Shown here: positions 1 through 64,000 of the stretch, in pieces
How positions within the stretch are numbered: the first letter of the stretch is position 1
How the letters are laid out: each line of letters opens with the position of its first letter
Translations under genes and position numbers: made by a program
Source: Mycolicibacterium holsaticum DSM 44478 = JCM 12374
GTDB taxonomy: Bacteria > Actinomycetota > Actinomycetes > Mycobacteriales > Mycobacteriaceae
DNA: 64,000 nucleotides
Direction of reading: 5' to 3'
Assembly (NCBI RefSeq): GCF_019645835.1
Contig: NZ_CP080998.1
Span: 4,464,001 to 4,528,000, forward strand
The notes under the pieces: model-generated
What the model was told of the DNA's origin: nothing
The model's input: the letters and a program-made list of their open reading frames with translations, nothing else
The model's database searches: none

Positions 1-1
1 C

Positions 2-982
2 TCGGAGTCCTACACGTTGACCGCGACGTTCGCCAACGCGCTCAACCTGCCGTTGAAGGCCAAGGTCCGCCTCGGCGGTGCCGACATCGGTCAGGTCGTG
101 TCGATGAAGTCCGAGGACTACACCGCCGTGGTCACCATGCAGATCCGAAATGGGGTGCAGCTGCCCTTCGGTTCGACGGCCGAACTGCGCACCGCCACCC
201 CGCTCGGCGACGTCTACGTGGCGGTGAAGCCGCCAGCGACACCGGGGCAGGCACTGCTCGCCGACGGCGACAACCTCGGGCTGGGGTCCACTGGGTCCGC
301 GGCGACGGTCGAAGCCGTGCTGAGCTCGGCGGCCGTGCTGGTCAACGGTGGCGTCGTGCGCAACCTGACCAAGTTGGCCAACGGTGTGGGAAGTGCCGCA
401 GGCGACAACGGCGACGCCTTCCGCGACCTTATGCGCCAATCCAACCAGCTCGCCGAGACGCTCAGCGGCCGCACTGAGCAGATCCGGACCGCGCTCGACA
501 ACACCGCGACGCTGGTCGACACGGTCAACAGCCGACAGGACAGCATCAACGATCTGCTCGCCGCGTCGTCACCGGCCATCGGTGCGGTCGACACCCGCGA
601 GCTGATCGACCTCCTCGATACGACCGGCGCCATGTCGCGACAGCTGTCGAGGTTCCCGTCGCTTCAGGGCACTGACACCCGCAGCATGGTGGCCGATATC
701 AACGCGCTCTCACGGGCTGCCAACGATGTGGTGGTCAGCCCGGACACCAGCATGCTCGCGATGAGCCGCATGCTGCCGCCCATGGTCAAGGCGACGTCGG
801 GTACCGCGATCGCCGGCAGAGGCACGCTGGCGAAGCTGGCCCTCGGCAACTGGCCGGACATCGGCTATCTGGGGGACCCGCAGTTCCACGGTCCCAAACG
901 GGCGGACTGGCACTTCATGGTCGGCAGCCTGAAGTACACCCTGTTCCGGTTGCAGGAACGCGTCGTCGGGCAGGGACCGTGA
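2..982 (+). CDS. MCE-family protein, MceE-like, 5' truncated by window edge
   Basis: Substrate-binding type component of a mycobacterial Mce lipid importer. The reading frame is open from base 2, so the N-terminus (signal or lipobox) lies outside the window. The visible part starts inside the MCE domain (motif KVRLGGADIGQV, followed by the GDVYVAV strand) and continues into the long helical region typical of Mce proteins (roughly residues 100-230). It precedes a second mce gene with a 4-bp overlap, so it is the penultimate gene of an mce operon, the position normally held by MceE. Which mce operon this belongs to cannot be told from the window. No YrbE genes of this operon are visible. Confidence 0.85.
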   Translation, partial: SESYTLTATFANALNLPLKAKVRLGGADIGQVVSMKSEDYTAVVTMQIRNGVQLPFGSTAELRTATPLGDVYVAVKPPATPGQALLADGDNLGLGSTGSAATVEAVLSSAAVLVNGGVVRNLTKLANGVGSAAGDNGDAFRDLMRQSNQLAETLSGRTEQIRTALDNTATLVDTVNSRQDSINDLLAASSPAIGAVDTRELIDLLDTTGAMSRQLSRFPSLQGTDTRSMVADINALSRAANDVVVSPDTSMLAMSRMLPPMVKATSGTAIAGRGTLAKLALGNWPDIGYLGDPQFHGPKRADWHFMVGSLKYTLFRLQERVVGQGP

Positions 983-2259
983 TGGACCGGGCACTCGAGG
1001 CATGGTTGTCGACGTTGGAGACGGTGCGCCGCAACCGGTTTGCGCTGTCGGGGTGGTCGCTTGCCGTGATCTTCGTCGTCAGCGTCGCCTACCTGACGTT
1101 CGGTGCGCTGCGGATCAACCCGGCCCGCTCCACCATCGAGGTGCGGGTTCCGCTGACCGAATCGGGTGGGCTGCTGCCGCAGCAGGACGTCACCGTGCGC
1201 GGTGTGCCGGTCGGACGGGTCAAATCGGTTGTGCTGGCCGACGGCGGGGTGACCGCAGTCGCCTCGATCGACGCGCGGACGAACATCCCGGTCGACAGCA
1301 CGGTGCGAGTGTCGGGGTTGTCCGCGGCCGGTGAGCAGTACCTCGACTTTCGGCCGGCCACCGACCGCGGCCCGTATCTGACCGACGGCAGCGTGGTCGA
1401 CCCGGACCGCACGTCAGTGCCGGTGACGTTGGCCCAGGCGCTGGCCAACGCGAACGGCGCACTGGCACAGGTGGATCCGGAGAAGCTGGCGGTCATCCGC
1501 CGCGAACTCGGCGTCAGCGTGAAGGGCCCCGAGAAGCTGGCCGACATCCTCGACGGTGGAACGTTTCTCATTTCCGCGTTGGACGGGGTGCTCCCGGAGA
1601 CGGTGAGCCTGCTGTCCACCAGCCGGGTGGTTTTCGACACGATGGTCGACGTCGACCCGGGGCTGGCCGCGACCGGGCAGAGCCTGGGCTCGCTGTTCGC
1701 CGGGATGGCCCGGATGGACAGCGGATTTCGCACCCTGGTCGCGCGCGCCCCCGACAACCTTGAGGGCATCGACAACCTTTTCGCCGACAACTCCGAGACC
1801 ATGGTGCGGCTGCTGGGCAACCTGGCCACCGTCGCCGAACTGTCGTATGTGCGGGTGCCTGCGTTGAACGCGTTGTTCCCCGACCCCGCCGTGCGCGGTT
1901 CGGTGCTGGAGAACCTGCTGACGGTCTTTCACGACGGCGCGGTCTGGGGAATCGGCGATATGTACCCGCGCTACGCGTGCGATTACCAGGTGCCGCGCCA
2001 GCCACCGTCGGCCGCGGATTACCCCGAGCCGCGGCGGTATACCTACTGCAACGACCCCGACCCGTCGGTGCTCATCCGCGGTGCCCGCAACGCGCCGCGG
2101 CCGGCCGGCGACGATACGGCCGGCCCGCCGCCGGGCGCGGATCTGAACGCGACCACCGATCCCACCCCCCGCGGGAGGTGGACGATACCGACCCCGTACG
2201 GCGGGCCACCGCTACCGATGGCGGTTCCCGGCGAAAACGCCGACCGCCCGGGATCGTGA
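979..2259 (+). CDS. MCE-family protein, MceF-like, last gene of an mce operon
   Basis: Mce-family component of a lipid importer, 426 aa. It has one N-terminal membrane segment (about residues 25-45), then the MCE domain (TVRGVPVGRVKSV followed by the GEQYLDFRP strand), a helical region, and a Pro-rich C-terminal tail after about residue 335. GTG at 979 overlaps the previous stop; ATG at 982 is an equally possible start. Being last in the operon and lacking a lipobox fits MceF. The stop codon lies in the loop of the hairpin at 2244-2272, and the gene converges on rplL. Confidence 0.85.
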   Translation: MMDRALEAWLSTLETVRRNRFALSGWSLAVIFVVSVAYLTFGALRINPARSTIEVRVPLTESGGLLPQQDVTVRGVPVGRVKSVVLADGGVTAVASIDARTNIPVDSTVRVSGLSAAGEQYLDFRPATDRGPYLTDGSVVDPDRTSVPVTLAQALANANGALAQVDPEKLAVIRRELGVSVKGPEKLADILDGGTFLISALDGVLPETVSLLSTSRVVFDTMVDVDPGLAATGQSLGSLFAGMARMDSGFRTLVARAPDNLEGIDNLFADNSETMVRLLGNLATVAELSYVRVPALNALFPDPAVRGSVLENLLTVFHDGAVWGIGDMYPRYACDYQVPRQPPSAADYPEPRRYTYCNDPDPSVLIRGARNAPRPAGDDTAGPPPGADLNATTDPTPRGRWTIPTPYGGPPLPMAVPGENADRPGS

Positions 2260-2272
2260 TGATCCCGGGCGG
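2244..2272. terminator. Bidirectional hairpin terminator between mceF-like gene and rplL
   Basis: A perfect 12-bp inverted repeat (2244-2255 paired with 2261-2272, arm CCGCCCGGGATC) with a 5-base loop. It lies between convergent genes, 16 bp past the rplL stop. The mceF stop codon TGA (2257-2259) sits in the loop. There is no U-tract, as is common for mycobacterial terminator hairpins. Confidence 0.75.
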
Positions 2273-2287
2273 TTCGTGACGCTGAAA

Positions 2288-2680
2288 CTACTTGACGGTG
2301 ACCGATGCGCCCGCGGCCTCGAGCTTGGCCTTGGCTTCGTCGGCGGCCGCCTTGTCGACCTTCTCGAGCAGCGGCTTGGGAGCGCTGTCGACGAGGTCCT
2401 TGGCCTCCTTGAGGCCCAGGCCGGAGACGATCTCGCGGACGACCTTGATGACGCCGATCTTCTTCTCGCCGGCACCCTCGAGGATGACGTCGAACTCCGA
2501 CTGCTCCTCGGCGGCCTCGGCGGGCGCACCACCGGCGGCGGGGCCGGCGGCCGCGACGGCGACCGGAGCGGCGGCGGTGACCTCGAAGGTCTCCTCGAAC
2601 TTCTTGACGAACTCAGAGAGCTCCAGCAGCGTCAGTTCCTTGAACGCGTCGAGCAGCTCGTCGGTGGACAGCTTGGCCAT
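2288..2680 (-). CDS. rplL: 50S ribosomal protein L7/L12
   Basis: Stalk protein of the large ribosomal subunit that recruits translational GTPases; 130 aa, the usual length. The N-terminal dimerisation helices ([16 protein letters not shown]) are followed by an Ala/Gly/Pro-rich hinge (about residues 36-60) and the globular C-terminal domain with the GTPase-contact stretch KIGVIKVVR and the [12 protein letters not shown] helix. A clear AGGAAGG ribosome binding site precedes the ATG. It follows rplJ in the same operon with an 80-bp spacer that can itself fold into GC-rich hairpins, common between rplJ and rplL. Confidence 0.98.
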
Positions 2681-2760
2681 GATGGGTCCTTCCTAATTTT
2701 GTTGCGATTTGTGGAGTCCTGGCCGCGGTCAGCGCGGTTGCGGCTCCCCAAGTTGGGTGG

Positions 2761-3288
2761 TTAAGCGGCTTCTTCGCCGGCCTTCTTCTCCTGCAGGGCT
2801 GCGGCCAGTCGAGCGACCTGCGACGCCGGAGCGTTGAACAGACCCGCAGCCTTGGACAGGTTGGCCTTCATCGCCCCGGCCATCTTGGCCAGCAGCACCT
2901 CGCGCGACTCCAGGTCGGCGATCTGCTCGACCTCGGCGACGCTGAGCGGGCGGCCGTCCATGTAGCCGCCCTTGATGACGAGGGCCTTGTGATCCTTGGC
3001 GAACTTCTTGATCGCCTTGGCAGCGTCGACTGCCTCGCCCTTGACGAACGCAATCGCGGTGGGACCGACGAACAGCTCGTCGAGACCCTCGATGCCAGCC
3101 TCCGCCGCGGCACGCTTGACCAGCGTGTTCTTGGCGATCCGATAGCTGGCGGAATCACCGAGCGACCGCCGCAGCTCGGCCAGGTTGGCGACCGAAAGCC
3201 CGCGGAACTCGGTGACGACCGTGGCCGTCGACGAGTTGAAACGCTCGACGATGTCGGCAATCGCGGCGGCCTTGTCCTCCGTGGCCAT
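2761..3288 (-). CDS. rplJ: 50S ribosomal protein L10
   Basis: Ribosomal stalk base protein that carries L7/L12 dimers; 175 aa. It begins [17 protein letters not shown] and shows the L10 signature region ([30 protein letters not shown]) and a C-terminal helix that binds L12. First gene of the rplJ-rplL operon, preceded by about 210 bases of structured leader and a recognisable promoter. In M. tuberculosis the homologue follows the ROK kinase Rv0650; here 43.4 kb separates the two. Confidence 0.98.
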
Positions 3289-3339
3289 GCATGCCTCCTC
3301 GTGGTTGGTATTTCGACGTCCCGCCTCAACCGCCCCGAG

Positions 3340-3499
3340 AATGACGAACGCCCCGACGCAGACAGGTCGGGGCGCACAAATACAGCGTTAGCCTCGTCCT
3401 CCTGCGTGGGCCGCCGGGTAATCCCGGACCTTCAACCGATTCAGCTTGCTACCTGCTCTTCGCGCAAGCTCATCGGTGACCGACGGTCTTCGGTGGAAC
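3340..3499 (-). ncRNA. L10 leader (ribosomal protein autoregulatory 5' UTR)
   Basis: The leader transcribed ahead of rplJ contains the kind of conserved purine-rich element seen in L10 leaders, where L10 or L10-L12 binds to repress its own synthesis: on the minus strand GAGCAGGTAGC near 3455-3470, then the segment around 3395-3435, then AGGAGGACGAGG near 3390-3400. A 9-bp hairpin CGCCCCGAC/GTCGGGGCG (3349-3357 with 3366-3374) lies close to the coding start, like an attenuator. The call rests on position and recognition of the actinobacterial leader pattern; exact ends are approximate. Confidence 0.7.
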
Positions 3500-3505
3500 C
3501 GGTTC

Positions 3506-3534
3506 AGAATAGCCTGCCCCCGCCGATCAGCCAA
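3506..3534 (-). promoter_or_regulatory. Probable rplJ promoter
   Basis: On the minus strand a -35 TTGGCT (3529-3534) and a -10 TATTCT (3506-3511) are separated by exactly 17 bp, which would start transcription near 3499, just before the L10 leader. The 43-bp island repeat begins only 10 bp upstream, so insertion of the accessory block left this promoter intact. Confidence 0.55.
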
Positions 3535-3543
3535 AATTGCGAT

Positions 3544-3586
3544 TTCGGCGCGCTCACAGCCCGCCAGCGTCCGTCAGCGCGCCGAA
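3544..3586. repeat. 43-bp direct repeat, copy 1, island edge next to rplJ
   Basis: Matches 46973-47015 at 42 of 43 positions in the same orientation (the difference is at 3575). It contains an 11-bp inverted repeat (TTCGGCGCGCT with AGCGCGCCGAA) around a 21-base loop, so as RNA it would form a terminator-like hairpin. This copy supplies the last codons (S-A-R-stop) of the DUF1772-like gene at 3574. The copies bracket the whole 43.4-kb block that separates rplJ from the ROK kinase. Confidence 0.85.
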
Positions 3587-4029
3587 GCCACCGCACCGAG
3601 GACCAGCAGCACGTAGAGCACGACCAGCAGCAACACCCGCGACCAGTGCATCCGGTCCCACCGCAGGGCGTCGTCGCGCGACACATCGCCCGCCGCCGAC
3701 CAGGTGCCGATCCGGTTGTTGATAGGCACCATTAGCGTCACTGTCATCAGCACGACGGCGACCATCACCACCGCCGCGGCGATGACGAACCAGTTCTCCC
3801 AGGTGACGATGGCGGCCGCGATCAGCAGCACCAGGCTGGCGATGTACCAGAACGGCATCACCTTGCCCAGCACCCGGCTGCCGTCGCTCCGGGCCAGCGC
3901 AAACCCGTCGTCGGGCAACCGCGCGAACACCGGGTTGGTGAACGCCGCGACCGCGAACTCGACACCGACCAGCGGGCCGGTGATCACCAGGGCAAGAGAT
4001 CCCACGATTGCGTCCATGCCCTCGACCAT
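3574..4029 (-). CDS. DUF1772 (anthrone oxygenase-like) membrane protein
   Basis: Small integral membrane protein, 151 aa, with four predicted hydrophobic segments (about residues 8-30, 60-80, 84-105, 130-148). The stretch PINNRIGTW and the WDRMHWSRV motif near the C-terminus are typical of DUF1772 proteins. The family includes small anthrone-oxygenase-like proteins, but no substrate can be deduced. It is divergent from an HxlR regulator with a 59-bp gap, so HxlR probably controls it. The last three codons and the stop lie in the 43-bp island repeat, so its C-terminus may have been rebuilt when the island joined. Confidence 0.75.
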   Translation of the reverse strand: MVEGMDAIVGSLALVITGPLVGVEFAVAAFTNPVFARLPDDGFALARSDGSRVLGKVMPFWYIASLVLLIAAAIVTWENWFVIAAAVVMVAVVLMTVTLMVPINNRIGTWSAAGDVSRDDALRWDRMHWSRVLLLVVLYVLLVLGAVASAR

Positions 4030-4035
4030 CGCAGC

Positions 4036-4049
4036 TTATGCTGTCATAA
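4036..4049. promoter_or_regulatory. Candidate HxlR operator
   Basis: Inverted repeat TTATG-CTGT-CATAA in the short gap between the divergent DUF1772 gene and the HxlR-type regulator. The position fits autoregulation plus control of the neighbour. No second copy was seen in the window. Confidence 0.35.
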
Positions 4050-4088
4050 AACAAGGTACTGACAAATTTGGCAGCATGCGGAGGCGTG

Positions 4089-4439
4089 ATGGCGGTGTCG
4101 AAGAAGGGACTCAACGAATGCCCGATCGACACTGCGTTGTCGGTGATCGACGGCCGCTGGAAAGGCACCATCCTGTGGCGACTGCAGGACGGGCCGATGC
4201 GCACCGCGCAGTTGCGGCGCAGCATCCCGGGCATCACCGAGCGCATGCTCATCCGCCACCTTCGTGAGCTCGTCGACGACGGCATCCTCGACCGCCACGA
4301 CGCCCAGACGGTGCCGCCGTGTGTGCACTACTCGATCTCGGAGTACGGGCAGACGCTGGCGCCGGTGCTGCAGAGTTTGTGCGACTGGGGTCGCAAGCAC
4401 ATGACCCGGCCGGTCAAAGCGGTGATGGATGTTCGCTGA
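4089..4439 (+). CDS. HxlR-family winged-helix transcriptional regulator
   Basis: DNA-binding regulator of the HxlR (MarR-like, small-molecule or redox responsive) family, about 116 aa. It carries the typical CPIDTALSVIDGRWKGTILW segment, then the recognition helix region RSIPGITERMLIRHLRELVDDGIL and the wing. Its near-N-terminal Cys before PIDT is the conserved position used for redox sensing in some members. ATG at 4089 (or GTG 4086) is preferred because the family begins just before this motif. It probably regulates the divergent DUF1772 gene. Confidence 0.85.
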   Translation: MAVSKKGLNECPIDTALSVIDGRWKGTILWRLQDGPMRTAQLRRSIPGITERMLIRHLRELVDDGILDRHDAQTVPPCVHYSISEYGQTLAPVLQSLCDWGRKHMTRPVKAVMDVR

Positions 4440-4607
4440 CGTAGCTGTCCCCTGGAACTCGGCCACGACATTTCCCGCTTCATCGGTGACAGTCACGTCG
4501 TAGATTGCGCTGCGCCCGGACGCATTCAACGGCGGTCGCAGTGCGAATCTCGCCGTTGCGTGTGGGGCGTCCATAGCGAATATCGGCGGGTCGTCAACAT
4601 CGGTTCG
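4440..4607 (-). pseudogene. C-terminal fragment of a hotdog thioesterase, PaaI-like
   Basis: On the minus strand a reading frame opened only by a stop at 4608-4610 encodes LRPPLNASGRSAIYDVTVTD followed by EAGNVVAEFQGTA. This resembles the last two strands of PaaI-type hotdog thioesterases (G-x-Y-D-V-x-V-x-D ... VAxFRG). The N-terminal half with the catalytic Asp region is absent, and the frame runs without a stop into the antisense of the HxlR gene. It lies 76 bp beyond the end of the EthD gene of the paaZ operon, so it may be a relic of the paa cluster. Resemblance is by eye over about 40 residues. Confidence 0.45.
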
Positions 4608-4682
4608 TTATCGCTGCTGCAGGCGACCGCCAATCGGCGGCAAGCCTTCGCGACAACCGGAACTGTGAGAAATCGACGACGG

Positions 4683-5021
4683 TCATCGACTCGGTTGCAG
4701 CGCGCCGCCGGGATCCACCGATTCGGTATGGCAGATATACATCGTGACCGCGCCATCGGCGAACTCACGGACATCGCGTGCGGCGTCTTGCATCTGGGGC
4801 GATACCAAGGCCTGCTGTAACGCCTCGTTGGTGTCGAAATTCAGATGAGCGACGGCATAATAGGGCGGCTCGCCGCTCGCGAGCGACTGACACTTGCCCC
4901 ACGTGAAGCCCGAGAGTCCCGGGATCCGGCCGACCAGCGGTATGTGCTTAGTACGGTAATGCTCGTCGAATACCTGTGGCGCAGTGGGTGTTCCATAGCA
5001 CACGACGATCTGCGACGTCAC
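4683..5021 (-). CDS. EthD-domain (dimeric alpha/beta barrel) protein
   Basis: 112-aa protein of the EthD/ferredoxin-like dimeric barrel family: HYRTKHIPLVGRIPGLSGF near residues 21-39 carries the conserved His-x3-H and Pro-Gly features, followed by a helix and YYAVAHLNF. Members are small accessory proteins found with ring-modifying and oxygenase pathways; a catalytic role is not proven. Its GTG start overlaps the paaZ stop (GTGA), so it is translationally coupled to paaZ and probably serves phenylacetyl-CoA degradation. Confidence 0.75.
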   Translation of the reverse strand: MTSQIVVCYGTPTAPQVFDEHYRTKHIPLVGRIPGLSGFTWGKCQSLASGEPPYYAVAHLNFDTNEALQQALVSPQMQDAARDVREFADGAVTMYICHTESVDPGGALQPSR

Positions 5022-7063
5022 TCTTCTGTCCCCCCGGGCTTGGCCACCAGCGTGAGGACGTCATAGGTGGCCACGGGCTGGTCCGCCTGGTTGGTCACCG
5101 TCGCATCCCACCGCACTTCGCCATAGTCGGCGTTCGCTCGCGGGGTGATCTGTTTGGCCGTCAGCGTCACAGTCAGCTCGTCGCCGCCCTTGACAGGCGT
5201 GAGAAATCGCAGGCTGTCGACACCGAAGTTGGCCAGGACAGGCCCTGGCGCTGGGTCTACGAAAAGTCCCGCAGCCAGCGAAACCACAAGGTAACCATGC
5301 GCGACGATCCCCCCGAACAGCGGGTTTGCGGCTGCGGCTTTTGCGTCGGTGTGCGCATAGAAGGTGTCGCCGGTGAAGTCGGCGAACTGGCTGATGTCTG
5401 CCTCGGTGACGCGCCGTGGCCCACCGACGATCGTGTCGCCAAGCGCTAGCTCGGCCAAGTTCTTTCGGAAGGGATGCACATCGTCTGTCACCCGGCCCGA
5501 ACCGGTCACCCACCGCCGCCCGACGGCGGTGAGCACGTCCGGTGTCGCTTGGACTGCGGTGCGTTGCATGTGGTGCAGCACTGCGCGAACTCCGCCAAGT
5601 TCTTCACCCCCACCCGCACGTCCCGGACCCCCGTGAACCAAAACCGGCAACGGAGATCCGTGCCCGGTGGACTCACGCGCATCGTCTCGGTCAAGGACCA
5701 GGACCCGGCCGTGGTAGGGCGCCAGACCCAGCACCAGTTCCCGAGCAACTGCCCTATCGGCGGTGACGACAGATGCGACGAGGCTGCCTTTCCCCCGCGC
5801 CACCAGTTCCACGACGTCCGCGCTGTCCCGATACGTCATCACGGTGCTGACGGGACCGAACGCCTCGACCTCGTGGGGCTCTGTCGCTCCGTGGTCGTCA
5901 CAGCGCAATAGCATCGGCGACATAAATGCCCCGCGCGAAGCGTCGGCTCCCACCACATCCACGGCTTCGGCCTGCCCGTACACGATCCGCGCGTTCTTCG
6001 TCAGCGCGCGCAGCGATTTCAGCACTTCGTCGCGTTGCTCGAGGCCGGCAAGCGGCCCCATGGTCACCCCAGCAGTGGTCGGCGCCCCGACGACAACACC
6101 GGCAAGCCGCTCAGCGGTCGCCTCGGTCACCGCATCGGCGAGTCCTTGCGGCACGAAGGCGCGTCGGATAGCTGTGCACTTCTGACCGGCTTTCACCGTC
6201 ATCTCAGTAACGAGCTGGTCGACGAACAGGTCGAATTCGACGTCGTCTGGCGAAACGTCCGGCCCGAGGATCGAGGCGTTGAGCGAATCGGCCTCGGCGT
6301 TGAAGCGCAGCGCTTCTGCCACCACGCGAGGGTGCGACCGAAGTTCGGCTGCGGTGTCGGCCGAACCTGTGAACGCCACGGAGTCCAGTCCCGACAGGTG
6401 ATCCAGCACACCGCGGGCGCTGCCACACAGCAGCTGCACCGAGCCCTCCGGCAGCACGCCGGCTTCGATGATGCGACGAAAAACCAGCTCCGTGAGATAG
6501 GCGGTCACGGTAGCGGGCTTGACGATCGACGGCACACCCGCGATGAACGCCGGGGCCAGCTTCTCCAGGAAGCCCCACACCGGGAAGTTGAATGCGTTGA
6601 TCTGCAAGGCGATACCACGCCGGGACGTGTAGATGTGCTGGCCGCAGAACGTGCCCTTCTTGCCAAGCGGCTCGACGTCTCCGTCGAGGTAGAGGGTGTC
6701 GTTGGGCAGCTCGCGGCGGGTCTTGCTGGCATAGCTGAAAAGCGTTGCGACTCCCCCGTCGATGTCGATCGCGGAGTCACGACGCGTTGCGCCGGTGGCC
6801 GCGGACAACTCATAGAACTCGTCTTTGCCGGCCGTCAACGCCACCCCGAGGGCCTTCAAAGCTGCCGCTCTGTCGTGAAACGTCATCTGCGCCAACGCTG
6901 GTGCGCCGACTGCCCGCGCATAGTCGGTCACCGCGCTCAAGTCGAGACCATTCGACGAAATCCGGGCGACTTCGTGGCTGTCGACCGCGCTCAGAAGCGG
7001 TTTGCCCGAATCCGGGGCCGTGTGCCAACCGCCGCACACGTAGCTTTCCAGCAGCCTGCTCAC
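5018..7063 (-). CDS. paaZ: PaaZ, oxepin-CoA hydrolase / 3-oxo-5,6-dehydrosuberyl-CoA semialdehyde dehydrogenase
   Basis: Bifunctional enzyme that opens the oxepin-CoA ring and oxidises the resulting aldehyde in the aerobic phenylacetyl-CoA pathway; 681 aa, the normal size. The N-terminal aldehyde dehydrogenase domain has Glu257 (in NAEADSLN) and nucleophile Cys296 (in KAGQKCTAIRR), matching the E. coli spacing. The C-terminal MaoC-type hydratase domain carries DFTGDTFYAHTD with the catalytic Asp and His. The GTG at 7063 is chosen because GGAGAA lies just upstream and the protein then starts at the family position (MSRLLESYVCGGW). A PaaR-type operator lies 13 bp upstream. Confidence 0.95.
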   Translation of the reverse strand: MSRLLESYVCGGWHTAPDSGKPLLSAVDSHEVARISSNGLDLSAVTDYARAVGAPALAQMTFHDRAAALKALGVALTAGKDEFYELSAATGATRRDSAIDIDGGVATLFSYASKTRRELPNDTLYLDGDVEPLGKKGTFCGQHIYTSRRGIALQINAFNFPVWGFLEKLAPAFIAGVPSIVKPATVTAYLTELVFRRIIEAGVLPEGSVQLLCGSARGVLDHLSGLDSVAFTGSADTAAELRSHPRVVAEALRFNAEADSLNASILGPDVSPDDVEFDLFVDQLVTEMTVKAGQKCTAIRRAFVPQGLADAVTEATAERLAGVVVGAPTTAGVTMGPLAGLEQRDEVLKSLRALTKNARIVYGQAEAVDVVGADASRGAFMSPMLLRCDDHGATEPHEVEAFGPVSTVMTYRDSADVVELVARGKGSLVASVVTADRAVARELVLGLAPYHGRVLVLDRDDARESTGHGSPLPVLVHGGPGRAGGGEELGGVRAVLHHMQRTAVQATPDVLTAVGRRWVTGSGRVTDDVHPFRKNLAELALGDTIVGGPRRVTEADISQFADFTGDTFYAHTDAKAAAANPLFGGIVAHGYLVVSLAAGLFVDPAPGPVLANFGVDSLRFLTPVKGGDELTVTLTAKQITPRANADYGEVRWDATVTNQADQPVATYDVLTLVAKPGGTEE

Positions 7064-7075
7064 ATGTTCTCCTTT

Positions 7076-7089
7076 ACCGTACGTTCGGT
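7076..7089. promoter_or_regulatory. TetR (PaaR-type) operator upstream of paaZ
   Basis: ACCGTACGTTCGGT lies 13 bp before the paaZ start. Read on the minus strand, its surroundings ACTGACCGAACGTACGGTAA match the site at 7837-7850 (ACTGACCGAATGTTCGGTTA) at 17 of 20 positions. Two near-identical palindromes flanking a TetR gene mark them as its binding sites. Confidence 0.75.
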
Positions 7090-7159
7090 CAGTAATTACT
7101 GTCGCCTGAGCCCTCTGCCATGTCAAGGGTGACTTCCCCGCCGTCGACGCGGCGGACCG

Positions 7160-7771
7160 TCAGGACGGGCGCAGGCCGGTGAAGACGAGGCTGACGACGG
7201 CCTCGGCCAGATCGTCGATCGAGTCCCTGCTGCGGGGTCGGTACCACTCGACAATCGAGTTGACCATGCCGAAGAGCAGCTTGGCGGTCAGCGCCGGATC
7301 GATTCCGGGCTTGAGGTCACCCTCCTCCGCGGCCGCCTGGGCCAACCCGCCGACGAAGGCATCGAACTCACGCCTGCGCGCCAGCGCCCGGCGTTCGACC
7401 TCGTTGTTGCCGCGTATCCGAACGAGCAAGGTGACATATGGCAATTCCGCAGACAGGATCTCGACGCTACGCCGCACGAGGTGTTCAAGCCGATCGATGT
7501 GGGGCCCCGTTGTCGCCCGTTCCTCTGTGGTGACGGCGAACAACGCATTGAGCGCCCGCGACAGCGCCAGATCGAGCAGTTCCGCCTTGCTGGAAACGTG
7601 GTAGTAGATGGCCGACTTGGTAATGCCAAGGCGGTCGGCGAGCACCTCCATGCTGGTGCCGTCGTAGCCCTTTTCATTGAAGATCTTCACCGCGACGGCC
7701 AGCAGCGAGTCGAGGTCGTAGCCTGGCCGGCCCGGCCGCCCAGACCGATTGGCCGCGCGTGCCGTCGTCAT
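7160..7771 (-). CDS. TetR-family regulator, probable phenylacetyl-CoA sensor
   Basis: 203-aa TetR regulator. The N-terminal helix-turn-helix (about residues 18-64) reads LLAVAVKIFNEKGYDGTSME ... LGITKSAIYYHVSSKAELL, followed by an all-helical ligand domain ending in the TetR_C-like stretch GMVNSIVEWYRP. It lies between paaZ and the paa operon, and matching palindromes stand before both. The role is inferred to be repression released by phenylacetyl-CoA or a later CoA thioester, as in PaaR-type systems. ATG at 7771 is the first start that does not add an unrelated N-terminal extension. Confidence 0.85.
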   Translation of the reverse strand: MTTARAANRSGRPGRPGYDLDSLLAVAVKIFNEKGYDGTSMEVLADRLGITKSAIYYHVSSKAELLDLALSRALNALFAVTTEERATTGPHIDRLEHLVRRSVEILSAELPYVTLLVRIRGNNEVERRALARRREFDAFVGGLAQAAAEEGDLKPGIDPALTAKLLFGMVNSIVEWYRPRSRDSIDDLAEAVVSLVFTGLRPS

Positions 7772-7836
7772 GGCTCCATCTTCGCCTATCCACGGCAGTT
7801 CTTCGCACACGAACGGCGATAGCTCTTGCAACTGAC

Positions 7837-7850
7837 CGAATGTTCGGTTA
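7837..7850. promoter_or_regulatory. TetR (PaaR-type) operator upstream of the + strand paa operon
   Basis: ACCGAA-TG-TTCGGT, an inverted repeat with 6-bp arms, lies 65 bp from the TetR start and 15 bp before the remnant crotonase ORF that now heads the paaH-paaE run. It shares an extended 20-bp match with 7076-7089, so autoregulation of the TetR gene and control of both paa transcripts is likely. Confidence 0.75.
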
Positions 7851-7865
7851 ATAATCCAGGTTGGC

Positions 7866-8162
7866 ATGGACATCTGGGAGCGAGGCGGCGCGGTGGATTC
7901 GTCAACGGCATTGCGGGTCGAGCAGCATGCCGACCACGTCGTGGTGAAGCTGAACCTGCCCACCCATCGCAATGCGATAAGCGCGGAGTTGATCACCGAA
8001 CCAGACGCCATCCGCGCACAATTCGAGGCTGCGCCGAGGATGTTGCTGCTGACCGGTGGAGGTGAGCATTGCTCGGCCGGGGTCGATATCCGCGAGCGGC
8101 GCCTTGTAGCTGCGCTCGCCGGCATCAGCGGTTACCCGCTCGGTGGTGGCCGTGCTGTCTGA
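7866..8162 (+). pseudogene. Truncated enoyl-CoA hydratase (PaaF-like) remnant
   Basis: The frame encodes the first third of a crotonase: THRNAISAELI, then a strand ending LLLTGGGEHCSAGVDIRE, where the oxyanion-hole A-G-x-D-I motif is intact. After about residue 85 (VAALAGISG) the family sequence breaks off, and the frame stops at 8162 after an unrelated short tail that overlaps the paaH upstream region. Roughly 150 C-terminal residues, including the second oxyanion-hole glycine and the catalytic acid region, are missing. It directly follows the TetR operator, so it was probably the first gene of the operon. A short expressed peptide cannot be excluded. Confidence 0.7.
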
Positions 8163-8199
8163 AACAGGTGCAGATGTCGGCGTCCGTGGAGACGGCGAC

Positions 8200-9078
8200 A
8201 TGAACGGCGAGAGCTGTCCGGCGCGGATCGCCGTGGTGGGCGGCGGTCGGATGGGCGGCGGTATCGCGCAAGCGTTCGCGGCGGCAGGTTCGCAAGTCGT
8301 CATCGTCGAGCCGGACGACCAGCGTGCCGCGCTCGAGCGGGTGTCCGCAGGGCTCCATAACGCCGAAAGGCGCGGGTCGCTCGGCCAGGTGTCGGCGGCC
8401 GACGTAGCCGGCCGCGTGACGGCGGTTTCTGCACCGAGTCAATTAGCGGGCGAATTCGACCTCGCCATCGAAGCTGTACCGGAGCAACGCGCGCTCAAAG
8501 CCGACGTCATCACTGCGATCGAGAACGCCGTACCGCCGTTCGCCGTCATCGCGAGCAATACCAGTTCGCTGTCCATCACTGAACTTGTTGCCGCGCTGCG
8601 TGACTCGACCCGGTTCCTCGGGTTGCACTTTTTCAATCCAGTCCCCCGATCTGCGCTAGTCGAGATTGTCAGGTCGCCGTCGACATCCGACACGACGTTG
8701 ACCAGGGCGCGAGCCTGGGTGCGTGCGATCGGCAAGTCCGACGTGGTGGTCAACGACTCGCCGGGCTTCGCCACTAGCCGGCTCGGTGTCTGCCTGGGAT
8801 TGGAGGCAATCCGCATGCTCGAGGAAGGGGTAGCCGATGCGGCCGATATCGACCGGGCGATGGAACTCGGCTACCGCCACACCATGGGTCCCCTACGATC
8901 CACCGATCTCGTCGGCCTCGACGTGCGTCTGGCCATAGCCGAACACCTGTACAGCACCCTGGGATCACGCTACGAGCCGCCAAAGCTGCTGCGAGAAAAA
9001 GTTTCTCGCGGTGAGCTGGGCCGCAAGAGTGGTCACGGGTTTTTCACCTGGGACACCGTCGACACAGGAGCACCATGA
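8200..9078 (+). CDS. paaH: 3-hydroxyacyl-CoA dehydrogenase, PaaH-like
   Basis: NAD-dependent dehydrogenase, 292 aa. The N-terminal Rossmann motif is AVVGGGRMGGGIAQ, a variant of the usual G-x-G-x-x-G. The catalytic region GLHFFNPVP contains the His of the His-Glu pair, and NDSPGFATSRL precedes the C-terminal helical domain (MGPLRSTDLVGLDV). In the paa pathway PaaH oxidises 3-hydroxyadipyl-CoA. The ATG at 8200 is chosen because GGAG lies 9 bases upstream and the family starts just before the Rossmann motif; a longer frame back to 8143 runs into the remnant crotonase. ATGA overlap with the next gene. Confidence 0.88.
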   Translation: MNGESCPARIAVVGGGRMGGGIAQAFAAAGSQVVIVEPDDQRAALERVSAGLHNAERRGSLGQVSAADVAGRVTAVSAPSQLAGEFDLAIEAVPEQRALKADVITAIENAVPPFAVIASNTSSLSITELVAALRDSTRFLGLHFFNPVPRSALVEIVRSPSTSDTTLTRARAWVRAIGKSDVVVNDSPGFATSRLGVCLGLEAIRMLEEGVADAADIDRAMELGYRHTMGPLRSTDLVGLDVRLAIAEHLYSTLGSRYEPPKLLREKVSRGELGRKSGHGFFTWDTVDTGAP

Positions 9079-9866
9079 CAGTCACACACATCGACACCGT
9101 CAAGCTGGCGATCGACCGCGGGTTGGGCACGATCACCATTTCACGACCAGACGCCGCGAACGCACTCGACCGCACCACCAAGGAAGCGCTGATGAGCGCG
9201 GTGTTGCGTGCTGCGGGAGATGCCTCGCTTCGCGCCATCCTGCTTGACTGCGACGGCGCAAACTTCTGCGTCGGCCAAGATCTCGGCGAGCACGTCGACG
9301 CACTACGCGCCAACCCCGCAACCGCGATGAATACGATCAAAGAGCACTACAACCCCCTGATCGAAGCGCTCAACAGCGTTGCGGTACCGATTATTGCAGC
9401 GATACGCGGCGCCTGCGTCGGCGCCGGCCTCGGACTCGCGCTGGCAGCTGATATCCGCATCGCAGCCGAGGGCGCGACCTTCGCGACAGCCTTCACCGGA
9501 GTCGGACTGGCCAGTGACTCCGGTCTGAGTCGCGCGCTGCTTCACGCCGTGGGCGCCAGCCGCACGGCTGGACTGATGCTGCTTGGTGATCGGTTCAGCG
9601 CCCAGGACGCGCTCGCTTGGGGATTGGTTCATCGCGTGGTCGGCGACGCAGAGATGAACGACGCGGTGCAACAGCTGGCATATCGAGTGGCCGAGGGTCC
9701 CACCGAGGCGTACAAACACATCAAGGAGCTTCTGCGGCTGCCGGGACTGTCCGACGCGCTGGAGCGCGAGCGCATCGCGCAGGAGACATTAGGGACGACC
9801 GACGATCACCGCGCGGCCGTTGAAGCATTCCTCGCCAAGGATCGACCCCAGTTCCGTGGCCAATGA
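9075..9866 (+). CDS. paaG: Enoyl-CoA hydratase/isomerase, PaaG/PaaF-like
   Basis: 263-aa crotonase. The oxyanion-hole segments FCVGQDLGEH and GACVGAGLGLALAAD are intact, and GLASDSGLSRALL puts an Asp at the position corresponding to the catalytic Asp of PaaG rather than the Glu of simple hydratases. It is therefore more likely the epoxide-to-oxepin isomerase (2-(1,2-epoxy-1,2-dihydrophenyl)acetyl-CoA isomerase) than a pure hydratase. Since the upstream PaaF-like gene is broken, it may also have to cover the hydratase step. Start overlaps paaH by 4 bp. Confidence 0.82.
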   Translation: MTVTHIDTVKLAIDRGLGTITISRPDAANALDRTTKEALMSAVLRAAGDASLRAILLDCDGANFCVGQDLGEHVDALRANPATAMNTIKEHYNPLIEALNSVAVPIIAAIRGACVGAGLGLALAADIRIAAEGATFATAFTGVGLASDSGLSRALLHAVGASRTAGLMLLGDRFSAQDALAWGLVHRVVGDAEMNDAVQQLAYRVAEGPTEAYKHIKELLRLPGLSDALERERIAQETLGTTDDHRAAVEAFLAKDRPQFRGQ

Positions 9867-9908
9867 GCCAGAGCGCACTCCCCGACCGTTCGACGATCGA
9901 TTGAGTTT

Positions 9909-10850
9909 ATGACCACTTCGGAAACGCAAACAGCGCAGGCGATGTACTTCGACCAGATCATTGATGCCGACCATCGGATCGAGCCACGTGACTGGATGCC
10001 CGACGCCTACCGACACACGCTGATCCGCCAGATCGCCCAACACGCACATTCTGAGATCATCGGAATGCAACCCGAAGGAAACTGGCTCACCCGTGCACCT
10101 TCGCTGCGCCGCAAGTCCATTCTGCTGGCCAAAGTGCAGGATGAAGCAGGCCACGGGTTGTACCTGTACTCAGCTGCTGAGACACTCGGCGCCGACCGGG
10201 CCGAATTGACTACCAAGCTGCTCGAGGGAAAGCAGAAATTTTCTTCGATCTTCCACTACCCAGCGACCACCTTTGCCGACGTCGGGGTGATCGGGTGGCT
10301 CGTCGACGGTGCTGCCATCTGTAACCAAGTCCCGCTGTGCCGGTGCAGCTTTGGACCGTATGCCCGAGCGATGATTCGGGTCTGCAAGGAAGAGTCGTTT
10401 CACCAGCGCCAAGGCTATGAGCTGCTGATCACCATGATGAACGGGACCCAAGCACAACGCGAGATGGTCCAAGACGCGGTGAACCGTTGGTGGTGGCCCA
10501 CTTTGATGATGTTCGGTCCGCCCGACGAAGAGTCACCGAATACCGAGCAGTCAATGCGTTGGGGCATCAAAAGACACACCAACGACGAACTTCGCCAGCG
10601 ATTCGTCGATATGACGGTCCCGCAGGCCAAGGCGTTGGGGGTCACCCTTCCCGATCCCAACCTCGCATGGAACGAGGACCGCCAGGCCCACGACTTCGGC
10701 GAACCCGATTGGGAGGAATTCGCCGCGGTCATCAAGGGCAGCGGGCCCTGCAGTGTCGAACGGATCGCTGTGCGCCGAGCGGCTCACGAGAACGGCTCCT
10801 GGGTGCGCGAGGCGGCAAACGCGTTCGGCACCAAGGCGCGGCGCTCATGA
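9909..10850 (+). CDS. paaA: PaaA, phenylacetyl-CoA 1,2-epoxidase catalytic subunit
   Basis: Diiron oxygenase subunit that epoxidises the ring of phenylacetyl-CoA; 313 aa, normal length. The ferritin-like four-helix bundle carries the metal ligands in [17 protein letters not shown] and [19 protein letters not shown]-type segment [21 protein letters not shown] and the [13 protein letters not shown] region are typical of PaaA. First gene of paaABCDE; paaB follows with an ATGA overlap. A 42-bp gap separates it from paaG. Confidence 0.96.
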
Positions 10851-11131
10851 CCGTCGAGTGGCCACTCTGGGAAGTGTTCGTACGCAGCAAACGGGGATTG
10901 AATCACGTACACGTCGGGTCGATCCACGCACCTGACGGCGAGCTGGCTTTGCGCCATGCACGTGACGTGTATACCCGCCGAAACGAGGGGGTCAGTGTTT
11001 GGGTCGTACCCTCCGCAGCGATCACGGCCTCCAGCCCTTCTGAAAAAGACGCCTTCTTCGCTCCGAGCGGTGACAAGGTGTACCGCCATCCCACGTTCTA
11101 CACCATCCCCGATGGTGTGGACCATATTTGA
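10847..11131 (+). CDS. paaB: PaaB, phenylacetyl-CoA epoxidase subunit
   Basis: Small 94-aa subunit that links catalytic heterodimers of the epoxidase. It begins [20 protein letters not shown] and contains [20 protein letters not shown] and [14 protein letters not shown], which are characteristic. Its length fits the family. ATG at 10847 overlaps the paaA stop. Confidence 0.95.
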
Positions 11132-11142
11132 TGTGACACAAC

Positions 11143-12060
11143 ATGATCGAACATGACAATGTCTATGACGCCCTGACCGTCGATAACGGCAACACCCAAT
11201 GGGCCTTCGGCACAGATTTCGACGATCCCCTGGCCGGCGTCGACACATCCGTGCCCGACGACATCGACGCCGGTTTGCTGGCACAGTACTGCATCATGCT
11301 CGGCGACGACGCGTTGATCTCGGCGCAACGGCTCATCGAGTGGATCACCCGGGCACCTGAACTCGAGCAAGAACTGGGCATGGCCAACATGGCGCTCGAT
11401 CTGCTGGGCCAAGCCCGCCTGCTGTTCACTCGGGCCTCAGCCGCTGATCCCACTGTCGTGCCGTACATTTCACCCACATCACCGGCTCCCCCTGACGATC
11501 GGCTCGCCTTCTTTCGCTCGCAGGAGGAATTTCGATGCGTCAGAATATGCGAACTCGACAACGGTGACTTCGCCCACACCATCGTGCGAATGCTGATCTT
11601 CAGCACTTGGCGGCTCGGCCTTTTCGAGCGGCTCACGGAGTCCCGCGATCCCTTCCTTGCCGCAGTGTCACACAAATGGTGTCAAGAGCTGGCCTATCAC
11701 CGCGATTATGCGGCGCGCTGGACGGTGATCCTGGCCGGGGGGTCCCCCGGGTCACGCCGTCGCACAACGGACGCGCTGAACTTCCTGTGGCCCTACACCG
11801 AGGAGCTGTGGGCCACCACCGCCGAGGAACTCACCCTCGCAGACAAAGGGGTTGCCGTCGACGCGCACACAATAGCCTCCGACTTCCACGAAACGATCAC
11901 ACACGTGATGCGCGCAGCTGAACTCACACCACCACAGGGTATTTCAACGGGTACGCTCGCCGGTCGCGCAGGTCGAGACGGGGTGCACACCGAGGCGCTG
12001 GGACGTTTACTCACCGAGTTGCAAAGCGTGGCCCGCGCCGATCCGGAAGGCCGGTGGTGA
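11143..12060 (+). CDS. paaC: PaaC, phenylacetyl-CoA epoxidase structural subunit
   Basis: 305-aa ferritin-like partner of PaaA that has lost metal-binding capacity in known systems and serves as scaffold. Recognisable segments include CIMLGDDALISAQRLIEWIT, MANMALDLLGQARLL and LAYHRDYAARW, the last being a PaaC hallmark. It lies 11 bp after paaB in the same operon. The region between residues 20 and 40 (DDPLAGVDT) is a slightly longer N-terminus than in enterobacterial PaaC. Confidence 0.94.
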   Translation: MIEHDNVYDALTVDNGNTQWAFGTDFDDPLAGVDTSVPDDIDAGLLAQYCIMLGDDALISAQRLIEWITRAPELEQELGMANMALDLLGQARLLFTRASAADPTVVPYISPTSPAPPDDRLAFFRSQEEFRCVRICELDNGDFAHTIVRMLIFSTWRLGLFERLTESRDPFLAAVSHKWCQELAYHRDYAARWTVILAGGSPGSRRRTTDALNFLWPYTEELWATTAEELTLADKGVAVDAHTIASDFHETITHVMRAAELTPPQGISTGTLAGRAGRDGVHTEALGRLLTELQSVARADPEGRW

Positions 12061-12061
12061 C

Positions 12062-12568
12062 GTGACGCAACGTTTGTCGGATGCCCGCGACCTCGTCGAG
12101 TCGGTTCGCGACCCCGAGATGCCGGTGGTGACCCTCGCCGACCTCGGGGTGGTCCGCGGCGTACAGGTGTCTGGGGACGGCTGTGTCGTCGTCACCATCA
12201 CGCCGACATATACCGGGTGCCCGGCCATCGCAACCATTCGCGGTGACATAGCAAAAGCGCTGCAGTGTCACGGCTTCCGCGATGTCACCGTGAATCTCAG
12301 CTTCTCACCGGCCTGGAGTAGCGACTGGATCACTGCCGAGGGGCGGCGAAAGCTGATTCAAAACGGCTACTCTGCGCCAGGCCAACAGCCCCAACGACGC
12401 GTCGGCCCGGTGCCCTTGGCCCTGACAGGTCCCGACCGTGTTGTCACCTGCCCGCGATGCGGTTCCCGATGCAACCGGTTGCTAGCTGAATTCGGCTCTA
12501 CCCTCTGCAAAGCGCTCTATCAGTGTTCGACCTGCCTGGAGCCGTTCGACCACATCAAGGAGATCTAG
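12062..12568 (+). CDS. paaD: PaaD, epoxidase maturation protein (MIP18/DUF59)
   Basis: 168-aa protein with an N-terminal DUF59/MIP18 domain (RDPEMPVVTLADLGVVRGV, then TPTYTGCPAIATI) and a C-terminal zinc-type cluster (CPRCGSRC around residue 122, CSTC near 157). PaaD is required for assembly of the epoxidase complex, probably in iron-sulfur or iron maturation. GTG start one base after the paaC stop. Normal length for actinobacterial PaaD. Confidence 0.93.
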   Translation: MTQRLSDARDLVESVRDPEMPVVTLADLGVVRGVQVSGDGCVVVTITPTYTGCPAIATIRGDIAKALQCHGFRDVTVNLSFSPAWSSDWITAEGRRKLIQNGYSAPGQQPQRRVGPVPLALTGPDRVVTCPRCGSRCNRLLAEFGSTLCKALYQCSTCLEPFDHIKEI

Positions 12569-12569
12569 C

Positions 12570-13664
12570 GTGGTCGTCGCTCGCACAGCTGTGGGTCGCC
12601 GATCACCGCACGGCGTCTTTCACCGGTTGGAGGTCATCGCAAAAGAAGCGCTCTGTGACGACGCCGCCGCGATCACATTCGACGTTCCGCCGCCTCTGGC
12701 CGACGAATTCGTCTTTGCCGCAGGCCAATCTGTGACGTTGCGCCGAACGGTGGACGGCGTCGAACACCGCCGGTCCTATTCGATCTGCGCTCCCGCCGGT
12801 GACCGGCTTCGAGTCGGCGTGCGCCGGATTCCAAACGGACTGTTCTCCGGCTGGCTCATCGACGAGGTCGAGATCGGCGATCGCGTCGATGTCCAGCCAC
12901 CCCGGGGCAGCTTCGTGGCAGACCAGCGTGCCGGCGGTCGTCACCTGCTGATCGCCGCGGGGTCTGGCATTACACCGATTCTGTCGATCGTCGGAACGGT
13001 GCTGAGAGATCCCGCCGCGACAGCGACCCTCATCTACGCGAATCGGCGGGTCAGCTCGGTGATGTTCACCGAAGAGATAGCCGACCTCAAGAACATCCAT
13101 CCGGACCGATTCGAAGTGATACATGTACTCTCGCGCGAACCCCGCGACGTCGAACTGTTCAGTGGCCGTCTCGACGCTGACCGCCTCCGCGCGATCCTTG
13201 CCGAACTCGTTCCGCTCGATCGAATCGACGATGTGTGGCTATGCGGGCCATTCGACCTGATCACAACGGCGCGGCGCGTCGTCACCGAAATGAGCATCGG
13301 CGGCCCTCGAATTCACAACGAACTCTTCTTCGTCGAAGACGCCGCACCCACTCCCGCAGCTCATCACGATCGCGACATCCAGGGACCGGCGGCCGAGCTG
13401 TCACTGACTCTCTGCGGCAGCACGTCGACGACGAAGATCGCCCACGACGAAACGGTTTTGGAGGCGGCCAGCAGAATCAGATCGGACGTGCCGTTTGCCT
13501 GCAAGGGCGGGGTGTGTGGCACCTGCCGGGCGTTGATCACGGCGGGCGACGGACGAATGCGGCGAAACTATGCGCTCGAGGACGACGAGATCGCCGCCGG
13601 ATTCGTCCTGACCTGTCAAACCTACCCGGTGAGCGACATGATCGCCGTCGACTACGACACCTGA
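12570..13664 (+). CDS. paaE: PaaE, phenylacetyl-CoA epoxidase reductase
   Basis: Electron-transfer subunit, 364 aa: N-terminal ferredoxin reductase module with FAD-binding RRSYSICAP and nucleotide-binding AAGSGITPILSI, then a C-terminal plant-type [2Fe-2S] ferredoxin with cluster cysteines in PFACKGGVCGTCRAL and LTCQTYP. It delivers NADPH electrons to PaaABC. GTG start one base after paaD; last structural gene of the paa run. Confidence 0.96.
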   Translation: MVVARTAVGRRSPHGVFHRLEVIAKEALCDDAAAITFDVPPPLADEFVFAAGQSVTLRRTVDGVEHRRSYSICAPAGDRLRVGVRRIPNGLFSGWLIDEVEIGDRVDVQPPRGSFVADQRAGGRHLLIAAGSGITPILSIVGTVLRDPAATATLIYANRRVSSVMFTEEIADLKNIHPDRFEVIHVLSREPRDVELFSGRLDADRLRAILAELVPLDRIDDVWLCGPFDLITTARRVVTEMSIGGPRIHNELFFVEDAAPTPAAHHDRDIQGPAAELSLTLCGSTSTTKIAHDETVLEAASRIRSDVPFACKGGVCGTCRALITAGDGRMRRNYALEDDEIAAGFVLTCQTYPVSDMIAVDYDT

Positions 13665-13804
13665 GCGCCGGTCAACCAGCAACGGCAGGTCGAAGATTCG
13701 CAAAACTGTGCGGGCACGACGCGTTATTATCGCGATTGACGCCTGCGATCGCCCAACTGCCGTGTCTTGCGCGGGCGCGTATCTGTGAGCTGAGGTGGCG
13801 TGCC

Positions 13805-14998
13805 GTGGCGAATCTGAGGATGCTGAAAGATGGCGAATCCTTCCACGAACCACGTCCGGCTCCGGCTTTGACACCAGGCATGCCGCCGCATTCTCGTGAC
13901 CGACTCCTGCAACTGCTTCGGCAACTCGGTGAGCTCACCGGTGCAGGCGGTCAGCAACGGGACACCGACATCGAATCCACCGTCCTGGAAGCCCTCGTAG
14001 ATGAGGCCGTCGCTCAACTGCGACACCTTCTCACCGCCGGTTACGCGGATAGCCTCGTCGGGCCCGACGCTCAGCACGATCCGCTTGAGTCCCGTTACGA
14101 ACAACGCGCTGACGGCGCCTTACAGGTGCAGCGAGCGTTAGCGCAACTGCGAGCGGTCGGATCAACCGCCAAAATGCTCGTCAAGGCACCGCGACTGTTA
14201 TGTGAGTGCTGCGGGTTCGCTTCGGCCATCCTGTTTCGGGTCGATCAGGGAATCGTGACACCTGCGGCCGCCTATTCCACGACGGATGCCGACCTCGCGG
14301 AGAAGGTCCGTCGGCAGTTCGCCAAGCTCGGAAGGGTGGAACTCGATGAGCTGGTCGTCGAGACCGAGATGCTTCGCCGTCGGATACCGATTATCGTCCA
14401 CGATGCGATGAACGATCCGCGCACGCGGCAGGATATGATTCGGGTCACCGGCGTCAATTCCTATGTGGCAGCGCCGATCTTACCTCAGGGGCGCGTAATC
14501 GGCTTTCTGCACGCGACCACCACACAGGACATCACCGGTGCCGACCGGGATGTGTTGTGGGCGTTCGCAGAAGGCTACGGCTATGCGTTGGAGCGCACGA
14601 TCCTGCTCGAACGTCTTCATCAGCAGGGCGAACGGATCCGCGATCTCGTCCGCGCGACTGAGCTCGCACTCGCCGAGATCCGCGAGGCGGGCCTGCAGAT
14701 CTCCCCTCCCGCCACGGGCCTTACGCCAGCGGCCGCCGAGCCCATTCGCTCCGCGGTATTCGCCGCACCCGACTCCCGAATCCACCAGGTGTTGACTCGC
14801 CGCGAACTCGAGATCATCGAGCTGATTGCCCACGGCGAAACCAATCGTGAGATCGCCGAACGAATGGTGATATCTGAAGGCACGGTGAAGACACACGTGA
14901 GTCGAATACTCAGGAAGCTGCGCGTGGCCAACCGGGCCGAGGCCGCGTCACAATTCATGCGTCTCACCGGATGGACGCAACCACCGCGCGATGATTAG
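13805..14998 (+). CDS. GAF-domain LuxR-family transcriptional regulator
   Basis: 397-aa regulator. The central region (about residues 110-270) resembles a GAF ligand-sensing domain (SYVAAPILPQGRVIGFLHAT). The C-terminal LuxR-type helix-turn-helix (about residues 325-385) contains LTRRELEIIELIAHGETNREIAERM and VKTHVSRILRKL. Starts at GTG 13805 (GAGG about 9 bases upstream) or ATG 13820 are both possible. It lies 140 bp after paaE and upstream of the acyl-CoA degradation cluster. Its ligand is unknown; control of the neighbouring thiolase/hydratase genes is an inference. Confidence 0.82.
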   Translation: MANLRMLKDGESFHEPRPAPALTPGMPPHSRDRLLQLLRQLGELTGAGGQQRDTDIESTVLEALVDEAVAQLRHLLTAGYADSLVGPDAQHDPLESRYEQRADGALQVQRALAQLRAVGSTAKMLVKAPRLLCECCGFASAILFRVDQGIVTPAAAYSTTDADLAEKVRRQFAKLGRVELDELVVETEMLRRRIPIIVHDAMNDPRTRQDMIRVTGVNSYVAAPILPQGRVIGFLHATTTQDITGADRDVLWAFAEGYGYALERTILLERLHQQGERIRDLVRATELALAEIREAGLQISPPATGLTPAAAEPIRSAVFAAPDSRIHQVLTRRELEIIELIAHGETNREIAERMVISEGTVKTHVSRILRKLRVANRAEAASQFMRLTGWTQPPRDD

Positions 14999-15053
14999 GT
15001 CCGACAATGCCGCCTCGGCTTCTCATTGTCAGACGAACGGACTGTGCCGATGT

Positions 15054-16232
15054 TTATCGGCCGAGAATGGTCACCGTCGCGGCCGCGAGATCATTGTTCA
15101 GCGCACCGCCACCGTTTTCCGCCAACGCAATTCGGGCGCCGAACACCTGCCGGTCACCACACCGCCCACGCAACTGGTCGGTGAGTTCCACGAGCTGCGC
15201 GCAACCGGTCGCTCCGACGGGATGTCCCTTCGACAGCAGACCGCCACTGGGATTGATCGGTACCCGTCCGCCCAGCGTGGTTGCACCTGACCGCAGCAGC
15301 GCCGGACCCTGACCCGGCTCACAAAGGCCGATCTCTTCGGAGACGATCAGTTCGGCCGGGGCAGCGGCGTCATGCAATTCGACCACGTCGACGTCGGCGG
15401 GGGTCACCTCGGCGTCGCGATAGGCCCGTGCCGCAGCCCGCTCCGGAGCGGACGGTTCACCGGGTGCGCGGTCACGGCCCGATACCAGTTCGGCCGCCAG
15501 GACGCGGACCGGATCAGCATCCATCCGCGCTAACCCGCGTTTGGTCGCCAGTATCAGTGCCGCGGCGCCGTCGCTGATCGGTGAGCACATGAGCAGCCGC
15601 AACGGCGGAGCGATCTCGCGGCTGGAGAGCACATCCTCGAAGCTGAGTGGATCCCCGTACTGGGCTTTGGGGTTGAGTGCGCCATGCCGGTGCGCCTTGA
15701 CCGATACCTCGGCGAAGTCGGCTTCCGTCGCTCCGCTGCGCTGCATGTAATCCCGCGCAATCGCCGCGTAGAGGTCCATGAACACAGTGCCCTTGCCGGT
15801 GGCTTCCAGCGCGGCACCCGGTGGTTCTTCCAAATCGTAGCCGCTAGAGAACGCCGCGAGGGTTGTCGCGCGATCCGGATGGGACAGTTTCTCGGCACCG
15901 ACGACGATGGCCACGTCGGCGCTTCCGGACGCCAAGGCCATGCGCGCCAGACCGAACGCTGTTGACCCGGATGCGCAGGCGTTCTCGACGTTGACGATCG
16001 GGATGCCGAGCAGACCGGTGTGCCGCAGTGCCACCTGGCCGGGAATCGATGCCTGCCCAGTGATCTTGCCGGCGACCGCAGTCGAGAAGTACGCCGCGTC
16101 GATCGCGTCGTGATCGGCTCCGCTGTCGGCGAGCGCGGCGGCTACCGCCTCTTCCACCATGTGACGGACTGTGCACTCAGGTTGTCTGCCAAACGCCGTC
16201 ATACCAACTCCGGCGACGAAGATTTCTTGCAT
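15054..16232 (-). CDS. SCP-x/lipid-transfer type thiolase
   Basis: 392-aa thiolase-fold enzyme of the sterol carrier protein-x type, expected to cleave 3-oxoacyl-CoA of bulky substrates. The nucleophile Cys is in NVENACASGSTAFGLARM (about residue 85) and the C-terminal motif GGLLSKGHPVGATG is intact. The middle motif reads ELHDAAAPAELI where relatives have HDCF, so substrate handling may differ. AGGAGA lies before the ATG at 16232. It is divergent from the enoyl-CoA hydratase gene, with the repeated putative operator region between them. No DUF35 partner is adjacent. Confidence 0.85.
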   Translation of the reverse strand: MQEIFVAGVGMTAFGRQPECTVRHMVEEAVAAALADSGADHDAIDAAYFSTAVAGKITGQASIPGQVALRHTGLLGIPIVNVENACASGSTAFGLARMALASGSADVAIVVGAEKLSHPDRATTLAAFSSGYDLEEPPGAALEATGKGTVFMDLYAAIARDYMQRSGATEADFAEVSVKAHRHGALNPKAQYGDPLSFEDVLSSREIAPPLRLLMCSPISDGAAALILATKRGLARMDADPVRVLAAELVSGRDRAPGEPSAPERAAARAYRDAEVTPADVDVVELHDAAAPAELIVSEEIGLCEPGQGPALLRSGATTLGGRVPINPSGGLLSKGHPVGATGCAQLVELTDQLRGRCGDRQVFGARIALAENGGGALNNDLAAATVTILGR

Positions 16233-16330
16233 TCGTGGTCTCCTCGCTCTTTCCAACGGCTCCACACCTCGACGTGCCGGTGGCGGCCGACGAACGTGAT
16301 CCAGTGTCGAACCCCGTAGCGAGCAGGCAA

Positions 16331-16430
16331 ATCTGCCGTTGGTGGCCAATATGTCCGCCGTTCGGCGTAGGGCTGGCCATTAGGCACACCCTTATCTGCC
16401 GTTTGCCAGATTGTTGGCCGTTCGGCGCAG
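16331..16430. promoter_or_regulatory. Two-copy repeat in the divergent promoter region, candidate operator pair
   Basis: ATCTGCCGTT...GCCGTTCGGCG...AG occurs twice, at 16331-16370 and 16394-16430, as imperfect direct repeats 63 bp apart (about six helical turns). Each ends in the near-palindrome (C/G)GCCG-TT-CGGCG. It sits between the divergent thiolase and enoyl-CoA hydratase genes. A regulator binding both copies is the simplest reading; which one is unknown. Confidence 0.5.
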
Positions 16431-16446
16431 TGCCACCGTCATCGTC

Positions 16447-17253
16447 ATGGACCGCCAGACCGCACCACCGCGGCCGACCAGTTACCAGCTGCGCGGCACG
16501 ACGGCATGGATCACCTTTCGTCGGCCAGAAAAGTTCAATGCCATAACCGAGGACATGCTCGGCTGCATCGACGCCGACCTCAGCCGCGCCGAGGAGGACC
16601 GCGCGCGCGTTGTGGTGATCACCGGCAGCGGCAAGGCCTTCTGCGCCGGCGCCGATCTCGACGATACGCGGCGCGACACCGGCGTTGACCTCAATCGAAT
16701 AGTCGAGAACCTGCGCAAAGCCGGGCAACTCACCTTGCGTATCGAGCAGTTTCACGTGCCGGTCATTGCCGCGGTCAACGGGCCAGCAGTCGCAGGTGGA
16801 CTCGAGCTCGTGCTGGCATGTGACCTGGTGGTAGCCGCGGAAAGCGCCACTATTTCCGACGGACATGCAAATTTCGGGCTGTTCCCCGGCGCCGGTGGCT
16901 CCATCCGTTTGCCCCGGGTGGTCGGGCCTAACCGGGCCCGTGAACTGATGTACACCGGGCTCACCGTGGATGCCCGGTACATGCAGGAACTGGGGCTGGT
17001 GAACCACGTCGTGCCCGACGACGAATTGGTCTCCGCTGTGACCAAAATCGCCGACCGAATCGGCCAGGCCAGCTACGACGGGGTCGCCGCCATGAAGCGG
17101 GTAATCCGCCTCGGTCAGGACATGTCGATCGATGAAGGTATGGCGTTGGAACTGGAAGCGGCTGTGGCCCACCTGAAATCAGCCGACGTTGCCGAAGGGT
17201 TGGCGGCCTTCGCTGAGGGCCGACGTCCCGACTTCAACCGAGGAGCGCGATGA
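16447..17253 (+). CDS. Enoyl-CoA hydratase/isomerase (crotonase)
   Basis: 268-aa crotonase: RPEKFNAITEDML, oxyanion-hole motifs FCAGADLDD and NGPAVAGGLELVLACDL, then FPGAGGSIRLPRVVG. It has a Gly-Gly rather than a clear Glu/Asp pair at one catalytic position, so hydratase versus isomerase activity is undecided. ATG at 16447 gives the family N-terminus; the upstream part of the frame lies in the operator region. First gene of a tightly coupled run (ATGA with the next) for degradation of a CoA-activated compound. Confidence 0.85.
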   Translation: MDRQTAPPRPTSYQLRGTTAWITFRRPEKFNAITEDMLGCIDADLSRAEEDRARVVVITGSGKAFCAGADLDDTRRDTGVDLNRIVENLRKAGQLTLRIEQFHVPVIAAVNGPAVAGGLELVLACDLVVAAESATISDGHANFGLFPGAGGSIRLPRVVGPNRARELMYTGLTVDARYMQELGLVNHVVPDDELVSAVTKIADRIGQASYDGVAAMKRVIRLGQDMSIDEGMALELEAAVAHLKSADVAEGLAAFAEGRRPDFNRGAR

Positions 17254-18410
17254 TCGCGGCGGCGGGCGGCCTCGCCTGCATTCTCAACGACGAGTACGAG
17301 ATGTTCCGCAGCAGCGTCCGGTCGTTCGGCGAGAGTATCGCCGACGGCTATCGACAACGGGCACTGAAGGACGAGTTTCCCCGCGATGTGTACGCTCAGT
17401 TGGCCGCCGCGGGTTTGATCGGGCTGGGCGTGAGCGAGGCCCACGGGGGCCAGGGCGCAGATCATCTGGCCCAGGGCATCGCCGTGGAAGAGCTTGCTCG
17501 CGCGGACTTTTCGGCCGCCTATCTGGTGTTCTCGGCGGCTTCCAGCGGCGCACTGCTCGAGCGGTCTTGCAGGCAGGCACATGAGCTTCTGCCCCGCTAT
17601 GTCAGGGGTGAGATCGTCACCTGCCTTGGACTGACCGAGCCGGGTAGCGGCTCGGATGCGGCGGCGATGCGTACCGCGGCCAAGCCGGTCGACGGCGGTT
17701 GGCAGCTACGGGGAGAAAAGACATCGGTCACCTGTGTCGCCGAAGCCGACTATGCCGTCGTCTTCGCCAAGACCGAGAAGGGACCGACCGCATTTCTTGT
17801 CGACCTGAACGACGCGACGGTATCCCGGCAGCGTTTTCAGGATCCGGGCGCGCGGCCGCTGGGCCGAGGATCTATTTCACTCGACGGCACCTTCGTACCT
17901 AGCGAGCGGCTACTCGGGGAAGACGGCCGCGGCTTCCAACTGGTGATGAACGAGTTCGACTTCACCCGGGTGCTCTTGGGCCTGATGTGCGTCGGGATCG
18001 CCGAGCGCGCAATCGAGCTGACCGTCGACTATACGAAGGAGCGGATGACCTTCGGCAAGCCACTGTCGACAAATCAGGGGGTCACCTTTCCGATTGTGGA
18101 GCACCTGACACGTCTGGAGGCTGCGCGCTGGTTGTGTTATCGGGGGCTGAGCCTTCGGATGGCTGGACGGCCGCACACCAAGGAAGCAGCGATGATCAAG
18201 TGGTGGGTACCCCAGTTGGCGGTTCGCGCCATCCAGGACTGCATCGTCTTGCACGGCCATGTCGGCTTCTCCGACGAAATGCCGTTGCAAGCCATGCTGC
18301 GCGACGCATCCTCGGTCCTGATCGGTGACGGCACCGCCCAGATACAGAAGATCATTGTGGCCCGAGAAGTCTTCGGCCGCGATGCGACCGGAAAGCGAAG
18401 CACAACATGA
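17250..18410 (+). CDS. Acyl-CoA dehydrogenase (FadE type)
   Basis: Flavoenzyme, 386 aa, introducing the alpha-beta double bond in an acyl-CoA. Segments CLGLTEPGSGSDAAAMRTAA (FAD/substrate motif), YTKERMTFGKPLSTNQGV and the C-terminal LHGHVGFSDEMPLQAMLRDA are typical of the family. Overlaps the hydratase before it and the SDR after it by 4 bp. The likely substrate is a CoA ester formed by the ligase encoded two genes downstream. Confidence 0.9.
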   Translation: MIAAAGGLACILNDEYEMFRSSVRSFGESIADGYRQRALKDEFPRDVYAQLAAAGLIGLGVSEAHGGQGADHLAQGIAVEELARADFSAAYLVFSAASSGALLERSCRQAHELLPRYVRGEIVTCLGLTEPGSGSDAAAMRTAAKPVDGGWQLRGEKTSVTCVAEADYAVVFAKTEKGPTAFLVDLNDATVSRQRFQDPGARPLGRGSISLDGTFVPSERLLGEDGRGFQLVMNEFDFTRVLLGLMCVGIAERAIELTVDYTKERMTFGKPLSTNQGVTFPIVEHLTRLEAARWLCYRGLSLRMAGRPHTKEAAMIKWWVPQLAVRAIQDCIVLHGHVGFSDEMPLQAMLRDASSVLIGDGTAQIQKIIVAREVFGRDATGKRSTT

Positions 18411-19213
18411 CCGGAACCCTGACCGTCGCCGAACTGATGGACCTATCCGGTCGGGTAGCCCTGGTCACCGGAGCCGGGCAGGGCATCGGCGCAACGACGG
18501 CCCATCTCCTTGCGGCGCAGGGTGCCGACGTGGCGGTCAACGACTATTTCGCCGATCGCGCCACGGCGGTTGCCACGTCGATAGCAACTGCGGGCGGTCG
18601 CGCACACGCGGTCCAGGCAGATATCTGCGACTACACCAGTGTCACGACGATGATCGCCGAGGTCGAGCGAGAGCTGGGCCCGGTCGACATCCTGGTGAAC
18701 AACGCAGGCAATGCCGGCGCGGTCACGGACGGCCTCGCTCCCCAACCGGAATTCTGGGATCAGGAACCGGCTGAATGGCAGCCCTGGATCGCCGTCAACT
18801 ACCTCGGCGTCATGCACACCACACACGCTGTGCTGGGCGGCATGGTCAAGCGTCATCGCGGCCGGGTGATCACCATCATTTCAGATGCCGGCCGCATCGG
18901 TGAACCGGGGCTCATCGTGTACTCCGGCGCAAAAGCCGGTGCGGCGGGCTTCATCCGGGCCGTTGCTAAGGCCGTTGGGCCACACGGCATCACGGCGAAC
19001 TGCATCGCTCTTGGCGCAACCCGAACTCCGGCGGTAGCACCCATGCTGGAAAACGAAGCGGTCCGCAAGAAGGTTGTAAGGCCCTACCCGTTAGGGCGAC
19101 TCGGCGAACCGGTGGACGCCGCGGCCCTCATCACATTCCTGGCCTCGGACGCGGCGTCGTGGATCACCGCCCAGACCTATCCGGTCAACGGCGGCTACTC
19201 GGTAAGCATGTGA
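18407..19213 (+). CDS. Short-chain dehydrogenase/reductase
   Basis: 268-aa classical SDR: cofactor motif TGAGQGIG (about residues 20-27), NNAG, catalytic Ser in IISDAG region, Tyr-x3-Lys in YSGAK, and C-terminal NGGYSVSM. A possible role is oxidation of a hydroxyacyl-CoA or ring hydroxyl in the same pathway. Translationally coupled on both sides: ATGA with the dehydrogenase, and shared A with the ligase start. Substrate not deducible. Confidence 0.88.
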   Translation: MTGTLTVAELMDLSGRVALVTGAGQGIGATTAHLLAAQGADVAVNDYFADRATAVATSIATAGGRAHAVQADICDYTSVTTMIAEVERELGPVDILVNNAGNAGAVTDGLAPQPEFWDQEPAEWQPWIAVNYLGVMHTTHAVLGGMVKRHRGRVITIISDAGRIGEPGLIVYSGAKAGAAGFIRAVAKAVGPHGITANCIALGATRTPAVAPMLENEAVRKKVVRPYPLGRLGEPVDAAALITFLASDAASWITAQTYPVNGGYSVSM

Positions 19214-20859
19214 TGACCGCACCCCGCACCTTGCCAGAGGCCTTTCAACGGGTCGTCGCGAAACAGCCCGACCTGGTGGCGTTGCGCACCCCCGGCGACG
19301 AGGTCACCTATACGTGGGGCCAATACGCCGATGCGGTCCGCCGCATCGCCGGCGGGCTTGCGGCCTTGGGCGTGCGACGCGGCGACACCGTTGCCGCGAT
19401 GCTGACGAACCGGCCCGAGTTTCACCTCACCGAAACCGCGGCTACACATCTGGGCGCCGCCACATTCTCCATCTACAACACCAACCCGCCCGAGCAGATC
19501 CGTTATGTAGTCGATCATTCCGGCGCCAAGATCGTCATCACCGAGCGCCAGTTCGCCGATCGGGTGCGGACCGCTGGCAGCTCAGTCGAGCACGTGCTGG
19601 TGGTCGACGACAGCGACCTGGAGCGACTGGAGTCCCCAGCCGGCTTCGACTTCGACGCCCGATGGCGAGAAGTCGAGCCTTCCGATGTGCTCTGCCTCAT
19701 CTACACCTCGGGCACAACCGGTCCGCCGAAGGGGGTCGAACACACCCACGCGAGCATGCTCGCGCAGGCAACCGCGGTCGAGGCCCTGTTCCCAATGCAC
19801 GGTGACGACACCACCGTGTCCTTCCTGCCGTCGGCGCATGCCGTCGACCGCGCCTTCAACCACTATCTGGCCGCGCGTTACGGCTTCCAGGTCACCGATA
19901 TCGCCGACCCGCGGCAACTGCTGGCCGCGCTGGTCGAACTTCGTCCCACCACGCTCGCCGCGGTGCCTCGAACCTGGGAGAAGTTGAAGATGGCCGTGGA
20001 CGCGCGGATGCGTGAGGATCCGCGACTGGCCGCGGCGTTCACCGAACGCCGACCTGAGGCCGCGGCTGAAATTCGGTCTGCACTGGGCCTGGACCGACTC
20101 CGATGGAGCATGTCGGGAGGCGCACCGATTGCGCAGCACGTGTTCGAATTCCTTCAGCGGTTAGGACTTCCGATCAGTGAGGCCTGGGGAATGTCCGAAT
20201 GCGGAGTAGCCACCGCGATGCCAGCGCCTAAGTCCCGACTCAACACCGCCGGTAAAGCTTTGACCGGAGTTGAATTGCGGCTCGACGAGCAAGGTCAGCT
20301 GCTGGTTCGGGCCCCGTTCCTGATGCGTGGCTACCGCAATGATCCTTCCAAGACAGCCGAGGCCATCGACCCCGACGGGTGGCTGCACACCGGTGATCTC
20401 GCGCGCATCGACGTCGACGGCTACGTGCGCATCATCGGGCGGCAGAAGGAATTGATCATCAACGCCTCCGGCAAGAACATGTCTCCGTCCAATATCGAAA
20501 ACACCATCGCAGCCGAGTCACCGCTGATCGGCACGATCACGGCGATCGGTGACAAGCGGCCTTACAACGTCGCCCTCATCACCCTCGATCCGCAGACGGC
20601 TCCGGCCTATGCAGCCGAGCTTGGCCTGGCCGCTGATCCGCGGGTGCTTGCCACCGACGCACGGATTATCGCGACGATTCAGCAAGCAGTCGACGGGGGC
20701 AACGCCAAACTGTCCCGGATCGAACAGATCAAGAAGTTCACCATCCTTCCGGTCTACTGGTTGCCGGGCGGAGACGAAGTGACTCCGACCCTCAAGCTCA
20801 AACGCGACCCGATTGCTGCCAAGTACGCCGCTCAAATCGAGTCCCTCTACGACACCTGA
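19213..20859 (+). CDS. AMP-dependent acyl-CoA ligase (FadD type)
   Basis: 548-aa adenylate-forming ligase. Core motif YTSGTTGPPKGVEHTH, then AWGMSECG, GWLHTGDLARID and RIIGRQKELIINASGKNMSP, ending in a Lys-rich loop (LKLKRDPI). It resembles the long-chain FadD15-like group more than phenylacetate-CoA ligase PaaK. It would activate the acid that feeds the surrounding dehydrogenase, hydratase and thiolases. GTG at 19210 is an alternative start three bases upstream. Confidence 0.88.
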   Translation: MTAPRTLPEAFQRVVAKQPDLVALRTPGDEVTYTWGQYADAVRRIAGGLAALGVRRGDTVAAMLTNRPEFHLTETAATHLGAATFSIYNTNPPEQIRYVVDHSGAKIVITERQFADRVRTAGSSVEHVLVVDDSDLERLESPAGFDFDARWREVEPSDVLCLIYTSGTTGPPKGVEHTHASMLAQATAVEALFPMHGDDTTVSFLPSAHAVDRAFNHYLAARYGFQVTDIADPRQLLAALVELRPTTLAAVPRTWEKLKMAVDARMREDPRLAAAFTERRPEAAAEIRSALGLDRLRWSMSGGAPIAQHVFEFLQRLGLPISEAWGMSECGVATAMPAPKSRLNTAGKALTGVELRLDEQGQLLVRAPFLMRGYRNDPSKTAEAIDPDGWLHTGDLARIDVDGYVRIIGRQKELIINASGKNMSPSNIENTIAAESPLIGTITAIGDKRPYNVALITLDPQTAPAYAAELGLAADPRVLATDARIIATIQQAVDGGNAKLSRIEQIKKFTILPVYWLPGGDEVTPTLKLKRDPIAAKYAAQIESLYDT

Positions 20860-20915
20860 CGGTACGACTACGGCAATACAAACCAGACGAATTCGGTATT
20901 CAAGGAGACTGATCC

Positions 20916-22133
20916 ATGGCTGACAAAGTATTCGTAGTGGGCGTTGGAATGACGAAGTTCGAGAAGCCCGGCCGGCGCAAGGTCGTAGGCGACGACGGAG
21001 TCGAACGCGACTGGGACTACACCGACATGGCTCGAGAAGCCGGGACCAATGCGCTTTCGGATGCCGGCATCGACTACTCCCGGATCGAGCAAGCCTATGT
21101 CGGATACGTCTTCGGCGACTCGTGCTCCGGGCAGGCAGCGGTCTACCACCTGGGAATGACCGGTATTCCGGTAATCAACGTGAACAACAATTGCGCGACT
21201 GGCTCAACGGCACTGTACCTGGCCGGCAACGTAATTCGTGCCGGCCAGGCCGATTGCGTACTGGCCCTGGGCTTTGAAAAGATGCAACCGGGGTCAATCG
21301 CCGGGACCTACGCCGACCGGACGCAGCCGACTGAGCGGTTCATGACAGCCATGTCGGCGCTGTACGAAATTGTCGGCCCGGTCGCACCTGCGGTCTTCGG
21401 CGCCGCCGGCCGTGAGCACATGCAGCGGTTCGGCACCACGCCGGAGCACTTCGCGAAGATCGGCGAGAAGAACCATCGGCATTCAGCGAATAATCCATAT
21501 GCGCAATTCCAGGAGATTTACTCCCTCGACGCCATCATGGCCGCACCGATGATCTATGAGCCGCTCACCAAGCTTCAATGCTCGCCGACGTCCGACGGGT
21601 CGGCCGCGGCGGTACTCGCCAGTGAATCATTTGTCGATCGGAATGGATTGGCCAGCCAGGCAATCGAGATCGTCGGCCAGGCGATCGTCACCGATAACGT
21701 GGATACCTTCGACGGAACCGCGCGCAACATCGTCGGGCACGAGATGAACGCCAGGGCAGCACGCCAGGTATACGACCAGTCAGGACTGGGACCGGAGGAT
21801 TTTCAGGTCATCGAATTGCACGACTGCTTTTCTGCCAACGAGCTATTGCTGTACGAGGCTCTGGGTATGTGTGCAGAGGGCGACGCCCCGGAACTGATTG
21901 ACTCGGGTGACAACACCTACGGTGGGAAATGGGTCGTCAACCCCTCTGGCGGCCTGATCTCCAAAGGGCATCCTCTGGGTGCGACCGGCCTCGCCCAGTG
22001 CGCCGAGCTGACCTGGCAGTTGCGGCACCAGGCCGGCCCACGCCAGGTCGCGCATGCCACGGCCGCGTTGCAGCACAACATCGGGCTCGGCGGCGCCGCC
22101 GTCGTCACCGCCTACCAGCGCGTCCAGTTGTGA
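20916..22133 (+). CDS. SCP-x type thiolase / lipid-transfer acyltransferase
   Basis: 405-aa thiolase-fold protein. Nucleophile Cys in [15 protein letters not shown] (about residue 90), middle motif [12 protein letters not shown], and C-terminal [17 protein letters not shown] plus [12 protein letters not shown]. It lacks the sterol carrier domain of full-length SCP-x. AAGGAG precedes the ATG. It would perform the thiolytic (or, in some relatives, retro-aldol) cleavage of a branched or ring-derived acyl-CoA. It lies 56 bp after the ligase, probably in the same operon. Confidence 0.88.
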
Positions 22134-22191
22134 CCGTCGACGCCGTTCAGCGGCCGGGCCGCTCCAGAATCCCAGCAAGACAAGGAGTTAG

Positions 22192-23115
22192 ATGACCATG
22201 GGTATCCTCGACGGACGGGTAGCCGTCATCACCGGAGGTGGCCGAGGCATCGGCCGATCCCACGCCCTGCGACTCGCACGTGAGGGGGCCAGTGTCGTCG
22301 TCAACGACCTCGGCGTCGCCGGCGACGGCAACGGGCCCGACAAGGGCCCCGCGCACGACGTCGTCAACGAAATCGTCGCCGCCGGCGGCAAGGCCGTCGC
22401 CAGCGTCTCCGACGTCGCCGCGTGGGCTGGGGCGAAGGAGATCGTCGACCATGCGATCGGCGCGTTCGGCAGGCTCGACATCCTCGTCAACAACGCGGGT
22501 ATCGTCCGCGACGGCCTCATCCCCTCACTCGACGAAGATCAATGGGACATCGTGCTCGACGTACATCTCAAGGGGCACTTCGCCGTGCTGCGGAACGCTG
22601 CGGCCTACTGGAAGTCCGAATCCAAGGCCGGCCGACAACCCACGGCTGCGGTGATCAACACGACCTCAGTGTCGGGTACCGTCATGTCGAATCCGGGCCA
22701 AGCCAGTTACGGCGCCGCCAAGGCCGCGATCTCGGCGCTGACCCTGGTAGCCGCCGAGGAACTCGCCAACTACGGGGTGCGGGTAAACGCTATTGCCCCG
22801 GCCGCACGCACCAGGATGACGCTCAACGCGCCCGGACTCGGCGACCTGCTGACCGCGAAGGCTGAAGAGGCAAAAGCCACTGGCGGATTCGACATCTACT
22901 CCCCCGACAACATCGCCCCACTGGTGGCCTACCTCGCCGCCCCACACACCGATATCACCGGCCGTGTCTTTCTTGTGCAAGGCGGCTCGATCAGCGAACT
23001 CGTCAACTGGCACATCGGCCGAACCATCAAGACCGACGGTCCGTGGGACATCGACGACATCGCGAACCGAGTGCCCACCATCTTGAGCGAGAAGGTCCCG
23101 ATCAACCTGATCTAG
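22192..23115 (+). CDS. SDR, MFE-2 type 3-hydroxyacyl-CoA dehydrogenase-like
   Basis: 307-aa SDR. GGGRGIGRSHALRLA binds the cofactor; the long insertion VVVNDLGVAGDGNGPDKGPA is typical of the peroxisomal multifunctional enzyme type 2 dehydrogenase domain; NTTSVSGT and YGAAK provide Ser, Tyr and Lys. Such SDRs oxidise 3-hydroxyacyl-CoA in steroid or branched-chain degradation, which fits the neighbouring SCP-x thiolase. AAGGAG lies before the ATG. Confidence 0.87.
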   Translation: MTMGILDGRVAVITGGGRGIGRSHALRLAREGASVVVNDLGVAGDGNGPDKGPAHDVVNEIVAAGGKAVASVSDVAAWAGAKEIVDHAIGAFGRLDILVNNAGIVRDGLIPSLDEDQWDIVLDVHLKGHFAVLRNAAAYWKSESKAGRQPTAAVINTTSVSGTVMSNPGQASYGAAKAAISALTLVAAEELANYGVRVNAIAPAARTRMTLNAPGLGDLLTAKAEEAKATGGFDIYSPDNIAPLVAYLAAPHTDITGRVFLVQGGSISELVNWHIGRTIKTDGPWDIDDIANRVPTILSEKVPINLI

Positions 23116-23159
23116 CGCGATCCATACGCTACTTCCACCGATGAGCCACAGGGAGCCTC

Positions 23160-24989
23160 GTGATGGGCCACTACATCCCGAACCCGCGAGATCTCGCCTT
23201 CAACTTGTTTGACGTACTGCGGTTAGACCACGTCCTCGACGCCGGCGCATACGGCGATCTCGACAGCGCCGCGGTTCGCAAAATGTTAGACGAGGTCGCA
23301 AGACTCGCCGAGGGCCCGATCGCCGATTCGTTCACGGCCAGCGACCGCGCACCGGGTGAATTCCTCCCGACAGAGCATGCCGTCAGCGTGCCCGAAGCAC
23401 TGAAAGCGACCATCAAGGCGGTGCGGGACGCCCAGTGGTGGCGGCTGGGTATCGATCCTGAGTTGGGCGGTATCCCCGCGCCGACAGCGGTGACCTGGGC
23501 GCTGCAGGAAATGATCACCGCGGCTAACCCGTCAGCAGTCTTGTTCACGTTCGGTCCGCCGATATTCAACCTCTTGTACCAGATTGGCGACGACCGACAG
23601 AAACGCTGGGCAAAAACAGGCTTCGAGCGCGGATGGACGGCGACAATGGCCATGACCGAGCCCGATGCCGGATCCGATGTCGGTGCGGTCCGGACGCGCG
23701 CGGTCGCCCAGCCCGACGGCACGTGGCACATCGAGGGCGTTAAGCGGTTCATCTCTGTGGGCGACGTCGGAGATCTCGCCGAGAACATCCTGCATATGGT
23801 CATCGCCCGTCCGGTAGGCGCAGCAGCGGGTACCAAGGGGCTCAGCCTGTTCGTCGTGCCGAAATACCTTTTCGACGCCGACACCACCGAACTCGGCCCA
23901 CGCAACGGCGCGTTCGTCACCCGGGTCGACCAGACGATGGGGTTACGCGGTTCGCCCACCTGCGAGGTGGCCTTCGGCGGAACACCGCTCCCAGCCGTCG
24001 GCTATCTGGCCGGGGAGCTACGTGACGGCATCGCGCAGATGTTCAGCATGCTCGAGTTCTCGCGCATGAACGTTGCTGTGAAGGCTACCGGAACCTTGTC
24101 CAGCGGATATCTAAACGCGTTGAGCTACGCGCGATCACGCGTACAGGGATCCGACCTGGCTTCGATGGCTGACAGCTCCGCCCCTCCCGTGGCCATCGTT
24201 CGACACCCCGATGTCCGACGGAGTTTGCTGCTCCAGAAGGCCTACGCAGAAGGTCTGCGTGCGCTTTACCTTTACGCCGCTGCGCATCGATATGACGGCA
24301 GCGCCGAGTTGGTGCGGGGCGTTCCGGTCGAACTCGCCCGACGTGTCAATGACCTCTTACTACCCGTGGTGAAGGCAGTCAGCGGCGACCGGGCCTACGA
24401 GATGTTGACTGAATCCCTGCAAACACTGGGCGGTTCGGGCTACCTACAGGATCACCCGATCGAGCAATACATTCGGGATACCAAAGCCGACTCAGTGTAT
24501 GAGGGAACCACCGCCATCCTGGCGTTGGAGTTTTTCTTTCGCAAGATCGTCCGTGATGACGCGGTCGCATTCGACCATCTGTTGAGCCGGATCGAGGAGT
24601 TCGCACGACTCAACGATGGTTTCGAGGTCGAGCGCCGATGGCTGCGCGTCGGCGCGGCCGATCTGCGTTCGATGTTGAACACGTTGCTGGAGTATCTCAC
24701 CGCTGCAGCGGACAACCCCACTGCCGTCTACAAGATCGGCTTGGTGTCCGTGCGGTTCCTGCACGCGTTCGGCGACTTGGTCATCGCATGGCGGCTCCTG
24801 GTGAATGCCGAGATCGCTCGGGCATCAGGGAATTTAGAATCCCCGGGTGCTGACACGGCATTTCACCGGGGCAAGGTCTCGAGCGCCTCCTTCTTCGCCT
24901 CGACGGTTCTGCCACGCCTGGGTGCGGACCGACTGGTCATCGAAAACATCGACACCACCGTCATGGAACTCGACGACGATGCTTTATGA
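23160..24989 (+). CDS. Acyl-CoA dehydrogenase, FadE5-like long form
   Basis: 609-aa acyl-CoA dehydrogenase of the long mycobacterial FadE5 type. N-terminal FNLFDVLRLDHVL region, MAMTEPDAGSDVGAVRTRA FAD motif, KRFISVGD, TLGGSGYLQDHPIEQYIRDT, then a C-terminal extra domain of about 130 residues. GTG 23160 or ATG 23163 start after AGGGAG. It ends the + strand run and converges on the mce operon 29 bp away. A role in oxidising the imported substrate is inferred from context. Confidence 0.9.
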   Translation: MMGHYIPNPRDLAFNLFDVLRLDHVLDAGAYGDLDSAAVRKMLDEVARLAEGPIADSFTASDRAPGEFLPTEHAVSVPEALKATIKAVRDAQWWRLGIDPELGGIPAPTAVTWALQEMITAANPSAVLFTFGPPIFNLLYQIGDDRQKRWAKTGFERGWTATMAMTEPDAGSDVGAVRTRAVAQPDGTWHIEGVKRFISVGDVGDLAENILHMVIARPVGAAAGTKGLSLFVVPKYLFDADTTELGPRNGAFVTRVDQTMGLRGSPTCEVAFGGTPLPAVGYLAGELRDGIAQMFSMLEFSRMNVAVKATGTLSSGYLNALSYARSRVQGSDLASMADSSAPPVAIVRHPDVRRSLLLQKAYAEGLRALYLYAAAHRYDGSAELVRGVPVELARRVNDLLLPVVKAVSGDRAYEMLTESLQTLGGSGYLQDHPIEQYIRDTKADSVYEGTTAILALEFFFRKIVRDDAVAFDHLLSRIEEFARLNDGFEVERRWLRVGAADLRSMLNTLLEYLTAAADNPTAVYKIGLVSVRFLHAFGDLVIAWRLLVNAEIARASGNLESPGADTAFHRGKVSSASFFASTVLPRLGADRLVIENIDTTVMELDDDAL

Positions 24990-25018
24990 CTCAGCCCTTG
25001 GGTGTGGCGCCGATGGCC

Positions 25019-26572
25019 TCAACCGGCGGGCGCCAACATCGCCTTCCAGCCGTGGTTTCCCAGATTCTGCCCGTGTTTGACCGAGTAGACGGCACCGTCG
25101 GGAAGTGTGACAACGGCGTTTGAGTGATCGTACGCCGCTGCCGGGACGGTTGGCGTATAGGTGCACTGATTCGGTTGCTGCCCAACGCATTGGACCGTGC
25201 CCGTACCGGCAGGTGAGAGTGGATCGCTGACCGGCGGCGTGGGCGGTGGCAGCTGATCTGCGGGTAGCGGGTTGAGGCCGTTGTTGATGGACGGCGCCGG
25301 GATCACCTGACCGGGGAGCACGGGTTGATCGCAACGTGCCGCCGGCGCCGGGCAGTTGAGAATCTGGTTCGGATCGCCGTACCACGGGTTGGTTCCCAAG
25401 GGGACGTACGGCGACTCATCACGGCACTCTCGGGGCGTCGCCGCGCGCTTGCCGGGCACGTCAGCACACGGAATGTTACGAACCCCGCGCACATGTGTGG
25501 ATGCATCCTGTGGAATCTTGCAATACATGGCGTCGACGGGCGGCGGCTCTGGCCGGAGGTCCGCCGGTGAACGCCACTGTGCGGGAGGCAAAAACCCCGT
25601 CATACATGGTGGCGGCTGGTTGAATCCCACGTTGCCTGCAAGGGCCACCTTGCCCGGATAGGGCACCAGAACGCTTTGTTGGCCTGATGCCGCCACCGGC
25701 AGCAGCGTCAACCCCTGCTCAAGACCCGCGCGATGGCGCTTGAGCAAATCGAGTACGACCTCTGAGTTGGCCAACGTCATCGGCAGCGTCTCGCTGACAT
25801 CGCTGAAGACGTCGTTGACCAAATCCGCAGCCGGCGCCGCCTGCGCCAGCACACGTTTCACGGTCGCGTCCTGTTGGTCGGTCTGCGCAGCCAAGACATC
25901 AAGGTTGCGGACCCAACGTTCGATCGAGTCACCGGAGTTGACCTGGCTGTCGATAATGGGAGCGGAATATTGAATGATGTCGTTGACATCTGAGATGTTC
26001 GTCTGGAAATCCCCGACGATCGCCTGCGTCGAATCGACCAACCGCCGCAGGGCAGGTCCCAACCCGCCGATTGCCTGCGTTGTCTCCTCGAGCAGCGAAT
26101 CGATCTTGTCTGCGGGCAGCGCCGACAATCCGCGGTCAACGGCGTCCAGCGTCGGCCCGATCGGTGACGGCACGGTCGCCTTCGTGATGGTCTGTCCAGG
26201 CGAGAAGTATTCTCCCGGGTCACCTTCCGAGACGAGGTCGAGGTACTGCTCACCGATCGGAGACACCGAATGGACATTTGCCGATGCATCGATCGGAATC
26301 TTGTACCGGTCGCCAATACTCAACGTTGCCCGGGCTCCGTCCAAAGTCGGTTGCACGTCAGTAACCTTGCCGATCGTGATACCGCGGTAAGTCACATTGG
26401 ATGTGCGATACAGACCGCCCGACGCGGGTAGTTGCACGGTCAGCTTGTATTGACCGATTCCTGCCAGCGCCGGCAGTCGAGCGTAGTACCAGCCAAGGAT
26501 CACAAAGGCGATGACAGAGAGGACGGTGAAGAAGACTATTTGCCGCTTTACCAGTGGCGTCAACATCGTCAC
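25019..26572 (-). CDS. mceF: MceF, Mce importer component
   Basis: 517 aa; last gene of the complete yrbE-mce operon. N-terminal membrane segment (about residues 10-30), MCE domain with NVTYRGITIGKVTDV and the GEQYLDLVSEG strand, long helical part to about residue 290, then a Cys- and Pro-rich C-terminal region. The GTG at 26572 overlaps the mceE stop; ATG at 26566 is the alternative. Mce proteins form a hydrophobic conduit across the periplasm to the YrbE permease. No mam genes follow. Confidence 0.92.
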   Translation of the reverse strand: MTMLTPLVKRQIVFFTVLSVIAFVILGWYYARLPALAGIGQYKLTVQLPASGGLYRTSNVTYRGITIGKVTDVQPTLDGARATLSIGDRYKIPIDASANVHSVSPIGEQYLDLVSEGDPGEYFSPGQTITKATVPSPIGPTLDAVDRGLSALPADKIDSLLEETTQAIGGLGPALRRLVDSTQAIVGDFQTNISDVNDIIQYSAPIIDSQVNSGDSIERWVRNLDVLAAQTDQQDATVKRVLAQAAPAADLVNDVFSDVSETLPMTLANSEVVLDLLKRHRAGLEQGLTLLPVAASGQQSVLVPYPGKVALAGNVGFNQPPPCMTGFLPPAQWRSPADLRPEPPPVDAMYCKIPQDASTHVRGVRNIPCADVPGKRAATPRECRDESPYVPLGTNPWYGDPNQILNCPAPAARCDQPVLPGQVIPAPSINNGLNPLPADQLPPPTPPVSDPLSPAGTGTVQCVGQQPNQCTYTPTVPAAAYDHSNAVVTLPDGAVYSVKHGQNLGNHGWKAMLAPAG

Positions 26573-27699
26573 TCAGCCCTTTCCGCCGGGGCATCGGCCG
26601 GATTGGGGTTGTAACGCACGTCGGGAATCATCGTGCTCGGATCCCGGCCCCAGGATTGTTCGAGTGCGCGCAGCGCGCCGGAGAATCCAGTCCCAGTCAG
26701 CATCGCGTTGTCGATCGCGCTCAATGTCAGATCAAATGTCGCCGAGATGTTGGTGTAGTCACCGCGCAGGACTTTCTCTGCAGTATCGACGGGGAACGGT
26801 TGGGTAAAGACCCATTTGAGCGTGTCAATCAAGTACGGCGCAGCCCGGCCGAGTTCCCGAAGGGGTCGCAGGAGCAGTCGAAGCACCAGAGCCAGGTCTG
26901 CGCGCGCGTCAGATGCTGTCTTGTCAGACACGGTGCTGACTCGACCCGCCGCCTCGACCGCATCGGCGAGCAGGCCCTGCTGGTCGGCGAAATGCTCGAT
27001 CAGCGGCGGGAATTCAGTGAGTACACGATCCAGTGTGTCCGATCGATCTGCGACACGGGCCAGTAGCTGGTTCGTCGAATCGATCGCACGGATGATGTCG
27101 TCCCGTTGCCGATTGAGTTCTGCGGTAAAGGTGGCCAGTTTTGCGAAGAAATCGTGGATCTGGTCGGCTCGTCCTGACAGGATGTTGTACGCCTCGTTTT
27201 GAATGACCTCCAAGTTCGGTATACCCCCGCCGTTGAGCACAGTGGCGAAACTGGCCAGGGTGCGCTCGACCGTCGGGTATGCCGACGAATTCTTCAGCGG
27301 AATGGTGTCGCCGTCCTTCAACAGTTGCGGCGACGGGTTTGGCGGCACGGCCAGCGCCACGTGCTGAGAACCTAAAAGACTGGTCTGCCCGATCGTGGCG
27401 GTGGCATTCTCGGGCAGTTGAACGTTGTTCTTCATATCCAGGGTCAGTGTCGCGATCCAGTCCTTCAGCTCGATCGCGCGCACCCGGCCGACGAACACGT
27501 CGGCCACCAGGACACGGCTGTTGACCGTGAGCGCCAGCGTTTCCGGCACCTGTACGTAAATCGTGTAGGCGTCGGCTCGGGTGCCGGGCCCGCCGGGTAA
27601 CGGCACGTTGGCGATCCCGCGCCAGTTCCCGCACGATGTCAACAGCAATGCGGCGAGCAGCAGCGCCACACCCCGCCTGGCCACCCACCGATGTCTCAC
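26569..27699 (-). CDS. mceE: MceE, Mce importer lipoprotein
   Basis: 376 aa. The signal peptide ends in a lipobox, LLLTSC at about residues 18-23, the hallmark of MceE (Lpr-type) subunits. The MCE domain (VNSRVLVADVFVGRVRAIE, GSQHVALAV strand) and the helical tail follow. ATG overlaps the mceD stop (ATGA). In Mce complexes this lipoprotein anchors the assembly. Confidence 0.93.
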   Translation of the reverse strand: MRHRWVARRGVALLLAALLLTSCGNWRGIANVPLPGGPGTRADAYTIYVQVPETLALTVNSRVLVADVFVGRVRAIELKDWIATLTLDMKNNVQLPENATATIGQTSLLGSQHVALAVPPNPSPQLLKDGDTIPLKNSSAYPTVERTLASFATVLNGGGIPNLEVIQNEAYNILSGRADQIHDFFAKLATFTAELNRQRDDIIRAIDSTNQLLARVADRSDTLDRVLTEFPPLIEHFADQQGLLADAVEAAGRVSTVSDKTASDARADLALVLRLLLRPLRELGRAAPYLIDTLKWVFTQPFPVDTAEKVLRGDYTNISATFDLTLSAIDNAMLTGTGFSGALRALEQSWGRDPSTMIPDVRYNPNPADAPAERAE

Positions 27700-29255
27700 T
27701 CATCTGCCCCTGTCTGTGAAGGCTGCTCGGCTGCGAATGGCGCCGAAGCATGCGGCGGTGGGGGTGTCGGCGACGGAAGTGGCTGCGGATACCACGGTGG
27801 CGGCATTGGATTGCTCTGGTCGTACGCGTTCGGCGGCCCGGCCATGTTCCGGCCTGCCGGCGGGGCGGGGATGTCGGGTCCGCCCATCAGCTCGGCCAAC
27901 GACTCGGGAGTCAGCATTCTCGCCGTGTGCGGCTGCACCTGCAAACCTTGCATGCCCGGTGCCACGATCCACCCGGATTCGTGATTGCCGTGCGAAAACG
28001 GGGTATCTGGCGAGAAGACGCCGGGCACGGTGGTGTCCTTGTACCCCGGCGGCGGTCGCAACCGCTCCTCGGAGTAGTCAACGTACTTGGGCAGCGTCGC
28101 TGCGGTCGAGATCAGGTTCACACCGAACGGCGGGTAGTTCAGCTTGATTGCGTCCAGGATCGGCGCAAGGTACTGCGCGCACAGTTCGGCGGATTCCTGA
28201 TACCCCAGTCGGCTGCCGGCTTGGATGGCGCTACAGAGGAGCTGCATCGGATTGGCAAAGTTGGTGAACACAAACTGGCCGGTCAACGCGCCATGCGACG
28301 GCTCATAGACGGCGGCGCCGTTGGCAGCCGCGTGCGGAAGTGTGTGCGCGATCGTCTCCAGCCCGTCCAGCGCGGCCGGTTTCAGGATCTCGGTCGTCAC
28401 CTCGGCAATGTTGTTGACGCCCTGGGCTAAAGCGTCGCGGTTCTCGGTGAAGAACTCGCGCGCTGTCGTCAGCAATACGTCGGTTTGCTGCAGCGCGTTG
28501 GCCAGCTCGCTGTTGGAATTGGTGAAGCTATCGGTGAACTGTGCCAGGTTGTGGTTGAGCGATACGAAAGTTTGGTCGTTGCGATGTAGCGCGCTGACAA
28601 AAAGGGCAAGGCTGCGAACGACCGCGAAGAAGTCGCCCCGGCCCTCGTTGAGCGCGGTCAACGCCTGCGACAAGTTGGTCAGCGTCTCATTGAATTGCTT
28701 ACCTTTACCGGCAAGGCCATCGGCGAACGATTCCAGGACGTCGCCGAACGGGCCCTTGGGCTGTTCCGGTGTGGGGCCGAGTTTTTCGACAAGGTTGCTG
28801 ACGTGGCTGCGCAGTTCGTCCCATTCGACCGGCACCTGGGTCCGCTCGATCGGAATGACGGCGCCATCGGCAAGTACGGCTCCGCCGCTGTAGGGCGGCT
28901 CCAGCTGGATCACCCGCGATGCCACCAGGCTGGGGTTGACGACCACGACCGTGGCGTCGGCGGGCACCTTGTGTTTGTTGCTGTAGTGAAAACTGACCTT
29001 CATTTTGTCGCCGTCGGGCTCGATCGCGTCGATCGCACCGACGTCGATGCCCATGATCTGCACCCTGTCTCCGGGATAGAGGGCATTCGCCTCCGCGAGG
29101 TAGACGACGACGGTATTGGTTGTGAACCCGCGGTAGGCATCCCGGCCAAGGAACACCCCCGCCGCAGCCATCGTCACGACGAGCACCACGATGATCAGCC
29201 CGGCCCGGGGCAACTTGGGCGCCCGCAACTTGGGGGTGTCGACGACGGTGCTCAT
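27696..29255 (-). CDS. mceD: MceD, Mce importer component
   Basis: 519 aa. Membrane segment near residues 18-38, MCE domain (DRVQIMGIDVGAIDAIE, ASRVIQLEPPY strand), a long helical region, and a Pro-rich C-terminal tail ending GADE. ATG at 29255 is chosen because it overlaps the mceC stop; a longer open frame upstream only covers mceC. Confidence 0.92.
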   Translation of the reverse strand: MSTVVDTPKLRAPKLPRAGLIIVVLVVTMAAAGVFLGRDAYRGFTTNTVVVYLAEANALYPGDRVQIMGIDVGAIDAIEPDGDKMKVSFHYSNKHKVPADATVVVVNPSLVASRVIQLEPPYSGGAVLADGAVIPIERTQVPVEWDELRSHVSNLVEKLGPTPEQPKGPFGDVLESFADGLAGKGKQFNETLTNLSQALTALNEGRGDFFAVVRSLALFVSALHRNDQTFVSLNHNLAQFTDSFTNSNSELANALQQTDVLLTTAREFFTENRDALAQGVNNIAEVTTEILKPAALDGLETIAHTLPHAAANGAAVYEPSHGALTGQFVFTNFANPMQLLCSAIQAGSRLGYQESAELCAQYLAPILDAIKLNYPPFGVNLISTAATLPKYVDYSEERLRPPPGYKDTTVPGVFSPDTPFSHGNHESGWIVAPGMQGLQVQPHTARMLTPESLAELMGGPDIPAPPAGRNMAGPPNAYDQSNPMPPPWYPQPLPSPTPPPPHASAPFAAEQPSQTGADE

Positions 29256-30703
29256 GGGGTGCTGCTCCCGGTTGGCGGGCCGTGCTGCTGCACTGGCGGC
29301 TCCGCGCGTGCGCCCAAAGGTCCTGGTGCGATGGGAACCGGTGTGCCCGGGACATTCGGGGGTACGCCGCCAGGCTCGGCCGCGCTGAGGATCCCCGGTG
29401 TGGGCGGCAGTCCATCGGGATTCGGCGGTGAGGCCTCGACGCCGACTGTCACGGGAAAACCGCCGGGGACCGGACCGAACGGACCTTGGTTGAGCAGCGC
29501 GCACGGCAGCGGGTTGGCCGGGCTCGGCAGGCCGCCGGGCGGCGGCGTGTATGAACAGGGTGATCCGGGCGGAACAGCCGGACCCGGATGCTCTGCGGTG
29601 CCCTCCACCACTGGCGGCGCCGGCGGTGGCGCCGCGTTCGAGAACCGCGTGCCATTCGGGTCGGGGAATTGGAACGCGGGCAATCCCGCGTCGCCCCAAA
29701 ACTTTTGGGGGTCGATGCCGCGTTTCTTGAACGCCCCGTCGACAAAACGCTGCAGGATCTGGTACGGCAGCAGGTTGAAAAGCACCGACCTGAGGTAGGG
29801 GCCGGACGACGTCGTCTCGGCCATCGCGGTGGAGTAGTTCTTGCCAGCGATCAAAAAGGTGGCCAGGTCGGTGCGGTGTTCGTTGAGTATGCCGCTAAGG
29901 GTGCGCAACTGCTCGAGCACCTGATGAAGGTTCGGGTTGTCTTTCACCAGACCCGCCACCTGTTCGGAGAACACGCTGACGTTCTCCAGCAGCGTCCTGA
30001 TGGCGCGACCACGTTCATTGACGGCGGCCAGCAGCGTCTCGGCGTTGACCAGCAATGCGTTGATCTGCTCGCCACGGCCACCGAGTACGTCGGCGACCTT
30101 GTTGGCCTGTGCAAGCAGCAGTTTGATCTCGTCGTCGCGGTTACCGATGGTCTTCGAGAATTCGGCCACGCCATCGAGGGCGGCGCTCAGTTCCGGATGG
30201 GTCTGATCGATCGTGTCCGACAGGGTTTCCAGCGATCTCTTGACCGTGTCGATATCCCAACCGGCAGCAACTTTGGTGGCATCGAAGAATGCGTCGTGCA
30301 CCTGATACGGCGTTGTAGTTTGGCTCAGCGGCAGTACCTCGTGGGGGCGTAGCGGGCGGGAACCTCGCGGTTCGATCTCGATCACCCGCTTGCCGAGGAT
30401 CGTGTCGGTCTTGATCGCCAGCCGGCTCTCGTCGCCGATGGTGTGGGTGCCGATCGTGAATCTGATCACGATGTGGTCACCTGCAATCGCGAGATCCCCG
30501 ACGTTGCCGACGTCCATGCCGGAAATACGTACGTCGTCGCCATTGCGGAGTCCACCGGTGTCGGCGAATTCCGCGTAGTACCAGGGCATCGCGAACAACA
30601 TCGGCACGCTGGTAAACGATTGGCCCACGCCGGTGGCCAGAACCACCAGGATGATGCCCATCAGCCCGACCCGGAATCGGTTGGCAAGTTCGAGGGCTCT
30701 CAT
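29252..30703 (-). CDS. mceC: MceC, Mce importer component
   Basis: 483 aa. Begins MRALELANRFRVGLMGII with a membrane segment, then the MCE domain (GDDVRISGMDVGNVGDL, LGKRVIEIEPRG strand) and helices. After about residue 340 the sequence is Pro/Gly/Ala-rich and probably disordered. The start overlaps the mceB stop. Confidence 0.92.
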   Translation of the reverse strand: MRALELANRFRVGLMGIILVVLATGVGQSFTSVPMLFAMPWYYAEFADTGGLRNGDDVRISGMDVGNVGDLAIAGDHIVIRFTIGTHTIGDESRLAIKTDTILGKRVIEIEPRGSRPLRPHEVLPLSQTTTPYQVHDAFFDATKVAAGWDIDTVKRSLETLSDTIDQTHPELSAALDGVAEFSKTIGNRDDEIKLLLAQANKVADVLGGRGEQINALLVNAETLLAAVNERGRAIRTLLENVSVFSEQVAGLVKDNPNLHQVLEQLRTLSGILNEHRTDLATFLIAGKNYSTAMAETTSSGPYLRSVLFNLLPYQILQRFVDGAFKKRGIDPQKFWGDAGLPAFQFPDPNGTRFSNAAPPPAPPVVEGTAEHPGPAVPPGSPCSYTPPPGGLPSPANPLPCALLNQGPFGPVPGGFPVTVGVEASPPNPDGLPPTPGILSAAEPGGVPPNVPGTPVPIAPGPLGARAEPPVQQHGPPTGSSTP

Positions 30704-31740
30704 TGGGGGGTGCACCTCCCCGTCGGCTGTTGAGTGATCTTGACGGTGCGGACGGGGCCACCTGGTTGCAGACCGTTTAGCTTCAGCGAGATGTCGCACA
30801 CGTAGAAGTTCATGAAGTCGCCGTAGATACCCCCGACCCGGGCCAGCATTTCGGTCACCCGGGGCAACTTTGTCAACAGGTCGCCGAGCTGGTCCCGCTC
30901 ATCGATCAGCCGTTGCTGAACGGGAGGCAACGCGCCGATGAAGTCCTGCACGGCCGCTCGGTTATCGGCCAGGAGGTCGGCCACTGTGCCTGCCGCGTCG
31001 CTGATACGCGCTGTCGCGTCAGCCAGCGGGTCGGCACGATCGGCCAGCCCGGTAATCAGCTCTTCGAACTTGTCGACGGTGTGGTCGAAATCGTCTTGGT
31101 GGCGAACGGCGGTGTTCAGCACGATGTTGAGGTTCTTAACGACCTCACCGATCGCCTGGTCCCGGTCCGCCAGCCGCGCAGTCAATTGCGCGGTTTGCCG
31201 GAGAATGTCGTTGATGGTGCCGCCTTCACCCTGGAACACCTTGACGATCGAGGACGCGATGGTGTTGACCTTCTCCGGTTCCATGGCCCGGAAAAGCGGT
31301 TTGAAGCCGCCTATCAGCGCATCGAGGTCCAGCGCAGGTTGAGTACTCGACAGCGGGATGAGTCCTCCTGGTGGCAGCACCCGGTCCGCGCCATCACCGT
31401 CGGTGCGCTTCAACTCCACGTACCGGTTTCCGATCAGGTCCGCATATCGGATCTGAGCTGTCGTCGACTGATACACCGGCAGCGCGCCGTCGACGCTGAT
31501 GTCCGCCCGCACCCCCCTGCCGCCGTCGAGCAGCCGCAGGCTCTTGACTTTGCCCACTTCCACTCCGGAGGCACGGACGAACTGACCGGTCCGCAAACCG
31601 CTGGCGTTGCTGAAATCCGCTGAGTAGGTGATGGTTCGGCCAAATCGGACCTGCCCGAACACCACCACGATGAAGGCCGTGACCAGCAGTAGCACCACGG
31701 AGAAGGCGCCGAGCTTGATTGCGGATCGAGTGGTGTTCAT
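30700..31740 (-). CDS. mceB: MceB, Mce importer component
   Basis: 346 aa, the compact form typical of MceB. N-terminal membrane segment (GAFSVVLLLVTAFIVVVFG), MCE domain (FVRASGVEVGKVKSLRL, GNRYVELKR strand), then helices; ends with YVCDISLKLNG and a short tail. Start overlaps the mceA stop. Confidence 0.93.
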   Translation of the reverse strand: MNTTRSAIKLGAFSVVLLLVTAFIVVVFGQVRFGRTITYSADFSNASGLRTGQFVRASGVEVGKVKSLRLLDGGRGVRADISVDGALPVYQSTTAQIRYADLIGNRYVELKRTDGDGADRVLPPGGLIPLSSTQPALDLDALIGGFKPLFRAMEPEKVNTIASSIVKVFQGEGGTINDILRQTAQLTARLADRDQAIGEVVKNLNIVLNTAVRHQDDFDHTVDKFEELITGLADRADPLADATARISDAAGTVADLLADNRAAVQDFIGALPPVQQRLIDERDQLGDLLTKLPRVTEMLARVGGIYGDFMNFYVCDISLKLNGLQPGGPVRTVKITQQPTGRCTPQ

Positions 31741-32954
31741 GGGTTGATCGTGTTCTCCCCGAATTGGCGTCCCCACACGTATTCGGTCAACAGCGGTTGT
31801 CCGATCTCGAAGTGGTTGTACGGCGCGATGCTGGCGCCGGTATCGGTGACGAGCGTCGGCGCCGGCCACAGATCGCGGGTGATCGGCTGCCAGCACCCCG
31901 GCCGCCCGCCAGGGCCGCCCCTGGCATTCACCCGCGGCAGGTTGTCGGGGTACACCCACGGGTTCTCTGAACCCAGGAACTCGACAACTACCTGCACTGA
32001 GCTTCCGTTGCCACCGACCACAGTTTCCGCCGCCTGTGAGACCCCGGCGAAGTTCCGGATGGTGCAGAACAGCGACGGACTGTATTTGTCGAGCAGCTGC
32101 GCGGTGGGCACCAGATCGGTCACGCTGCGGACCAGATTCGGTCCGCCACGCTCCATCACATCGGCGGCGGTGTTGCCCATGCCAATTGCCGCGAGCAATG
32201 CGGCGTCGAGATCGTCTTGCTGGTCGTTGAGCGTGCGCGCCGTGGTCACCGCATGCTCGAGCGAATCCCACAACTCCGGCGACGCGTTGGCGTATATGTC
32301 GCTGAGACTGGCCAATTGCTGGATGTTGTAACGAATCTGGGGCATCTTCGGGTTGATTTCATCCAGGACGGCGTTTGCATTGACGATCGCCTCACCGACG
32401 TCATCGCCCAACCCGGACAACGCTTGTGCAGCCGCGCTCAGGGTCAGGTTCAACTTGACCGGATCTACCTTCTTCGCGATCGAGGTCATCGTGGCGAATA
32501 ATGTGTTGAATTCCGTAGTCACAGAACGCGCATCAATCACATCACCGCTCGTGATCCGCTTTTCGTCCGGGTTGTCGGGCGGAATGAACGACACATACTT
32601 GTTGCCGAACGCGGTGGTCGCCACGATGTCCGCTCCGACATTGGCCGGAAGCATCTCGATGTACTTTGGGGAAACATCCAAGATGAACTTCGCCGCTGGT
32701 TCGCCGGCGTAGTTCGTTTCCGAGACGCTGGCCACCCGACCGATCTGCACGCCGTTGAAGGTGACCTTTCCACCGGCGCCCATCGACAGACCCGCCCGCG
32801 AAGCAATCATCGTCAGTTTGATCTTGGCGGTGAACTCGCCGCGGAACTGCAGGTACACCAGGGAGATTACGAGTGCGCCCGCCAGCAGCCATACGAGGCC
32901 CGCCACCCGATGCCGTGGCGTCCGGGGGGTATTGATTCGCGTCGGTGACGTCAT
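31737..32954 (-). CDS. mceA: MceA, Mce importer component
   Basis: 405 aa. Basic N-terminus, membrane segment (VWLLAGALVISLVYL), MCE domain (GGKVTFNGVQIGRVASV, GNKYVSFIPPD strand), helical region, and C-terminal segment with GCWQPITRDLWPAP. ATG at 32954 lies 5 bp after the yrbEB stop. It is a membrane-anchored substrate-channel subunit working with YrbEA/YrbEB. Confidence 0.93.
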   Translation of the reverse strand: MTSPTRINTPRTPRHRVAGLVWLLAGALVISLVYLQFRGEFTAKIKLTMIASRAGLSMGAGGKVTFNGVQIGRVASVSETNYAGEPAAKFILDVSPKYIEMLPANVGADIVATTAFGNKYVSFIPPDNPDEKRITSGDVIDARSVTTEFNTLFATMTSIAKKVDPVKLNLTLSAAAQALSGLGDDVGEAIVNANAVLDEINPKMPQIRYNIQQLASLSDIYANASPELWDSLEHAVTTARTLNDQQDDLDAALLAAIGMGNTAADVMERGGPNLVRSVTDLVPTAQLLDKYSPSLFCTIRNFAGVSQAAETVVGGNGSSVQVVVEFLGSENPWVYPDNLPRVNARGGPGGRPGCWQPITRDLWPAPTLVTDTGASIAPYNHFEIGQPLLTEYVWGRQFGENTINP

Positions 32955-32959
32955 GTCGG

Positions 32960-33829
32960 CTATACCGCGAGGTTGAAATTCGGGTCGACGCCATACAGCG
33001 CCAACGCAGCCAACAGGACAACGACCGGCACCGAGACAAGCGATGATCGCATCGACCTGCCAACTGCCTCGCCAACCCCGACAGGGCCGCCGCTGGCGTT
33101 GTATCCGTAGAAGCAATGGGTGATCATCACGATCGCCGCGATGATGACGGTCTCGACGATCGACCAGCCGAGATCTTCGGCACGCAGGAACGTCCAGAAG
33201 TAGTGCTCGTAGGTTCCCACCGATTGCCCGTAGAACAGCGTGGTGACGACCTGCGGTGCGGCGAACGCCATGATCAGGGCCATCGCGTACAGCGGCAGGA
33301 TGACCACCAACCCGGCAATGACACGGGTGGACACCAGAAATGAGATCGTCCTGATACCCATCACTTCCAGGGCATCGATCTCCTCGCTGATCCGCATGGA
33401 ACCCAACTCGGCGGTGACGCCGGCACCGACCGTGGCGGCGAGCGCAATGCCAGAGATGAGGGGCGCACTCGCACGCACATTCACCAACCCGGCGAAAAAG
33501 CCGGTGAAAGACTCCACACCGATGTTGCCGAGGGAGGCAAAGCCCTGGATCGCGATCAGCGACCCGCCCGCCAGGGTCACCACACCCATGATCGCCGCCG
33601 TGCCCCCGACGACGGCCAACGCTCCGGTTCCCATGCCGACCTCGGCGATCAGCCGCACGATTTCCTTGCGGTATCGGCGCAGCGCCCAGCCAATCTGCGC
33701 GACGCCGGACACGGTGAACCAGGCCATGTGCCCGGAGTTGTCGAGAAACCGGCCCACCGCCCCGCCAGAGCGGTTCAGGTGCGCAACCGCGCGCGGGTAT
33801 CGTGCGCGCAGTACGACGGAGGCCGACAT
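32960..33829 (-). CDS. yrbEB: YrbEB, MlaE-type permease
   Basis: 289-aa MlaE/YrbE integral membrane permease. GVTAELGSMRISEEIDALEVMGI is the cytoplasmic coupling helix region that contacts the ATPase, and four to five further hydrophobic segments follow. ATG shares bases with the yrbEA stop. With YrbEA it forms the permease core of the Mce transporter; the ATPase (Mkl/MceG) is encoded elsewhere, not in this window. Confidence 0.94.
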   Translation of the reverse strand: MSASVVLRARYPRAVAHLNRSGGAVGRFLDNSGHMAWFTVSGVAQIGWALRRYRKEIVRLIAEVGMGTGALAVVGGTAAIMGVVTLAGGSLIAIQGFASLGNIGVESFTGFFAGLVNVRASAPLISGIALAATVGAGVTAELGSMRISEEIDALEVMGIRTISFLVSTRVIAGLVVILPLYAMALIMAFAAPQVVTTLFYGQSVGTYEHYFWTFLRAEDLGWSIVETVIIAAIVMITHCFYGYNASGGPVGVGEAVGRSMRSSLVSVPVVVLLAALALYGVDPNFNLAV

Positions 33830-34623
33830 CAGTGCCCCGTCCCGAACCGTACGCCGATGCTGGTGAGCACCACGTTAACTGCGAACAACGCAATCACGCA
33901 GAGCACAACCGTTTCGTTGACGGCGGTGCCGAGCCCCTTGGAGCCACCGCGAACTGTCAGGCCCCGGTAACAGCCGACCAGCCCGGCGATCAGCCCGAAC
34001 ACCGCCGCCTTCACAGTAGAAATAACCACCTCTGGCAGTCCGGTAATCAAGGTCAGCGTGGAGACGTAAGCCCCGCCCGACACGTTCTGCAGATACACCC
34101 CGAAAATGAAGCCGCCGACCAGTCCGATGGTGATCACCATGGCGTTGAGAAGCGTGGCGACATACGTTGCCGCGATGACTCGTGGCACTACCAGCCGGTG
34201 GATGGGGTCGATGCCCAACACTTCCATCGCGTCGATCTCTTCGCGAAGTATGCGGGCGCCCAGGTCCGCACAGATCGCAGTCGAGCCGGCTCCGGCGATG
34301 ACCAGCACCGTAGTCAGCGGGCCTAGTTGGGTGACCGCGCCCAGCGCCGCACCCGCACCGGAGATATCGGCAGCGCCGAACTCGGCTAGCAGGATGTTGA
34401 GAAGGAAGATGAGCAGTACCGTCAACGGCACCGCAACCGCGATCGTCGGTCCGATCGCGACGCTCATGATGAACCAACCCTGTTGGACTGTTTCGCGCCA
34501 CTGAAAGGGACTGCGGAAGAGCGCCTTTCCGGCCAGGACGCACATCCGGAAGAACCCACCGACCATCGTCACAGGTGCGTCTACGTGACCGCGGGCACGT
34601 TCCCGAAACGCCGAAATCGTCAA
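33829..34623 (-). CDS. yrbEA: YrbEA, MlaE-type permease
   Basis: 264-aa MlaE-type permease and first gene of the importer operon. It shows the conserved coupling motif CADLGARILREEIDAMEVLGI and several transmembrane helices. The 288 bp upstream are shared with the divergent extradiol dioxygenase and hold the GTTCC-N7-GGAAC palindrome at 34831, 208 bp from this start. The rest of that gap shows only a short inverted repeat, CACCA-AG-TGGTG at 34751-34762. Confidence 0.94.
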   Translation of the reverse strand: MTISAFRERARGHVDAPVTMVGGFFRMCVLAGKALFRSPFQWRETVQQGWFIMSVAIGPTIAVAVPLTVLLIFLLNILLAEFGAADISGAGAALGAVTQLGPLTTVLVIAGAGSTAICADLGARILREEIDAMEVLGIDPIHRLVVPRVIAATYVATLLNAMVITIGLVGGFIFGVYLQNVSGGAYVSTLTLITGLPEVVISTVKAAVFGLIAGLVGCYRGLTVRGGSKGLGTAVNETVVLCVIALFAVNVVLTSIGVRFGTGH

Positions 34624-34830
34624 GAGTGCCGCCCGTGACGCGAAACGTAGCCCGCGGCAAGCACTTCGGAAACCAACGACGTTGCGGGGGCAGGCACACG
34701 CCGAGCTGCCGACCTATTGGACCGGTGATTACTTGTCCGCCGCTGCAGGCCACCAAGTGGTGAACCCGTTTGCCCAAGCTGTGCCACCGCCACAGTATTG
34801 AGCTTGCCGTCAGATCGGGTCATCGGCCGC

Positions 34831-34847
34831 GTTCCGCCTATCGGAAC
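34831..34847. promoter_or_regulatory. GTTCC-N7-GGAAC palindrome, site 1
   Basis: GTTCC-GCCTATC-GGAAC between the divergent mce operon and the extradiol dioxygenase, 64 bp upstream of the dioxygenase ATG. One of six copies between 34.8 and 47.0 kb obeying GTTCC-R-N5-Y-GGAAC. Confidence 0.65.
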
Positions 34848-34911
34848 CGGCTGCGAGGCGGGGGCGCGCTTGCGATTTATGGTGCTAGCCATCAACCACA
34901 ACTGGAGGCGG

Positions 34912-35844
34912 ATGGTGAAAAGCGAAGTCGCTGCCCTGGGGTACGTCGTCATAACGGCAAAGGATCTGACCGCCTGGCGTGAGTTCGCCGAGTCCGTCTT
35001 GGGTTTGCAGGTTGGTAGCCAACCCGCGCCCAACCCAGAACTCGAGACGTTGTACCTGCGTCTGGATGAGCGCAGTTGGCGCATCGCTGTCGAGCATGGC
35101 GTCGACGGTGGGATCGGCGCGCTGGGATTCGAGGTAGCGAGTCGGGACGATTTCGAAAATCTCAAGTCCCGCCTCGCTGCGGCCGGTGTAGTCGTCAAGG
35201 ACGCGCCCGAGGTGGCTGCACATCGACGCGTTCTACAGTTGTTCCAGGCGAAGGACCCCAATGGTGTTCCTTTGGAGTTCTTTTACGGCGCGAGAACAGA
35301 GCAGGCGAACTTTGTCTCGCCACGCAACGTCCAGTTCGTCACTGGCACGCAAGGCCTCGGACATGTGGTGCTTCTGGTTCCTGAGCCCGACGATACTTAC
35401 GACTTCTACATCAACCTGCTTGGCTTCCGGGTCAGCGATGTGATCACTGTCGGTCCGCTGACGACCACCTTCACCTCACCGAACTCCCGGCATCACTCTC
35501 TTGCGTTCAGCGGATCCATGGGAATGCCGGTCGCGCTGCAACACATCATGCTTCAGGTCAGCGACATCGACAGCGTGGGCAGAGCGCTAGACCGAGTGCT
35601 GGATGCCGGCGCCCTCCAGCTCAGCCTCGGCCGGCACTCCAATGACCACATGCTGTCGTTCTACTGTTCGAGCCCGTCGGGGTTGGCTATCGAATACGCG
35701 TGTGGTGGCCGCGAGGTCGATGACACCACCCACACCATCGGCTACTACGACAAAATCAGCTTCTGGGGCCACCGGCTGCCCGATGGCAGTGATCCGATGC
35801 AGCAGATCATCGATTCTATGCCGGCGCAGCCGTCGGTCGGATGA
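34912..35844 (+). CDS. Type I extradiol ring-cleavage dioxygenase (BphC/HsaC-like)
   Basis: 310-aa two-domain vicinal oxygen chelate enzyme that cleaves a catechol next to a hydroxyl. Residues line up with BphC: metal ligands His151 (GLGHVVLL), His211 (LQHIML) and Glu261 (LAIEYACGG), active-site His195 (SRHHSLAF), His246 and Tyr251 (DHMLSFYC). ATG at 34912 is chosen for GGAGG just upstream and because the family starts there. Together with the hydrolase at 45846 it would form a meta-cleavage pair; the catechol substrate (biphenyl-like or steroid-like) cannot be read from the sequence. Confidence 0.92.
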   Translation: MVKSEVAALGYVVITAKDLTAWREFAESVLGLQVGSQPAPNPELETLYLRLDERSWRIAVEHGVDGGIGALGFEVASRDDFENLKSRLAAAGVVVKDAPEVAAHRRVLQLFQAKDPNGVPLEFFYGARTEQANFVSPRNVQFVTGTQGLGHVVLLVPEPDDTYDFYINLLGFRVSDVITVGPLTTTFTSPNSRHHSLAFSGSMGMPVALQHIMLQVSDIDSVGRALDRVLDAGALQLSLGRHSNDHMLSFYCSSPSGLAIEYACGGREVDDTTHTIGYYDKISFWGHRLPDGSDPMQQIIDSMPAQPSVG

Positions 35845-35972
35845 TGCGGCTGAGATCGGCAGCCACGCAGGTCGCCGGGATGCCAAAGAGGCTGTCAGGC
35901 AAGGTTCCGGAGTAGCCACAGGCCACGCGGTGCACAACGCTCGACGCTCAGCCACAGCGGGAAGGTTAGAAG

Positions 35973-36944
35973 ATGCAGTATGCGCTGGTCGGGCAAACCG
36001 GGCTGCGTGTGTCCAGGATCGCCTTGGGAACAGCGCTTTTCGGGCTCGCACCGGCCGAAGACGCCTGTGATACCGTCGTCCGGACCGCGGTGGAGCTGGG
36101 TATCAACCTCTTCGACTGCGCAAATACCTATGGGAATCGGGCGGCCTTCGATCGCGACGGCCTTCCGGCGGCCGCGCAGCGTAGCCATGCAGAGGAGCTG
36201 CTCGGCCGCGCGGTCAAAGGCCTGCGTGATGACGTAGTCATCTGCACCAAGGTTTCTGAACCGGTGGGTGACGGCGTGAACGATGCGGGGCTGAGCAGGT
36301 ACCACATCATGCGCGAGGCCGAGCAGAGCCTGCGTCGACTCGGTACCGACCATATCGATATTTACCACCTACACCATCCGTGTCAGGAAGCCGCTCTCGA
36401 TGAGACATTGCGAGCCATGGACGACCTTGTCCACCAAGGCAAGGTGGGCTACGTCGCGCTCTCGACCTACCCCGGGTGGCAAATGACGAAGGCCGTCATG
36501 ATCGCCGACCGCGACCACCTCGCTCGACCAGTTCTCAACCAGGTGTGGTACAACTTGCTCCAGCGTGAGGTCGAGGCCGACGTGGTTCCTGCGGCACTAG
36601 ATTTAAACCTATCGTTAACGTGCTTCAGCCCGTTGGCGGGTGGGGCGCTGGCTGGTACCGAGGTGATGGACCGTCGTTACAGCGGCCTGAAGCGGTGGGG
36701 TTTGCCGTTCGACTACACCCCTGACCAGCGCAACGCCGCGACGAAACTTCAACTCCTCGCCACTGAATGGGGCTATGCACCAGCTCATCTGGCGATCCGC
36801 TGGCTGTTGTCGCGGCCCGCGGTCGCCAGCGCGATCGTTGGTCCCGAGACAGCCGAAGAGCTGGAGCGCAGCGTCGCGGCTATGGCTGTTGAGCTGGATG
36901 CCGGGCAGTTGACGGTTATGGACGGGATCGGACAGGTCAGCTGA
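35973..36944 (+). CDS. Aldo/keto reductase
   Basis: 323-aa AKR (TIM barrel, NADPH-dependent). N-terminus MQYALVGQTGLRVSRIALGT, catalytic Asp and Tyr in INLFDCANTYGN, and LRRLGTDHIDIYHLHHP with the Lys/His region partly replaced. It could reduce a ring ketone or aldehyde, or act in reverse on a diol. It lies 128 bp after the extradiol dioxygenase on the same strand and converges on the P450 gene with an 8-bp overlap. Confidence 0.85.
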   Translation: MQYALVGQTGLRVSRIALGTALFGLAPAEDACDTVVRTAVELGINLFDCANTYGNRAAFDRDGLPAAAQRSHAEELLGRAVKGLRDDVVICTKVSEPVGDGVNDAGLSRYHIMREAEQSLRRLGTDHIDIYHLHHPCQEAALDETLRAMDDLVHQGKVGYVALSTYPGWQMTKAVMIADRDHLARPVLNQVWYNLLQREVEADVVPAALDLNLSLTCFSPLAGGALAGTEVMDRRYSGLKRWGLPFDYTPDQRNAATKLQLLATEWGYAPAHLAIRWLLSRPAVASAIVGPETAEELERSVAAMAVELDAGQLTVMDGIGQVS

Positions 36945-38130
36945 CCGGTCTGAACGCCGCGCGAAATCGCGAGTAGCCCTGAAGCCCGTTGTTCAGGAGC
37001 CGGTGCGCTCCTGACACTTCGATGTGTTCGACGCGTGGAAGCATCGCGCGCAGTAGTGCAGTCATTTCGATTCTCGACAAGTGCATTCCCACACATGCGT
37101 GGGCCCCGAACCCCCACCCGACGTGGCTGCCGCGACGCTCGAGGCTGAACCGCTCCGGCTCGGGGAACTGGGTGTCATCCATATTGGCCGAGGCGAAAAT
37201 CGTGGCGATGCGGTCGCCGGCGTGAAGGGCGACGCCGTCGATATCGTGGTCCTCGGTGACAGTGCGGACGAAGAATCGCACCGGCGATGCGAGGCGGACC
37301 GACTCCATCACCGCGGCAGGCACCAGTTCCGGTTGACGACGCAGGGCCTGCCACGCTTCGGGCTGACGGCCGAGGCTCCACAGCATCTCGGCGGTGGCCA
37401 ACAACGTGGTGTCCAGGCTGGGAATCGCGAAATCCATGATCAGATTTCTGGCTTCAATAGGACCGATCTCGCCTCGGTCGGCAGCGTCCAGAACCGAGGC
37501 GGCCCAGCCATTGGAACGCATCTGCGACCTTCGTAGGCGTGCGGTATAGACAAACACGCTGAACGACCTGAGCGACGTTTTCCATCCCCGCACATTTCGG
37601 ATGCCCGCATTGCTGTCGAAGATGTCCCTGCCCCATCGCAGCAGCTGGTCGCTTGTCACCGGAATACCGACCAGGTCGGCGACGACGCTGACGGGGAGAC
37701 GAGCTGCGAAGTCCTGCACACCGTCGAATGAGGGCCTGGTGAGAAGATCCTCGACGACCGCGTCCGCTGTCCGGTCGATGATCGGTTCGGCATCGACCAA
37801 CGCCTTGGCAGCAAGTGAATGCATCAAGACCTTGCGACGCCGGGTATGAGCTTCGCCGTCGCTGGCCAACGTGCCTTGCCGCGCAAGCGGATTCAGGATC
37901 GGGTTCAACGAGATGTTGCTCGAGCTGTAGCGCTGGTCATCTTTCAGCGTCGAGCGGACATCGGCAAACCTGCCCATCGCCCACACTCGGTGACGGGGCA
38001 ACCAGACGACCGAACCAGCCTCCCGGATCGCGCGATAGGTTTGTTGTGGATTACGCAGACTCTCACGGCTGCTCAAGTCGATGTCGAGTTGCGGGCGGCG
38101 GTGTTGTCGCCGCGGCCGAGAAATAGGCAA
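36937..38130 (-). CDS. Cytochrome P450
   Basis: 397-aa soluble bacterial P450. The heme-binding loop GWGFGAHACVGMHLSR has ligand Cys346; the K-helix ExxR is present as ESVR; the I-helix reads DFAIPSLDTTLL, keeping the acid-alcohol pair (Asp-Thr) but replacing the usual Ala-Gly by Pro-Ser, which may widen or kink the oxygen groove. Last gene of a minus-strand run beginning with the Rieske oxygenase alpha subunit. Its redox partner is not identified; the ferredoxin at 43614 is Rieske type. The stop lies in a 12-bp palindrome shared with the AKR stop. Confidence 0.93.
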   Translation of the reverse strand: MPISRPRRQHRRPQLDIDLSSRESLRNPQQTYRAIREAGSVVWLPRHRVWAMGRFADVRSTLKDDQRYSSSNISLNPILNPLARQGTLASDGEAHTRRRKVLMHSLAAKALVDAEPIIDRTADAVVEDLLTRPSFDGVQDFAARLPVSVVADLVGIPVTSDQLLRWGRDIFDSNAGIRNVRGWKTSLRSFSVFVYTARLRRSQMRSNGWAASVLDAADRGEIGPIEARNLIMDFAIPSLDTTLLATAEMLWSLGRQPEAWQALRRQPELVPAAVMESVRLASPVRFFVRTVTEDHDIDGVALHAGDRIATIFASANMDDTQFPEPERFSLERRGSHVGWGFGAHACVGMHLSRIEMTALLRAMLPRVEHIEVSGAHRLLNNGLQGYSRFRAAFRPVS

Positions 38131-38144
38131 CGTGCTCTCCAGGC

Positions 38145-38855
38145 CTAGCTCGCCGGCCAGCTGACGGCAGTCGCATACAACGACACCTCATCAGGCATCC
38201 AGCGGTCGTACTGATGACGAAATTGCTGGTGGCGGTAGAACTCCGCGGTCAAGGCACCGCGCTGCGGTGCCACCATCGGCGGAGGGTTGCCACGGAAACC
38301 CGCAGTGCTCAGCCGTATCGCCCAATGACGGTCGTAGATCACCTGGTCAGACCATAATTCCAGCAGCAGCAGATGGCCGGGGAGCTCGACATTTTCCAAC
38401 CAGTCGTATGCCACACATCCCGGCTCCCTTCTGGTCTCCGCGACATCGGCGAGCAGTCCACCGCGCAACGCTTCCGACGCCTCAAATGCCGTTTCGATGA
38501 TAATCCGCACCGGTCCGCGTGCCGGCCAGAAGATCTTGCGAGCTCCTTCGTCTAAATCAGCTGGCGCCCAGACAGAGTCAGCCAGCTGGAATCCCTGCTG
38601 GTGGTAGAACTCACTGGGCTGGCCCGTGGAAACCAATGAGAACAGGTTGGGATATGACCCTCCGACGACACCGGCCCACCACCGCCAGTATGCCGGCTCA
38701 TCCTCCCACACGGTAGCGAGCGCGAAGCTCGCTGCGCTGCCGATGGATCGGTAGAGTTCTGCACTCCGGCAACCGACTTCACCACGCATGCGAGTCGTTT
38801 CCTCGAGTAACTGCGTATGGTCGCCAGCCTGATATTCATGGAGCACCCTGAGCAT
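38145..38855 (-). CDS. Tandem antibiotic-biosynthesis-monooxygenase (ABM) fold protein
   Basis: 236 aa with what look like two ferredoxin-like ABM-type halves: MLRVLHEYQAGDHTQLLEET to about residue 110, and a second half with VRIIIETAFEASEALRGGLL and EPGCVAYDWLENVELPGHLLLLELWSDQVIYDRH, the latter being the classic ABM pattern. Some ABM proteins are cofactor-free monooxygenases or isomerases, others small chaperones. ATG at 38855 with GAGG upstream; it starts 8 bp after the VOC gene. The function in the Rieske operon is unknown. Confidence 0.65.
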   Translation of the reverse strand: MLRVLHEYQAGDHTQLLEETTRMRGEVGCRSAELYRSIGSAASFALATVWEDEPAYWRWWAGVVGGSYPNLFSLVSTGQPSEFYHQQGFQLADSVWAPADLDEGARKIFWPARGPVRIIIETAFEASEALRGGLLADVAETRREPGCVAYDWLENVELPGHLLLLELWSDQVIYDRHWAIRLSTAGFRGNPPPMVAPQRGALTAEFYRHQQFRHQYDRWMPDEVSLYATAVSWPAS

Positions 38856-38862
38856 GTCAGCC

Positions 38863-39960
38863 TCACACTCCAACGGTCTCGGCGAAGTTGACGACGTAGT
38901 CGAACGGCGGTGGAGCGCCGGCGGCGAGTTCGGGGCGCACCAGCACCGTTTCGACGAGGAAGCCGTGTAGTTGCTCAAAGGTGTCGTGGTAGGCGAACAC
39001 TCCTGCCCCGTGGCCCATTTCCGACCCCATACAAACCTCTGCGCCGGCCTTTTCGAAGGATTGCCCGACGGTCGCCCAATCCTGCTCCGAGTCGGTCATA
39101 TAGGTCAGGATGTGATGAATTCCGGGACCCCGGTGAGCCATGAATTCTTGGCCGTAGTGGCTTGGCCCCGATGTCGGCTGAATCACTTCGAAGCCGAAAT
39201 CTTCACCGATGCCGGTGCCGGTGAAGTATGCGTGGTTCACGGCCTCGCCACGGTAGTGCGGTGCGTCTAACCTGCCGGGTTCGGTCTCCCAACTCTGCAT
39301 CGCCCACTGGTCGATTCCGAAGATGCGGCTGTAGTTCGGAAGTACGGCGACAACATCCGGAACCACCACACCGAAATGTGAGACGCCTTGGACCGGAACA
39401 GTCGGCCCACCAGCGGACGACGCTGCGGCCGGGCGAAGGTGCTGACCGTCAATCTCGAGGTCCTCGGTCAACACCTCGAGAAAGAACCCGCCGAGGTGTC
39501 GCTGGGTGTCCCAGAACCGGCGCTTCGTTCGCCCATCTACCGTGAATGCGAAGGAGTCAGCGATTCGGAGGTCGGCGAAGTGCTGGTCAATCGCGTCGGT
39601 TGCGCTGTCCTCGGGCCGATCCGCTTGCACGGTCAGAAAGCAGATTCCCTCCCCGGCTCGGGTCCGAAGAAACTCATTGAAGACAGATTCACCTGAGACA
39701 GGCTGCACCAGTTCGAAAGTGACGGGACGATACGGCGCCCCGAGGGGTGTGCAGCCCTCGCCCGGTGGCCGGGTGTCACCCACGGCGGACCGGAACGTAC
39801 CAGCAGAGCGACGGCCATGAGCGACCATATTCGACAGCCGGTCGTCGGTGTAGTCATTGACGACCCACGAGTCGATGCCGAAGACCTTGGCGTAGCTGTC
39901 GAGGGCGGCGTCGAGATCTCGGACAACAACCCCGACCTTCACAAGTTTAGTGGGCTTCAT
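38863..39960 (-). CDS. Two-domain VOC (glyoxalase-fold) protein
   Basis: 365 aa with two vicinal-oxygen-chelate halves, starting KLVKVGVVVRDLDAALDSYA and VSHFGVVVPDVVAVLPNYSRI (about residue 195). The motif GPGIHHILTYM in the second half holds a typical metal-binding His; the first domain has EGICFLTVQ in the equivalent place, so it may not bind metal. The set of domains resembles extradiol dioxygenases and methylmalonyl-CoA-epimerase-like proteins, but the BphC Tyr/His pattern is not complete. Encoded between the Rieske beta subunit and the ABM protein. Confidence 0.75.
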   Translation of the reverse strand: MKPTKLVKVGVVVRDLDAALDSYAKVFGIDSWVVNDYTDDRLSNMVAHGRRSAGTFRSAVGDTRPPGEGCTPLGAPYRPVTFELVQPVSGESVFNEFLRTRAGEGICFLTVQADRPEDSATDAIDQHFADLRIADSFAFTVDGRTKRRFWDTQRHLGGFFLEVLTEDLEIDGQHLRPAAASSAGGPTVPVQGVSHFGVVVPDVVAVLPNYSRIFGIDQWAMQSWETEPGRLDAPHYRGEAVNHAYFTGTGIGEDFGFEVIQPTSGPSHYGQEFMAHRGPGIHHILTYMTDSEQDWATVGQSFEKAGAEVCMGSEMGHGAGVFAYHDTFEQLHGFLVETVLVRPELAAGAPPPFDYVVNFAETVGV

Positions 39961-39988
39961 CGTGTTTCACTTTCAGTGCGGTGATTGC

Positions 39989-40534
39989 TCAGTAGAAACT
40001 ACTGAGGTTCTTGACCAGGATCGTCGACATGTCGAATCGGATTTCGCGATGCTTGAGCCGAAATCCGGCAGGGCAATCGTCAGCCTTGACAAGGACGTCA
40101 CGGCGCTCTCCGGTGATGACGTCCTGGTCACGTTCACCGCGGCTCCGGTAGACGAGAAAGTTGGACTTCACCCGGTAGCTTCCGGGGTTTGCTTCGGCCG
40201 CGACACGAACGTTAGTGATCAGATGCCGCGTGCGCGACGCCGGCTCCTCGGCCCAAGCCATGTGCGTTTCCAGGCGACGAACCCGCTGCTCGAGGAATTC
40301 ATGGGTTTCCTCGAAGTACGCCGAAGTCCCGAACTCTTGCCACTCGAACTCCCTGTCGCGGAACGTTCGATTCGTTCGCACGGGGGCCCAGTACATGATG
40401 GATTCGTCGAGGATCCCCAGCCATTCGCCGAATCTCAAGTCATCGAGCAGTTCGGCTTCATAGTAGAGAAAGTCGCGGATCGCGTCCTTGGTGGCGTAGT
40501 CGACGGTCGTCATGGTCGCGTGCGTCGAGGTCAT
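39989..40534 (-). CDS. Aromatic-ring-hydroxylating dioxygenase, beta subunit
   Basis: 181-aa small subunit of a Rieske non-heme iron oxygenase (cystatin/NTF2-like fold). Typical segments: IRDFLYYEAELLDDLRFGEW, MYWAPVRTNRTFRDRE, TRHLITNVRV and YRVKSNFLVYRSRGERD. ATG overlaps the alpha subunit stop (ATGA), ensuring equal synthesis. It probably stabilises an alpha3beta3 hexamer. Confidence 0.93.
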   Translation of the reverse strand: MTSTHATMTTVDYATKDAIRDFLYYEAELLDDLRFGEWLGILDESIMYWAPVRTNRTFRDREFEWQEFGTSAYFEETHEFLEQRVRRLETHMAWAEEPASRTRHLITNVRVAAEANPGSYRVKSNFLVYRSRGERDQDVITGERRDVLVKADDCPAGFRLKHREIRFDMSTILVKNLSSFY

Positions 40535-41895
40535 GCGGTGCCCTGATTTCGCACCTCGTCGGCGGGCCTGCCTTGAACGCAGCTTGTCTTGTCCGGCGAT
40601 ACCGCTCGCTTGGCTTTGATGTCGTCCCAGTTCATCCCCGACATGAGGTCGGCGTAGAAGTCGTACATGTTCAGCGCGGCGTTGTCAGAGAACGGATGTG
40701 CGGTTGTGGCACCGGGATATCCATCTTGATCGACAGCCGGGGCGACGTTGCGCATCGGGTAGCTGAATCGTTGGGCACGCGCCTTCGACCCCCGAAGGAT
40801 GTGCTGCATCTCATGCCAGTTCTCGGCATCGTCCTGTTCGAACATTCCTCCCGGCGAGAACGTGCGCATCACGTCGATGCGCATTGCTTCCTTGACTTCG
40901 CTCGGCGCAGCCTTGGGTACGAACGTCCAGGCCCAAATCTCCATCTCCCCCGGTCCCCGGGGATGGGTGACCCGCATGGTGCCGTTCCCCAGATACATGA
41001 AGTTCGGGAAGATGTTCGAGTGGCCGGCGGGCCGGATGGACCGGAAGCTGCCGCGACGTTCGACGATCGCGTCCTTGTTCGCCTTCTCCCAGGCGATGAG
41101 TTCTGGAGTCTCGAAGCCTGGTGTGGACTCGTCGGTGTCCAGCCACGCGCCGCCATGTCCAAACGGCGTGAAGTACTGACGCCCCTTCAGTTCCAGGACA
41201 CCTTCCGGGCCGGTTGGCACCACGACTTCACCGTTGGCCATCGCATAGACCGCGGACACGTGGGTGATTTCGGCGTGTTGCATGTCGCTGGTTGGCTGTT
41301 CCACATTGAACTTCCAGTTCGCCGACAGAACCCATTTGTGAACCGCGACAGCTTCCACGCCGCCTTCCCAGCGGTCGACATAGCCATCGAGGTACCAGGC
41401 CGCATCACCCAAATATTCGACCAGGTCGGGGGCGTCTTTGTCCCAGCAGCCAAACCAGAACCCCTTGTAGTTGCGCAACCGGGGCACCATCACTGCGCCG
41501 AAACGTGACCGGTCGAATCCCGGGCCGTATGCCGAGTCTTCGTGTGGCACATTGATCAGCTGACCATCGGTGCCATAGGTCCATCCGTGAAATGAGCACA
41601 TGAACGCCTTAGCGGTCCCTGCATCTGCGCGGCATATCCGCATTCCGCGGTGCCGGCACTGATTCAGGAACGCCTTGACAGAGCCGTCCTTCTGGCGGAC
41701 CACCAAGATCGGGTCCTCGCCGATGTAGTTCTGAAGATAGGAGCCGGGTTTGGGAAGCATGCAGTCGTGGGCGAGAAACACCCAAACACGGGGCCAGACC
41801 TGTTCCAACTCCCGCTGATAGATCTGTTCATCGGCGAAAATACCCGCAGCCACCGTCCCGGCCGCGGGATCGATAAGCTTGGCCATATCAATCAT
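40531..41895 (-). CDS. Aromatic-ring-hydroxylating dioxygenase, alpha subunit
   Basis: 454-aa catalytic subunit. The Rieske centre ligands are Cys80-His82 (NQCRHRGM) and Cys100-His103 (CSFHGWTYG). The mononuclear iron site is in NWKFNVEQPTSDMQHAEITH, with the two His and a later Asp expected. It would insert both oxygens of O2 into an aromatic ring, or perform mono-oxygenation. Start MIDMAK with GGGAG upstream; the GTTCC-N7-GGAAC palindrome is 111 bp upstream. It heads the operon alpha-beta-VOC-ABM-P450. No flavin reductase gene is adjacent. Confidence 0.94.
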   Translation of the reverse strand: MIDMAKLIDPAAGTVAAGIFADEQIYQRELEQVWPRVWVFLAHDCMLPKPGSYLQNYIGEDPILVVRQKDGSVKAFLNQCRHRGMRICRADAGTAKAFMCSFHGWTYGTDGQLINVPHEDSAYGPGFDRSRFGAVMVPRLRNYKGFWFGCWDKDAPDLVEYLGDAAWYLDGYVDRWEGGVEAVAVHKWVLSANWKFNVEQPTSDMQHAEITHVSAVYAMANGEVVVPTGPEGVLELKGRQYFTPFGHGGAWLDTDESTPGFETPELIAWEKANKDAIVERRGSFRSIRPAGHSNIFPNFMYLGNGTMRVTHPRGPGEMEIWAWTFVPKAAPSEVKEAMRIDVMRTFSPGGMFEQDDAENWHEMQHILRGSKARAQRFSYPMRNVAPAVDQDGYPGATTAHPFSDNAALNMYDFYADLMSGMNWDDIKAKRAVSPDKTSCVQGRPADEVRNQGTA

Positions 41896-42006
41896 TTTGT
41901 TCTCCCGCGGCCCCGATCAACCGTTCGGCAACGTGCAACGATTCGCCTGTCCACCACGTCATGCCGCTGAAGTTTAGGTACCCGCATGTGACGGCGGGAG
42001 CCATGT

Positions 42007-42023
42007 GTTCCGCCGGGTGGAAC
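42007..42023. promoter_or_regulatory. GTTCC-N7-GGAAC palindrome, site 2
   Basis: GTTCC-GCCGGGT-GGAAC in the 201-bp gap upstream of the Rieske alpha subunit, 111 bp before its ATG. It shares arms and exact spacing with the five other sites. The rest of this gap holds nothing else recognisable. Confidence 0.65.
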
Positions 42024-42096
42024 TGGGCTCGACCTTTCTGGTGGAAACTTTCCGTCACCTATATGCCGTTGCGAACCAGCGCATTTCGTCGCAGAC

Positions 42097-43245
42097 TTAC
42101 CAGCTCCTCTTGAGCCGCCGGACGATCTGATTGAACGGCATCAGCGATGCTAATCCCTTGCGCAAGCTGGGTTGCATGATGCTCAGATTGAACAGCACCA
42201 TGTATTGGACTCCACAATCGCGCCACTGCTCTGCTTGCTCGACGACCTCGTCGGGTGTTCCGGCGAGGTAGATTTCCCGCATCAGCGACATTGGGATGTC
42301 AGCCACGAGGGACAACGCCGTTTGCTCGTCGATCTCATGGGGCAGCAGATCCTGCGAACCCGAGAAGCCAGCACCCAAGGGATGCTGGGTACCGTGGCGA
42401 ACAAAGATCTCGTCAGAGGCATTCAGCCCGCTTGCCTTCATAACTTCGGACGTCAGCGCTTCATCCACGTCGTCCCGGCTGCGACCGGTGATGACGAACA
42501 GACCCACGGCCGGGATGATGGACATCGGGTCGCGACCGGCGTCGGAGGCCGCCGTCCGGACGGCTTCCAAGCGTTGCGCGTAATCTTCTGGACGGTGTGG
42601 GAACGCTGGGAAATACGCGTCTCCGTAGCGTCCTGCCGCGCGCAGCATGCGCGGTCCGTGGGCTCCGATCCAGATCTCGGGCCACTTCCCGCGATAGGGC
42701 GGGAGATCAAACAGTGCGTTGCGCAGCGGGAAGTAGGGCGAGTCCCGGTTGACGAGTTCGCCACCCGAATCCCACAGTGCGCGAACGGTGGCCATCGCCT
42801 CCTCGAACCGTGCGACCGGCGTGGACCAGTCGACACCGTAGGGTTCGCTACCTTCTCGCTCACCCGGGCCGATCCCAAGAATCGCCCGTCCACCGGTCAG
42901 TAGGTGAAGTGTCGCGGCAGCCTGTGCGGTGATGGCCGGGTTGCGTCGACCGGTGTCGGTCACACCCACGCCCAGACGCATCCGACCGAGTCGGTTACGG
43001 GCGGCGATGTGGCCGAGCATGGTCCACGGCTCCATACTTGCGTCAATCGATGGTATTAGCCTCGTTGCCCCGCAATACTTCTGCTTCCACAACGACCGTG
43101 GGAATACCGCGTTCAAGTGGTCAGGAACCCAAAACGAGTCGACGCCGTTAGCGAGTGCAGCCAGATAATTCGCCCGCGTAGCCCCACCAGCCGTTCGGCG
43201 AGCCGCAACAATTGGGTCCATCACGCCCACCCGAAATCTGGCCAT
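42097..43245 (-). CDS. LLM-class flavin (F420)-dependent oxidoreductase
   Basis: 382-aa luciferase-like TIM-barrel enzyme: FRVGVMDPIV, SFWVPDHLNAVFP, LGVGVTDTGRRNPAITAQAA and LGIGPGEREGSEPYG. The last motif is typical of mycobacterial F420-dependent members such as the phthiodiolone ketoreductase-like group. It could oxidise an alcohol or reduce a ketone of the pathway substrate. It lies upstream of and on the same strand as the Rieske oxygenase operon, 201 bp away. Confidence 0.88.
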   Translation of the reverse strand: MARFRVGVMDPIVAARRTAGGATRANYLAALANGVDSFWVPDHLNAVFPRSLWKQKYCGATRLIPSIDASMEPWTMLGHIAARNRLGRMRLGVGVTDTGRRNPAITAQAAATLHLLTGGRAILGIGPGEREGSEPYGVDWSTPVARFEEAMATVRALWDSGGELVNRDSPYFPLRNALFDLPPYRGKWPEIWIGAHGPRMLRAAGRYGDAYFPAFPHRPEDYAQRLEAVRTAASDAGRDPMSIIPAVGLFVITGRSRDDVDEALTSEVMKASGLNASDEIFVRHGTQHPLGAGFSGSQDLLPHEIDEQTALSLVADIPMSLMREIYLAGTPDEVVEQAEQWRDCGVQYMVLFNLSIMQPSLRKGLASLMPFNQIVRRLKRSW

Positions 43246-43466
43246 CGTCTGCCCTTTCCGTGATGGTGTCTGACTGCGAATGCATGTGTGAATGCCAGAA
43301 GCTGTCTGTCGCCGGCAGGACCGACCGTCCAGCGCGATGGCTGCTGGCGGGCCGCGTCGCTTCGATACTCGAGCGGCTCGAGCGTGTTCGTGTTCCAGCG
43401 CATCGCCCGTCTAACAGGGCATGCGGGGAGAGCGTAAGGACTCCCATTCGGGGGCGGAAGCATCGC

Positions 43467-43483
43467 GTTCCACCGAACGGAAC
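43467..43483. promoter_or_regulatory. GTTCC-N7-GGAAC palindrome, site 3
   Basis: GTTCC-ACCGAAC-GGAAC between the LLM gene and the ferredoxin gene, matching the R-N5-Y spacer rule. Confidence 0.65.
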
Positions 43484-43559
43484 TGCGCGCCCGTGTGGCT
43501 GGTGAAGGCCGGGCGCAGATGTCGCACACTCGCGCCTAAGCTTGCAGTCCCTTGGTGGG

Positions 43560-43576
43560 GTTCCGCTCGCCGGAAC
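43560..43576. promoter_or_regulatory. GTTCC-N7-GGAAC palindrome, site 4
   Basis: GTTCC-GCTCGCC-GGAAC, 37 bp before the ferredoxin ATG, a position where a bound protein would overlap or abut the promoter. Confidence 0.65.
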
Positions 43577-43613
43577 ATCGTGATTTCATCCGATCGAACA
43601 ATGCGATTTCCTC

Positions 43614-43928
43614 ATGGCAATGACTTGGATTCGGGTATGCGCCGCGGAAGACATCGCCCCGGGGGAAGCGTTGAGCGTCGACGTGAACGCTCCTATCGCG
43701 GTGTTCAACATCGATGGCGAATTTCTCGCGACCGGCGAGATGTGCACTCACGCCGAAGCCTCTCTGGCCGAGGACGGTTACATCGAAGGCGCCGAGGTCG
43801 AATGCTCGTGGCACATGGCGCGGTTCTGTCTACGCACCGGTAAAGCGCTCAACCCGCCCGCCACGGAGCCGCTGGCTACGTACGCGACGAAGGTCGAGAA
43901 CGGGCAAGTCTTCATCGACATCCCGTGA
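43614..43928 (+). CDS. Rieske [2Fe-2S] ferredoxin for ring-hydroxylating oxygenase
   Basis: 104-aa Rieske ferredoxin. Cluster ligands Cys44-His46 (MCTHAEASL) and Cys64-His67 (CSWHMARF) have the spacing of BphA3/NdoC-type ferredoxins. It is the expected electron donor of the oxygenase encoded at 40531-41895. The flavin reductase that would feed it is not in the window. No good ribosome binding site is seen before the ATG; an in-frame ATG two codons later is an alternative start. Confidence 0.92.
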   Translation: MAMTWIRVCAAEDIAPGEALSVDVNAPIAVFNIDGEFLATGEMCTHAEASLAEDGYIEGAEVECSWHMARFCLRTGKALNPPATEPLATYATKVENGQVFIDIP

Positions 43929-44027
43929 GGCCACCTCGCCGGCAAGCCGCCGCACACCTGCTATCGCGGCGCTGAGCTGCGCCGACGCGTGGCCCGGCGA
44001 ATGTTTGCGTAGTTGCTGATCGGGCCA

Positions 44028-44056
44028 TTGACATCCTCGCGGGTCGGCTATACCTT
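44028..44056 (+). promoter_or_regulatory. Candidate promoter of the IclR gene
   Basis: TTGACA (44028-44033) is followed after 15-17 bp by TATACCTT (44049-44056). Just downstream, GAACC-N13-GGTTC (44062-44084) is a looser inverted repeat that could be the autoregulatory site. Confidence 0.45.
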
Positions 44057-44102
44057 CAATTGAACCGCCGTTTACATCGGGTTCGAGTCGATAACGAGGA
44101 TC

Positions 44103-44873
44103 ATGATGGATTGTCTTTCGACAGCGCAGAGCAGCTCGTCCAGTCGAGCACTTGCGTTGCTGGACGCGTTCGCGGGTCCCCGCTCCGTGCTAGGCGTGAG
44201 CGAACTGGCAGCGGGTGCCGATCTGCCCAAGTCGACCGCACACCGGCTACTGTCAATTCTGGTCAAGCAGAATTACGTCAAGCGGATCGGCGATCGATAC
44301 GCCCTGTCCGAACACGCCTTTGAGATTGGCAACCTGGTGGCAGCGTGTCGGCCCGGTGGGCTCCGGGAGACCGCGGTTCCGTTCATGGTCGAGCTCGCGC
44401 AACAGACGCACGAGACCGTCCACCTCGCCGTGTTGCACAACGGCTCGGTGCTCTATCTCGAGAAGTTGTTTCAGCATTACGCCACGCCGTGCCCGACTGC
44501 CGTCGGATCACGCCGGCCGGCTCACTGCACCGCCCTGGGCAAAGCACTGTTGGCGCACTCGCCGGATGAGGCTATGGATCAGGTGATTTCGGGGACACTG
44601 CAACGGTTTACCCACCGGACTATCGTCAACCCGGATCTGTTGGGACGCGATCTGGCACGGGCACGCAACGATGGCGTCGCTGTCGAGATCGAAGAGTTTC
44701 GGCCGGGACTGGTCTGTGTGGCAGTTCCAATCATGCACCGTCGCGACAACACCCCGATCGGCGCCTTGTCCATCACATCGTCGGTGCCTCGCTTGAAATT
44801 GCGCCGCTTTGCTTCCCTGTTGAATGAGGCGTCCGCAGCTCTCGGGTCGCGGCTGACGTCGGCGAGCCTTTAG
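44103..44873 (+). CDS. IclR-family transcriptional regulator
   Basis: 256 aa. N-terminal winged helix-turn-helix (SRALALLDAF, ELAAGADLPKSTAHRLLSIL) and C-terminal ligand domain (HETVHLAVLHNGSVLYLEKL, HCTALGKALLAHSP, VAVPIMHRRDNTPIGALSI). IclR proteins commonly control aromatic catabolism and bind inverted repeats with GTTCC/GGAAC-like arms. It sits within the set of six GTTCC-N7-GGAAC sites and is the first candidate to bind them. Start ATG 44103 after GAGG; ATG 44106 is an alternative. Confidence 0.9.
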   Translation: MMDCLSTAQSSSSSRALALLDAFAGPRSVLGVSELAAGADLPKSTAHRLLSILVKQNYVKRIGDRYALSEHAFEIGNLVAACRPGGLRETAVPFMVELAQQTHETVHLAVLHNGSVLYLEKLFQHYATPCPTAVGSRRPAHCTALGKALLAHSPDEAMDQVISGTLQRFTHRTIVNPDLLGRDLARARNDGVAVEIEEFRPGLVCVAVPIMHRRDNTPIGALSITSSVPRLKLRRFASLLNEASAALGSRLTSASL

Positions 44874-44947
44874 CTGAGCAGTTCGGTCCTCGGCCGGTCG
44901 ACTCACCTGCACGCTGCTGGGATAGCTCTTACGGGCGGCGGGTGAGG

Positions 44948-45568
44948 TCAGGTGTCAATGATGGCTTGCAGCGCCGCTCCATGCAGCGTCACGAGGCGGC
45001 TTAGCTCGCGGTCACTGAGCGTCCTGACATCCGGTTCCAGGATTGTTCCCAATCCAAAAAGGAAGACTCCCATCGCCTGTGACGCAATCAGCCTTGCCTT
45101 GAGGTTCCGATCTGGACCGGCCAGGACACGGGCAAGCGGCTCGACGAGTCGCTTTGTGAATTGGGCCTCGAACAGCTCTTTACCGTCTTCGAAGTCAAGG
45201 GAACGAATTAGCGCGATTGCCGGGTAGTTGATGTCGCGATCTACCCAGTACGCGACAAAGGTGCGGGCCAACCGGATGCCGAGGGACTCGATTGGTCCGT
45301 CGAGGTCAGCGGCTTCGATTTCGAGACCCGTTTGGGCGGTGATAATTTCGCGGAAGATAGCTTCTTTGGACCCGAAATAGCGAATCACCAAAGGCGCGGT
45401 GACTCCGACGTCGTCGGCGATGTCCTTGAGTCGCACGGCGCTATAGCCGGCTCGTGCGAATCGCCGTCCAGCGGCGATCAGAAGATCCCTGCGGGTCTGG
45501 TCCGAGGTTTTCTTCGCGCGGGAAGCATTGTCCTCGTTGCCTTGTTCGCTGCCACGTGTCACGCGCAT
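44948..45568 (-). CDS. TetR-family transcriptional regulator
   Basis: 206 aa. The helix-turn-helix reads LLIAAGRRFARAGYSAVRLK, DIADDVGVTAPLVIRYFGSK; the C-terminal domain is of the TetR_C type with GVFLFGLGTILEPD. Convergent with the IclR gene. A perfect 14-bp palindrome (45666-45679) lies 98 bp upstream and is a better candidate for its own operator than the GTTCC sites. Ligand unknown. Confidence 0.88.
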   Translation of the reverse strand: MRVTRGSEQGNEDNASRAKKTSDQTRRDLLIAAGRRFARAGYSAVRLKDIADDVGVTAPLVIRYFGSKEAIFREIITAQTGLEIEAADLDGPIESLGIRLARTFVAYWVDRDINYPAIALIRSLDFEDGKELFEAQFTKRLVEPLARVLAGPDRNLKARLIASQAMGVFLFGLGTILEPDVRTLSDRELSRLVTLHGAALQAIIDT

Positions 45569-45665
45569 CGCCTCAAAGTGCTGAGCGGAGCGCCGTGGGA
45601 CACGGGCCGTCGTCGACCCGGTGGTCCTGGCTGAGAGCCAAGTTCTGGTTATGGGTGGACCAGGT

Positions 45666-45679
45666 TGATATCGATATCA
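45666..45679. promoter_or_regulatory. 14-bp perfect palindrome, candidate TetR operator
   Basis: TGATATCGATATCA, 98 bp upstream of the TetR start; AT-rich against a GC-rich background. Only copy seen in the window. Confidence 0.4.
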
Positions 45680-45792
45680 TTGACGTCGCGTCCGTGGCGA
45701 ATTCCTCTAACAGGATCAAGATAGTAACTGCGTGCTTGCTTCTCCAAATCCAACCCAGGAAATCTCATCGGAGCTCCTCAAGCAACGCTGAC

Positions 45793-45809
45793 GTTCCAGA
45801 AGCCGGAAC
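45793..45809. promoter_or_regulatory. GTTCC-N7-GGAAC palindrome, site 5
   Basis: GTTCC-AGAAGCC-GGAAC in the 277-bp gap between the TetR start and the hydrolase stop, 225 bp from the TetR start. It fits the same rule but is farther from any gene start than the other sites. Confidence 0.5.
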
Positions 45810-45845
45810 CGATCGCACAGTCCAGCGACTGCGGCACGAGGGCGT

Positions 45846-46841
45846 TCAGGCGGTGACGGTGTCGGGTAGCGAAACCAGACCGGGTAACGCGGGACGGCGG
45901 GTGGAGATGCCGGCTGCCTGCGCGGTTTCCCAGGTGACTTTTCCATCGCGGAAGAACTCCAAGAAGACCCTGTTGAACAGCTCCGGCTGATCGGTCTGGC
46001 CCTGATGGCCGGTTTCCTCAGGGTAGAAGAACTGCACATTTGGCAATGCGTCTTCCTGGGCATATCCGGCGACGGTGTGCGGGAAGAGCACGTCCTTGGT
46101 GCCGTATAGATAGATTCCGGGAATCGTCATCTTGTCGAAGCGTCCCTTGGTGCTGAGCCGAAGAGCGCTGTCCAAAGCGACCTGGCCCATCGCCGCGTGC
46201 ATCCGTTTCTCCAAGTAGTGCGGGGAGTGCATATTGGCGATTGTGGTGCGCATCGAAACGAGGTCGTCGGTGATTTTCGACGGATCCAAGATGATGGCTT
46301 CCATCAAAGCTCTCATGGAGCCGGCGCTGCCGTCGAATGCTGCGAGGTTGGGCCGTTCTGAAGCAGACCTGCTATCTCGGCCGATCAACTCGGCGGTGGG
46401 AACGATGTCTCCGATGCTTCCGGCGATCAGCGCGTAGCTCAGGATCCGTTCGGGATGGGCAGTCACGTAATTAACGGAGTTCGTGCACCCCATCGAATTG
46501 CCGCTGATATGGAACTTATCCAGACACATCGTCGTGACAAAGTCATGCAGAAAATCGACATGCCCCGCCTCGTCGGGTGGATAGGCATCCTCGTACTGCC
46601 CGGTAAGCCCGTAGCCCGGGAAATCGGGGCAGTAGACGCGAAAGCCGTTGGCCCCCAGAAATGGGGCCATATACCGCCAACCGGCAATGCCTGAGGACCC
46701 GGGAATACCGCCATGCAACAGCAGCACGGAGGGACCCGTCTCGCCAGCGGTGACGTAATGCGCCTTGCAACCACTGGCCAGTCGCACGTACCGGCTCAAC
46801 AATCCCGGGACTTCCATGATCCCATCCTGGGTCAGTGCCAT
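45846..46841 (-). CDS. Alpha/beta hydrolase, meta-cleavage product hydrolase-like
   Basis: 331-aa alpha/beta hydrolase with nucleophile Ser116 in GNSMGC, oxyanion-hole segment LLLHGGIPGSSG near residues 40-50, and C-terminal catalytic His in EETGHQGQTDQPE. The GNSMG-type elbow and the family look match carbon-carbon hydrolases acting on ring-cleavage products (BphD/HsaD group). It would follow the extradiol dioxygenase at 34912. ATG 46841 is chosen because AAGGA lies upstream. A GTTCC-N7-GGAAC site is 102 bp before the start. Confidence 0.85.
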   Translation of the reverse strand: MALTQDGIMEVPGLLSRYVRLASGCKAHYVTAGETGPSVLLLHGGIPGSSGIAGWRYMAPFLGANGFRVYCPDFPGYGLTGQYEDAYPPDEAGHVDFLHDFVTTMCLDKFHISGNSMGCTNSVNYVTAHPERILSYALIAGSIGDIVPTAELIGRDSRSASERPNLAAFDGSAGSMRALMEAIILDPSKITDDLVSMRTTIANMHSPHYLEKRMHAAMGQVALDSALRLSTKGRFDKMTIPGIYLYGTKDVLFPHTVAGYAQEDALPNVQFFYPEETGHQGQTDQPELFNRVFLEFFRDGKVTWETAQAAGISTRRPALPGLVSLPDTVTA

Positions 46842-46943
46842 ATTCGACGTCCTTCGAATCTGCTTGCACGACAAAATAGAAGCAAAACAGCTGAATCAAC
46901 CAAGTGAAGTATGGCCAGGACCGTCCGCATCTACGCATGACGC

Positions 46944-46960
46944 GTTCCAGATGATGGAAC
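46944..46960. promoter_or_regulatory. GTTCC-N7-GGAAC palindrome, site 6 (extended)
   Basis: GTTCC-AGATGAT-GGAAC inside a longer perfect inverted repeat (46941-46963, arms CGCGTTCCA/TGGAACGCG). It is 102 bp upstream of the hydrolase start and only 12 bp from the island-edge repeat. Confidence 0.65.
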
Positions 46961-46972
46961 GCGCACTGCCAC

Positions 46973-47015
46973 TTCGGCGCGCTCACAGCCCGCCAGCGTC
47001 CGTTAGCGCGCCGAA
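46973..47015. repeat. 43-bp direct repeat, copy 2, island edge at the ROK gene
   Basis: Second copy of the repeat at 3544-3586 (42 of 43 identical; T instead of C at 47005, giving stop TAA instead of TGA on the minus strand). It covers the last codons of the ROK gene plus 30 bp beyond, and can fold as a hairpin with 11-bp stem. Confidence 0.85.
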
Positions 47016-47908
47016 ATCACCAATGCGGCCGCGCCGACGAGCCCGGCCTCGCCACCCAACTCCGCCGGGACCACCCGCAGGCCGTGCAGGAACTCCAACC
47101 CGGCATAGGAGGCGAGCGCCTCGCGCACCGGGTCGAAGAGCAATGCACCGGACTTCGCCACCCCACCACCGATGACGACAAGGTCCAGATCGCACACGGC
47201 GCCCACCGACGCGATCATGGCGGCGACGGCCGTCGCGCCGCGGCGAAACGCCTGCAGCGCAATCGCGTCACCCGCTTCGGCAGCGTCGGCGAGCTCCTTG
47301 GCATCGGCGTCGACGGGCGCCTGCCAGCCCTGCGAACGTGCCCACTGCGCCATCCGCGGGCCCGCCGCGATCGTCTCGACGCAGCCGTGTCCGCCACAAC
47401 TGCACGGCGCGCCGCCGGGGTCGACGACGACGTGGCCGACGTGCCCGGCGTTGCCGGTGCGTCCGCCGTAGGGCGCGCCGTCGAGCACCAACCCACCGCC
47501 GACACCGGTGGACACCACCATGCCGAGCATGAACGGCGCGCCCCGGCCCGCGCCGCGCCACCGCTCCCCCAACGCCATGCACAACCCGTCATTGTGCAGC
47601 CGCACCGGGGCGTCGACCACCGCCGCCACCCGGTCGGCAATGGGAAAGCGTTGCCACTCAACGATGTTGATCGGGCTGACGGTGCCAGCCGACAGGTCGA
47701 TCGGCCCGCCGCATCCGATACCGGCCCCGCGCACCCGGCCGCCTGCCGCCGTGAGCGCGTCGTCGATCAGCGCGTCGACGGCCGCCCAGACCGTCTCCGC
47801 GTCTCCTTCGGGCGTCGGCAGCCTGCCCTGGTGCACCAGGGTGCCGTCGTCGTCGACGAGGCCCACGGCGATCTTCGTGCCGCCGATGTCGATCGCCAGC
47901 GTTGTCAT
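47003..47908 (-). CDS. ROK-family sugar kinase (glucokinase-like)
   Basis: 301-aa ROK kinase phosphorylating glucose or a related sugar. ATP-phosphate motif DIGGTK at residues 7-12, sugar-binding segment with GNAGHVGHVVV, and the zinc motif CSCGGHGCVE all intact. The counterpart in M. tuberculosis (Rv0650) directly precedes rplJ. Here its 3' end coincides with the island repeat. Start shares a base with the stop of the gene upstream. Confidence 0.92.
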   Translation of the reverse strand: MTTLAIDIGGTKIAVGLVDDDGTLVHQGRLPTPEGDAETVWAAVDALIDDALTAAGGRVRGAGIGCGGPIDLSAGTVSPINIVEWQRFPIADRVAAVVDAPVRLHNDGLCMALGERWRGAGRGAPFMLGMVVSTGVGGGLVLDGAPYGGRTGNAGHVGHVVVDPGGAPCSCGGHGCVETIAAGPRMAQWARSQGWQAPVDADAKELADAAEAGDAIALQAFRRGATAVAAMIASVGAVCDLDLVVIGGGVAKSGALLFDPVREALASYAGLEFLHGLRVVPAELGGEAGLVGAAALVISAR

Positions 47909-48453
47909 CAGTGCCGGTGGGTGTTGTCGGGCTGACGCGGGTCACCGGGGTGCTCGTATCCCGGGGCGAGTTCGACGACGGCCGCGCAGCGTGCGTCCAG
48001 CCACCGCCGGAACGCCCGACGCCGGGCCGCCCCACGCAGGTGGTCGGCGACCGCGTCGGCATCCTTGAACCGCAGGGGGTTTCGTTCGCGGTACGACGCG
48101 ACGTCCTCGGCCGTCACGTCGACGTCTGCGGTGACGCTTGCGAACACGGCGCGAGCCAACGGGTCGGCGAGCACCGACGCCGCGACGCTGCCGATCTCCA
48201 GACGCGTCACCGTGTCGGGCAGCAGGTCCACTTCGGTCGGCGCCCCGTCCGCGCTGAGCCCCGCCACTCGGGCTTCGGCCGCGACGACGCGTTCGGTCAC
48301 CAGCAGCTGGGTCAACCAGCGGCGCAGTTGTCGCCCCTCGCTGGTGCCTGGCCGCGGCAGCGACGCCGCGAGCAGGGCCGCCCGAAGCTGAGCCTCCCGC
48401 GCGTCGATCTCCTCGACCTCGACAGGTACCCCGTCGACCGTCGCCACGTTCAC
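47908..48453 (-). CDS. Conserved mycobacterial protein (FabD2-annotated position)
   Basis: 181 aa, helical, Arg/Ala-rich, no membrane segment. By position between the GH38 mannosidase and the ROK kinase it corresponds to the gene called fabD2 in M. tuberculosis, although no malonyl-CoA transacylase Gly-x-Ser-x-Gly motif is visible. The function is therefore left open. GTG at 48453 overlaps the mannosidase stop (GTGA); a second GTG at 48447 is possible. Confidence 0.65.
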   Translation of the reverse strand: MNVATVDGVPVEVEEIDAREAQLRAALLAASLPRPGTSEGRQLRRWLTQLLVTERVVAAEARVAGLSADGAPTEVDLLPDTVTRLEIGSVAASVLADPLARAVFASVTADVDVTAEDVASYRERNPLRFKDADAVADHLRGAARRRAFRRWLDARCAAVVELAPGYEHPGDPRQPDNTHRH

Positions 48454-51400
48454 CGCACCACCACCTTCACCGCCGTCGAATACAGCAGGCTTCCCGCACC
48501 ACCGACACGGATCAGCGCCCACCACTCCCCGGGCTCCAGCCATCCCGGCGGCGCGACTTCGAAGTCGAGATCCACCGTGCCGCGCGCCGGCAGCTCGACC
48601 CCAATAGCAGCAGGCCCCAGCCACTCCCACGTTCCCCACGGGCTGATCAGATGCGCCTCGACCGCGAGGTCGGCGTGCGCGTCGCTGCCCACGGTGGCGG
48701 TGAGCCAGGCCGTTTCACCGGCAGCGACGTCGACCGGCGCCGGCTCGCTCACCCACCGCAGCACCTTGTCGTCGGGGGCCGCGGCGACCGACACCACACA
48801 CACGTCCTCGACCGCCTGACGCCACGACAACGGCATCGAGGGATGGCTGCCGGTGAGCGCCAACTCCGCGCGCACCGGGTACAGCCCCGCTGCGACGGCA
48901 GACGGTGGCGTCACGGTCACCTCGGCGTCGAGGTACTCGCCGGACGGCAGCATGAACGACAGCTCGGCGGGCTCGACGGTCCAGCCTGCGGCGCAGCGCA
49001 GCCGGACCTTGCCGTGCAGCACCGCGTCGCTGCAGTCGCTAGCTGCGGTAAGACGTAGCGAAACAGGTGCATTCGGCTCGGCACCGACGGCCTGCGGGTG
49101 CAGGTGGGCGACGACGGGCATTCCGCCGAGCGCAGCCGGTCCGCGGTTGTGCAGCCAGTACCGGGCGTACAGCGGCTGCGCCGCCTCGGCGTCGGGCGCC
49201 AGCTCGGTGTGCTCGGCGTCGAGTACCCGCGGCAGGTTGAGCTGGGCCTGCACGGTGGCGATCTCGTAGCCGTGCAGGGTCAGCTCGTCGGGCTCCGACG
49301 ACTTCGGCTGTTCGAGCAGGTCGACACGCACCGCGCCCGACACCCGCCGCAGCCCGGACTGCACCGTGACATCGACTGTCTCACCGCATGTTTCGACGAG
49401 CCGGAGGGCAACACTTTCCGAGGGGTGTACCCGCTTACTGCTTCCGGACTCCAGGGGGTTGCCGGCCGCTTTCATCGCAGCGAGCCGAACCTTGCCTGCG
49501 GGCTCGACCTCCAACAGCGAACCCGTCGCAGGCAATCCACTCGTCGTGTACGCCTTCTCGGTGACCGCCTGCAGCGGATGAGAGAACTCCGCACTACGCG
49601 ACGGCAGATCGGCCTCGCGCCAGTCACCGTCGCCGGAGACCACCGCGTAGTCGAAGGTGTGCGTCCAGTGCTGCAGCTGAAAGTTGGAGCCGTCGGGCGC
49701 GGTGCGCCGTGGCGGGTCGATCCAGGTTCCCGACGGCCACCCGGTGCACGACCGCATCAGCGACATGTGCAAGGTGCCGTCGGCTTCGACTGCGAATCCG
49801 GGCATCCCGCGGTTGAGCACCGCGACGGTGCGCGCTTCGAACGGCTCGAGTTCCGGCGCCACGGCCTGGTCGACGGTGATTTCGAAATCACGGAGATCCG
49901 CCGCCAACTCCGCGACCTGCGCGTCCAGCGCGGATCCCGCCACGACGAGCACGGGCAGCGCCCGCGCGTGACGCAGGTCGGCGCCGGGCACCCAGGTGTC
50001 GGCCAGCGGTGCGGTCGGCGGCACCCACACCCTGGCCGAACCCGCGGCGTACAGCTGCCGGTTGAGCTCCTCGGTATACACCGGATCGGCCTCGGCCAAA
50101 ACCGCGGCGGTGAAGGCGTTCTCGTCGGGCCCGCCGAGCGCAATCCGCGCGTCGGGCAGGTTGGAGTCGACGCTGAGATCACCGTAACGCGGCTTGTCCG
50201 CGCTGCTGCACGTCGCGGTGACGCCTGCCCGCACCAGCGCGACGACCAGTTCACGCGCCAGCCCCGCCGACTCCGCCTCCGTCGGCGCCACCACCTCGGC
50301 GACCGACACCGCACGCACACCGTCGCCGACGCGCACCCGCGCCGCCGAAGACAACCCGAACCAGCTGTATGCCGGGTTGTCCAGTGTCCACGGGTGTTTC
50401 GCCGAGTCGACGGCGGCGTCGCCGTCGTGCAGCAAGCCGAACCCCCGTCCGATCACCGCATCGCCGACCTCGCTGACCGGCAGCGCACCGGGCACCGGAC
50501 ACGGCCAGCGCACCCGCAGCAGGTGATCGGCGCCGGTGAACTCGTCGATGGTCGTCTGGCAGTCCACCCGCGCCACGCCGTGCCAGAGCGTCAGGGTCTG
50601 CTTGTAGCGCAGCACATCTGAAATCTGGCCGTGCACGACGAGGCGCTCGCCCAACGGGCCGCGATACGCCTGCACGTCGGCGGCGCCGGCCGAGGACGCG
50701 ACCACCGGCCCCTTCGGCAGCAGATGCCACGGACCCTCTCCGGCCTCGGGATGCGCCGAATACTCGTCGTAGACAGCCAGTTCGTTACCGACCCGACCGC
50801 CGGCGATCAGCTCGCGACCTGATGCCGCCTCGATGAGCGACGCGACACCGCCGCCGCGGGCCGGATCGGCCGTGAGCCGGTAGTGCTCGTTGCCGATGGT
50901 GGTGCCGGCCAACGGCTCCCAGCCGTCGGCGTCGGCACCAGGTTCCAGCCGATACGACTGCCAACCCAGCGACGGCACATCGCGCGCCAGCCAACTGACG
51001 CGACAACCCGCGACCTGAGTCGGCAACGCTGCGCCGTCGGCGTCCACCACCTGCGCCCCGGCCGTCACCGGCTCGGCGAGCCACGCGCTGACGATGTCGG
51101 TCCGCTTGTGCGCCAGGGTGTTCCACACCACGACGGGCCCCTCGACCGCGCTGGACAACAGGGCCAACGCGTTGTCGCGGGCGGTGGTGCCCAGCTCCCA
51201 CGCGTCGCGCCACCCGGTCAGCAGGTCGAGGTACACCTGGTCGGACTCCGAGCCGGTGATCGCGTCATGGTGGGCGCCGTAGGCCAGCTGCACCCACGCC
51301 TTCGCCAGCGCGGCCTGCGGATACGTCGCACCGCCGAGCAGCCCGGCGAACACCGCGAACTTCTCCGCGTCCAGCACCGCGTTCTCGGCGGCACGGTTGG

Positions 51401-52613
51401 CCTGTTTGGTGTCGATGTAGGACACGTGGCAACCGGTGTAGATCGGGTTCATGTCCCGGGTTTGCGGCGACGCGTCGATACCGCAACGGGTCAGCTCGGC
51501 GCGCACGGCGGCGAAGAACTCGCGCGGTAACGCGCACACGAATTTCGGCCAGGTGTAACGGGCGTTCCAGTCGCGGTGAATCTCGGTGACCCACTTGTTC
51601 GGTGGCGTGTAGTCGGTGCCCACCGGCAACAACACGTTGCGGGTCAGCGCAACCTTTTTCAGCGAGGCGAACAGCTCGTAGGTCGCCGTCGACGCCTCCT
51701 CGAGCGTGGCGGCGGAGTCCATCCACCATCCCGCCGAGTAGTGCGCGGGCATGTAGTGCGTCAGCAGGCCGCGCCCGGACGGGGCGATCCACTCGAATTC
51801 GCTGGAGAACTGCATCCGCTCGGGATCACCGTCGCCGGCCATCGGCCCCCACTGGTGATGCGGCCCGCGCGCCCAGGAGCTCGAGGTCAAACCGGCGTCG
51901 GCGGCTATGCCGGGGAACTGCGGGTCGTGCCCGAACGCGTCGAGCTGCCAAGCGGTCCGCGGTGACGCACCCAGCACACCGTGTTGAAATCCCATGCCCG
52001 CCACGAAGTTCCGGATCGTGGTCTCTGGGCTGGTGAGGTTGGTGTTTGGCTCGTTGTAGGTGCCGCCCATGATTTCGATGCGGCCCTCGGTGAGGAAGCG
52101 GCGCAGGTCGGCGCGGTCCTCGGGGTGGGTGTCCCAGTATGGTTTGAGGTAGTCGACTTCGGCGAGCACGAACTTGTATTCCGGTTCGCGGCGGGCCATT
52201 TCGAGGTGTGCGCGCACCAGGTCGAAGCCGTTGGTCTGGCGGGCGCGGCCAGGCGGATCCTCGGTCCACACGCTGGTGTAGGCCGCCTGGGTGTTCCACC
52301 ACACCGGGTCGTAGTGGAAGTGGCTGATCATGTACATCGTCCAGCCGGGTTCGGCGACGGTGAAGTCGAACGGGGTGACGTTGTCGCTCTCGACGACGCG
52401 GGCGTCGCGGTGCTGGCCGACGACGGGGTCGGCCACTGTCACCGGAATATCGACGCTGCCGTCACCGGCGGGGACCGGGGCGTGCCCGCTCAGACCGTCG
52501 CCGTCGACGCGCACCGTGCCTGCGCCGTCGGTGTAGGCGACCCGCACCAGTTGCAGCGGCGCGTCCGGCGGCCCGACGAACAGATCCGTCGATGCCGCCG
52601 AAATCACCCGCAC
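48450..52613 (-). CDS. GH38 alpha-mannosidase-like glycoside hydrolase
   Basis: 1387-aa GH38 enzyme, counterpart of Rv0648. N-terminal catalytic domain has zinc-ligand motif HFHYDPVWW (about residue 97) and nucleophile Asp in TAWQLDAFGHD (about residue 220), with further GH38 segments such as GAHHDAITGSE. Long beta-rich C-terminal domains follow. No signal peptide is seen, so it is probably cytosolic and acts on mannosylated metabolites or glycan fragments. Coupled to the two genes downstream by overlaps. Confidence 0.92.
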   Translation of the reverse strand: MRVISAASTDLFVGPPDAPLQLVRVAYTDGAGTVRVDGDGLSGHAPVPAGDGSVDIPVTVADPVVGQHRDARVVESDNVTPFDFTVAEPGWTMYMISHFHYDPVWWNTQAAYTSVWTEDPPGRARQTNGFDLVRAHLEMARREPEYKFVLAEVDYLKPYWDTHPEDRADLRRFLTEGRIEIMGGTYNEPNTNLTSPETTIRNFVAGMGFQHGVLGASPRTAWQLDAFGHDPQFPGIAADAGLTSSSWARGPHHQWGPMAGDGDPERMQFSSEFEWIAPSGRGLLTHYMPAHYSAGWWMDSAATLEEASTATYELFASLKKVALTRNVLLPVGTDYTPPNKWVTEIHRDWNARYTWPKFVCALPREFFAAVRAELTRCGIDASPQTRDMNPIYTGCHVSYIDTKQANRAAENAVLDAEKFAVFAGLLGGATYPQAALAKAWVQLAYGAHHDAITGSESDQVYLDLLTGWRDAWELGTTARDNALALLSSAVEGPVVVWNTLAHKRTDIVSAWLAEPVTAGAQVVDADGAALPTQVAGCRVSWLARDVPSLGWQSYRLEPGADADGWEPLAGTTIGNEHYRLTADPARGGGVASLIEAASGRELIAGGRVGNELAVYDEYSAHPEAGEGPWHLLPKGPVVASSAGAADVQAYRGPLGERLVVHGQISDVLRYKQTLTLWHGVARVDCQTTIDEFTGADHLLRVRWPCPVPGALPVSEVGDAVIGRGFGLLHDGDAAVDSAKHPWTLDNPAYSWFGLSSAARVRVGDGVRAVSVAEVVAPTEAESAGLARELVVALVRAGVTATCSSADKPRYGDLSVDSNLPDARIALGGPDENAFTAAVLAEADPVYTEELNRQLYAAGSARVWVPPTAPLADTWVPGADLRHARALPVLVVAGSALDAQVAELAADLRDFEITVDQAVAPELEPFEARTVAVLNRGMPGFAVEADGTLHMSLMRSCTGWPSGTWIDPPRRTAPDGSNFQLQHWTHTFDYAVVSGDGDWREADLPSRSAEFSHPLQAVTEKAYTTSGLPATGSLLEVEPAGKVRLAAMKAAGNPLESGSSKRVHPSESVALRLVETCGETVDVTVQSGLRRVSGAVRVDLLEQPKSSEPDELTLHGYEIATVQAQLNLPRVLDAEHTELAPDAEAAQPLYARYWLHNRGPAALGGMPVVAHLHPQAVGAEPNAPVSLRLTAASDCSDAVLHGKVRLRCAAGWTVEPAELSFMLPSGEYLDAEVTVTPPSAVAAGLYPVRAELALTGSHPSMPLSWRQAVEDVCVVSVAAAPDDKVLRWVSEPAPVDVAAGETAWLTATVGSDAHADLAVEAHLISPWGTWEWLGPAAIGVELPARGTVDLDFEVAPPGWLEPGEWWALIRVGGAGSLLYSTAVKVVVR

Positions 52614-52661
52614 GCCAAAACCCTACGTGCCCTCAACGCTTTCCCGTGGGAAGCGCGGGCG

Positions 52662-53054
52662 TCAGCGACCGTTGCGGCGGTCGATGATCAGATCGCGGAG
52701 CTCGGCAAGGTGCTCGTCGACCGAGCGGAAGGCGGCCCGCGTCTCGGTGCGGAAGTCGATTGACTCGGCCTTGAACGCGGCGACATCGGTCTTGACAGCG
52801 GCGACGTCGGTCTTGAGAGCCGCGACGTCCGTCTTGACTGCAGCCATATCCGTCTTGACCGCCACCATATCTGTCTTGAGAACTGCAACATCCGTCTTGA
52901 CTGCAGCCACGTCCGTCTTGACCGCCGCGAGATCAGTAGCGTGTTCCCGCTGATTTTCACCGAGCGCGTTCACCGCCGCGAGAACCGCTCGGTAGTCGGC
53001 TCGAGAAGCTTCGAGCGCCGTGACGCGCGCTTCGAGGTCGTCGATCCTGGCCAC
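52662..53054 (-). CDS. Heptad-repeat coiled-coil protein
   Basis: 130 aa with no known enzymatic domain. The middle (about residues 40-97) is eight consecutive seven-residue units of the form (A/V)-x-(V/L)-K-T-D-(V/M), a perfect heptad pattern predicting a long parallel coiled coil. The N-terminus starts MARIDDLEARVTALEA, also heptad-like. The C-terminus is charged. Coding DNA is a tandem 21-bp repeat, so copy number can change without a frameshift. Function unknown; oligomerisation scaffold is a guess. Confidence 0.75.
   Translation of the reverse strand: MARIDDLEARVTALEASRADYRAVLAAVNALGENQREHATDLAAVKTDVAAVKTDVAVLKTDMVAVKTDMAAVKTDVAALKTDVAAVKTDVAAFKAESIDFRTETRAAFRSVDEHLAELRDLIIDRRNGR
52768..52935 (-). 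repeat. 21-bp tandem repeat inside the coiled-coil gene
   Basis: GTCTTGA recurs at 52789, 52810, 52831, 52852, 52873, 52894 and 52915, exactly 21 bp apart, with a degenerate copy at 52768. Each unit is one heptad of the protein. Confidence 0.9.
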
Positions 53055-53109
53055 CGCACCATCGTATGGTCTTCACGCGCGGGGCCGCGGCACTAATCCG
53101 CACCCCGTG

Positions 53110-53173
53110 CGGCGAGCAGACGCAAAAGCGTGTCGACACGCCGAGGGGCACACGATTCTGCGTCTGCTCGCCG
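53110..53173. repeat. 64-bp intergenic inverted repeat A
   Basis: Perfect 15-bp arms (CGGCGAGCAGACGCA with its complement at 53159-53173), with a 14-bp palindrome GCGTGTCGACACGC (53128-53141) in the loop. It lies just past the EEP gene stop and may act as its terminator. Confidence 0.75.
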
Positions 53174-53182
53174 GGAAAACCG

Positions 53183-53950
53183 TCACACCCGCGACACGTC
53201 GACCACCAGCGCGCGGTGATCGGACACCGGCAACGCCGGCGCGCAGCACCGCTCGACGCGCAACCCGGAGTCGCCGGTCAGGATGTGGTCGAGCTGCCGC
53301 GTCGGCGCCTCGGTGGGAAACGTCGTGCCCTGGGCCAGCGGCCGTAGCCCGCTCCAGCATCGTACCGGGGCCGGCGTCATGTTCAGATCCCCCATCAGCA
53401 CCGACGGCCCCGCAAACCCCCGCAGATCACGCACCAGGTGGCGCAGCTGCACCCGGTTCCACCCCGGCACGAACGACAGATGCGTGTTCGCGACGGTCAA
53501 CGGGCCCAGCGGGGTGTCCAGCCGCCCGACCATCGCCGCGCGCGGCTCCTCGTCGACCACCTTCACCCGGTTCGGTCCCGGCAGGTACATGGGAAACCGG
53601 GTGGGGATCCGCGGCAGCCGCAGCACCTGCCAGTTCTCCGCGGGAAACCGCGACAGCAGCGCGATGCCATAGGCGGCGGTGCCGGGCTGCTCGTCGCCGG
53701 TCGCGGCCATCCACGTCGCCCCCGGCGTGCCCGAGATCGCGGCGACGAACCGGTGGCTCAGCGCGCCCATCGCCTCCGCGGCGACCGCGGTCAGATCCGC
53801 TTTACCCGACCGCGGCTGATCGAGGTCAACCTCCTGCAACGCCAGGATGTCGGCGTCGAGCTGCCGGACGGCCTCGACGAGCCGGTCCTGCTCGACGACG
53901 CCGTCGTGCACACTGCGCCCGTGCAGGATGTTGAAGGTCGCCATGCGCAT
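53183..53950 (-). CDS. Endonuclease/exonuclease/phosphatase (EEP) family protein
   Basis: 255-aa EEP-fold protein: ATFNILHGR at the N-terminus, ALQEVD with the metal-binding Glu, NTHLSF, MGDLNMTP and the C-terminal DHRALVVDV carrying the catalytic Asp-His. The family hydrolyses phosphodiester or phosphate ester bonds in nucleic acids, lipids or other substrates. No signal peptide. Its start lies 16 bp downstream of the TnpB-related ORF, and no ribosome binding site is evident, so the transposon-like insertion may have removed its original leader. Confidence 0.85.
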   Translation of the reverse strand: MRMATFNILHGRSVHDGVVEQDRLVEAVRQLDADILALQEVDLDQPRSGKADLTAVAAEAMGALSHRFVAAISGTPGATWMAATGDEQPGTAAYGIALLSRFPAENWQVLRLPRIPTRFPMYLPGPNRVKVVDEEPRAAMVGRLDTPLGPLTVANTHLSFVPGWNRVQLRHLVRDLRGFAGPSVLMGDLNMTPAPVRCWSGLRPLAQGTTFPTEAPTRQLDHILTGDSGLRVERCCAPALPVSDHRALVVDVSRV

Positions 53951-53966
53951 GGGTACTCAAGTACCG

Positions 53967-55733
53967 TTACTTGTGTTGATTCCGGATGCCGGGGTAACGG
54001 TTGCCCGACCCAGGTGTCCGCGTTCTTGTCCGACGGGGCGGACGGGATTTCGGTCCCCGTATCCCTGGCCGGTGGCGGTTCCCGGTACTCGCTTGCCGGT
54101 CGTCGGACGTGGCCTGGTTGGTAGCTCTCACGACGCGATCCGCTGGTCGCGTGCGTGTCACACCTTCCCGTCGCCGCGCCGTCAAACCCTGGGCGCGTCT
54201 GCCGATCACGGTGGCGGCTGCCTCGTGTCGGGTGACGTTTTCATATGGGGTGCGCCAGTGTTGGTCTCCCCACACACTCGTGTACGCCGGATTGACCGCG
54301 TATAAGCCGATCCCGTGTCGGTAGGCGTGGGCGGACAACCGGTTGCGAAACACCGCGGTCGGGATACCTGCCACCGTCTTGCGAAAGCGTTTGCCGCGCG
54401 ATCCTCGGCCCATCGTTTCCCGGCCTGTGGTACGGGCATCGGCGAAGTCGAGGTCTTCGACGGCGATTGTCTCAAGCCCATGGCGGCGGGTGTAGTGGAC
54501 GAGCCGGCTGATCGCGTGGCGAATATGGGCATCCCTACGGGTGGAACGTCCGCCCAAGTCGAAATCGATGCGTTCAGGCCGACCAACCGGATTGCCATGC
54601 TTGTCGAGACGGCGCACTGCGAGGTGCCCGTCATTGAGATCCACTCCAACTACAGGGCCTTCGGCGCGGACTTCACCGTTTGAGAGCTTCCTACAAATGA
54701 CCTCAGCGGCCGCGGGAGAACTCTCCCAGGAGGCGGTGAGGTAGCGGCCGGCTCGGCTCGGCTTGCGAGTGATGGTGTAACACACAGATTTCCCGGCGGT
54801 GATGCGGTCTCGCCACTCGTCGGCGCGGTAGGAGAACACCGTGGCACCCGACAGGATATATCTGCCGTGCCTGGCGTTGGACAGGTACTCCAGAGGTTTC
54901 GGCAGTCGTAGGCTGACTTCTCCGCCCGGGCTGACGGTGATGGTTAGGTTGCCGAACGGTTCACCGACCGACCCGAGGGCTTTGATGCGGTAGCGGACAC
55001 AGTCCCATTCCTCGCGCCACTCGGCCACGCTCAGATCCGTATCGGACAAGTTGTGACGAATTCTGGCCCGTCGCTTACTACCTACGACGACGTGCACGGC
55101 GCCGTGATCCCAGTCGGCACATACGCGAGCCAGTTCGGACCGAAGCTTCTGCAACCGGCGTTGTTTGGCAAACCTTTCGGCCTGCGTCTTATACCCTCTC
55201 GGCAGCTTGGCCTTCCGACACATCGAACGTTGGGTTTCAGTGAGGATGTCGCCGGTGGGTTGTTCCAAACGATTCTCGATGACGGCGATCGATGCTCTCA
55301 GTCCGGAGATATGCCGGCGTTGGGCGTCACGAGCGAGCCGATATTGGTGGTTGTTTTCAGCGATGATCGCGCTAGCCCAGCGGGCACTCGACTGCGCCGT
55401 CAACCTCTTCTTTCGCGCGTTGAGTCGAACCCGTCGCGACTGCCGCTTAGTCGCTTCTACCACACTCGGGTCCGATTGCACCGGACGACAGACTCTAGCC
55501 AGGTCAGCCCGCCGCAGCTGCCCCAGATGCTCAGCAACCAAGTCCAGCACGACCTCGTCGTTAAAGCTAGTCCGCAGCCGAGTGGTGATCGCCACGCCTG
55601 CTGGACCGGCTACCGGCTTGACTTCCCGCCACTTCCGCAACCTCATCGCCGTCATGCATCCGATCATCCGGTATAGGTACGACATGTTTGGTTGTTGCAC
55701 TATCGCCATCCAAATTGGGTAGCCATTCTCCAC
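53967..55733 (-). mobile_element. TnpB-related (IS200/IS605 accessory type) RuvC protein
   Basis: Up to 588 aa; the start may be later (Met17, 23, 27 or 30). It belongs to the actinobacterial TnpB-related group. RuvC motifs: Asp365 in VVGVDLNDGHLA, Glu426 in TIAVEDLDF, and Glu504 in TRHEAAATVIGRRA, where relatives I recall have Asp. The Cys4 zinc ribbon usual in TnpB is absent (NPAYTSVWGDQHW with no Cys). The C-terminal 70 residues are Arg/Pro-rich. No TnpA partner is nearby. Just past the stop, GGTACT-TG-AGTACC (53952-53965) is a small palindrome that may mark the element end. Confidence 0.8.
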
Positions 55734-55771
55734 GGCGATATTCCAGGCTTATCACCCGATCAGGGAGACAC

Positions 55772-56323
55772 GTGCCCGCACGAAACGACGATCTGCGCGA
55801 CGCGCTGCGACGGGCCGCGTCAGCGCTGCGCGACCACGGGCCCGCTTTCGCCCTGGGCGGCAGCTATGCCCTGTGGGTGTTCGGCGGCCCCGAACCCGTG
55901 CACGACGTGGATTTCGTCGTGGCCGAACCCGACACCGAGGCCGCCGCGCTGACGCTGGAGAAGGCCGGCTTCACCATCGAGCGCACTCCCGAGGACTGGT
56001 TGTTCAAGGCGTGCGTCGAGGACGACTTCGTCATCGACGTGCTGCACCGGCTCAACGGCGTGCCCGTCGACGCCGACACCATCGCCGGCGCCGAGGAGTT
56101 CGACGTGCTCGCGATCCAGATGAAGGTGTTGTCGCCGACGTACGTGCTGGTGGAAAAGCTCAACTCGCTCAACGAGCACAACTGCGACTTCTCGGCCCTG
56201 CTGCCGGCCGTGCGCGCCGTGCGCGAGCAGCTGGACTGGCAGCGGCTACGCGCCGAAACCGCCGAAAACCCCTTTGCCACCGCATTTCTGGTGCTCGTCG
56301 ACCGGCTGGAGATCACCGCGTGA
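55772..56323 (+). CDS. Nucleotidyltransferase-fold protein
   Basis: 183 aa with the signature GGSYALWVFGGPEPVHDVDFVV: a Gly-Gly-Ser start and Asp-x-Asp metal site typical of minimal nucleotidyltransferases (AbiEii/DUF6036-like). KVLSPTYVLVEKLNSLNEHN follows. GTG at 55772 with GGGAG upstream gives the family N-terminus. The substrate is unknown. Members act on tRNA or proteins in toxin-antitoxin systems, but no antitoxin gene is adjacent. Confidence 0.75.
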   Translation: MPARNDDLRDALRRAASALRDHGPAFALGGSYALWVFGGPEPVHDVDFVVAEPDTEAAALTLEKAGFTIERTPEDWLFKACVEDDFVIDVLHRLNGVPVDADTIAGAEEFDVLAIQMKVLSPTYVLVEKLNSLNEHNCDFSALLPAVRAVREQLDWQRLRAETAENPFATAFLVLVDRLEITA

Positions 56324-56330
56324 CTCGTTC

Positions 56331-56396
56331 GCGCCGAGTGTGGACTCGATGCACGTTCCAGGCGCCAAACGTGTGCGGGTAATCCACGTTCGGCGC
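56331..56396. terminator. 66-bp intergenic inverted repeat B, bidirectional terminator candidate
   Basis: GCGCCGAGTGTGGA (56331-56344) pairs with TCCACGTTCGGCGC (56383-56396) at 12 of 14 positions. It lies between the convergent nucleotidyltransferase and WYL genes. Similar in size and build to the repeats at 53110 and 60861. Confidence 0.65.
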
Positions 56397-56418
56397 ACGC
56401 TGAAGAGCCGAAGGAGGG

Positions 56419-57363
56419 TCAGCGGCACAGGCGCTGCGCGACGGCGGCGACCGCACGCACCACCTCGGGCGGTTCGAGCACCTCGAAGTCGTAGCCGACC
56501 GTCGCGAAGTACAGCACCATCCGTTCGGGGTCGTCGGCGCCCGCGGTGACGATGCACGCATCGGGCCCGTCGGGCTCGATCGACGCCGATGCCGGTGGGA
56601 AGTGTTGAGCCACAACCTCTTCCGGTGATTGATAGCGCACCCGGGCGACGTAGCGGTACGGCGAGCTGCTGATCGACCGGCGCACATAGGTGGCCGCGTC
56701 CGGCGCATCGCGCGCAACGAACGTCGTACCCATCGCACGTACCTCAGACATCCGGTCCAGCCGCAGGCTGCGCCAGTCCTGCCGATCACGGTCGTAGGCC
56801 AGCAGATACCAACGCCGCCCGGTGGTCACCAGCTGGTAGGGCTCGAGCCGGCGCTGGGTGGCGTTGCCGCGGATGTCGACGTAGCCGGCGCTGACGTGTT
56901 CGTGGTCGCGGCTGGCGCGGGCCAGAGTCATCAGCACGTCGGGTTCGACGGGCGGATCCGACGACGGCGAGGTCAGCGTGACGGTGGCGTCGTGCACCGC
57001 GGCGACCTGTGAGCGCAGCCGCGCCGGCATCACCTGGTCGAGCTTGGACAGTGCGCGCAGCGCCGATTCTCCGACGCCGGCGATCGTGCCGCCCGCGGCC
57101 AGCCGCAGGCACACCGCCATCGCGACGGCCTCGTCGGGGTCCAGCAGCAGCGGGGGCAGTGCCGCGCCCGCGCCGAGTCGGTAGCCCCCGCCGCGCCCCT
57201 TGCTGGCGTGCACGGGATAGCCGAGGTCACGCAGCCGTTCGACGTCACGCCGGACGCTGCGCGTGGTCACGTTGAGGCGCTCGGCGAGCTCCTCACCCGT
57301 CCACACCCGCCGCGACTGCAGCAACCCCAGCAGCTGCAGCACCCGGCTCGTCGTCTCGGCCAT
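56419..57363 (-). CDS. WYL-domain transcriptional regulator
   Basis: 314 aa. N-terminal helix-turn-helix (ELAERLNVTTRSVRRDVERL, then SKGRGGGYRLG), and a WYL domain containing RRWYLLAYDRD, followed by a C-terminal extension. WYL regulators sense nucleic acid or small ligands. It is divergent from two DinB genes, with a palindrome in between, and probably controls them. Confidence 0.9.
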   Translation of the reverse strand: MAETTSRVLQLLGLLQSRRVWTGEELAERLNVTTRSVRRDVERLRDLGYPVHASKGRGGGYRLGAGAALPPLLLDPDEAVAMAVCLRLAAGGTIAGVGESALRALSKLDQVMPARLRSQVAAVHDATVTLTSPSSDPPVEPDVLMTLARASRDHEHVSAGYVDIRGNATQRRLEPYQLVTTGRRWYLLAYDRDRQDWRSLRLDRMSEVRAMGTTFVARDAPDAATYVRRSISSSPYRYVARVRYQSPEEVVAQHFPPASASIEPDGPDACIVTAGADDPERMVLYFATVGYDFEVLEPPEVVRAVAAVAQRLCR

Positions 57364-57385
57364 ACGTCAGACCCTGTCACACTCT

Positions 57386-57404
57386 TAGGACTGAAACTGT
57401 CCTA
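57386..57404. promoter_or_regulatory. Candidate WYL-regulator operator
   Basis: TAGGAC-N7-GTCCTA inside a longer imperfect inverted repeat (CACTC...GAGTG on the outside) in the 62-bp gap between the divergent WYL and DinB genes. Confidence 0.5.
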
Positions 57405-57425
57405 TACGAGTGTCAGGGTGGACGG

Positions 57426-57944
57426 ATGAACATTCCCGAGTTGTTGGCCGACCAGTTGGACTTTCACTGGACACATCAGCTGCGGCCGCGACTGACCGGC
57501 CTGACCGACGACGAGTACTTCTGGGAGCCGGTCCCGGGCTGCTGGACGGTGCGTCGGGACGGATCGATCGACTACGCGTATCCGCCGCCGGAGCCGGCGC
57601 CGTTCACGACGATCGCCTGGCGGCTGGCCCACGTCATTATCGGAGTGCTCGCGATGCGCAACCACTCGCACTTCGGCGGCCCGGAAGCGAGCTATGACAC
57701 GTGGCAGTACGCTACCGACGCCGCGACGGCGCTGAGTCAGCTCGACGACGCCTACGCCCGATGGATCGCCGGGGTCAGGGCGCTGCGCGACGACGAGCTG
57801 GACCGTCCGATCGGGCCCGCCGAGGGTCCGTGGGCCGAGTATCCGATGTCGGCGCTGGTTTTGCACATCAATCGGGAAGTGATCCACCACGGCGCCGAAA
57901 TAGCTTGTATCCGAGACCTTTACCTCCACACGAAAGGAAAGTAG
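57426..57944 (+). CDS. DinB-superfamily protein 1
   Basis: 172-aa four-helix DinB/YfiT-like protein. The likely metal-binding His residues are in WRLAHVIIGVLAMRNH and LHINREVIHHGAEI. The DinB fold covers mycothiol-dependent transferases and other metal-dependent enzymes. First of two tandem DinB genes, divergent from the WYL regulator. Confidence 0.82.
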   Translation: MNIPELLADQLDFHWTHQLRPRLTGLTDDEYFWEPVPGCWTVRRDGSIDYAYPPPEPAPFTTIAWRLAHVIIGVLAMRNHSHFGGPEASYDTWQYATDAATALSQLDDAYARWIAGVRALRDDELDRPIGPAEGPWAEYPMSALVLHINREVIHHGAEIACIRDLYLHTKGK

Positions 57945-57946
57945 CG

Positions 57947-58576
57947 ATGCCGGGATTGCCCCCACCAGGCGCCGATGAGCGCCAGGCACTGCTGGAAGTT
58001 CTGGCGTTTCAGCAGAATGCATTCTTCGCGGCGGCCTACGGACTCACCGATGAGCAGGCGCGCTCGACGCCGTCGGTGAGCACGCTGTCCATCGGCGGGT
58101 TGATCAAACACGCCGCCGGAGTGCAGAAGGGCTGGGCGGACCGCGCGGCGCACGCTCCCCAGTTCCCGCCCAAAGACGAGCGACCGATGGACGAGATCAT
58201 GGCCGAGTATGCCGATCAGTACGTGATGCACGACGACGAGACGCTCGACGGGCTGCTCGAGCAGCTGAAGCGGCAGAACGCGCAGACACTGCAGGTGCTG
58301 GGCTCGGTTCCGCTCGACACACCGGTGCCGGTGCCCCACGAGGTGCCGTGGTTCCCCAAGGACATCGACCATTGGGACGTGCGCTGGGTGGCGCTGCACC
58401 TGATCGAAGAGTTGTCCCGGCATGCCGGGCACGCGGACATCATCCGCGAATCCATCGACGGCGCAACGATGTACGAGCTGATGGCGGCCAACGAAGAGTG
58501 GCCGGAGACCGACTTCATCAAGCGCTGGCGGCCGCGATCTCAGGCGGGCAGGGAGTCCCAGAACGCATCTTCGTAG
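57947..58576 (+). CDS. DinB-superfamily protein 2 (DUF664 type)
   Basis: 209-aa DinB-family protein. TLSIGGLIKHAAGVQKGWAD and VALHLIEELSRHAGHADIIRE carry the three His expected for the metal site of mycothiol-dependent enzymes. ATG 57947 is chosen for AAAGGAAA upstream; it starts 2 bp after DinB 1. Its 3' end overlaps the gene on the other strand by 37 bp. Confidence 0.85.
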   Translation: MPGLPPPGADERQALLEVLAFQQNAFFAAAYGLTDEQARSTPSVSTLSIGGLIKHAAGVQKGWADRAAHAPQFPPKDERPMDEIMAEYADQYVMHDDETLDGLLEQLKRQNAQTLQVLGSVPLDTPVPVPHEVPWFPKDIDHWDVRWVALHLIEELSRHAGHADIIRESIDGATMYELMAANEEWPETDFIKRWRPRSQAGRESQNASS

Positions 58577-58908
58577 TGGTCGGCGTCTTCGTAGTGGTCG
58601 GCGTCGTCGAAACCGCGCAGTCGGGCGACCTCGTCGAACAAGGCCAGCACGCGCTGGTGGATGTGGTACTCGGTGGAGCGGGGCATGGTGCCCGGTCCGT
58701 AGACGCCGCGCCGCAGCCGACGAACCCGGCCGCGACGTACCTCCCAGCGCAAGGCATCGGATACGGCCTTCGAGGGGTTGCCCACCACGGCGAACCCCTG
58801 GCACCCGAGCAGCTCGAGCATTTCGTAGATGCTGGCCCGGCCGTGCACATCGAGATTGTGCGTCAGTGCGTAGCGCAGTTCGATGCCGCGCAAGACCCTT
58901 CGGTTCAT
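58540..58908 (-). CDS. Conserved mycobacterial hypothetical protein
   Basis: 122 aa, basic in the middle. MNRRVLRGIELRYAL ... ASIYEMLELLGCQGFAVVG, then SDALRWEVRRGRVRRLRRGVYGPG, which looks like a winged-helix DNA-binding unit. Near the C-terminus DADHYE is duplicated by an 18-bp tandem repeat in the DNA (58567-58602). Function unknown. The overlap with DinB 2 could reflect a longer acidic tail evolved by that repeat. Confidence 0.65.
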   Translation of the reverse strand: MNRRVLRGIELRYALTHNLDVHGRASIYEMLELLGCQGFAVVGNPSKAVSDALRWEVRRGRVRRLRRGVYGPGTMPRSTEYHIHQRVLALFDEVARLRGFDDADHYEDADHYEDAFWDSLPA

Positions 58909-58980
58909 GGCGCCACAGTGGCATCGAGGGGTGACAAGTGCGCGCCGGCTCCGGGGTACATGTGCGGAAATGCCAAGCTC

Positions 58981-59040
58981 TGAGCGAATCTTTCGCTCAA
59001 CTACTACCCACCGTCACAACATCAGCGAATCTTTCGCTCA
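58981..59040. repeat. Pair of GAGCGAA-TCT-TTCGCTC palindromes
   Basis: The 17-bp inverted repeat GAGCGAATCTTTCGCTC (58982-58998) recurs, with one end base changed, at 59024-59040; centres are about 42 bp (four helical turns) apart. They lie upstream of the hypothetical gene at 58540-58908, so they may be paired operators. Confidence 0.6.
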
Positions 59041-59061
59041 GAGGTTGGCAACTCCAAGGGT

Positions 59062-59143
59062 GCACCCCGGCGACAACGGTGCTCCCCCGGCGACAAAACG
59101 GCCCCCGGAGACAACAGTGCCCTCGGAGACAACAGTGCTCCGC
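59062..59143. repeat. Four-copy intergenic tandem repeat
   Basis: Units of the form CCCGG(C/A)GACAACAGTGCT repeat at 59068, 59088, 59106 and 59124 (periods 20, 18 and 18 bp). Located between the TetR stop and the palindrome pair; no coding frame. Together with the palindromes it fills the 272-bp gap. Confidence 0.7.
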
Positions 59144-59180
59144 CCGAGACCCGAGAGAGGAAGGCGACGCACCGGGAGCC

Positions 59181-59777
59181 CTACCGCAGCACCATCCGCA
59201 CCGCGTAGTCGACCACCGCGTCCAGATCCGTACCCAGTCGGCCGGCCAGCCACTGCTGGGCCAACTCGGCCATCGCGCCGGTGTACATCGCCGCGCCCAC
59301 CTGCGCGGCCACCGGATCAAACGACGGGTGCAGGCGCCAGCCCTCCGTCAACACGCCTTCGCGCAACTGATCCTGCGTCGCCGCCCGCCGCGCCGCCAGC
59401 ACCGGGTTCGACCGTGCATCGGTGAACAACACCCGCCCGCGCCGCGGATCCGCCGAGCTGAAACCCAACACGGCCGCGATCCCCGCCCGCGTCCTGGCCC
59501 GCAGCGACTCCCCCGCACCCTCGATCGCCGACGCCACCGCGTCGGCCAGCGCCGCGCTCACCTCGTCGTATACCGCACCCAGCAGTTCGTCGACATCGGC
59601 GAAGCTCTCGTAGAAGTAGCGGGTGTTCAAACCGCACGCGCGGCACACCGAGCGCACCGAAACCGCGGCCTCCCCACCCTCGCCGAACAGCTCGAACGCC
59701 GCGGCGACCAACTGCGCGCGACGCTCCGCGCGCCGGTCGGTCAGCGGCACGCCGGCCCATCGGGTGGGACTGGTCAT
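59181..59777 (-). CDS. TetR-family regulator of the MpaB gene
   Basis: 198-aa TetR. The helix-turn-helix is RRAQLVAAAFELFGEGGEAA, VSVRSVCRACGLNTRYFYESF. Divergent from the MpaB-family gene with a 61-bp gap that holds two inverted copies of a 16-bp operator (59800-59844). It probably represses both genes. Confidence 0.88.
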   Translation of the reverse strand: MTSPTRWAGVPLTDRRAERRAQLVAAAFELFGEGGEAAVSVRSVCRACGLNTRYFYESFADVDELLGAVYDEVSAALADAVASAIEGAGESLRARTRAGIAAVLGFSSADPRRGRVLFTDARSNPVLAARRAATQDQLREGVLTEGWRLHPSFDPVAAQVGAAMYTGAMAELAQQWLAGRLGTDLDAVVDYAVRMVLR

Positions 59778-59799
59778 GCCCTCAGCGTAAGCCGACTCT

Positions 59800-59844
59800 G
59801 GTCACGGATGTAACCAAAGTTGTATTCTGGTTACAGCCGTGACC
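59800..59844. promoter_or_regulatory. Paired TetR operators
   Basis: GGTCACGGATGTAACC (59800-59815) and GGTTACAGCCGTGACC (59829-59844) are reverse complements of each other at 15 of 16 positions, each itself an inverted repeat (GGTnAC-N4-GTnACC). The second overlaps the GTG start of the MpaB gene at 59839, so binding would block initiation. Confidence 0.75.
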
Positions 59845-60858
59845 AAACCTGAGAAGAGGTCAGCCTTGTTCCTGCCGCACCAGATCGTCGGTCAGATGCT
59901 CAACACACGCTTCGACCAGGCCGTCCGCCGCAACTACTTCAAGGGCATGGAGTTCGCGGCCCCGGTCGGCGACCCGGGCTGGTTCGGGCCGGGCAGCGCG
60001 GTCTGGCACGTGCACTCGCACACCTATGCGCTGATCTTCGGCCTGCAGTGCGCGGCCTACATGGAACGGCTCGACCCGTCGATCTACTGGATGGGTATGC
60101 ACCATTCGCGGCTGGTCAAACGCGATCCGGAAACGGGTATCGCGGTTCCCCAGATCGACCCGAAGGGCGCGTTGGTGCGCCTCGGCCATTCCGTCGCCTT
60201 CTTCATCGGCACCGCCTACGGCTCCACCGATACCGCCGAACGGCTGGCCCAAACCGTGCGCGCCATGCACCACACCATCAAGGGCACCCGCCCCGACGGC
60301 GCGCCCTACGACGCCGACGACCCGGACTGGTTGCGCTGGAACTACGCGACCGTGGTCTGGGGGCTGGCCACCGCGCACGAGCTCTATCACCCAAACCCGC
60401 TGCGCGGCAAGAGGCTTGACCAGTACTACGGCGAGTTCGTCCGCGTCGGCCACGCGCTGGGCGGTACCGATCTGCCGAGCACCAAAGCCGAGACCGCCGA
60501 GTGCCTCGAGTCGTACCTGCCCAAGCTCGCCGTCACCCACGGCACCGCGATGTCCACCGGCGCCAACCTGCCGATGCCGCAGGCCGCGGTCGACTGGGCC
60601 ATCCGCGACACCATGCCGAAGTGGGCCAAGCAGATGATCCACCACCAGGACCCCAACATCATCGAGCGCACCGTGCGGCGGGCCACGGTGTGGAGCATCA
60701 TCAACGGCCTGCAGACGGCCGCCGGCACCCCGCCGGAGTTCCGCCAGGCTCAGGAGCGGGTCAAGGCAGGCACCACCGTGCCCCACACGCTGCCGACCTA
60801 CCAGCTCGGCGACGATCCGGTGCGCACCCGCGAGGAGATCGAGCACAGCTTCGCCTAG
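59839..60858 (+). CDS. MpaB-family (DUF2236) heme oxygenase-like protein
   Basis: 339-aa DUF2236/MpaB-family protein. GPGSAVWHVHSHTYALIFG, HHSRLVKRDPETG and NYATVVWGLATAHEL hold the conserved His and Arg residues of the family, which includes latex-cleaving oxygenase Lcp and mycophenolic acid MpaB. Substrate unknown. GTG start; paired operators overlap it, and the TetR gene is divergent. Confidence 0.88.
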   Translation: MTKPEKRSALFLPHQIVGQMLNTRFDQAVRRNYFKGMEFAAPVGDPGWFGPGSAVWHVHSHTYALIFGLQCAAYMERLDPSIYWMGMHHSRLVKRDPETGIAVPQIDPKGALVRLGHSVAFFIGTAYGSTDTAERLAQTVRAMHHTIKGTRPDGAPYDADDPDWLRWNYATVVWGLATAHELYHPNPLRGKRLDQYYGEFVRVGHALGGTDLPSTKAETAECLESYLPKLAVTHGTAMSTGANLPMPQAAVDWAIRDTMPKWAKQMIHHQDPNIIERTVRRATVWSIINGLQTAAGTPPEFRQAQERVKAGTTVPHTLPTYQLGDDPVRTREEIEHSFA

Positions 60859-60860
60859 CC

Positions 60861-60923
60861 CCGCGAGACTGCAGCTTCGCAGACAAAGCGCGGGTAAACC
60901 CCTGCAGAAATGCAGTTTCGCGG
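60861..60923. terminator. 63-bp intergenic inverted repeat C
   Basis: CCGCGAGACTGCA (60861-60873) pairs with TGCAGTTTCGCGG (60911-60923) at 12 of 13 positions, immediately after the MpaB stop, so a terminator role is likely. Confidence 0.65.
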
Positions 60924-60952
60924 CATGCACGACGTTTTGAGACACTGGGCCC

Positions 60953-62344
60953 ATGAGTACGACTAAAAACCGCGAGGTCGCGAAGCTGGACCGGGTTCCG
61001 CTGCCGCTCGAGGCTGCGCGCATGGGAGCGACGGGCTGGCAGGTAACCCGCACCGGCGCTCGGGTCGTCACCAAGCTCGCCGGCCGCGGCTCACTGCAAC
61101 AGAAGGTCATCAGGCAGATCCCCCAGACGTTCGCCGATCTGGGGCCGACGTACGTCAAGTTCGGCCAGATCATCGCGTCGAGCCCCGGCGCGTTCGGCGA
61201 ACCGCTCTCCAAGGAGTTCCGCAGCCTGCTCGACCGGGTGCCGCCCGCCGACGCCAAGCAGATCCAGAAACTGTTCCGCGAGGAACTCGGCGACGAACCC
61301 GCCAACCTGTTCAAGAGCTTCGACGATCAGCCGTTCGCAAGCGCCTCGATCGCGCAGGTGCACTACGCCACCCTGCACACCGGCGAAGAGGTCGTCGTCA
61401 AGATCCAGCGTCCCGGCATCCGCCGACGCGTCGCCGCCGACCTGCAGATCCTCAAGCGCGGCGCGCGGCTGGTGGAGTTCGCCAAGCTGGGTCAGCGCCT
61501 GAGCGCACAGGACGTCGTCGCCGACTTCGCCGACAACCTCGCCGAGGAACTGGACTTCCGGCTCGAGGCGCAGTCGATGGACGCGTGGGTGGCACATATG
61601 CACTCATCGCCGCTGGGCAAGAACATCCGTGTGCCCCAGGTGTTTTGGGATCTGACCAGCGAGCGGGTGCTGACGATGGAGCGGGTCAACGGCACCCGCA
61701 TCGACGACGTCGCCAACATCCGCAAGAAGGGTTTCGACGGCACCGAACTGGTCAAGGCGCTGTTGTTCAGCGTCTTCGAGGGCGGCCTGCGGCACGGCCT
61801 GTTCCACGGCGACCTGCACGCGGGCAACCTCTACGTCGACGACGACGGCAAGATCGTGTTCTTTGACTTCGGCATCATGGGCCGCATCGACCCCCGCACC
61901 CGCTGGCTCTTGAGGGAACTGGTCTACGCCCTGCTGGTGAAGAAGGACCACGCCGCGGCGGGCAAGATCGTGGTGCTGATGGGTGCGGTCGGCACCATGA
62001 AACCCGAGGCGCAGGCCGCCAAGGACCTGGAGAAGTTCGCCACCCCGCTGACCATGTCCACGCTGGGAGATATGAGCTACGCCGAGATCGGCAAGCAGCT
62101 GTCCACCCTGGCCGAGGCCTACGACGTCAAGCTGCCCCGCGAACTGGTGCTGATCGGCAAGCAGTTCCTCTACGTCGAGCGCTACATGAAGCTGCTCGCC
62201 CCCAAGTGGCAGATGATGTCCGATCCGCAGCTCACCGGATACTTCGCCAACTTCATGGTCGAGGTCAGCCGCGAGCACACCGACGAACGCTTGCGCGAGG
62301 AGAATCCAACCGACGAAGAACTCGACAGCGAGGTCCAGACCTAG
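60953..62344 (+). CDS. ABC1/UbiB-like atypical kinase
   Basis: 463 aa, counterpart of Rv0647c. FADLGPTYVKFGQIIASSPG carries the KxGQ motif, VVVKIQRP the ATP-binding Lys region, and LFHGDLHAGNLY plus FFDFGIMG the catalytic loop and metal-binding Asp. ABC1 proteins control isoprenoid-quinone or lipid metabolism. ATG 60953 follows repeat C, with LipG starting directly after the stop. Confidence 0.9.
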   Translation: MSTTKNREVAKLDRVPLPLEAARMGATGWQVTRTGARVVTKLAGRGSLQQKVIRQIPQTFADLGPTYVKFGQIIASSPGAFGEPLSKEFRSLLDRVPPADAKQIQKLFREELGDEPANLFKSFDDQPFASASIAQVHYATLHTGEEVVVKIQRPGIRRRVAADLQILKRGARLVEFAKLGQRLSAQDVVADFADNLAEELDFRLEAQSMDAWVAHMHSSPLGKNIRVPQVFWDLTSERVLTMERVNGTRIDDVANIRKKGFDGTELVKALLFSVFEGGLRHGLFHGDLHAGNLYVDDDGKIVFFDFGIMGRIDPRTRWLLRELVYALLVKKDHAAAGKIVVLMGAVGTMKPEAQAAKDLEKFATPLTMSTLGDMSYAEIGKQLSTLAEAYDVKLPRELVLIGKQFLYVERYMKLLAPKWQMMSDPQLTGYFANFMVEVSREHTDERLREENPTDEELDSEVQT

Positions 62345-63244
62345 ATGCAGATCCGCACCGGCACCGCCAAATCAGGCGACCTTGACATCTACTTCGAAGA
62401 CATGGGCGACCCGAACGACCCGGCGGTCCTGCTCATCATGGGTCTGGGCGCGCAGCTTCTGTTGTGGCGCAAGGACTTCTGCGAAAAGCTGATCAACCAG
62501 GGCCTGCGCGTCATCCGCTACGACAACCGCGACGTCGGCCTGTCCAGCAAGTTGGTCGGCCAACACGCCAGCACACCGCTCCCGGTCAGGATGATCCGCT
62601 CCCAGCTCGGCCTGAAGAGTCCGGCGCCCTACACGCTCGAGGACATGGCCGATGACGCCGCCGCGGTGCTCGACCATCTCGAGGTCGACAACGCCCACGT
62701 CGTCGGCGCCTCGATGGGCGGAATGATCGCCCAGATCTTCGCCGCCCGGCACAGCACACGCACCAGAACGCTGGCGGTCATCTTCTCCAGCAACAACCAG
62801 GCGCTGCTTCCGCCGCCGGGCCCGCGGCATCTGCTGGCGATCCTGCAGCGGCCCAAGGACGCCAGCCGCGAGACCGTCATCGCCAACGCGGTGCGGGTCA
62901 GCAAGATCATCGGCAGCCCCGGCTATCCGCGCCCCGACGACACGATCCGCGCCGAGGCGATCGAAGGCTACGACCGCTCCTACTATCCCGCCGGCATCGG
63001 TCGTCAGTTCTCCGCGATCCTGGGTAGCGGCAGCCTGCGGCGCTACGACAAGCAGATCACCGCACCGACCGTCGTCATCCACGGCAAGTCCGACAAGCTG
63101 ATGCGCCCGTTTGGCGGGCGGGTGGTGGCCAGGGCGATCAAGGACGCGCGCCTGGTCCTGTACGCCGGGATGGGCCATGAGCTGCCCGAACCGCTGTGGG
63201 ATGACATCATCGGCGAGCTCAAGAACAACTTTTCGGCCCGTTGA
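62345..63244 (+). CDS. lipG: Alpha/beta hydrolase, LipG-type
   Basis: 299-aa alpha/beta hydrolase. LLIMGLGAQLLLWR forms the oxyanion region, Ser nucleophile in VVGASMGGMIAQ, and C-terminal GMGHELPEP with the His. In M. tuberculosis LipG lies between the ABC1 gene and mmaA1, the same order as here. Begins directly after the ABC1 stop. Esterase or thioesterase activity is expected. Confidence 0.88.
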   Translation: MQIRTGTAKSGDLDIYFEDMGDPNDPAVLLIMGLGAQLLLWRKDFCEKLINQGLRVIRYDNRDVGLSSKLVGQHASTPLPVRMIRSQLGLKSPAPYTLEDMADDAAAVLDHLEVDNAHVVGASMGGMIAQIFAARHSTRTRTLAVIFSSNNQALLPPPGPRHLLAILQRPKDASRETVIANAVRVSKIIGSPGYPRPDDTIRAEAIEGYDRSYYPAGIGRQFSAILGSGSLRRYDKQITAPTVVIHGKSDKLMRPFGGRVVARAIKDARLVLYAGMGHELPEPLWDDIIGELKNNFSAR

Positions 63245-63385
63245 GCACCGCGCATTGGAGTCGGCTCGGCAGAAGCGGCTACGCTCGACAGCTTGAGAGG
63301 CGTGTCCGCCGTTCTGCGGCCGTGCGGGGAGTACGGTCAACAACACCATGTGATCGGCGTCACCAGAAAGGCCAAGCAGGGGAAT

Positions 63386-64000
63386 ATGTCTGATAACTCA
63401 TCCGGCACCAAGGATTTGACGCCGCATTTCGAGGACATCCAGGCGCACTACGACCTGTCGGACGACTTCTTCGGCGTGTTCCAGGATCCGACGCGCAAGT
63501 ACAGCTGCGCGTACTTCACCGGGCCGGACGTGACGCTGTCGGAGGCGCAGATCGCCAACGTCGATCAGCATCTCGACAAGCTGGACCTCAAGCCGGGGAT
63601 GACGCTGCTGGAGGTCGGCTGCGGCTGGGGCCTGACGCTGCAGCGGGCGATGGAGAAGTACGACGTCAACGTCATCGGCCTGACGCTGAGCAAGAACCAG
63701 CAGGCCTACTGCAATGAACTGCTCAGCAACGTCGCCAGTGAGCGGACGTATGACGTGCGCCTGGAGGGCTGGGAGCAGTTCCATTCCCCCGTCGACCGCA
63801 TCGTGTCGATCGAGGCCTTCGAACACTTCGGCTTCGAGCGCTACGACGACTACTTCAAGACCTGCTTTGACATCATGCCCGACGACGGCCGGATGACGAT
63901 CCAGAGCAGCGTCGGCTACCACCCCTATGACCTGGCCGAGCGCGGCAAGAAGCTGACGTTCGACCTGGCCCGGTTCGTGAAGTTCATCATCACCGAGATC
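63386..64000 (+). CDS. Mycolic acid methyltransferase (MmaA/CmaA family), 3' end outside window
   Basis: 205 residues visible. [56 protein letters not shown] (SAM motif), [14 protein letters not shown] and [10 protein letters not shown] are the family signature. These enzymes add methyl, methoxy or cyclopropane groups to mycolic acids at the acyl-AcpM stage. The gene follows LipG, as mmaA1 does in M. tuberculosis; which paralogue cannot be decided from the N-terminal half. ATG 63386 with CAGGGG upstream. Confidence 0.93.

Follow-up and report, generated by a model that had tools for sequence, protein, structure and literature searches.

Operators of the IclR family have been catalogued by Suvorova and Gelfand (2021; PMC8222616), and the consensus of their group-1 GTT-11-AAC type is GTTYCRYW3RYGRAAC. 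The same paper tabulates GenR of Corynebacterium glutamicum with ATTCC-N7(5)-GGAAT. PheR from Sphingobium sp. SHPJ-2 is an IclR-family repressor of phenanthrene genes (PMC13273656). Searches of open-licence PMC papers for IclR with the present motif, and for combinations of mce, Rieske and IclR, found no described regulon of the cluster analyzed here.

The palindromes and published IclR operators

The window, a stretch of 64,000 nucleotides, contains six GTTCC-R-N5-Y-GGAAC palindromes in intergenic DNA, starting at 34831, 42007, 43467, 43560, 45793 and 46944 (Table 1). They share identical 5-bp arms and a 7-bp spacer that begins with a purine and ends with a pyrimidine, exactly as described in the initial annotation. 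The arms of the last copy extend to CGCGTTCCA/TGGAACGCG.

Table 1. Genes, candidate operators and predicted -10-like elements of the cluster (positions in the window; offsets in bp from the operator centre)
Feature	Position	Strand	Remark
mce operon (MlaE permeases, Mce/MlaD proteins)	25019..34623	-	possible target; -10-like TACTGT at offset 42
Candidate operator 1 GTTCCGCCTATCGGAAC	34831..34847	.	between extradiol gene (+) and mce operon (-); centre 73 bp upstream of extradiol start 34912
-10-like TATGGT	34878..34883	+	39 bp from operator 1 centre, extradiol gene
Extradiol ring-cleavage dioxygenase	34912..35844	+	start chosen by preceding GGAGG
Aldo/keto reductase	35973-36944		after extradiol gene
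Rieske oxygenase alpha + beta, VOC protein, ABM-domain protein, P450	36937..41895	-	probable operon
Candidate operator 2 GTTCCGCCGGGTGGAAC	42007..42023	.	upstream of Rieske alpha; TAAACT at offset 39 (41976-41971, minus)
Luciferase-like (LLM) flavin/F420-type oxidoreductase	42097..43245	-	
Candidate operator 3 GTTCCACCGAACGGAAC	43467..43483	.	TACGCT at offset 39 towards LLM gene (43436-43431, minus)
Candidate operator 4 GTTCCGCTCGCCGGAAC	43560..43576	.	46 bp from centre to downstream ferredoxin start; offsets 38-40 lack a -10-like hexamer
Rieske-type ferredoxin, HcaC-like	43614..43928	+	
IclR-family regulator, recognition helix PKSTAHR	44103..44873	+	proposed binder of six sites
TetR-family regulator	44948..45568	-	proposed downstream target, not binder
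Candidate operator 5 GTTCCAGAAGCCGGAAC	45793..45809	.	233 bp upstream of tetR start (45568, minus), downstream of hydrolase stop (45846); offsets 38-40 lack a -10-like hexamer
Alpha/beta hydrolase, HsaD/BphD-like below cut-offs	45846..46841	-	start chosen at ATG 46841
Candidate operator 6 GTTCCAGATGATGGAAC	46944..46960	.	upstream of hydrolase; CATACT at offset 39 (46913-46908, minus)

All six sites match the GTT-11-AAC criteria, with GTTYC/GRAAC arms, a length of 17 bp and a spacer with R first and Y last. The motif had been called undescribed-looking, a view that we abandoned because its arms, length and R/Y ends are those of the published group-1 consensus, and the GenR site is listed in the same source (PMC8222616). 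What is new is the spacing between several of the palindromes and promoter-like elements. The inner spacers are GC-rich, in contrast to the published Y-W3-R: Y is found in four of the six sites, R in three, and a central triplet made up entirely of A/T in none. In the part of PMC8222616 available, aromatic catabolism is a main target of the family, whereas many aromatic-metabolism COGs are under-represented in the GTT-11-AAC subgroup, and positions are given relative to gene starts rather than promoter elements. GenR resembles the present system in its TTCC/GGAA arms, its 7-bp spacing and its control of aromatic-degradation genes, but has an outer A/T pair where the window sites have G/C, and other target genes; PcaR of C. 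glutamicum has different arms, GTTCGC-N3-GCGAAC (both from PMC8222616). PheR likewise links an IclR-family regulator to aromatic uptake and ring oxygenation, but is a repressor from a different bacterial group with the minimal motif GCAACG (PMC13273656).

Clustering in the genome is confined to exact sites. The unrestricted GTTCC-N7-GGAAC pattern has seven exact matches in the window against a shuffle mean of 0.06, and seven were reached in 0 of 100 shuffles. The seventh match (943-959), absent from the original list of six, falls inside an ORF, and its spacer ends (G...A) do not follow the R..Y rule. The whole genome (5,623,714 bases; 5.62 Mb) holds 13 exact matches, compared with four for a reversed control pattern; the R..Y rule is obeyed by seven of the 13, namely the six within 12 kb and one at 647814. 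The six exact sites beyond the window are spread over 0.33 to 2.96 Mb. Rather than being equally common elsewhere, the 17-bp pattern is therefore concentrated in the cluster, and the strong clustering first reported holds. At two or fewer mismatches the window shows no enrichment (40 copies against 33.5 expected), so the signal resides in the exact sites; the 1-mismatch copies at 31278, 35241 and 37152 all fall in ORFs.

Could the palindromes be a chance cluster, or a repeat element without a regulatory role? The unrestricted palindrome does occur seven more times in the genome, yet no shuffle reached the window count, and sites of this type are associated with IclR genes in other genomes. Compared in register, the 25-bp flanks share 6.6 identical bases on average (14 in the best pair), so the six palindromes did not arise by duplication of a longer repeat. 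On the strength of the shuffles, the genome-wide clustering and the dissimilar flanks, we rejected this explanation, whose probability is close to negligible.

The IclR protein as the candidate regulator

The protein encoded at 44103 is a member of the IclR family, with HTH_IclR (53.6 bits; cut-off 22) and IclR_C (131.8 bits; cut-off 24) both above the Pfam cut-offs. Its best NCBIfam match is TIGR02431, the PcaR/PcaU/PobR subfamily, but at 143.9 bits it falls well short of the 284.75 needed for membership. Its PDB relatives include the p-hydroxybenzoate hydroxylase transcriptional activator 5hpf, which we take to be PobR. Among the ring-degradation genes, the extradiol dioxygenase scores best against BphC (TIGR03213; 278.9 bits), below the cut-off of 366.45.

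Homologues of the IclR protein were surveyed at the 100 loci with a tblastn match out of 101 fetched (L047-L067, L098-L177), a subset of the homologue places listed in which some genomes give more than one locus. At 33 of the 100 loci, R..Y sites with at most one mismatch lie no farther than about 250 bp from the gene (33 sites in 54 kb), compared with 17 sites in 399 kb at distances of 0.5-2.5 kb. Only a spacer length of 7 is enriched, and among permuted arms GTTCC ranks first with 35 sites, followed by GTCTC with 16. The sites also track the recognition helix: a near site accompanies 32 of 46 homologues with PKx[TS]xHR and two of 54 without it, a count with slightly different edges that gives 34 rather than 33 loci with a near site. 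These counts overstate independence, since the homologues are related by descent. The other 67 homologues lack a near site, including that of Rhodococcus YL-1, which alone among the 100 shares the helix PKSTAHR unchanged.

The association recurs in divergent clusters. In genome G332, an IclR protein (48% identity) with helix PKSTAHR accompanies an exact site that starts 107 bp before a Rieske alpha gene (48-49%). The YL-1 plasmid encodes an IclR protein of 45-46% identity; there, an exact site precedes a FAD oxidoreductase gene, and a site with one mismatch precedes Rieske alpha. The hydrolase gene adjoins iclR in G473 and G307, where consensus-type sites are present and the hexamer at 39/40 bp is directed away from the hydrolase. 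No site was found upstream of the hydrolase in G436, which has the closer hydrolase relative (58-61%), or in the 4.3-kb Rieske locus L184 of G223. A contig scan returned one near-identical contig, L014, in which the 45793 site is kept, and two remote matches.

The TetR protein (44948), ranked second to IclR in the initial annotation, would be an alternative binder of the six palindromes: its gene is adjacent, the 45793 site lies upstream of it, and a 32.5% homologue is encoded in the YL-1 cluster, which also has sites. However, none of 28 distant homologue loci (33-38%; 28 of 43 other matches, +/-1.5 kb) carries an R..Y site at one mismatch or fewer, and the 1-mismatch sites at four of them all lack R..Y. 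In other genomes, divergent clusters have IclR and such sites but lack this TetR, and at E 1e-6 no TetR match was obtained in the loci from G332, G196, G259, G049, G436, G473 and G307. A perfect palindrome, TGATATCGATATCA, is found upstream of tetR and could be the operator of TetR itself, and the motif is that of the IclR-family consensus (PMC8222616). We consider TetR a very improbable binder and rejected it on account of the 0/28 homologue loci and the TetR-less related loci. The preference for IclR is thus well supported comparatively, by the sites at IclR loci, the helix tracking and the TetR-less clusters.

An IclR-family protein encoded elsewhere could also recognize the sites, given that the motif type is common to the family and that a 39% paralogue at 3971590 could bind in trans. 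This is quite improbable, as the linkage of IclR, Rieske genes and sites recurs in divergent genomes, and the surroundings of the paralogue (L159), out to 2.5 kb, contain no R..Y site at one mismatch or fewer.

Operator-to-promoter spacing

At four of the six candidate operators, the distance from the centre to a predicted -10-like hexamer [TC]ANNNT is exactly 39 bp (three TANNNT and one CANNNT, the latter form having been admitted only after inspection of the data). TANNNT is found at exactly 39 bp in three of 12 directions, and equal agreement at any offset occurred in four of 4000 random intergenic sextets. No such hexamer is seen at 38-40 bp from the operators at 43560, nearest the ferredoxin gene, and 45793. 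Nine relative loci, selected from genomes in which IclR and Rieske genes are near neighbours (L181, L182 and L184 left out), show TANNNT at 38-40 bp in five of ten cases against 0.19 expected, four of the five having been seen singly beforehand, after the window had shown 39. Just two control arms had enough sites in these loci for a spacing comparison. A sigma-70 consensus scan of 34600-47100 returned no promoters (shuffle mean, 2.8).

The 39-bp geometry suggests gene activation by the regulator. We propose, with a probability of roughly three in four, that the 44103 IclR protein uses the six palindromes as its operators and would activate transcription of the extradiol, Rieske-alpha, LLM and hydrolase genes; binding, activation, ligand and transcription starts are all predicted. 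By analogy with the family, each GTTCC-R-N5-Y-GGAAC would be occupied by a dimer of the 44103 protein. At the four promoters, the operator would lie just upstream of the putative -35 and cover approximately -59 to -43, assuming a transcription start some 7 nt past the hexamer; from this position an activator would contact RNA polymerase. The genes present in the cluster, together with IclR relatives that sense aromatics, make an aromatic substrate or early intermediate the likely inducer.

The gene assignments made initially need correction at 45793 and 46944: the former precedes tetR and would place it under IclR control, and the latter is the hydrolase's own site. No near-consensus site lies directly upstream of iclR, and the ferredoxin site pair may also control this gene, which is 174 bp downstream on the same strand.

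The IclR protein might instead bind the sites as a repressor released by ligand, as PheR represses phenanthrene genes (PMC13273656). The operator at 43560, near the ferredoxin start, would suit such a role. In directions facing iclR homologues, the 38-40 spacing is absent (0/18) and TANNNT lies at 15-19 bp in nine of 18, overlapping the presumed promoter core, so that about half of these operators look autorepressive. Steric repression would favor overlap, whereas four window operators lie upstream of the putative -35, with the hexamer 39 bp off, an arrangement repeated in relatives. Repression of the cluster thus appears unlikely, though it deserves consideration.

Proposed activation by IclR and the mce importer

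The claim that a lipid-type importer is co-regulated with the ring genes is weakly supported, and one ligand common to both, as first suggested, is conjectural. The 34831 site does separate the mce operon from the extradiol gene, but the 39-bp spacing is found on the extradiol side; in the mce direction the -10-like element is at 42. Six Mce and two MlaE queries detected no mce homologue in 12 related loci of 4 to 41 kb, and none of the mce relatives in 19 genus-mate loci is accompanied by a site. Co-regulation of mce is the weakest link because no related cluster examined has mce genes.

More tentatively, a portable IclR activation module, with 39 +/- 1 bp between the operator centre and a [TC]ANNNT -10, may drive ring-degradation operons across mycobacteria and rhodococci; here it might also have brought a copy of the mce importer and a TetR gene under its control, linking the import of a hydrophobic aromatic with its degradation.

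The likely regulator, operator and promoters can now be named for a mycobacterial ring-degradation cluster, so that a screen for inducers becomes straightforward. Should the constant operator-to--10 distance be confirmed, sequence alone would suffice to separate activated from repressed IclR promoters, and the cluster provides a test case for the joint control of an Mce importer and aromatic oxidation.

Proposed operator motif and its distribution

The six GTTCC-R-N5-Y-GGAAC palindromes of the ring-degradation block agree with the initial annotation in coordinates and sequence, and all are intergenic. Exact matches to GTTCC-N7-GGAAC number seven in the window, the seventh being located inside an ORF with the spacer ends G...A. 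A scan of the 5.62-Mb genome yielded 13 exact matches versus four for the reversed control. A spacer with purine first and pyrimidine last (R..Y) is present in seven of the 13, and six of these seven are the sites of the cluster, which bears out the proposed concentration of the exact R..Y pattern here. At ≤2 mismatches the window shows no enrichment (40 sites, 33.5 expected).

The motif had been described as undescribed-looking, a description that does not hold, as the operator type is already published. In Suvorova and Gelfand (PMC8222616), subgroup GTT-11-AAC of IclR-family group 1 has the 17-bp consensus GTTYCRYW3RYGRAAC, whose spacer starts with R and ends with Y, and the GenR site is tabulated as ATTCC-N7(5)-GGAAT. 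All six window sites match that consensus in arms, length and R/Y ends, whereas the inner five bases fit partially (Y in 4/6, R in 3/6, W3 in 0/6).

Predicted operators and associated features in the window. Distances run from operator centre to gene start and depend on the start codons we chose.
Feature	Window position	Gene	Distance (bp)
Operator	34831	extradiol	73
Operator	34831	mce	216
Operator	42007	Rieske alpha	120
Operators	43560 and 43467	ferredoxin	46 and 139
Operator	45793	tetR	233
Operator	46944	hydrolase	111
Operator	43467	LLM (luciferase-like) oxidoreductase	230
Seventh exact match	943
iclR (+)	44103
tetR (-)	44948
TGATATCGATATCA	45666-45679	upstream of tetR
TGATATCGATATCA, 2-mismatch copy	49877
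Phenylacetate-type gene block	5018-24989	upstream of mce operon

Candidate regulator

The preference for the IclR over the TetR protein is supported by a comparison of homologous loci. Among 100 loci of IclR homologues (35–45% identity), 33 carry an R..Y site with ≤1 mismatch within about 250 bp of the gene, corresponding to 33 sites in 54 kb near the homologues versus 17 in 399 kb at 0.5–2.5 kb. By contrast, no R..Y site was found at any of 28 TetR homologue loci (33–38% identity). When any spacer ends are allowed, a spacer of 7 gives 35 near sites, versus 0 to 3 for spacers of 3–6 and 8–11. Among permuted arms, GTTCC ranks first with 35 near sites, followed by GTCTC with 16. Site presence follows the IclR recognition helix: near sites accompany 32/46 PKx[TS]xHR helices and 2/54 others, counts that ignore kinship, with the helix PKGTLHR common to 18 of the 32. 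The window IclR and its homologues in G332, a genome of the same genus, and on the plasmid of Rhodococcus YL-1 share the helix PKSTAHR.

Upstream of tetR lies a perfect 14-bp palindrome, TGATATCGATATCA, a candidate for the TetR protein's own operator; its only other copy in the window carries two mismatches.

Operator-to-promoter spacing

The distance between the operator centre and a -10-like TANNNT hexamer is exactly 39 bp at the extradiol (TATGGT), Rieske alpha (TAAACT) and LLM (TACGCT) genes. Three such hexamers at one offset occurred in 4/4000 random intergenic sextets and in 0/4000 sextets from 25–48 kb. Operators 43560 and 45793 have no -10-like hexamer at this spacing. Across the 22 sites (44 directions) at nine loci from relatives, 5/10 TANNNT were at 38–40 bp versus 0.19 expected, four of the five having been noticed before the formal count; those of genomes G473 and G307 are directed away from the hydrolase. 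CANNNT, considered only post hoc after TANNNT, occurs nine times at the same spacing in the relatives' loci (1.3 expected), and is found at 39 bp in the window hydrolase promoter (CATACT) and the G332 Rieske promoter (CAGTGT). The patterns TT...A, AT...T and TA...A show no such excess.

With the 39-bp spacing, the operator would lie on the upstream side of the inferred -35, the position expected of an activator. In the 18 directions facing iclR homologues, TANNNT is found at 15–19 bp in nine, which fits the expectation for autorepression, and at 38–40 bp in none. PobR/PcaU-type regulators can both activate catabolic genes and repress their own gene. The window iclR has no site directly upstream and is separated by 174 bp from the ferredoxin gene, which precedes it in the same orientation.

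Near other actinobacterial iclR homologues (loci L101, L116, L120, L122, L130 and L139), GTTCCRCTSAGY-type sites have TANNNT 17–18 bp away on the iclR side, an apparent autorepression layout.

Predicted target genes and related clusters

The placement initially listed stands for the hydrolase, which is served by operator 46944, and fails for 45793, which lies past the hydrolase stop. The closest models of the Rieske alpha, beta and ferredoxin proteins are 3-phenylpropionate dioxygenase; one ferredoxin and one beta-subunit model score above cut-off, and alpha reaches 444.3 bits (cut-off 830). The extradiol enzyme is closest to BphC and the hydrolase to HsaD/BphD, both below cut-off. The rest of the block encodes a P450, an ABM-domain protein, a VOC protein, an aldo/keto reductase (AKR) and the LLM oxidoreductase. 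The phenylacetate-type block (PaaA_PaaC monooxygenase, thiolase, acyl-CoA dehydrogenase and AMP-ligase), with no site at ≤1 mismatch, may act on the side chain or on intermediates further down the pathway.

Co-regulation of the mce importer, as originally proposed, is possible and is the least supported claim. In the mce direction, site 34831 has TACTGT at 42 bp and a leader of about 162 nt. No site was found at the 19 best MlaE-matching genus-mate loci. The MlaE gene heading this mce copy is 82–85% identical to genus-mate loci, with matches at E 1e-90 in 118/118 sampled genus genomes. Of the 12 related loci searched, none yielded an mce homologue and only that of YL-1 yielded a TetR homologue.

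The cluster genes have few close relatives: in a set of 297 genus genomes that includes this one, Rieske alpha has matches in two (E 1e-120), the hydrolase in four (E 1e-70) and the extradiol gene in one (E 1e-80). In G332 (IclR identity 48%), Rieske alpha is preceded by two sites separated by 49 bp, one exact and one with a single mismatch. The YL-1 plasmid encodes IclR, AKR, ferredoxin, TetR, FAD oxidoreductase, Rieske alpha/beta and VOC proteins; the FAD gene is preceded by an exact site and Rieske alpha by one with a single mismatch. In both G473 and G307 the hydrolase adjoins IclR (44%) and has a consensus-type site upstream; genome G436 has IclR (37%) and a hydrolase, but no site upstream of the latter. 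Positions 1-3661 of a Rhodococcus-labelled MAG contig (L014), possibly a mis-binned mycobacterial contig, are 96.8% identical to window 44373-48025, ROK gene included, and retain sites 45793 and 46944. Among the Rieske alpha homologue matches, ten (L189-L197, L200) show one in-frame TGA each within the matched region.

Taken from sequence, the cluster is predicted to be an IclR regulon with a published operator type, with a probability of roughly three in four (0.76). This value is slightly lower than an earlier 0.78 because the G473 and G307 hexamers face away from the hydrolase and because the YL-1 iclR, with an identical helix, has no near site. As far as our searches of the open-licence PMC literature show, both the predicted set of target genes and the constant distance from operator to -10-like hexamer are new.
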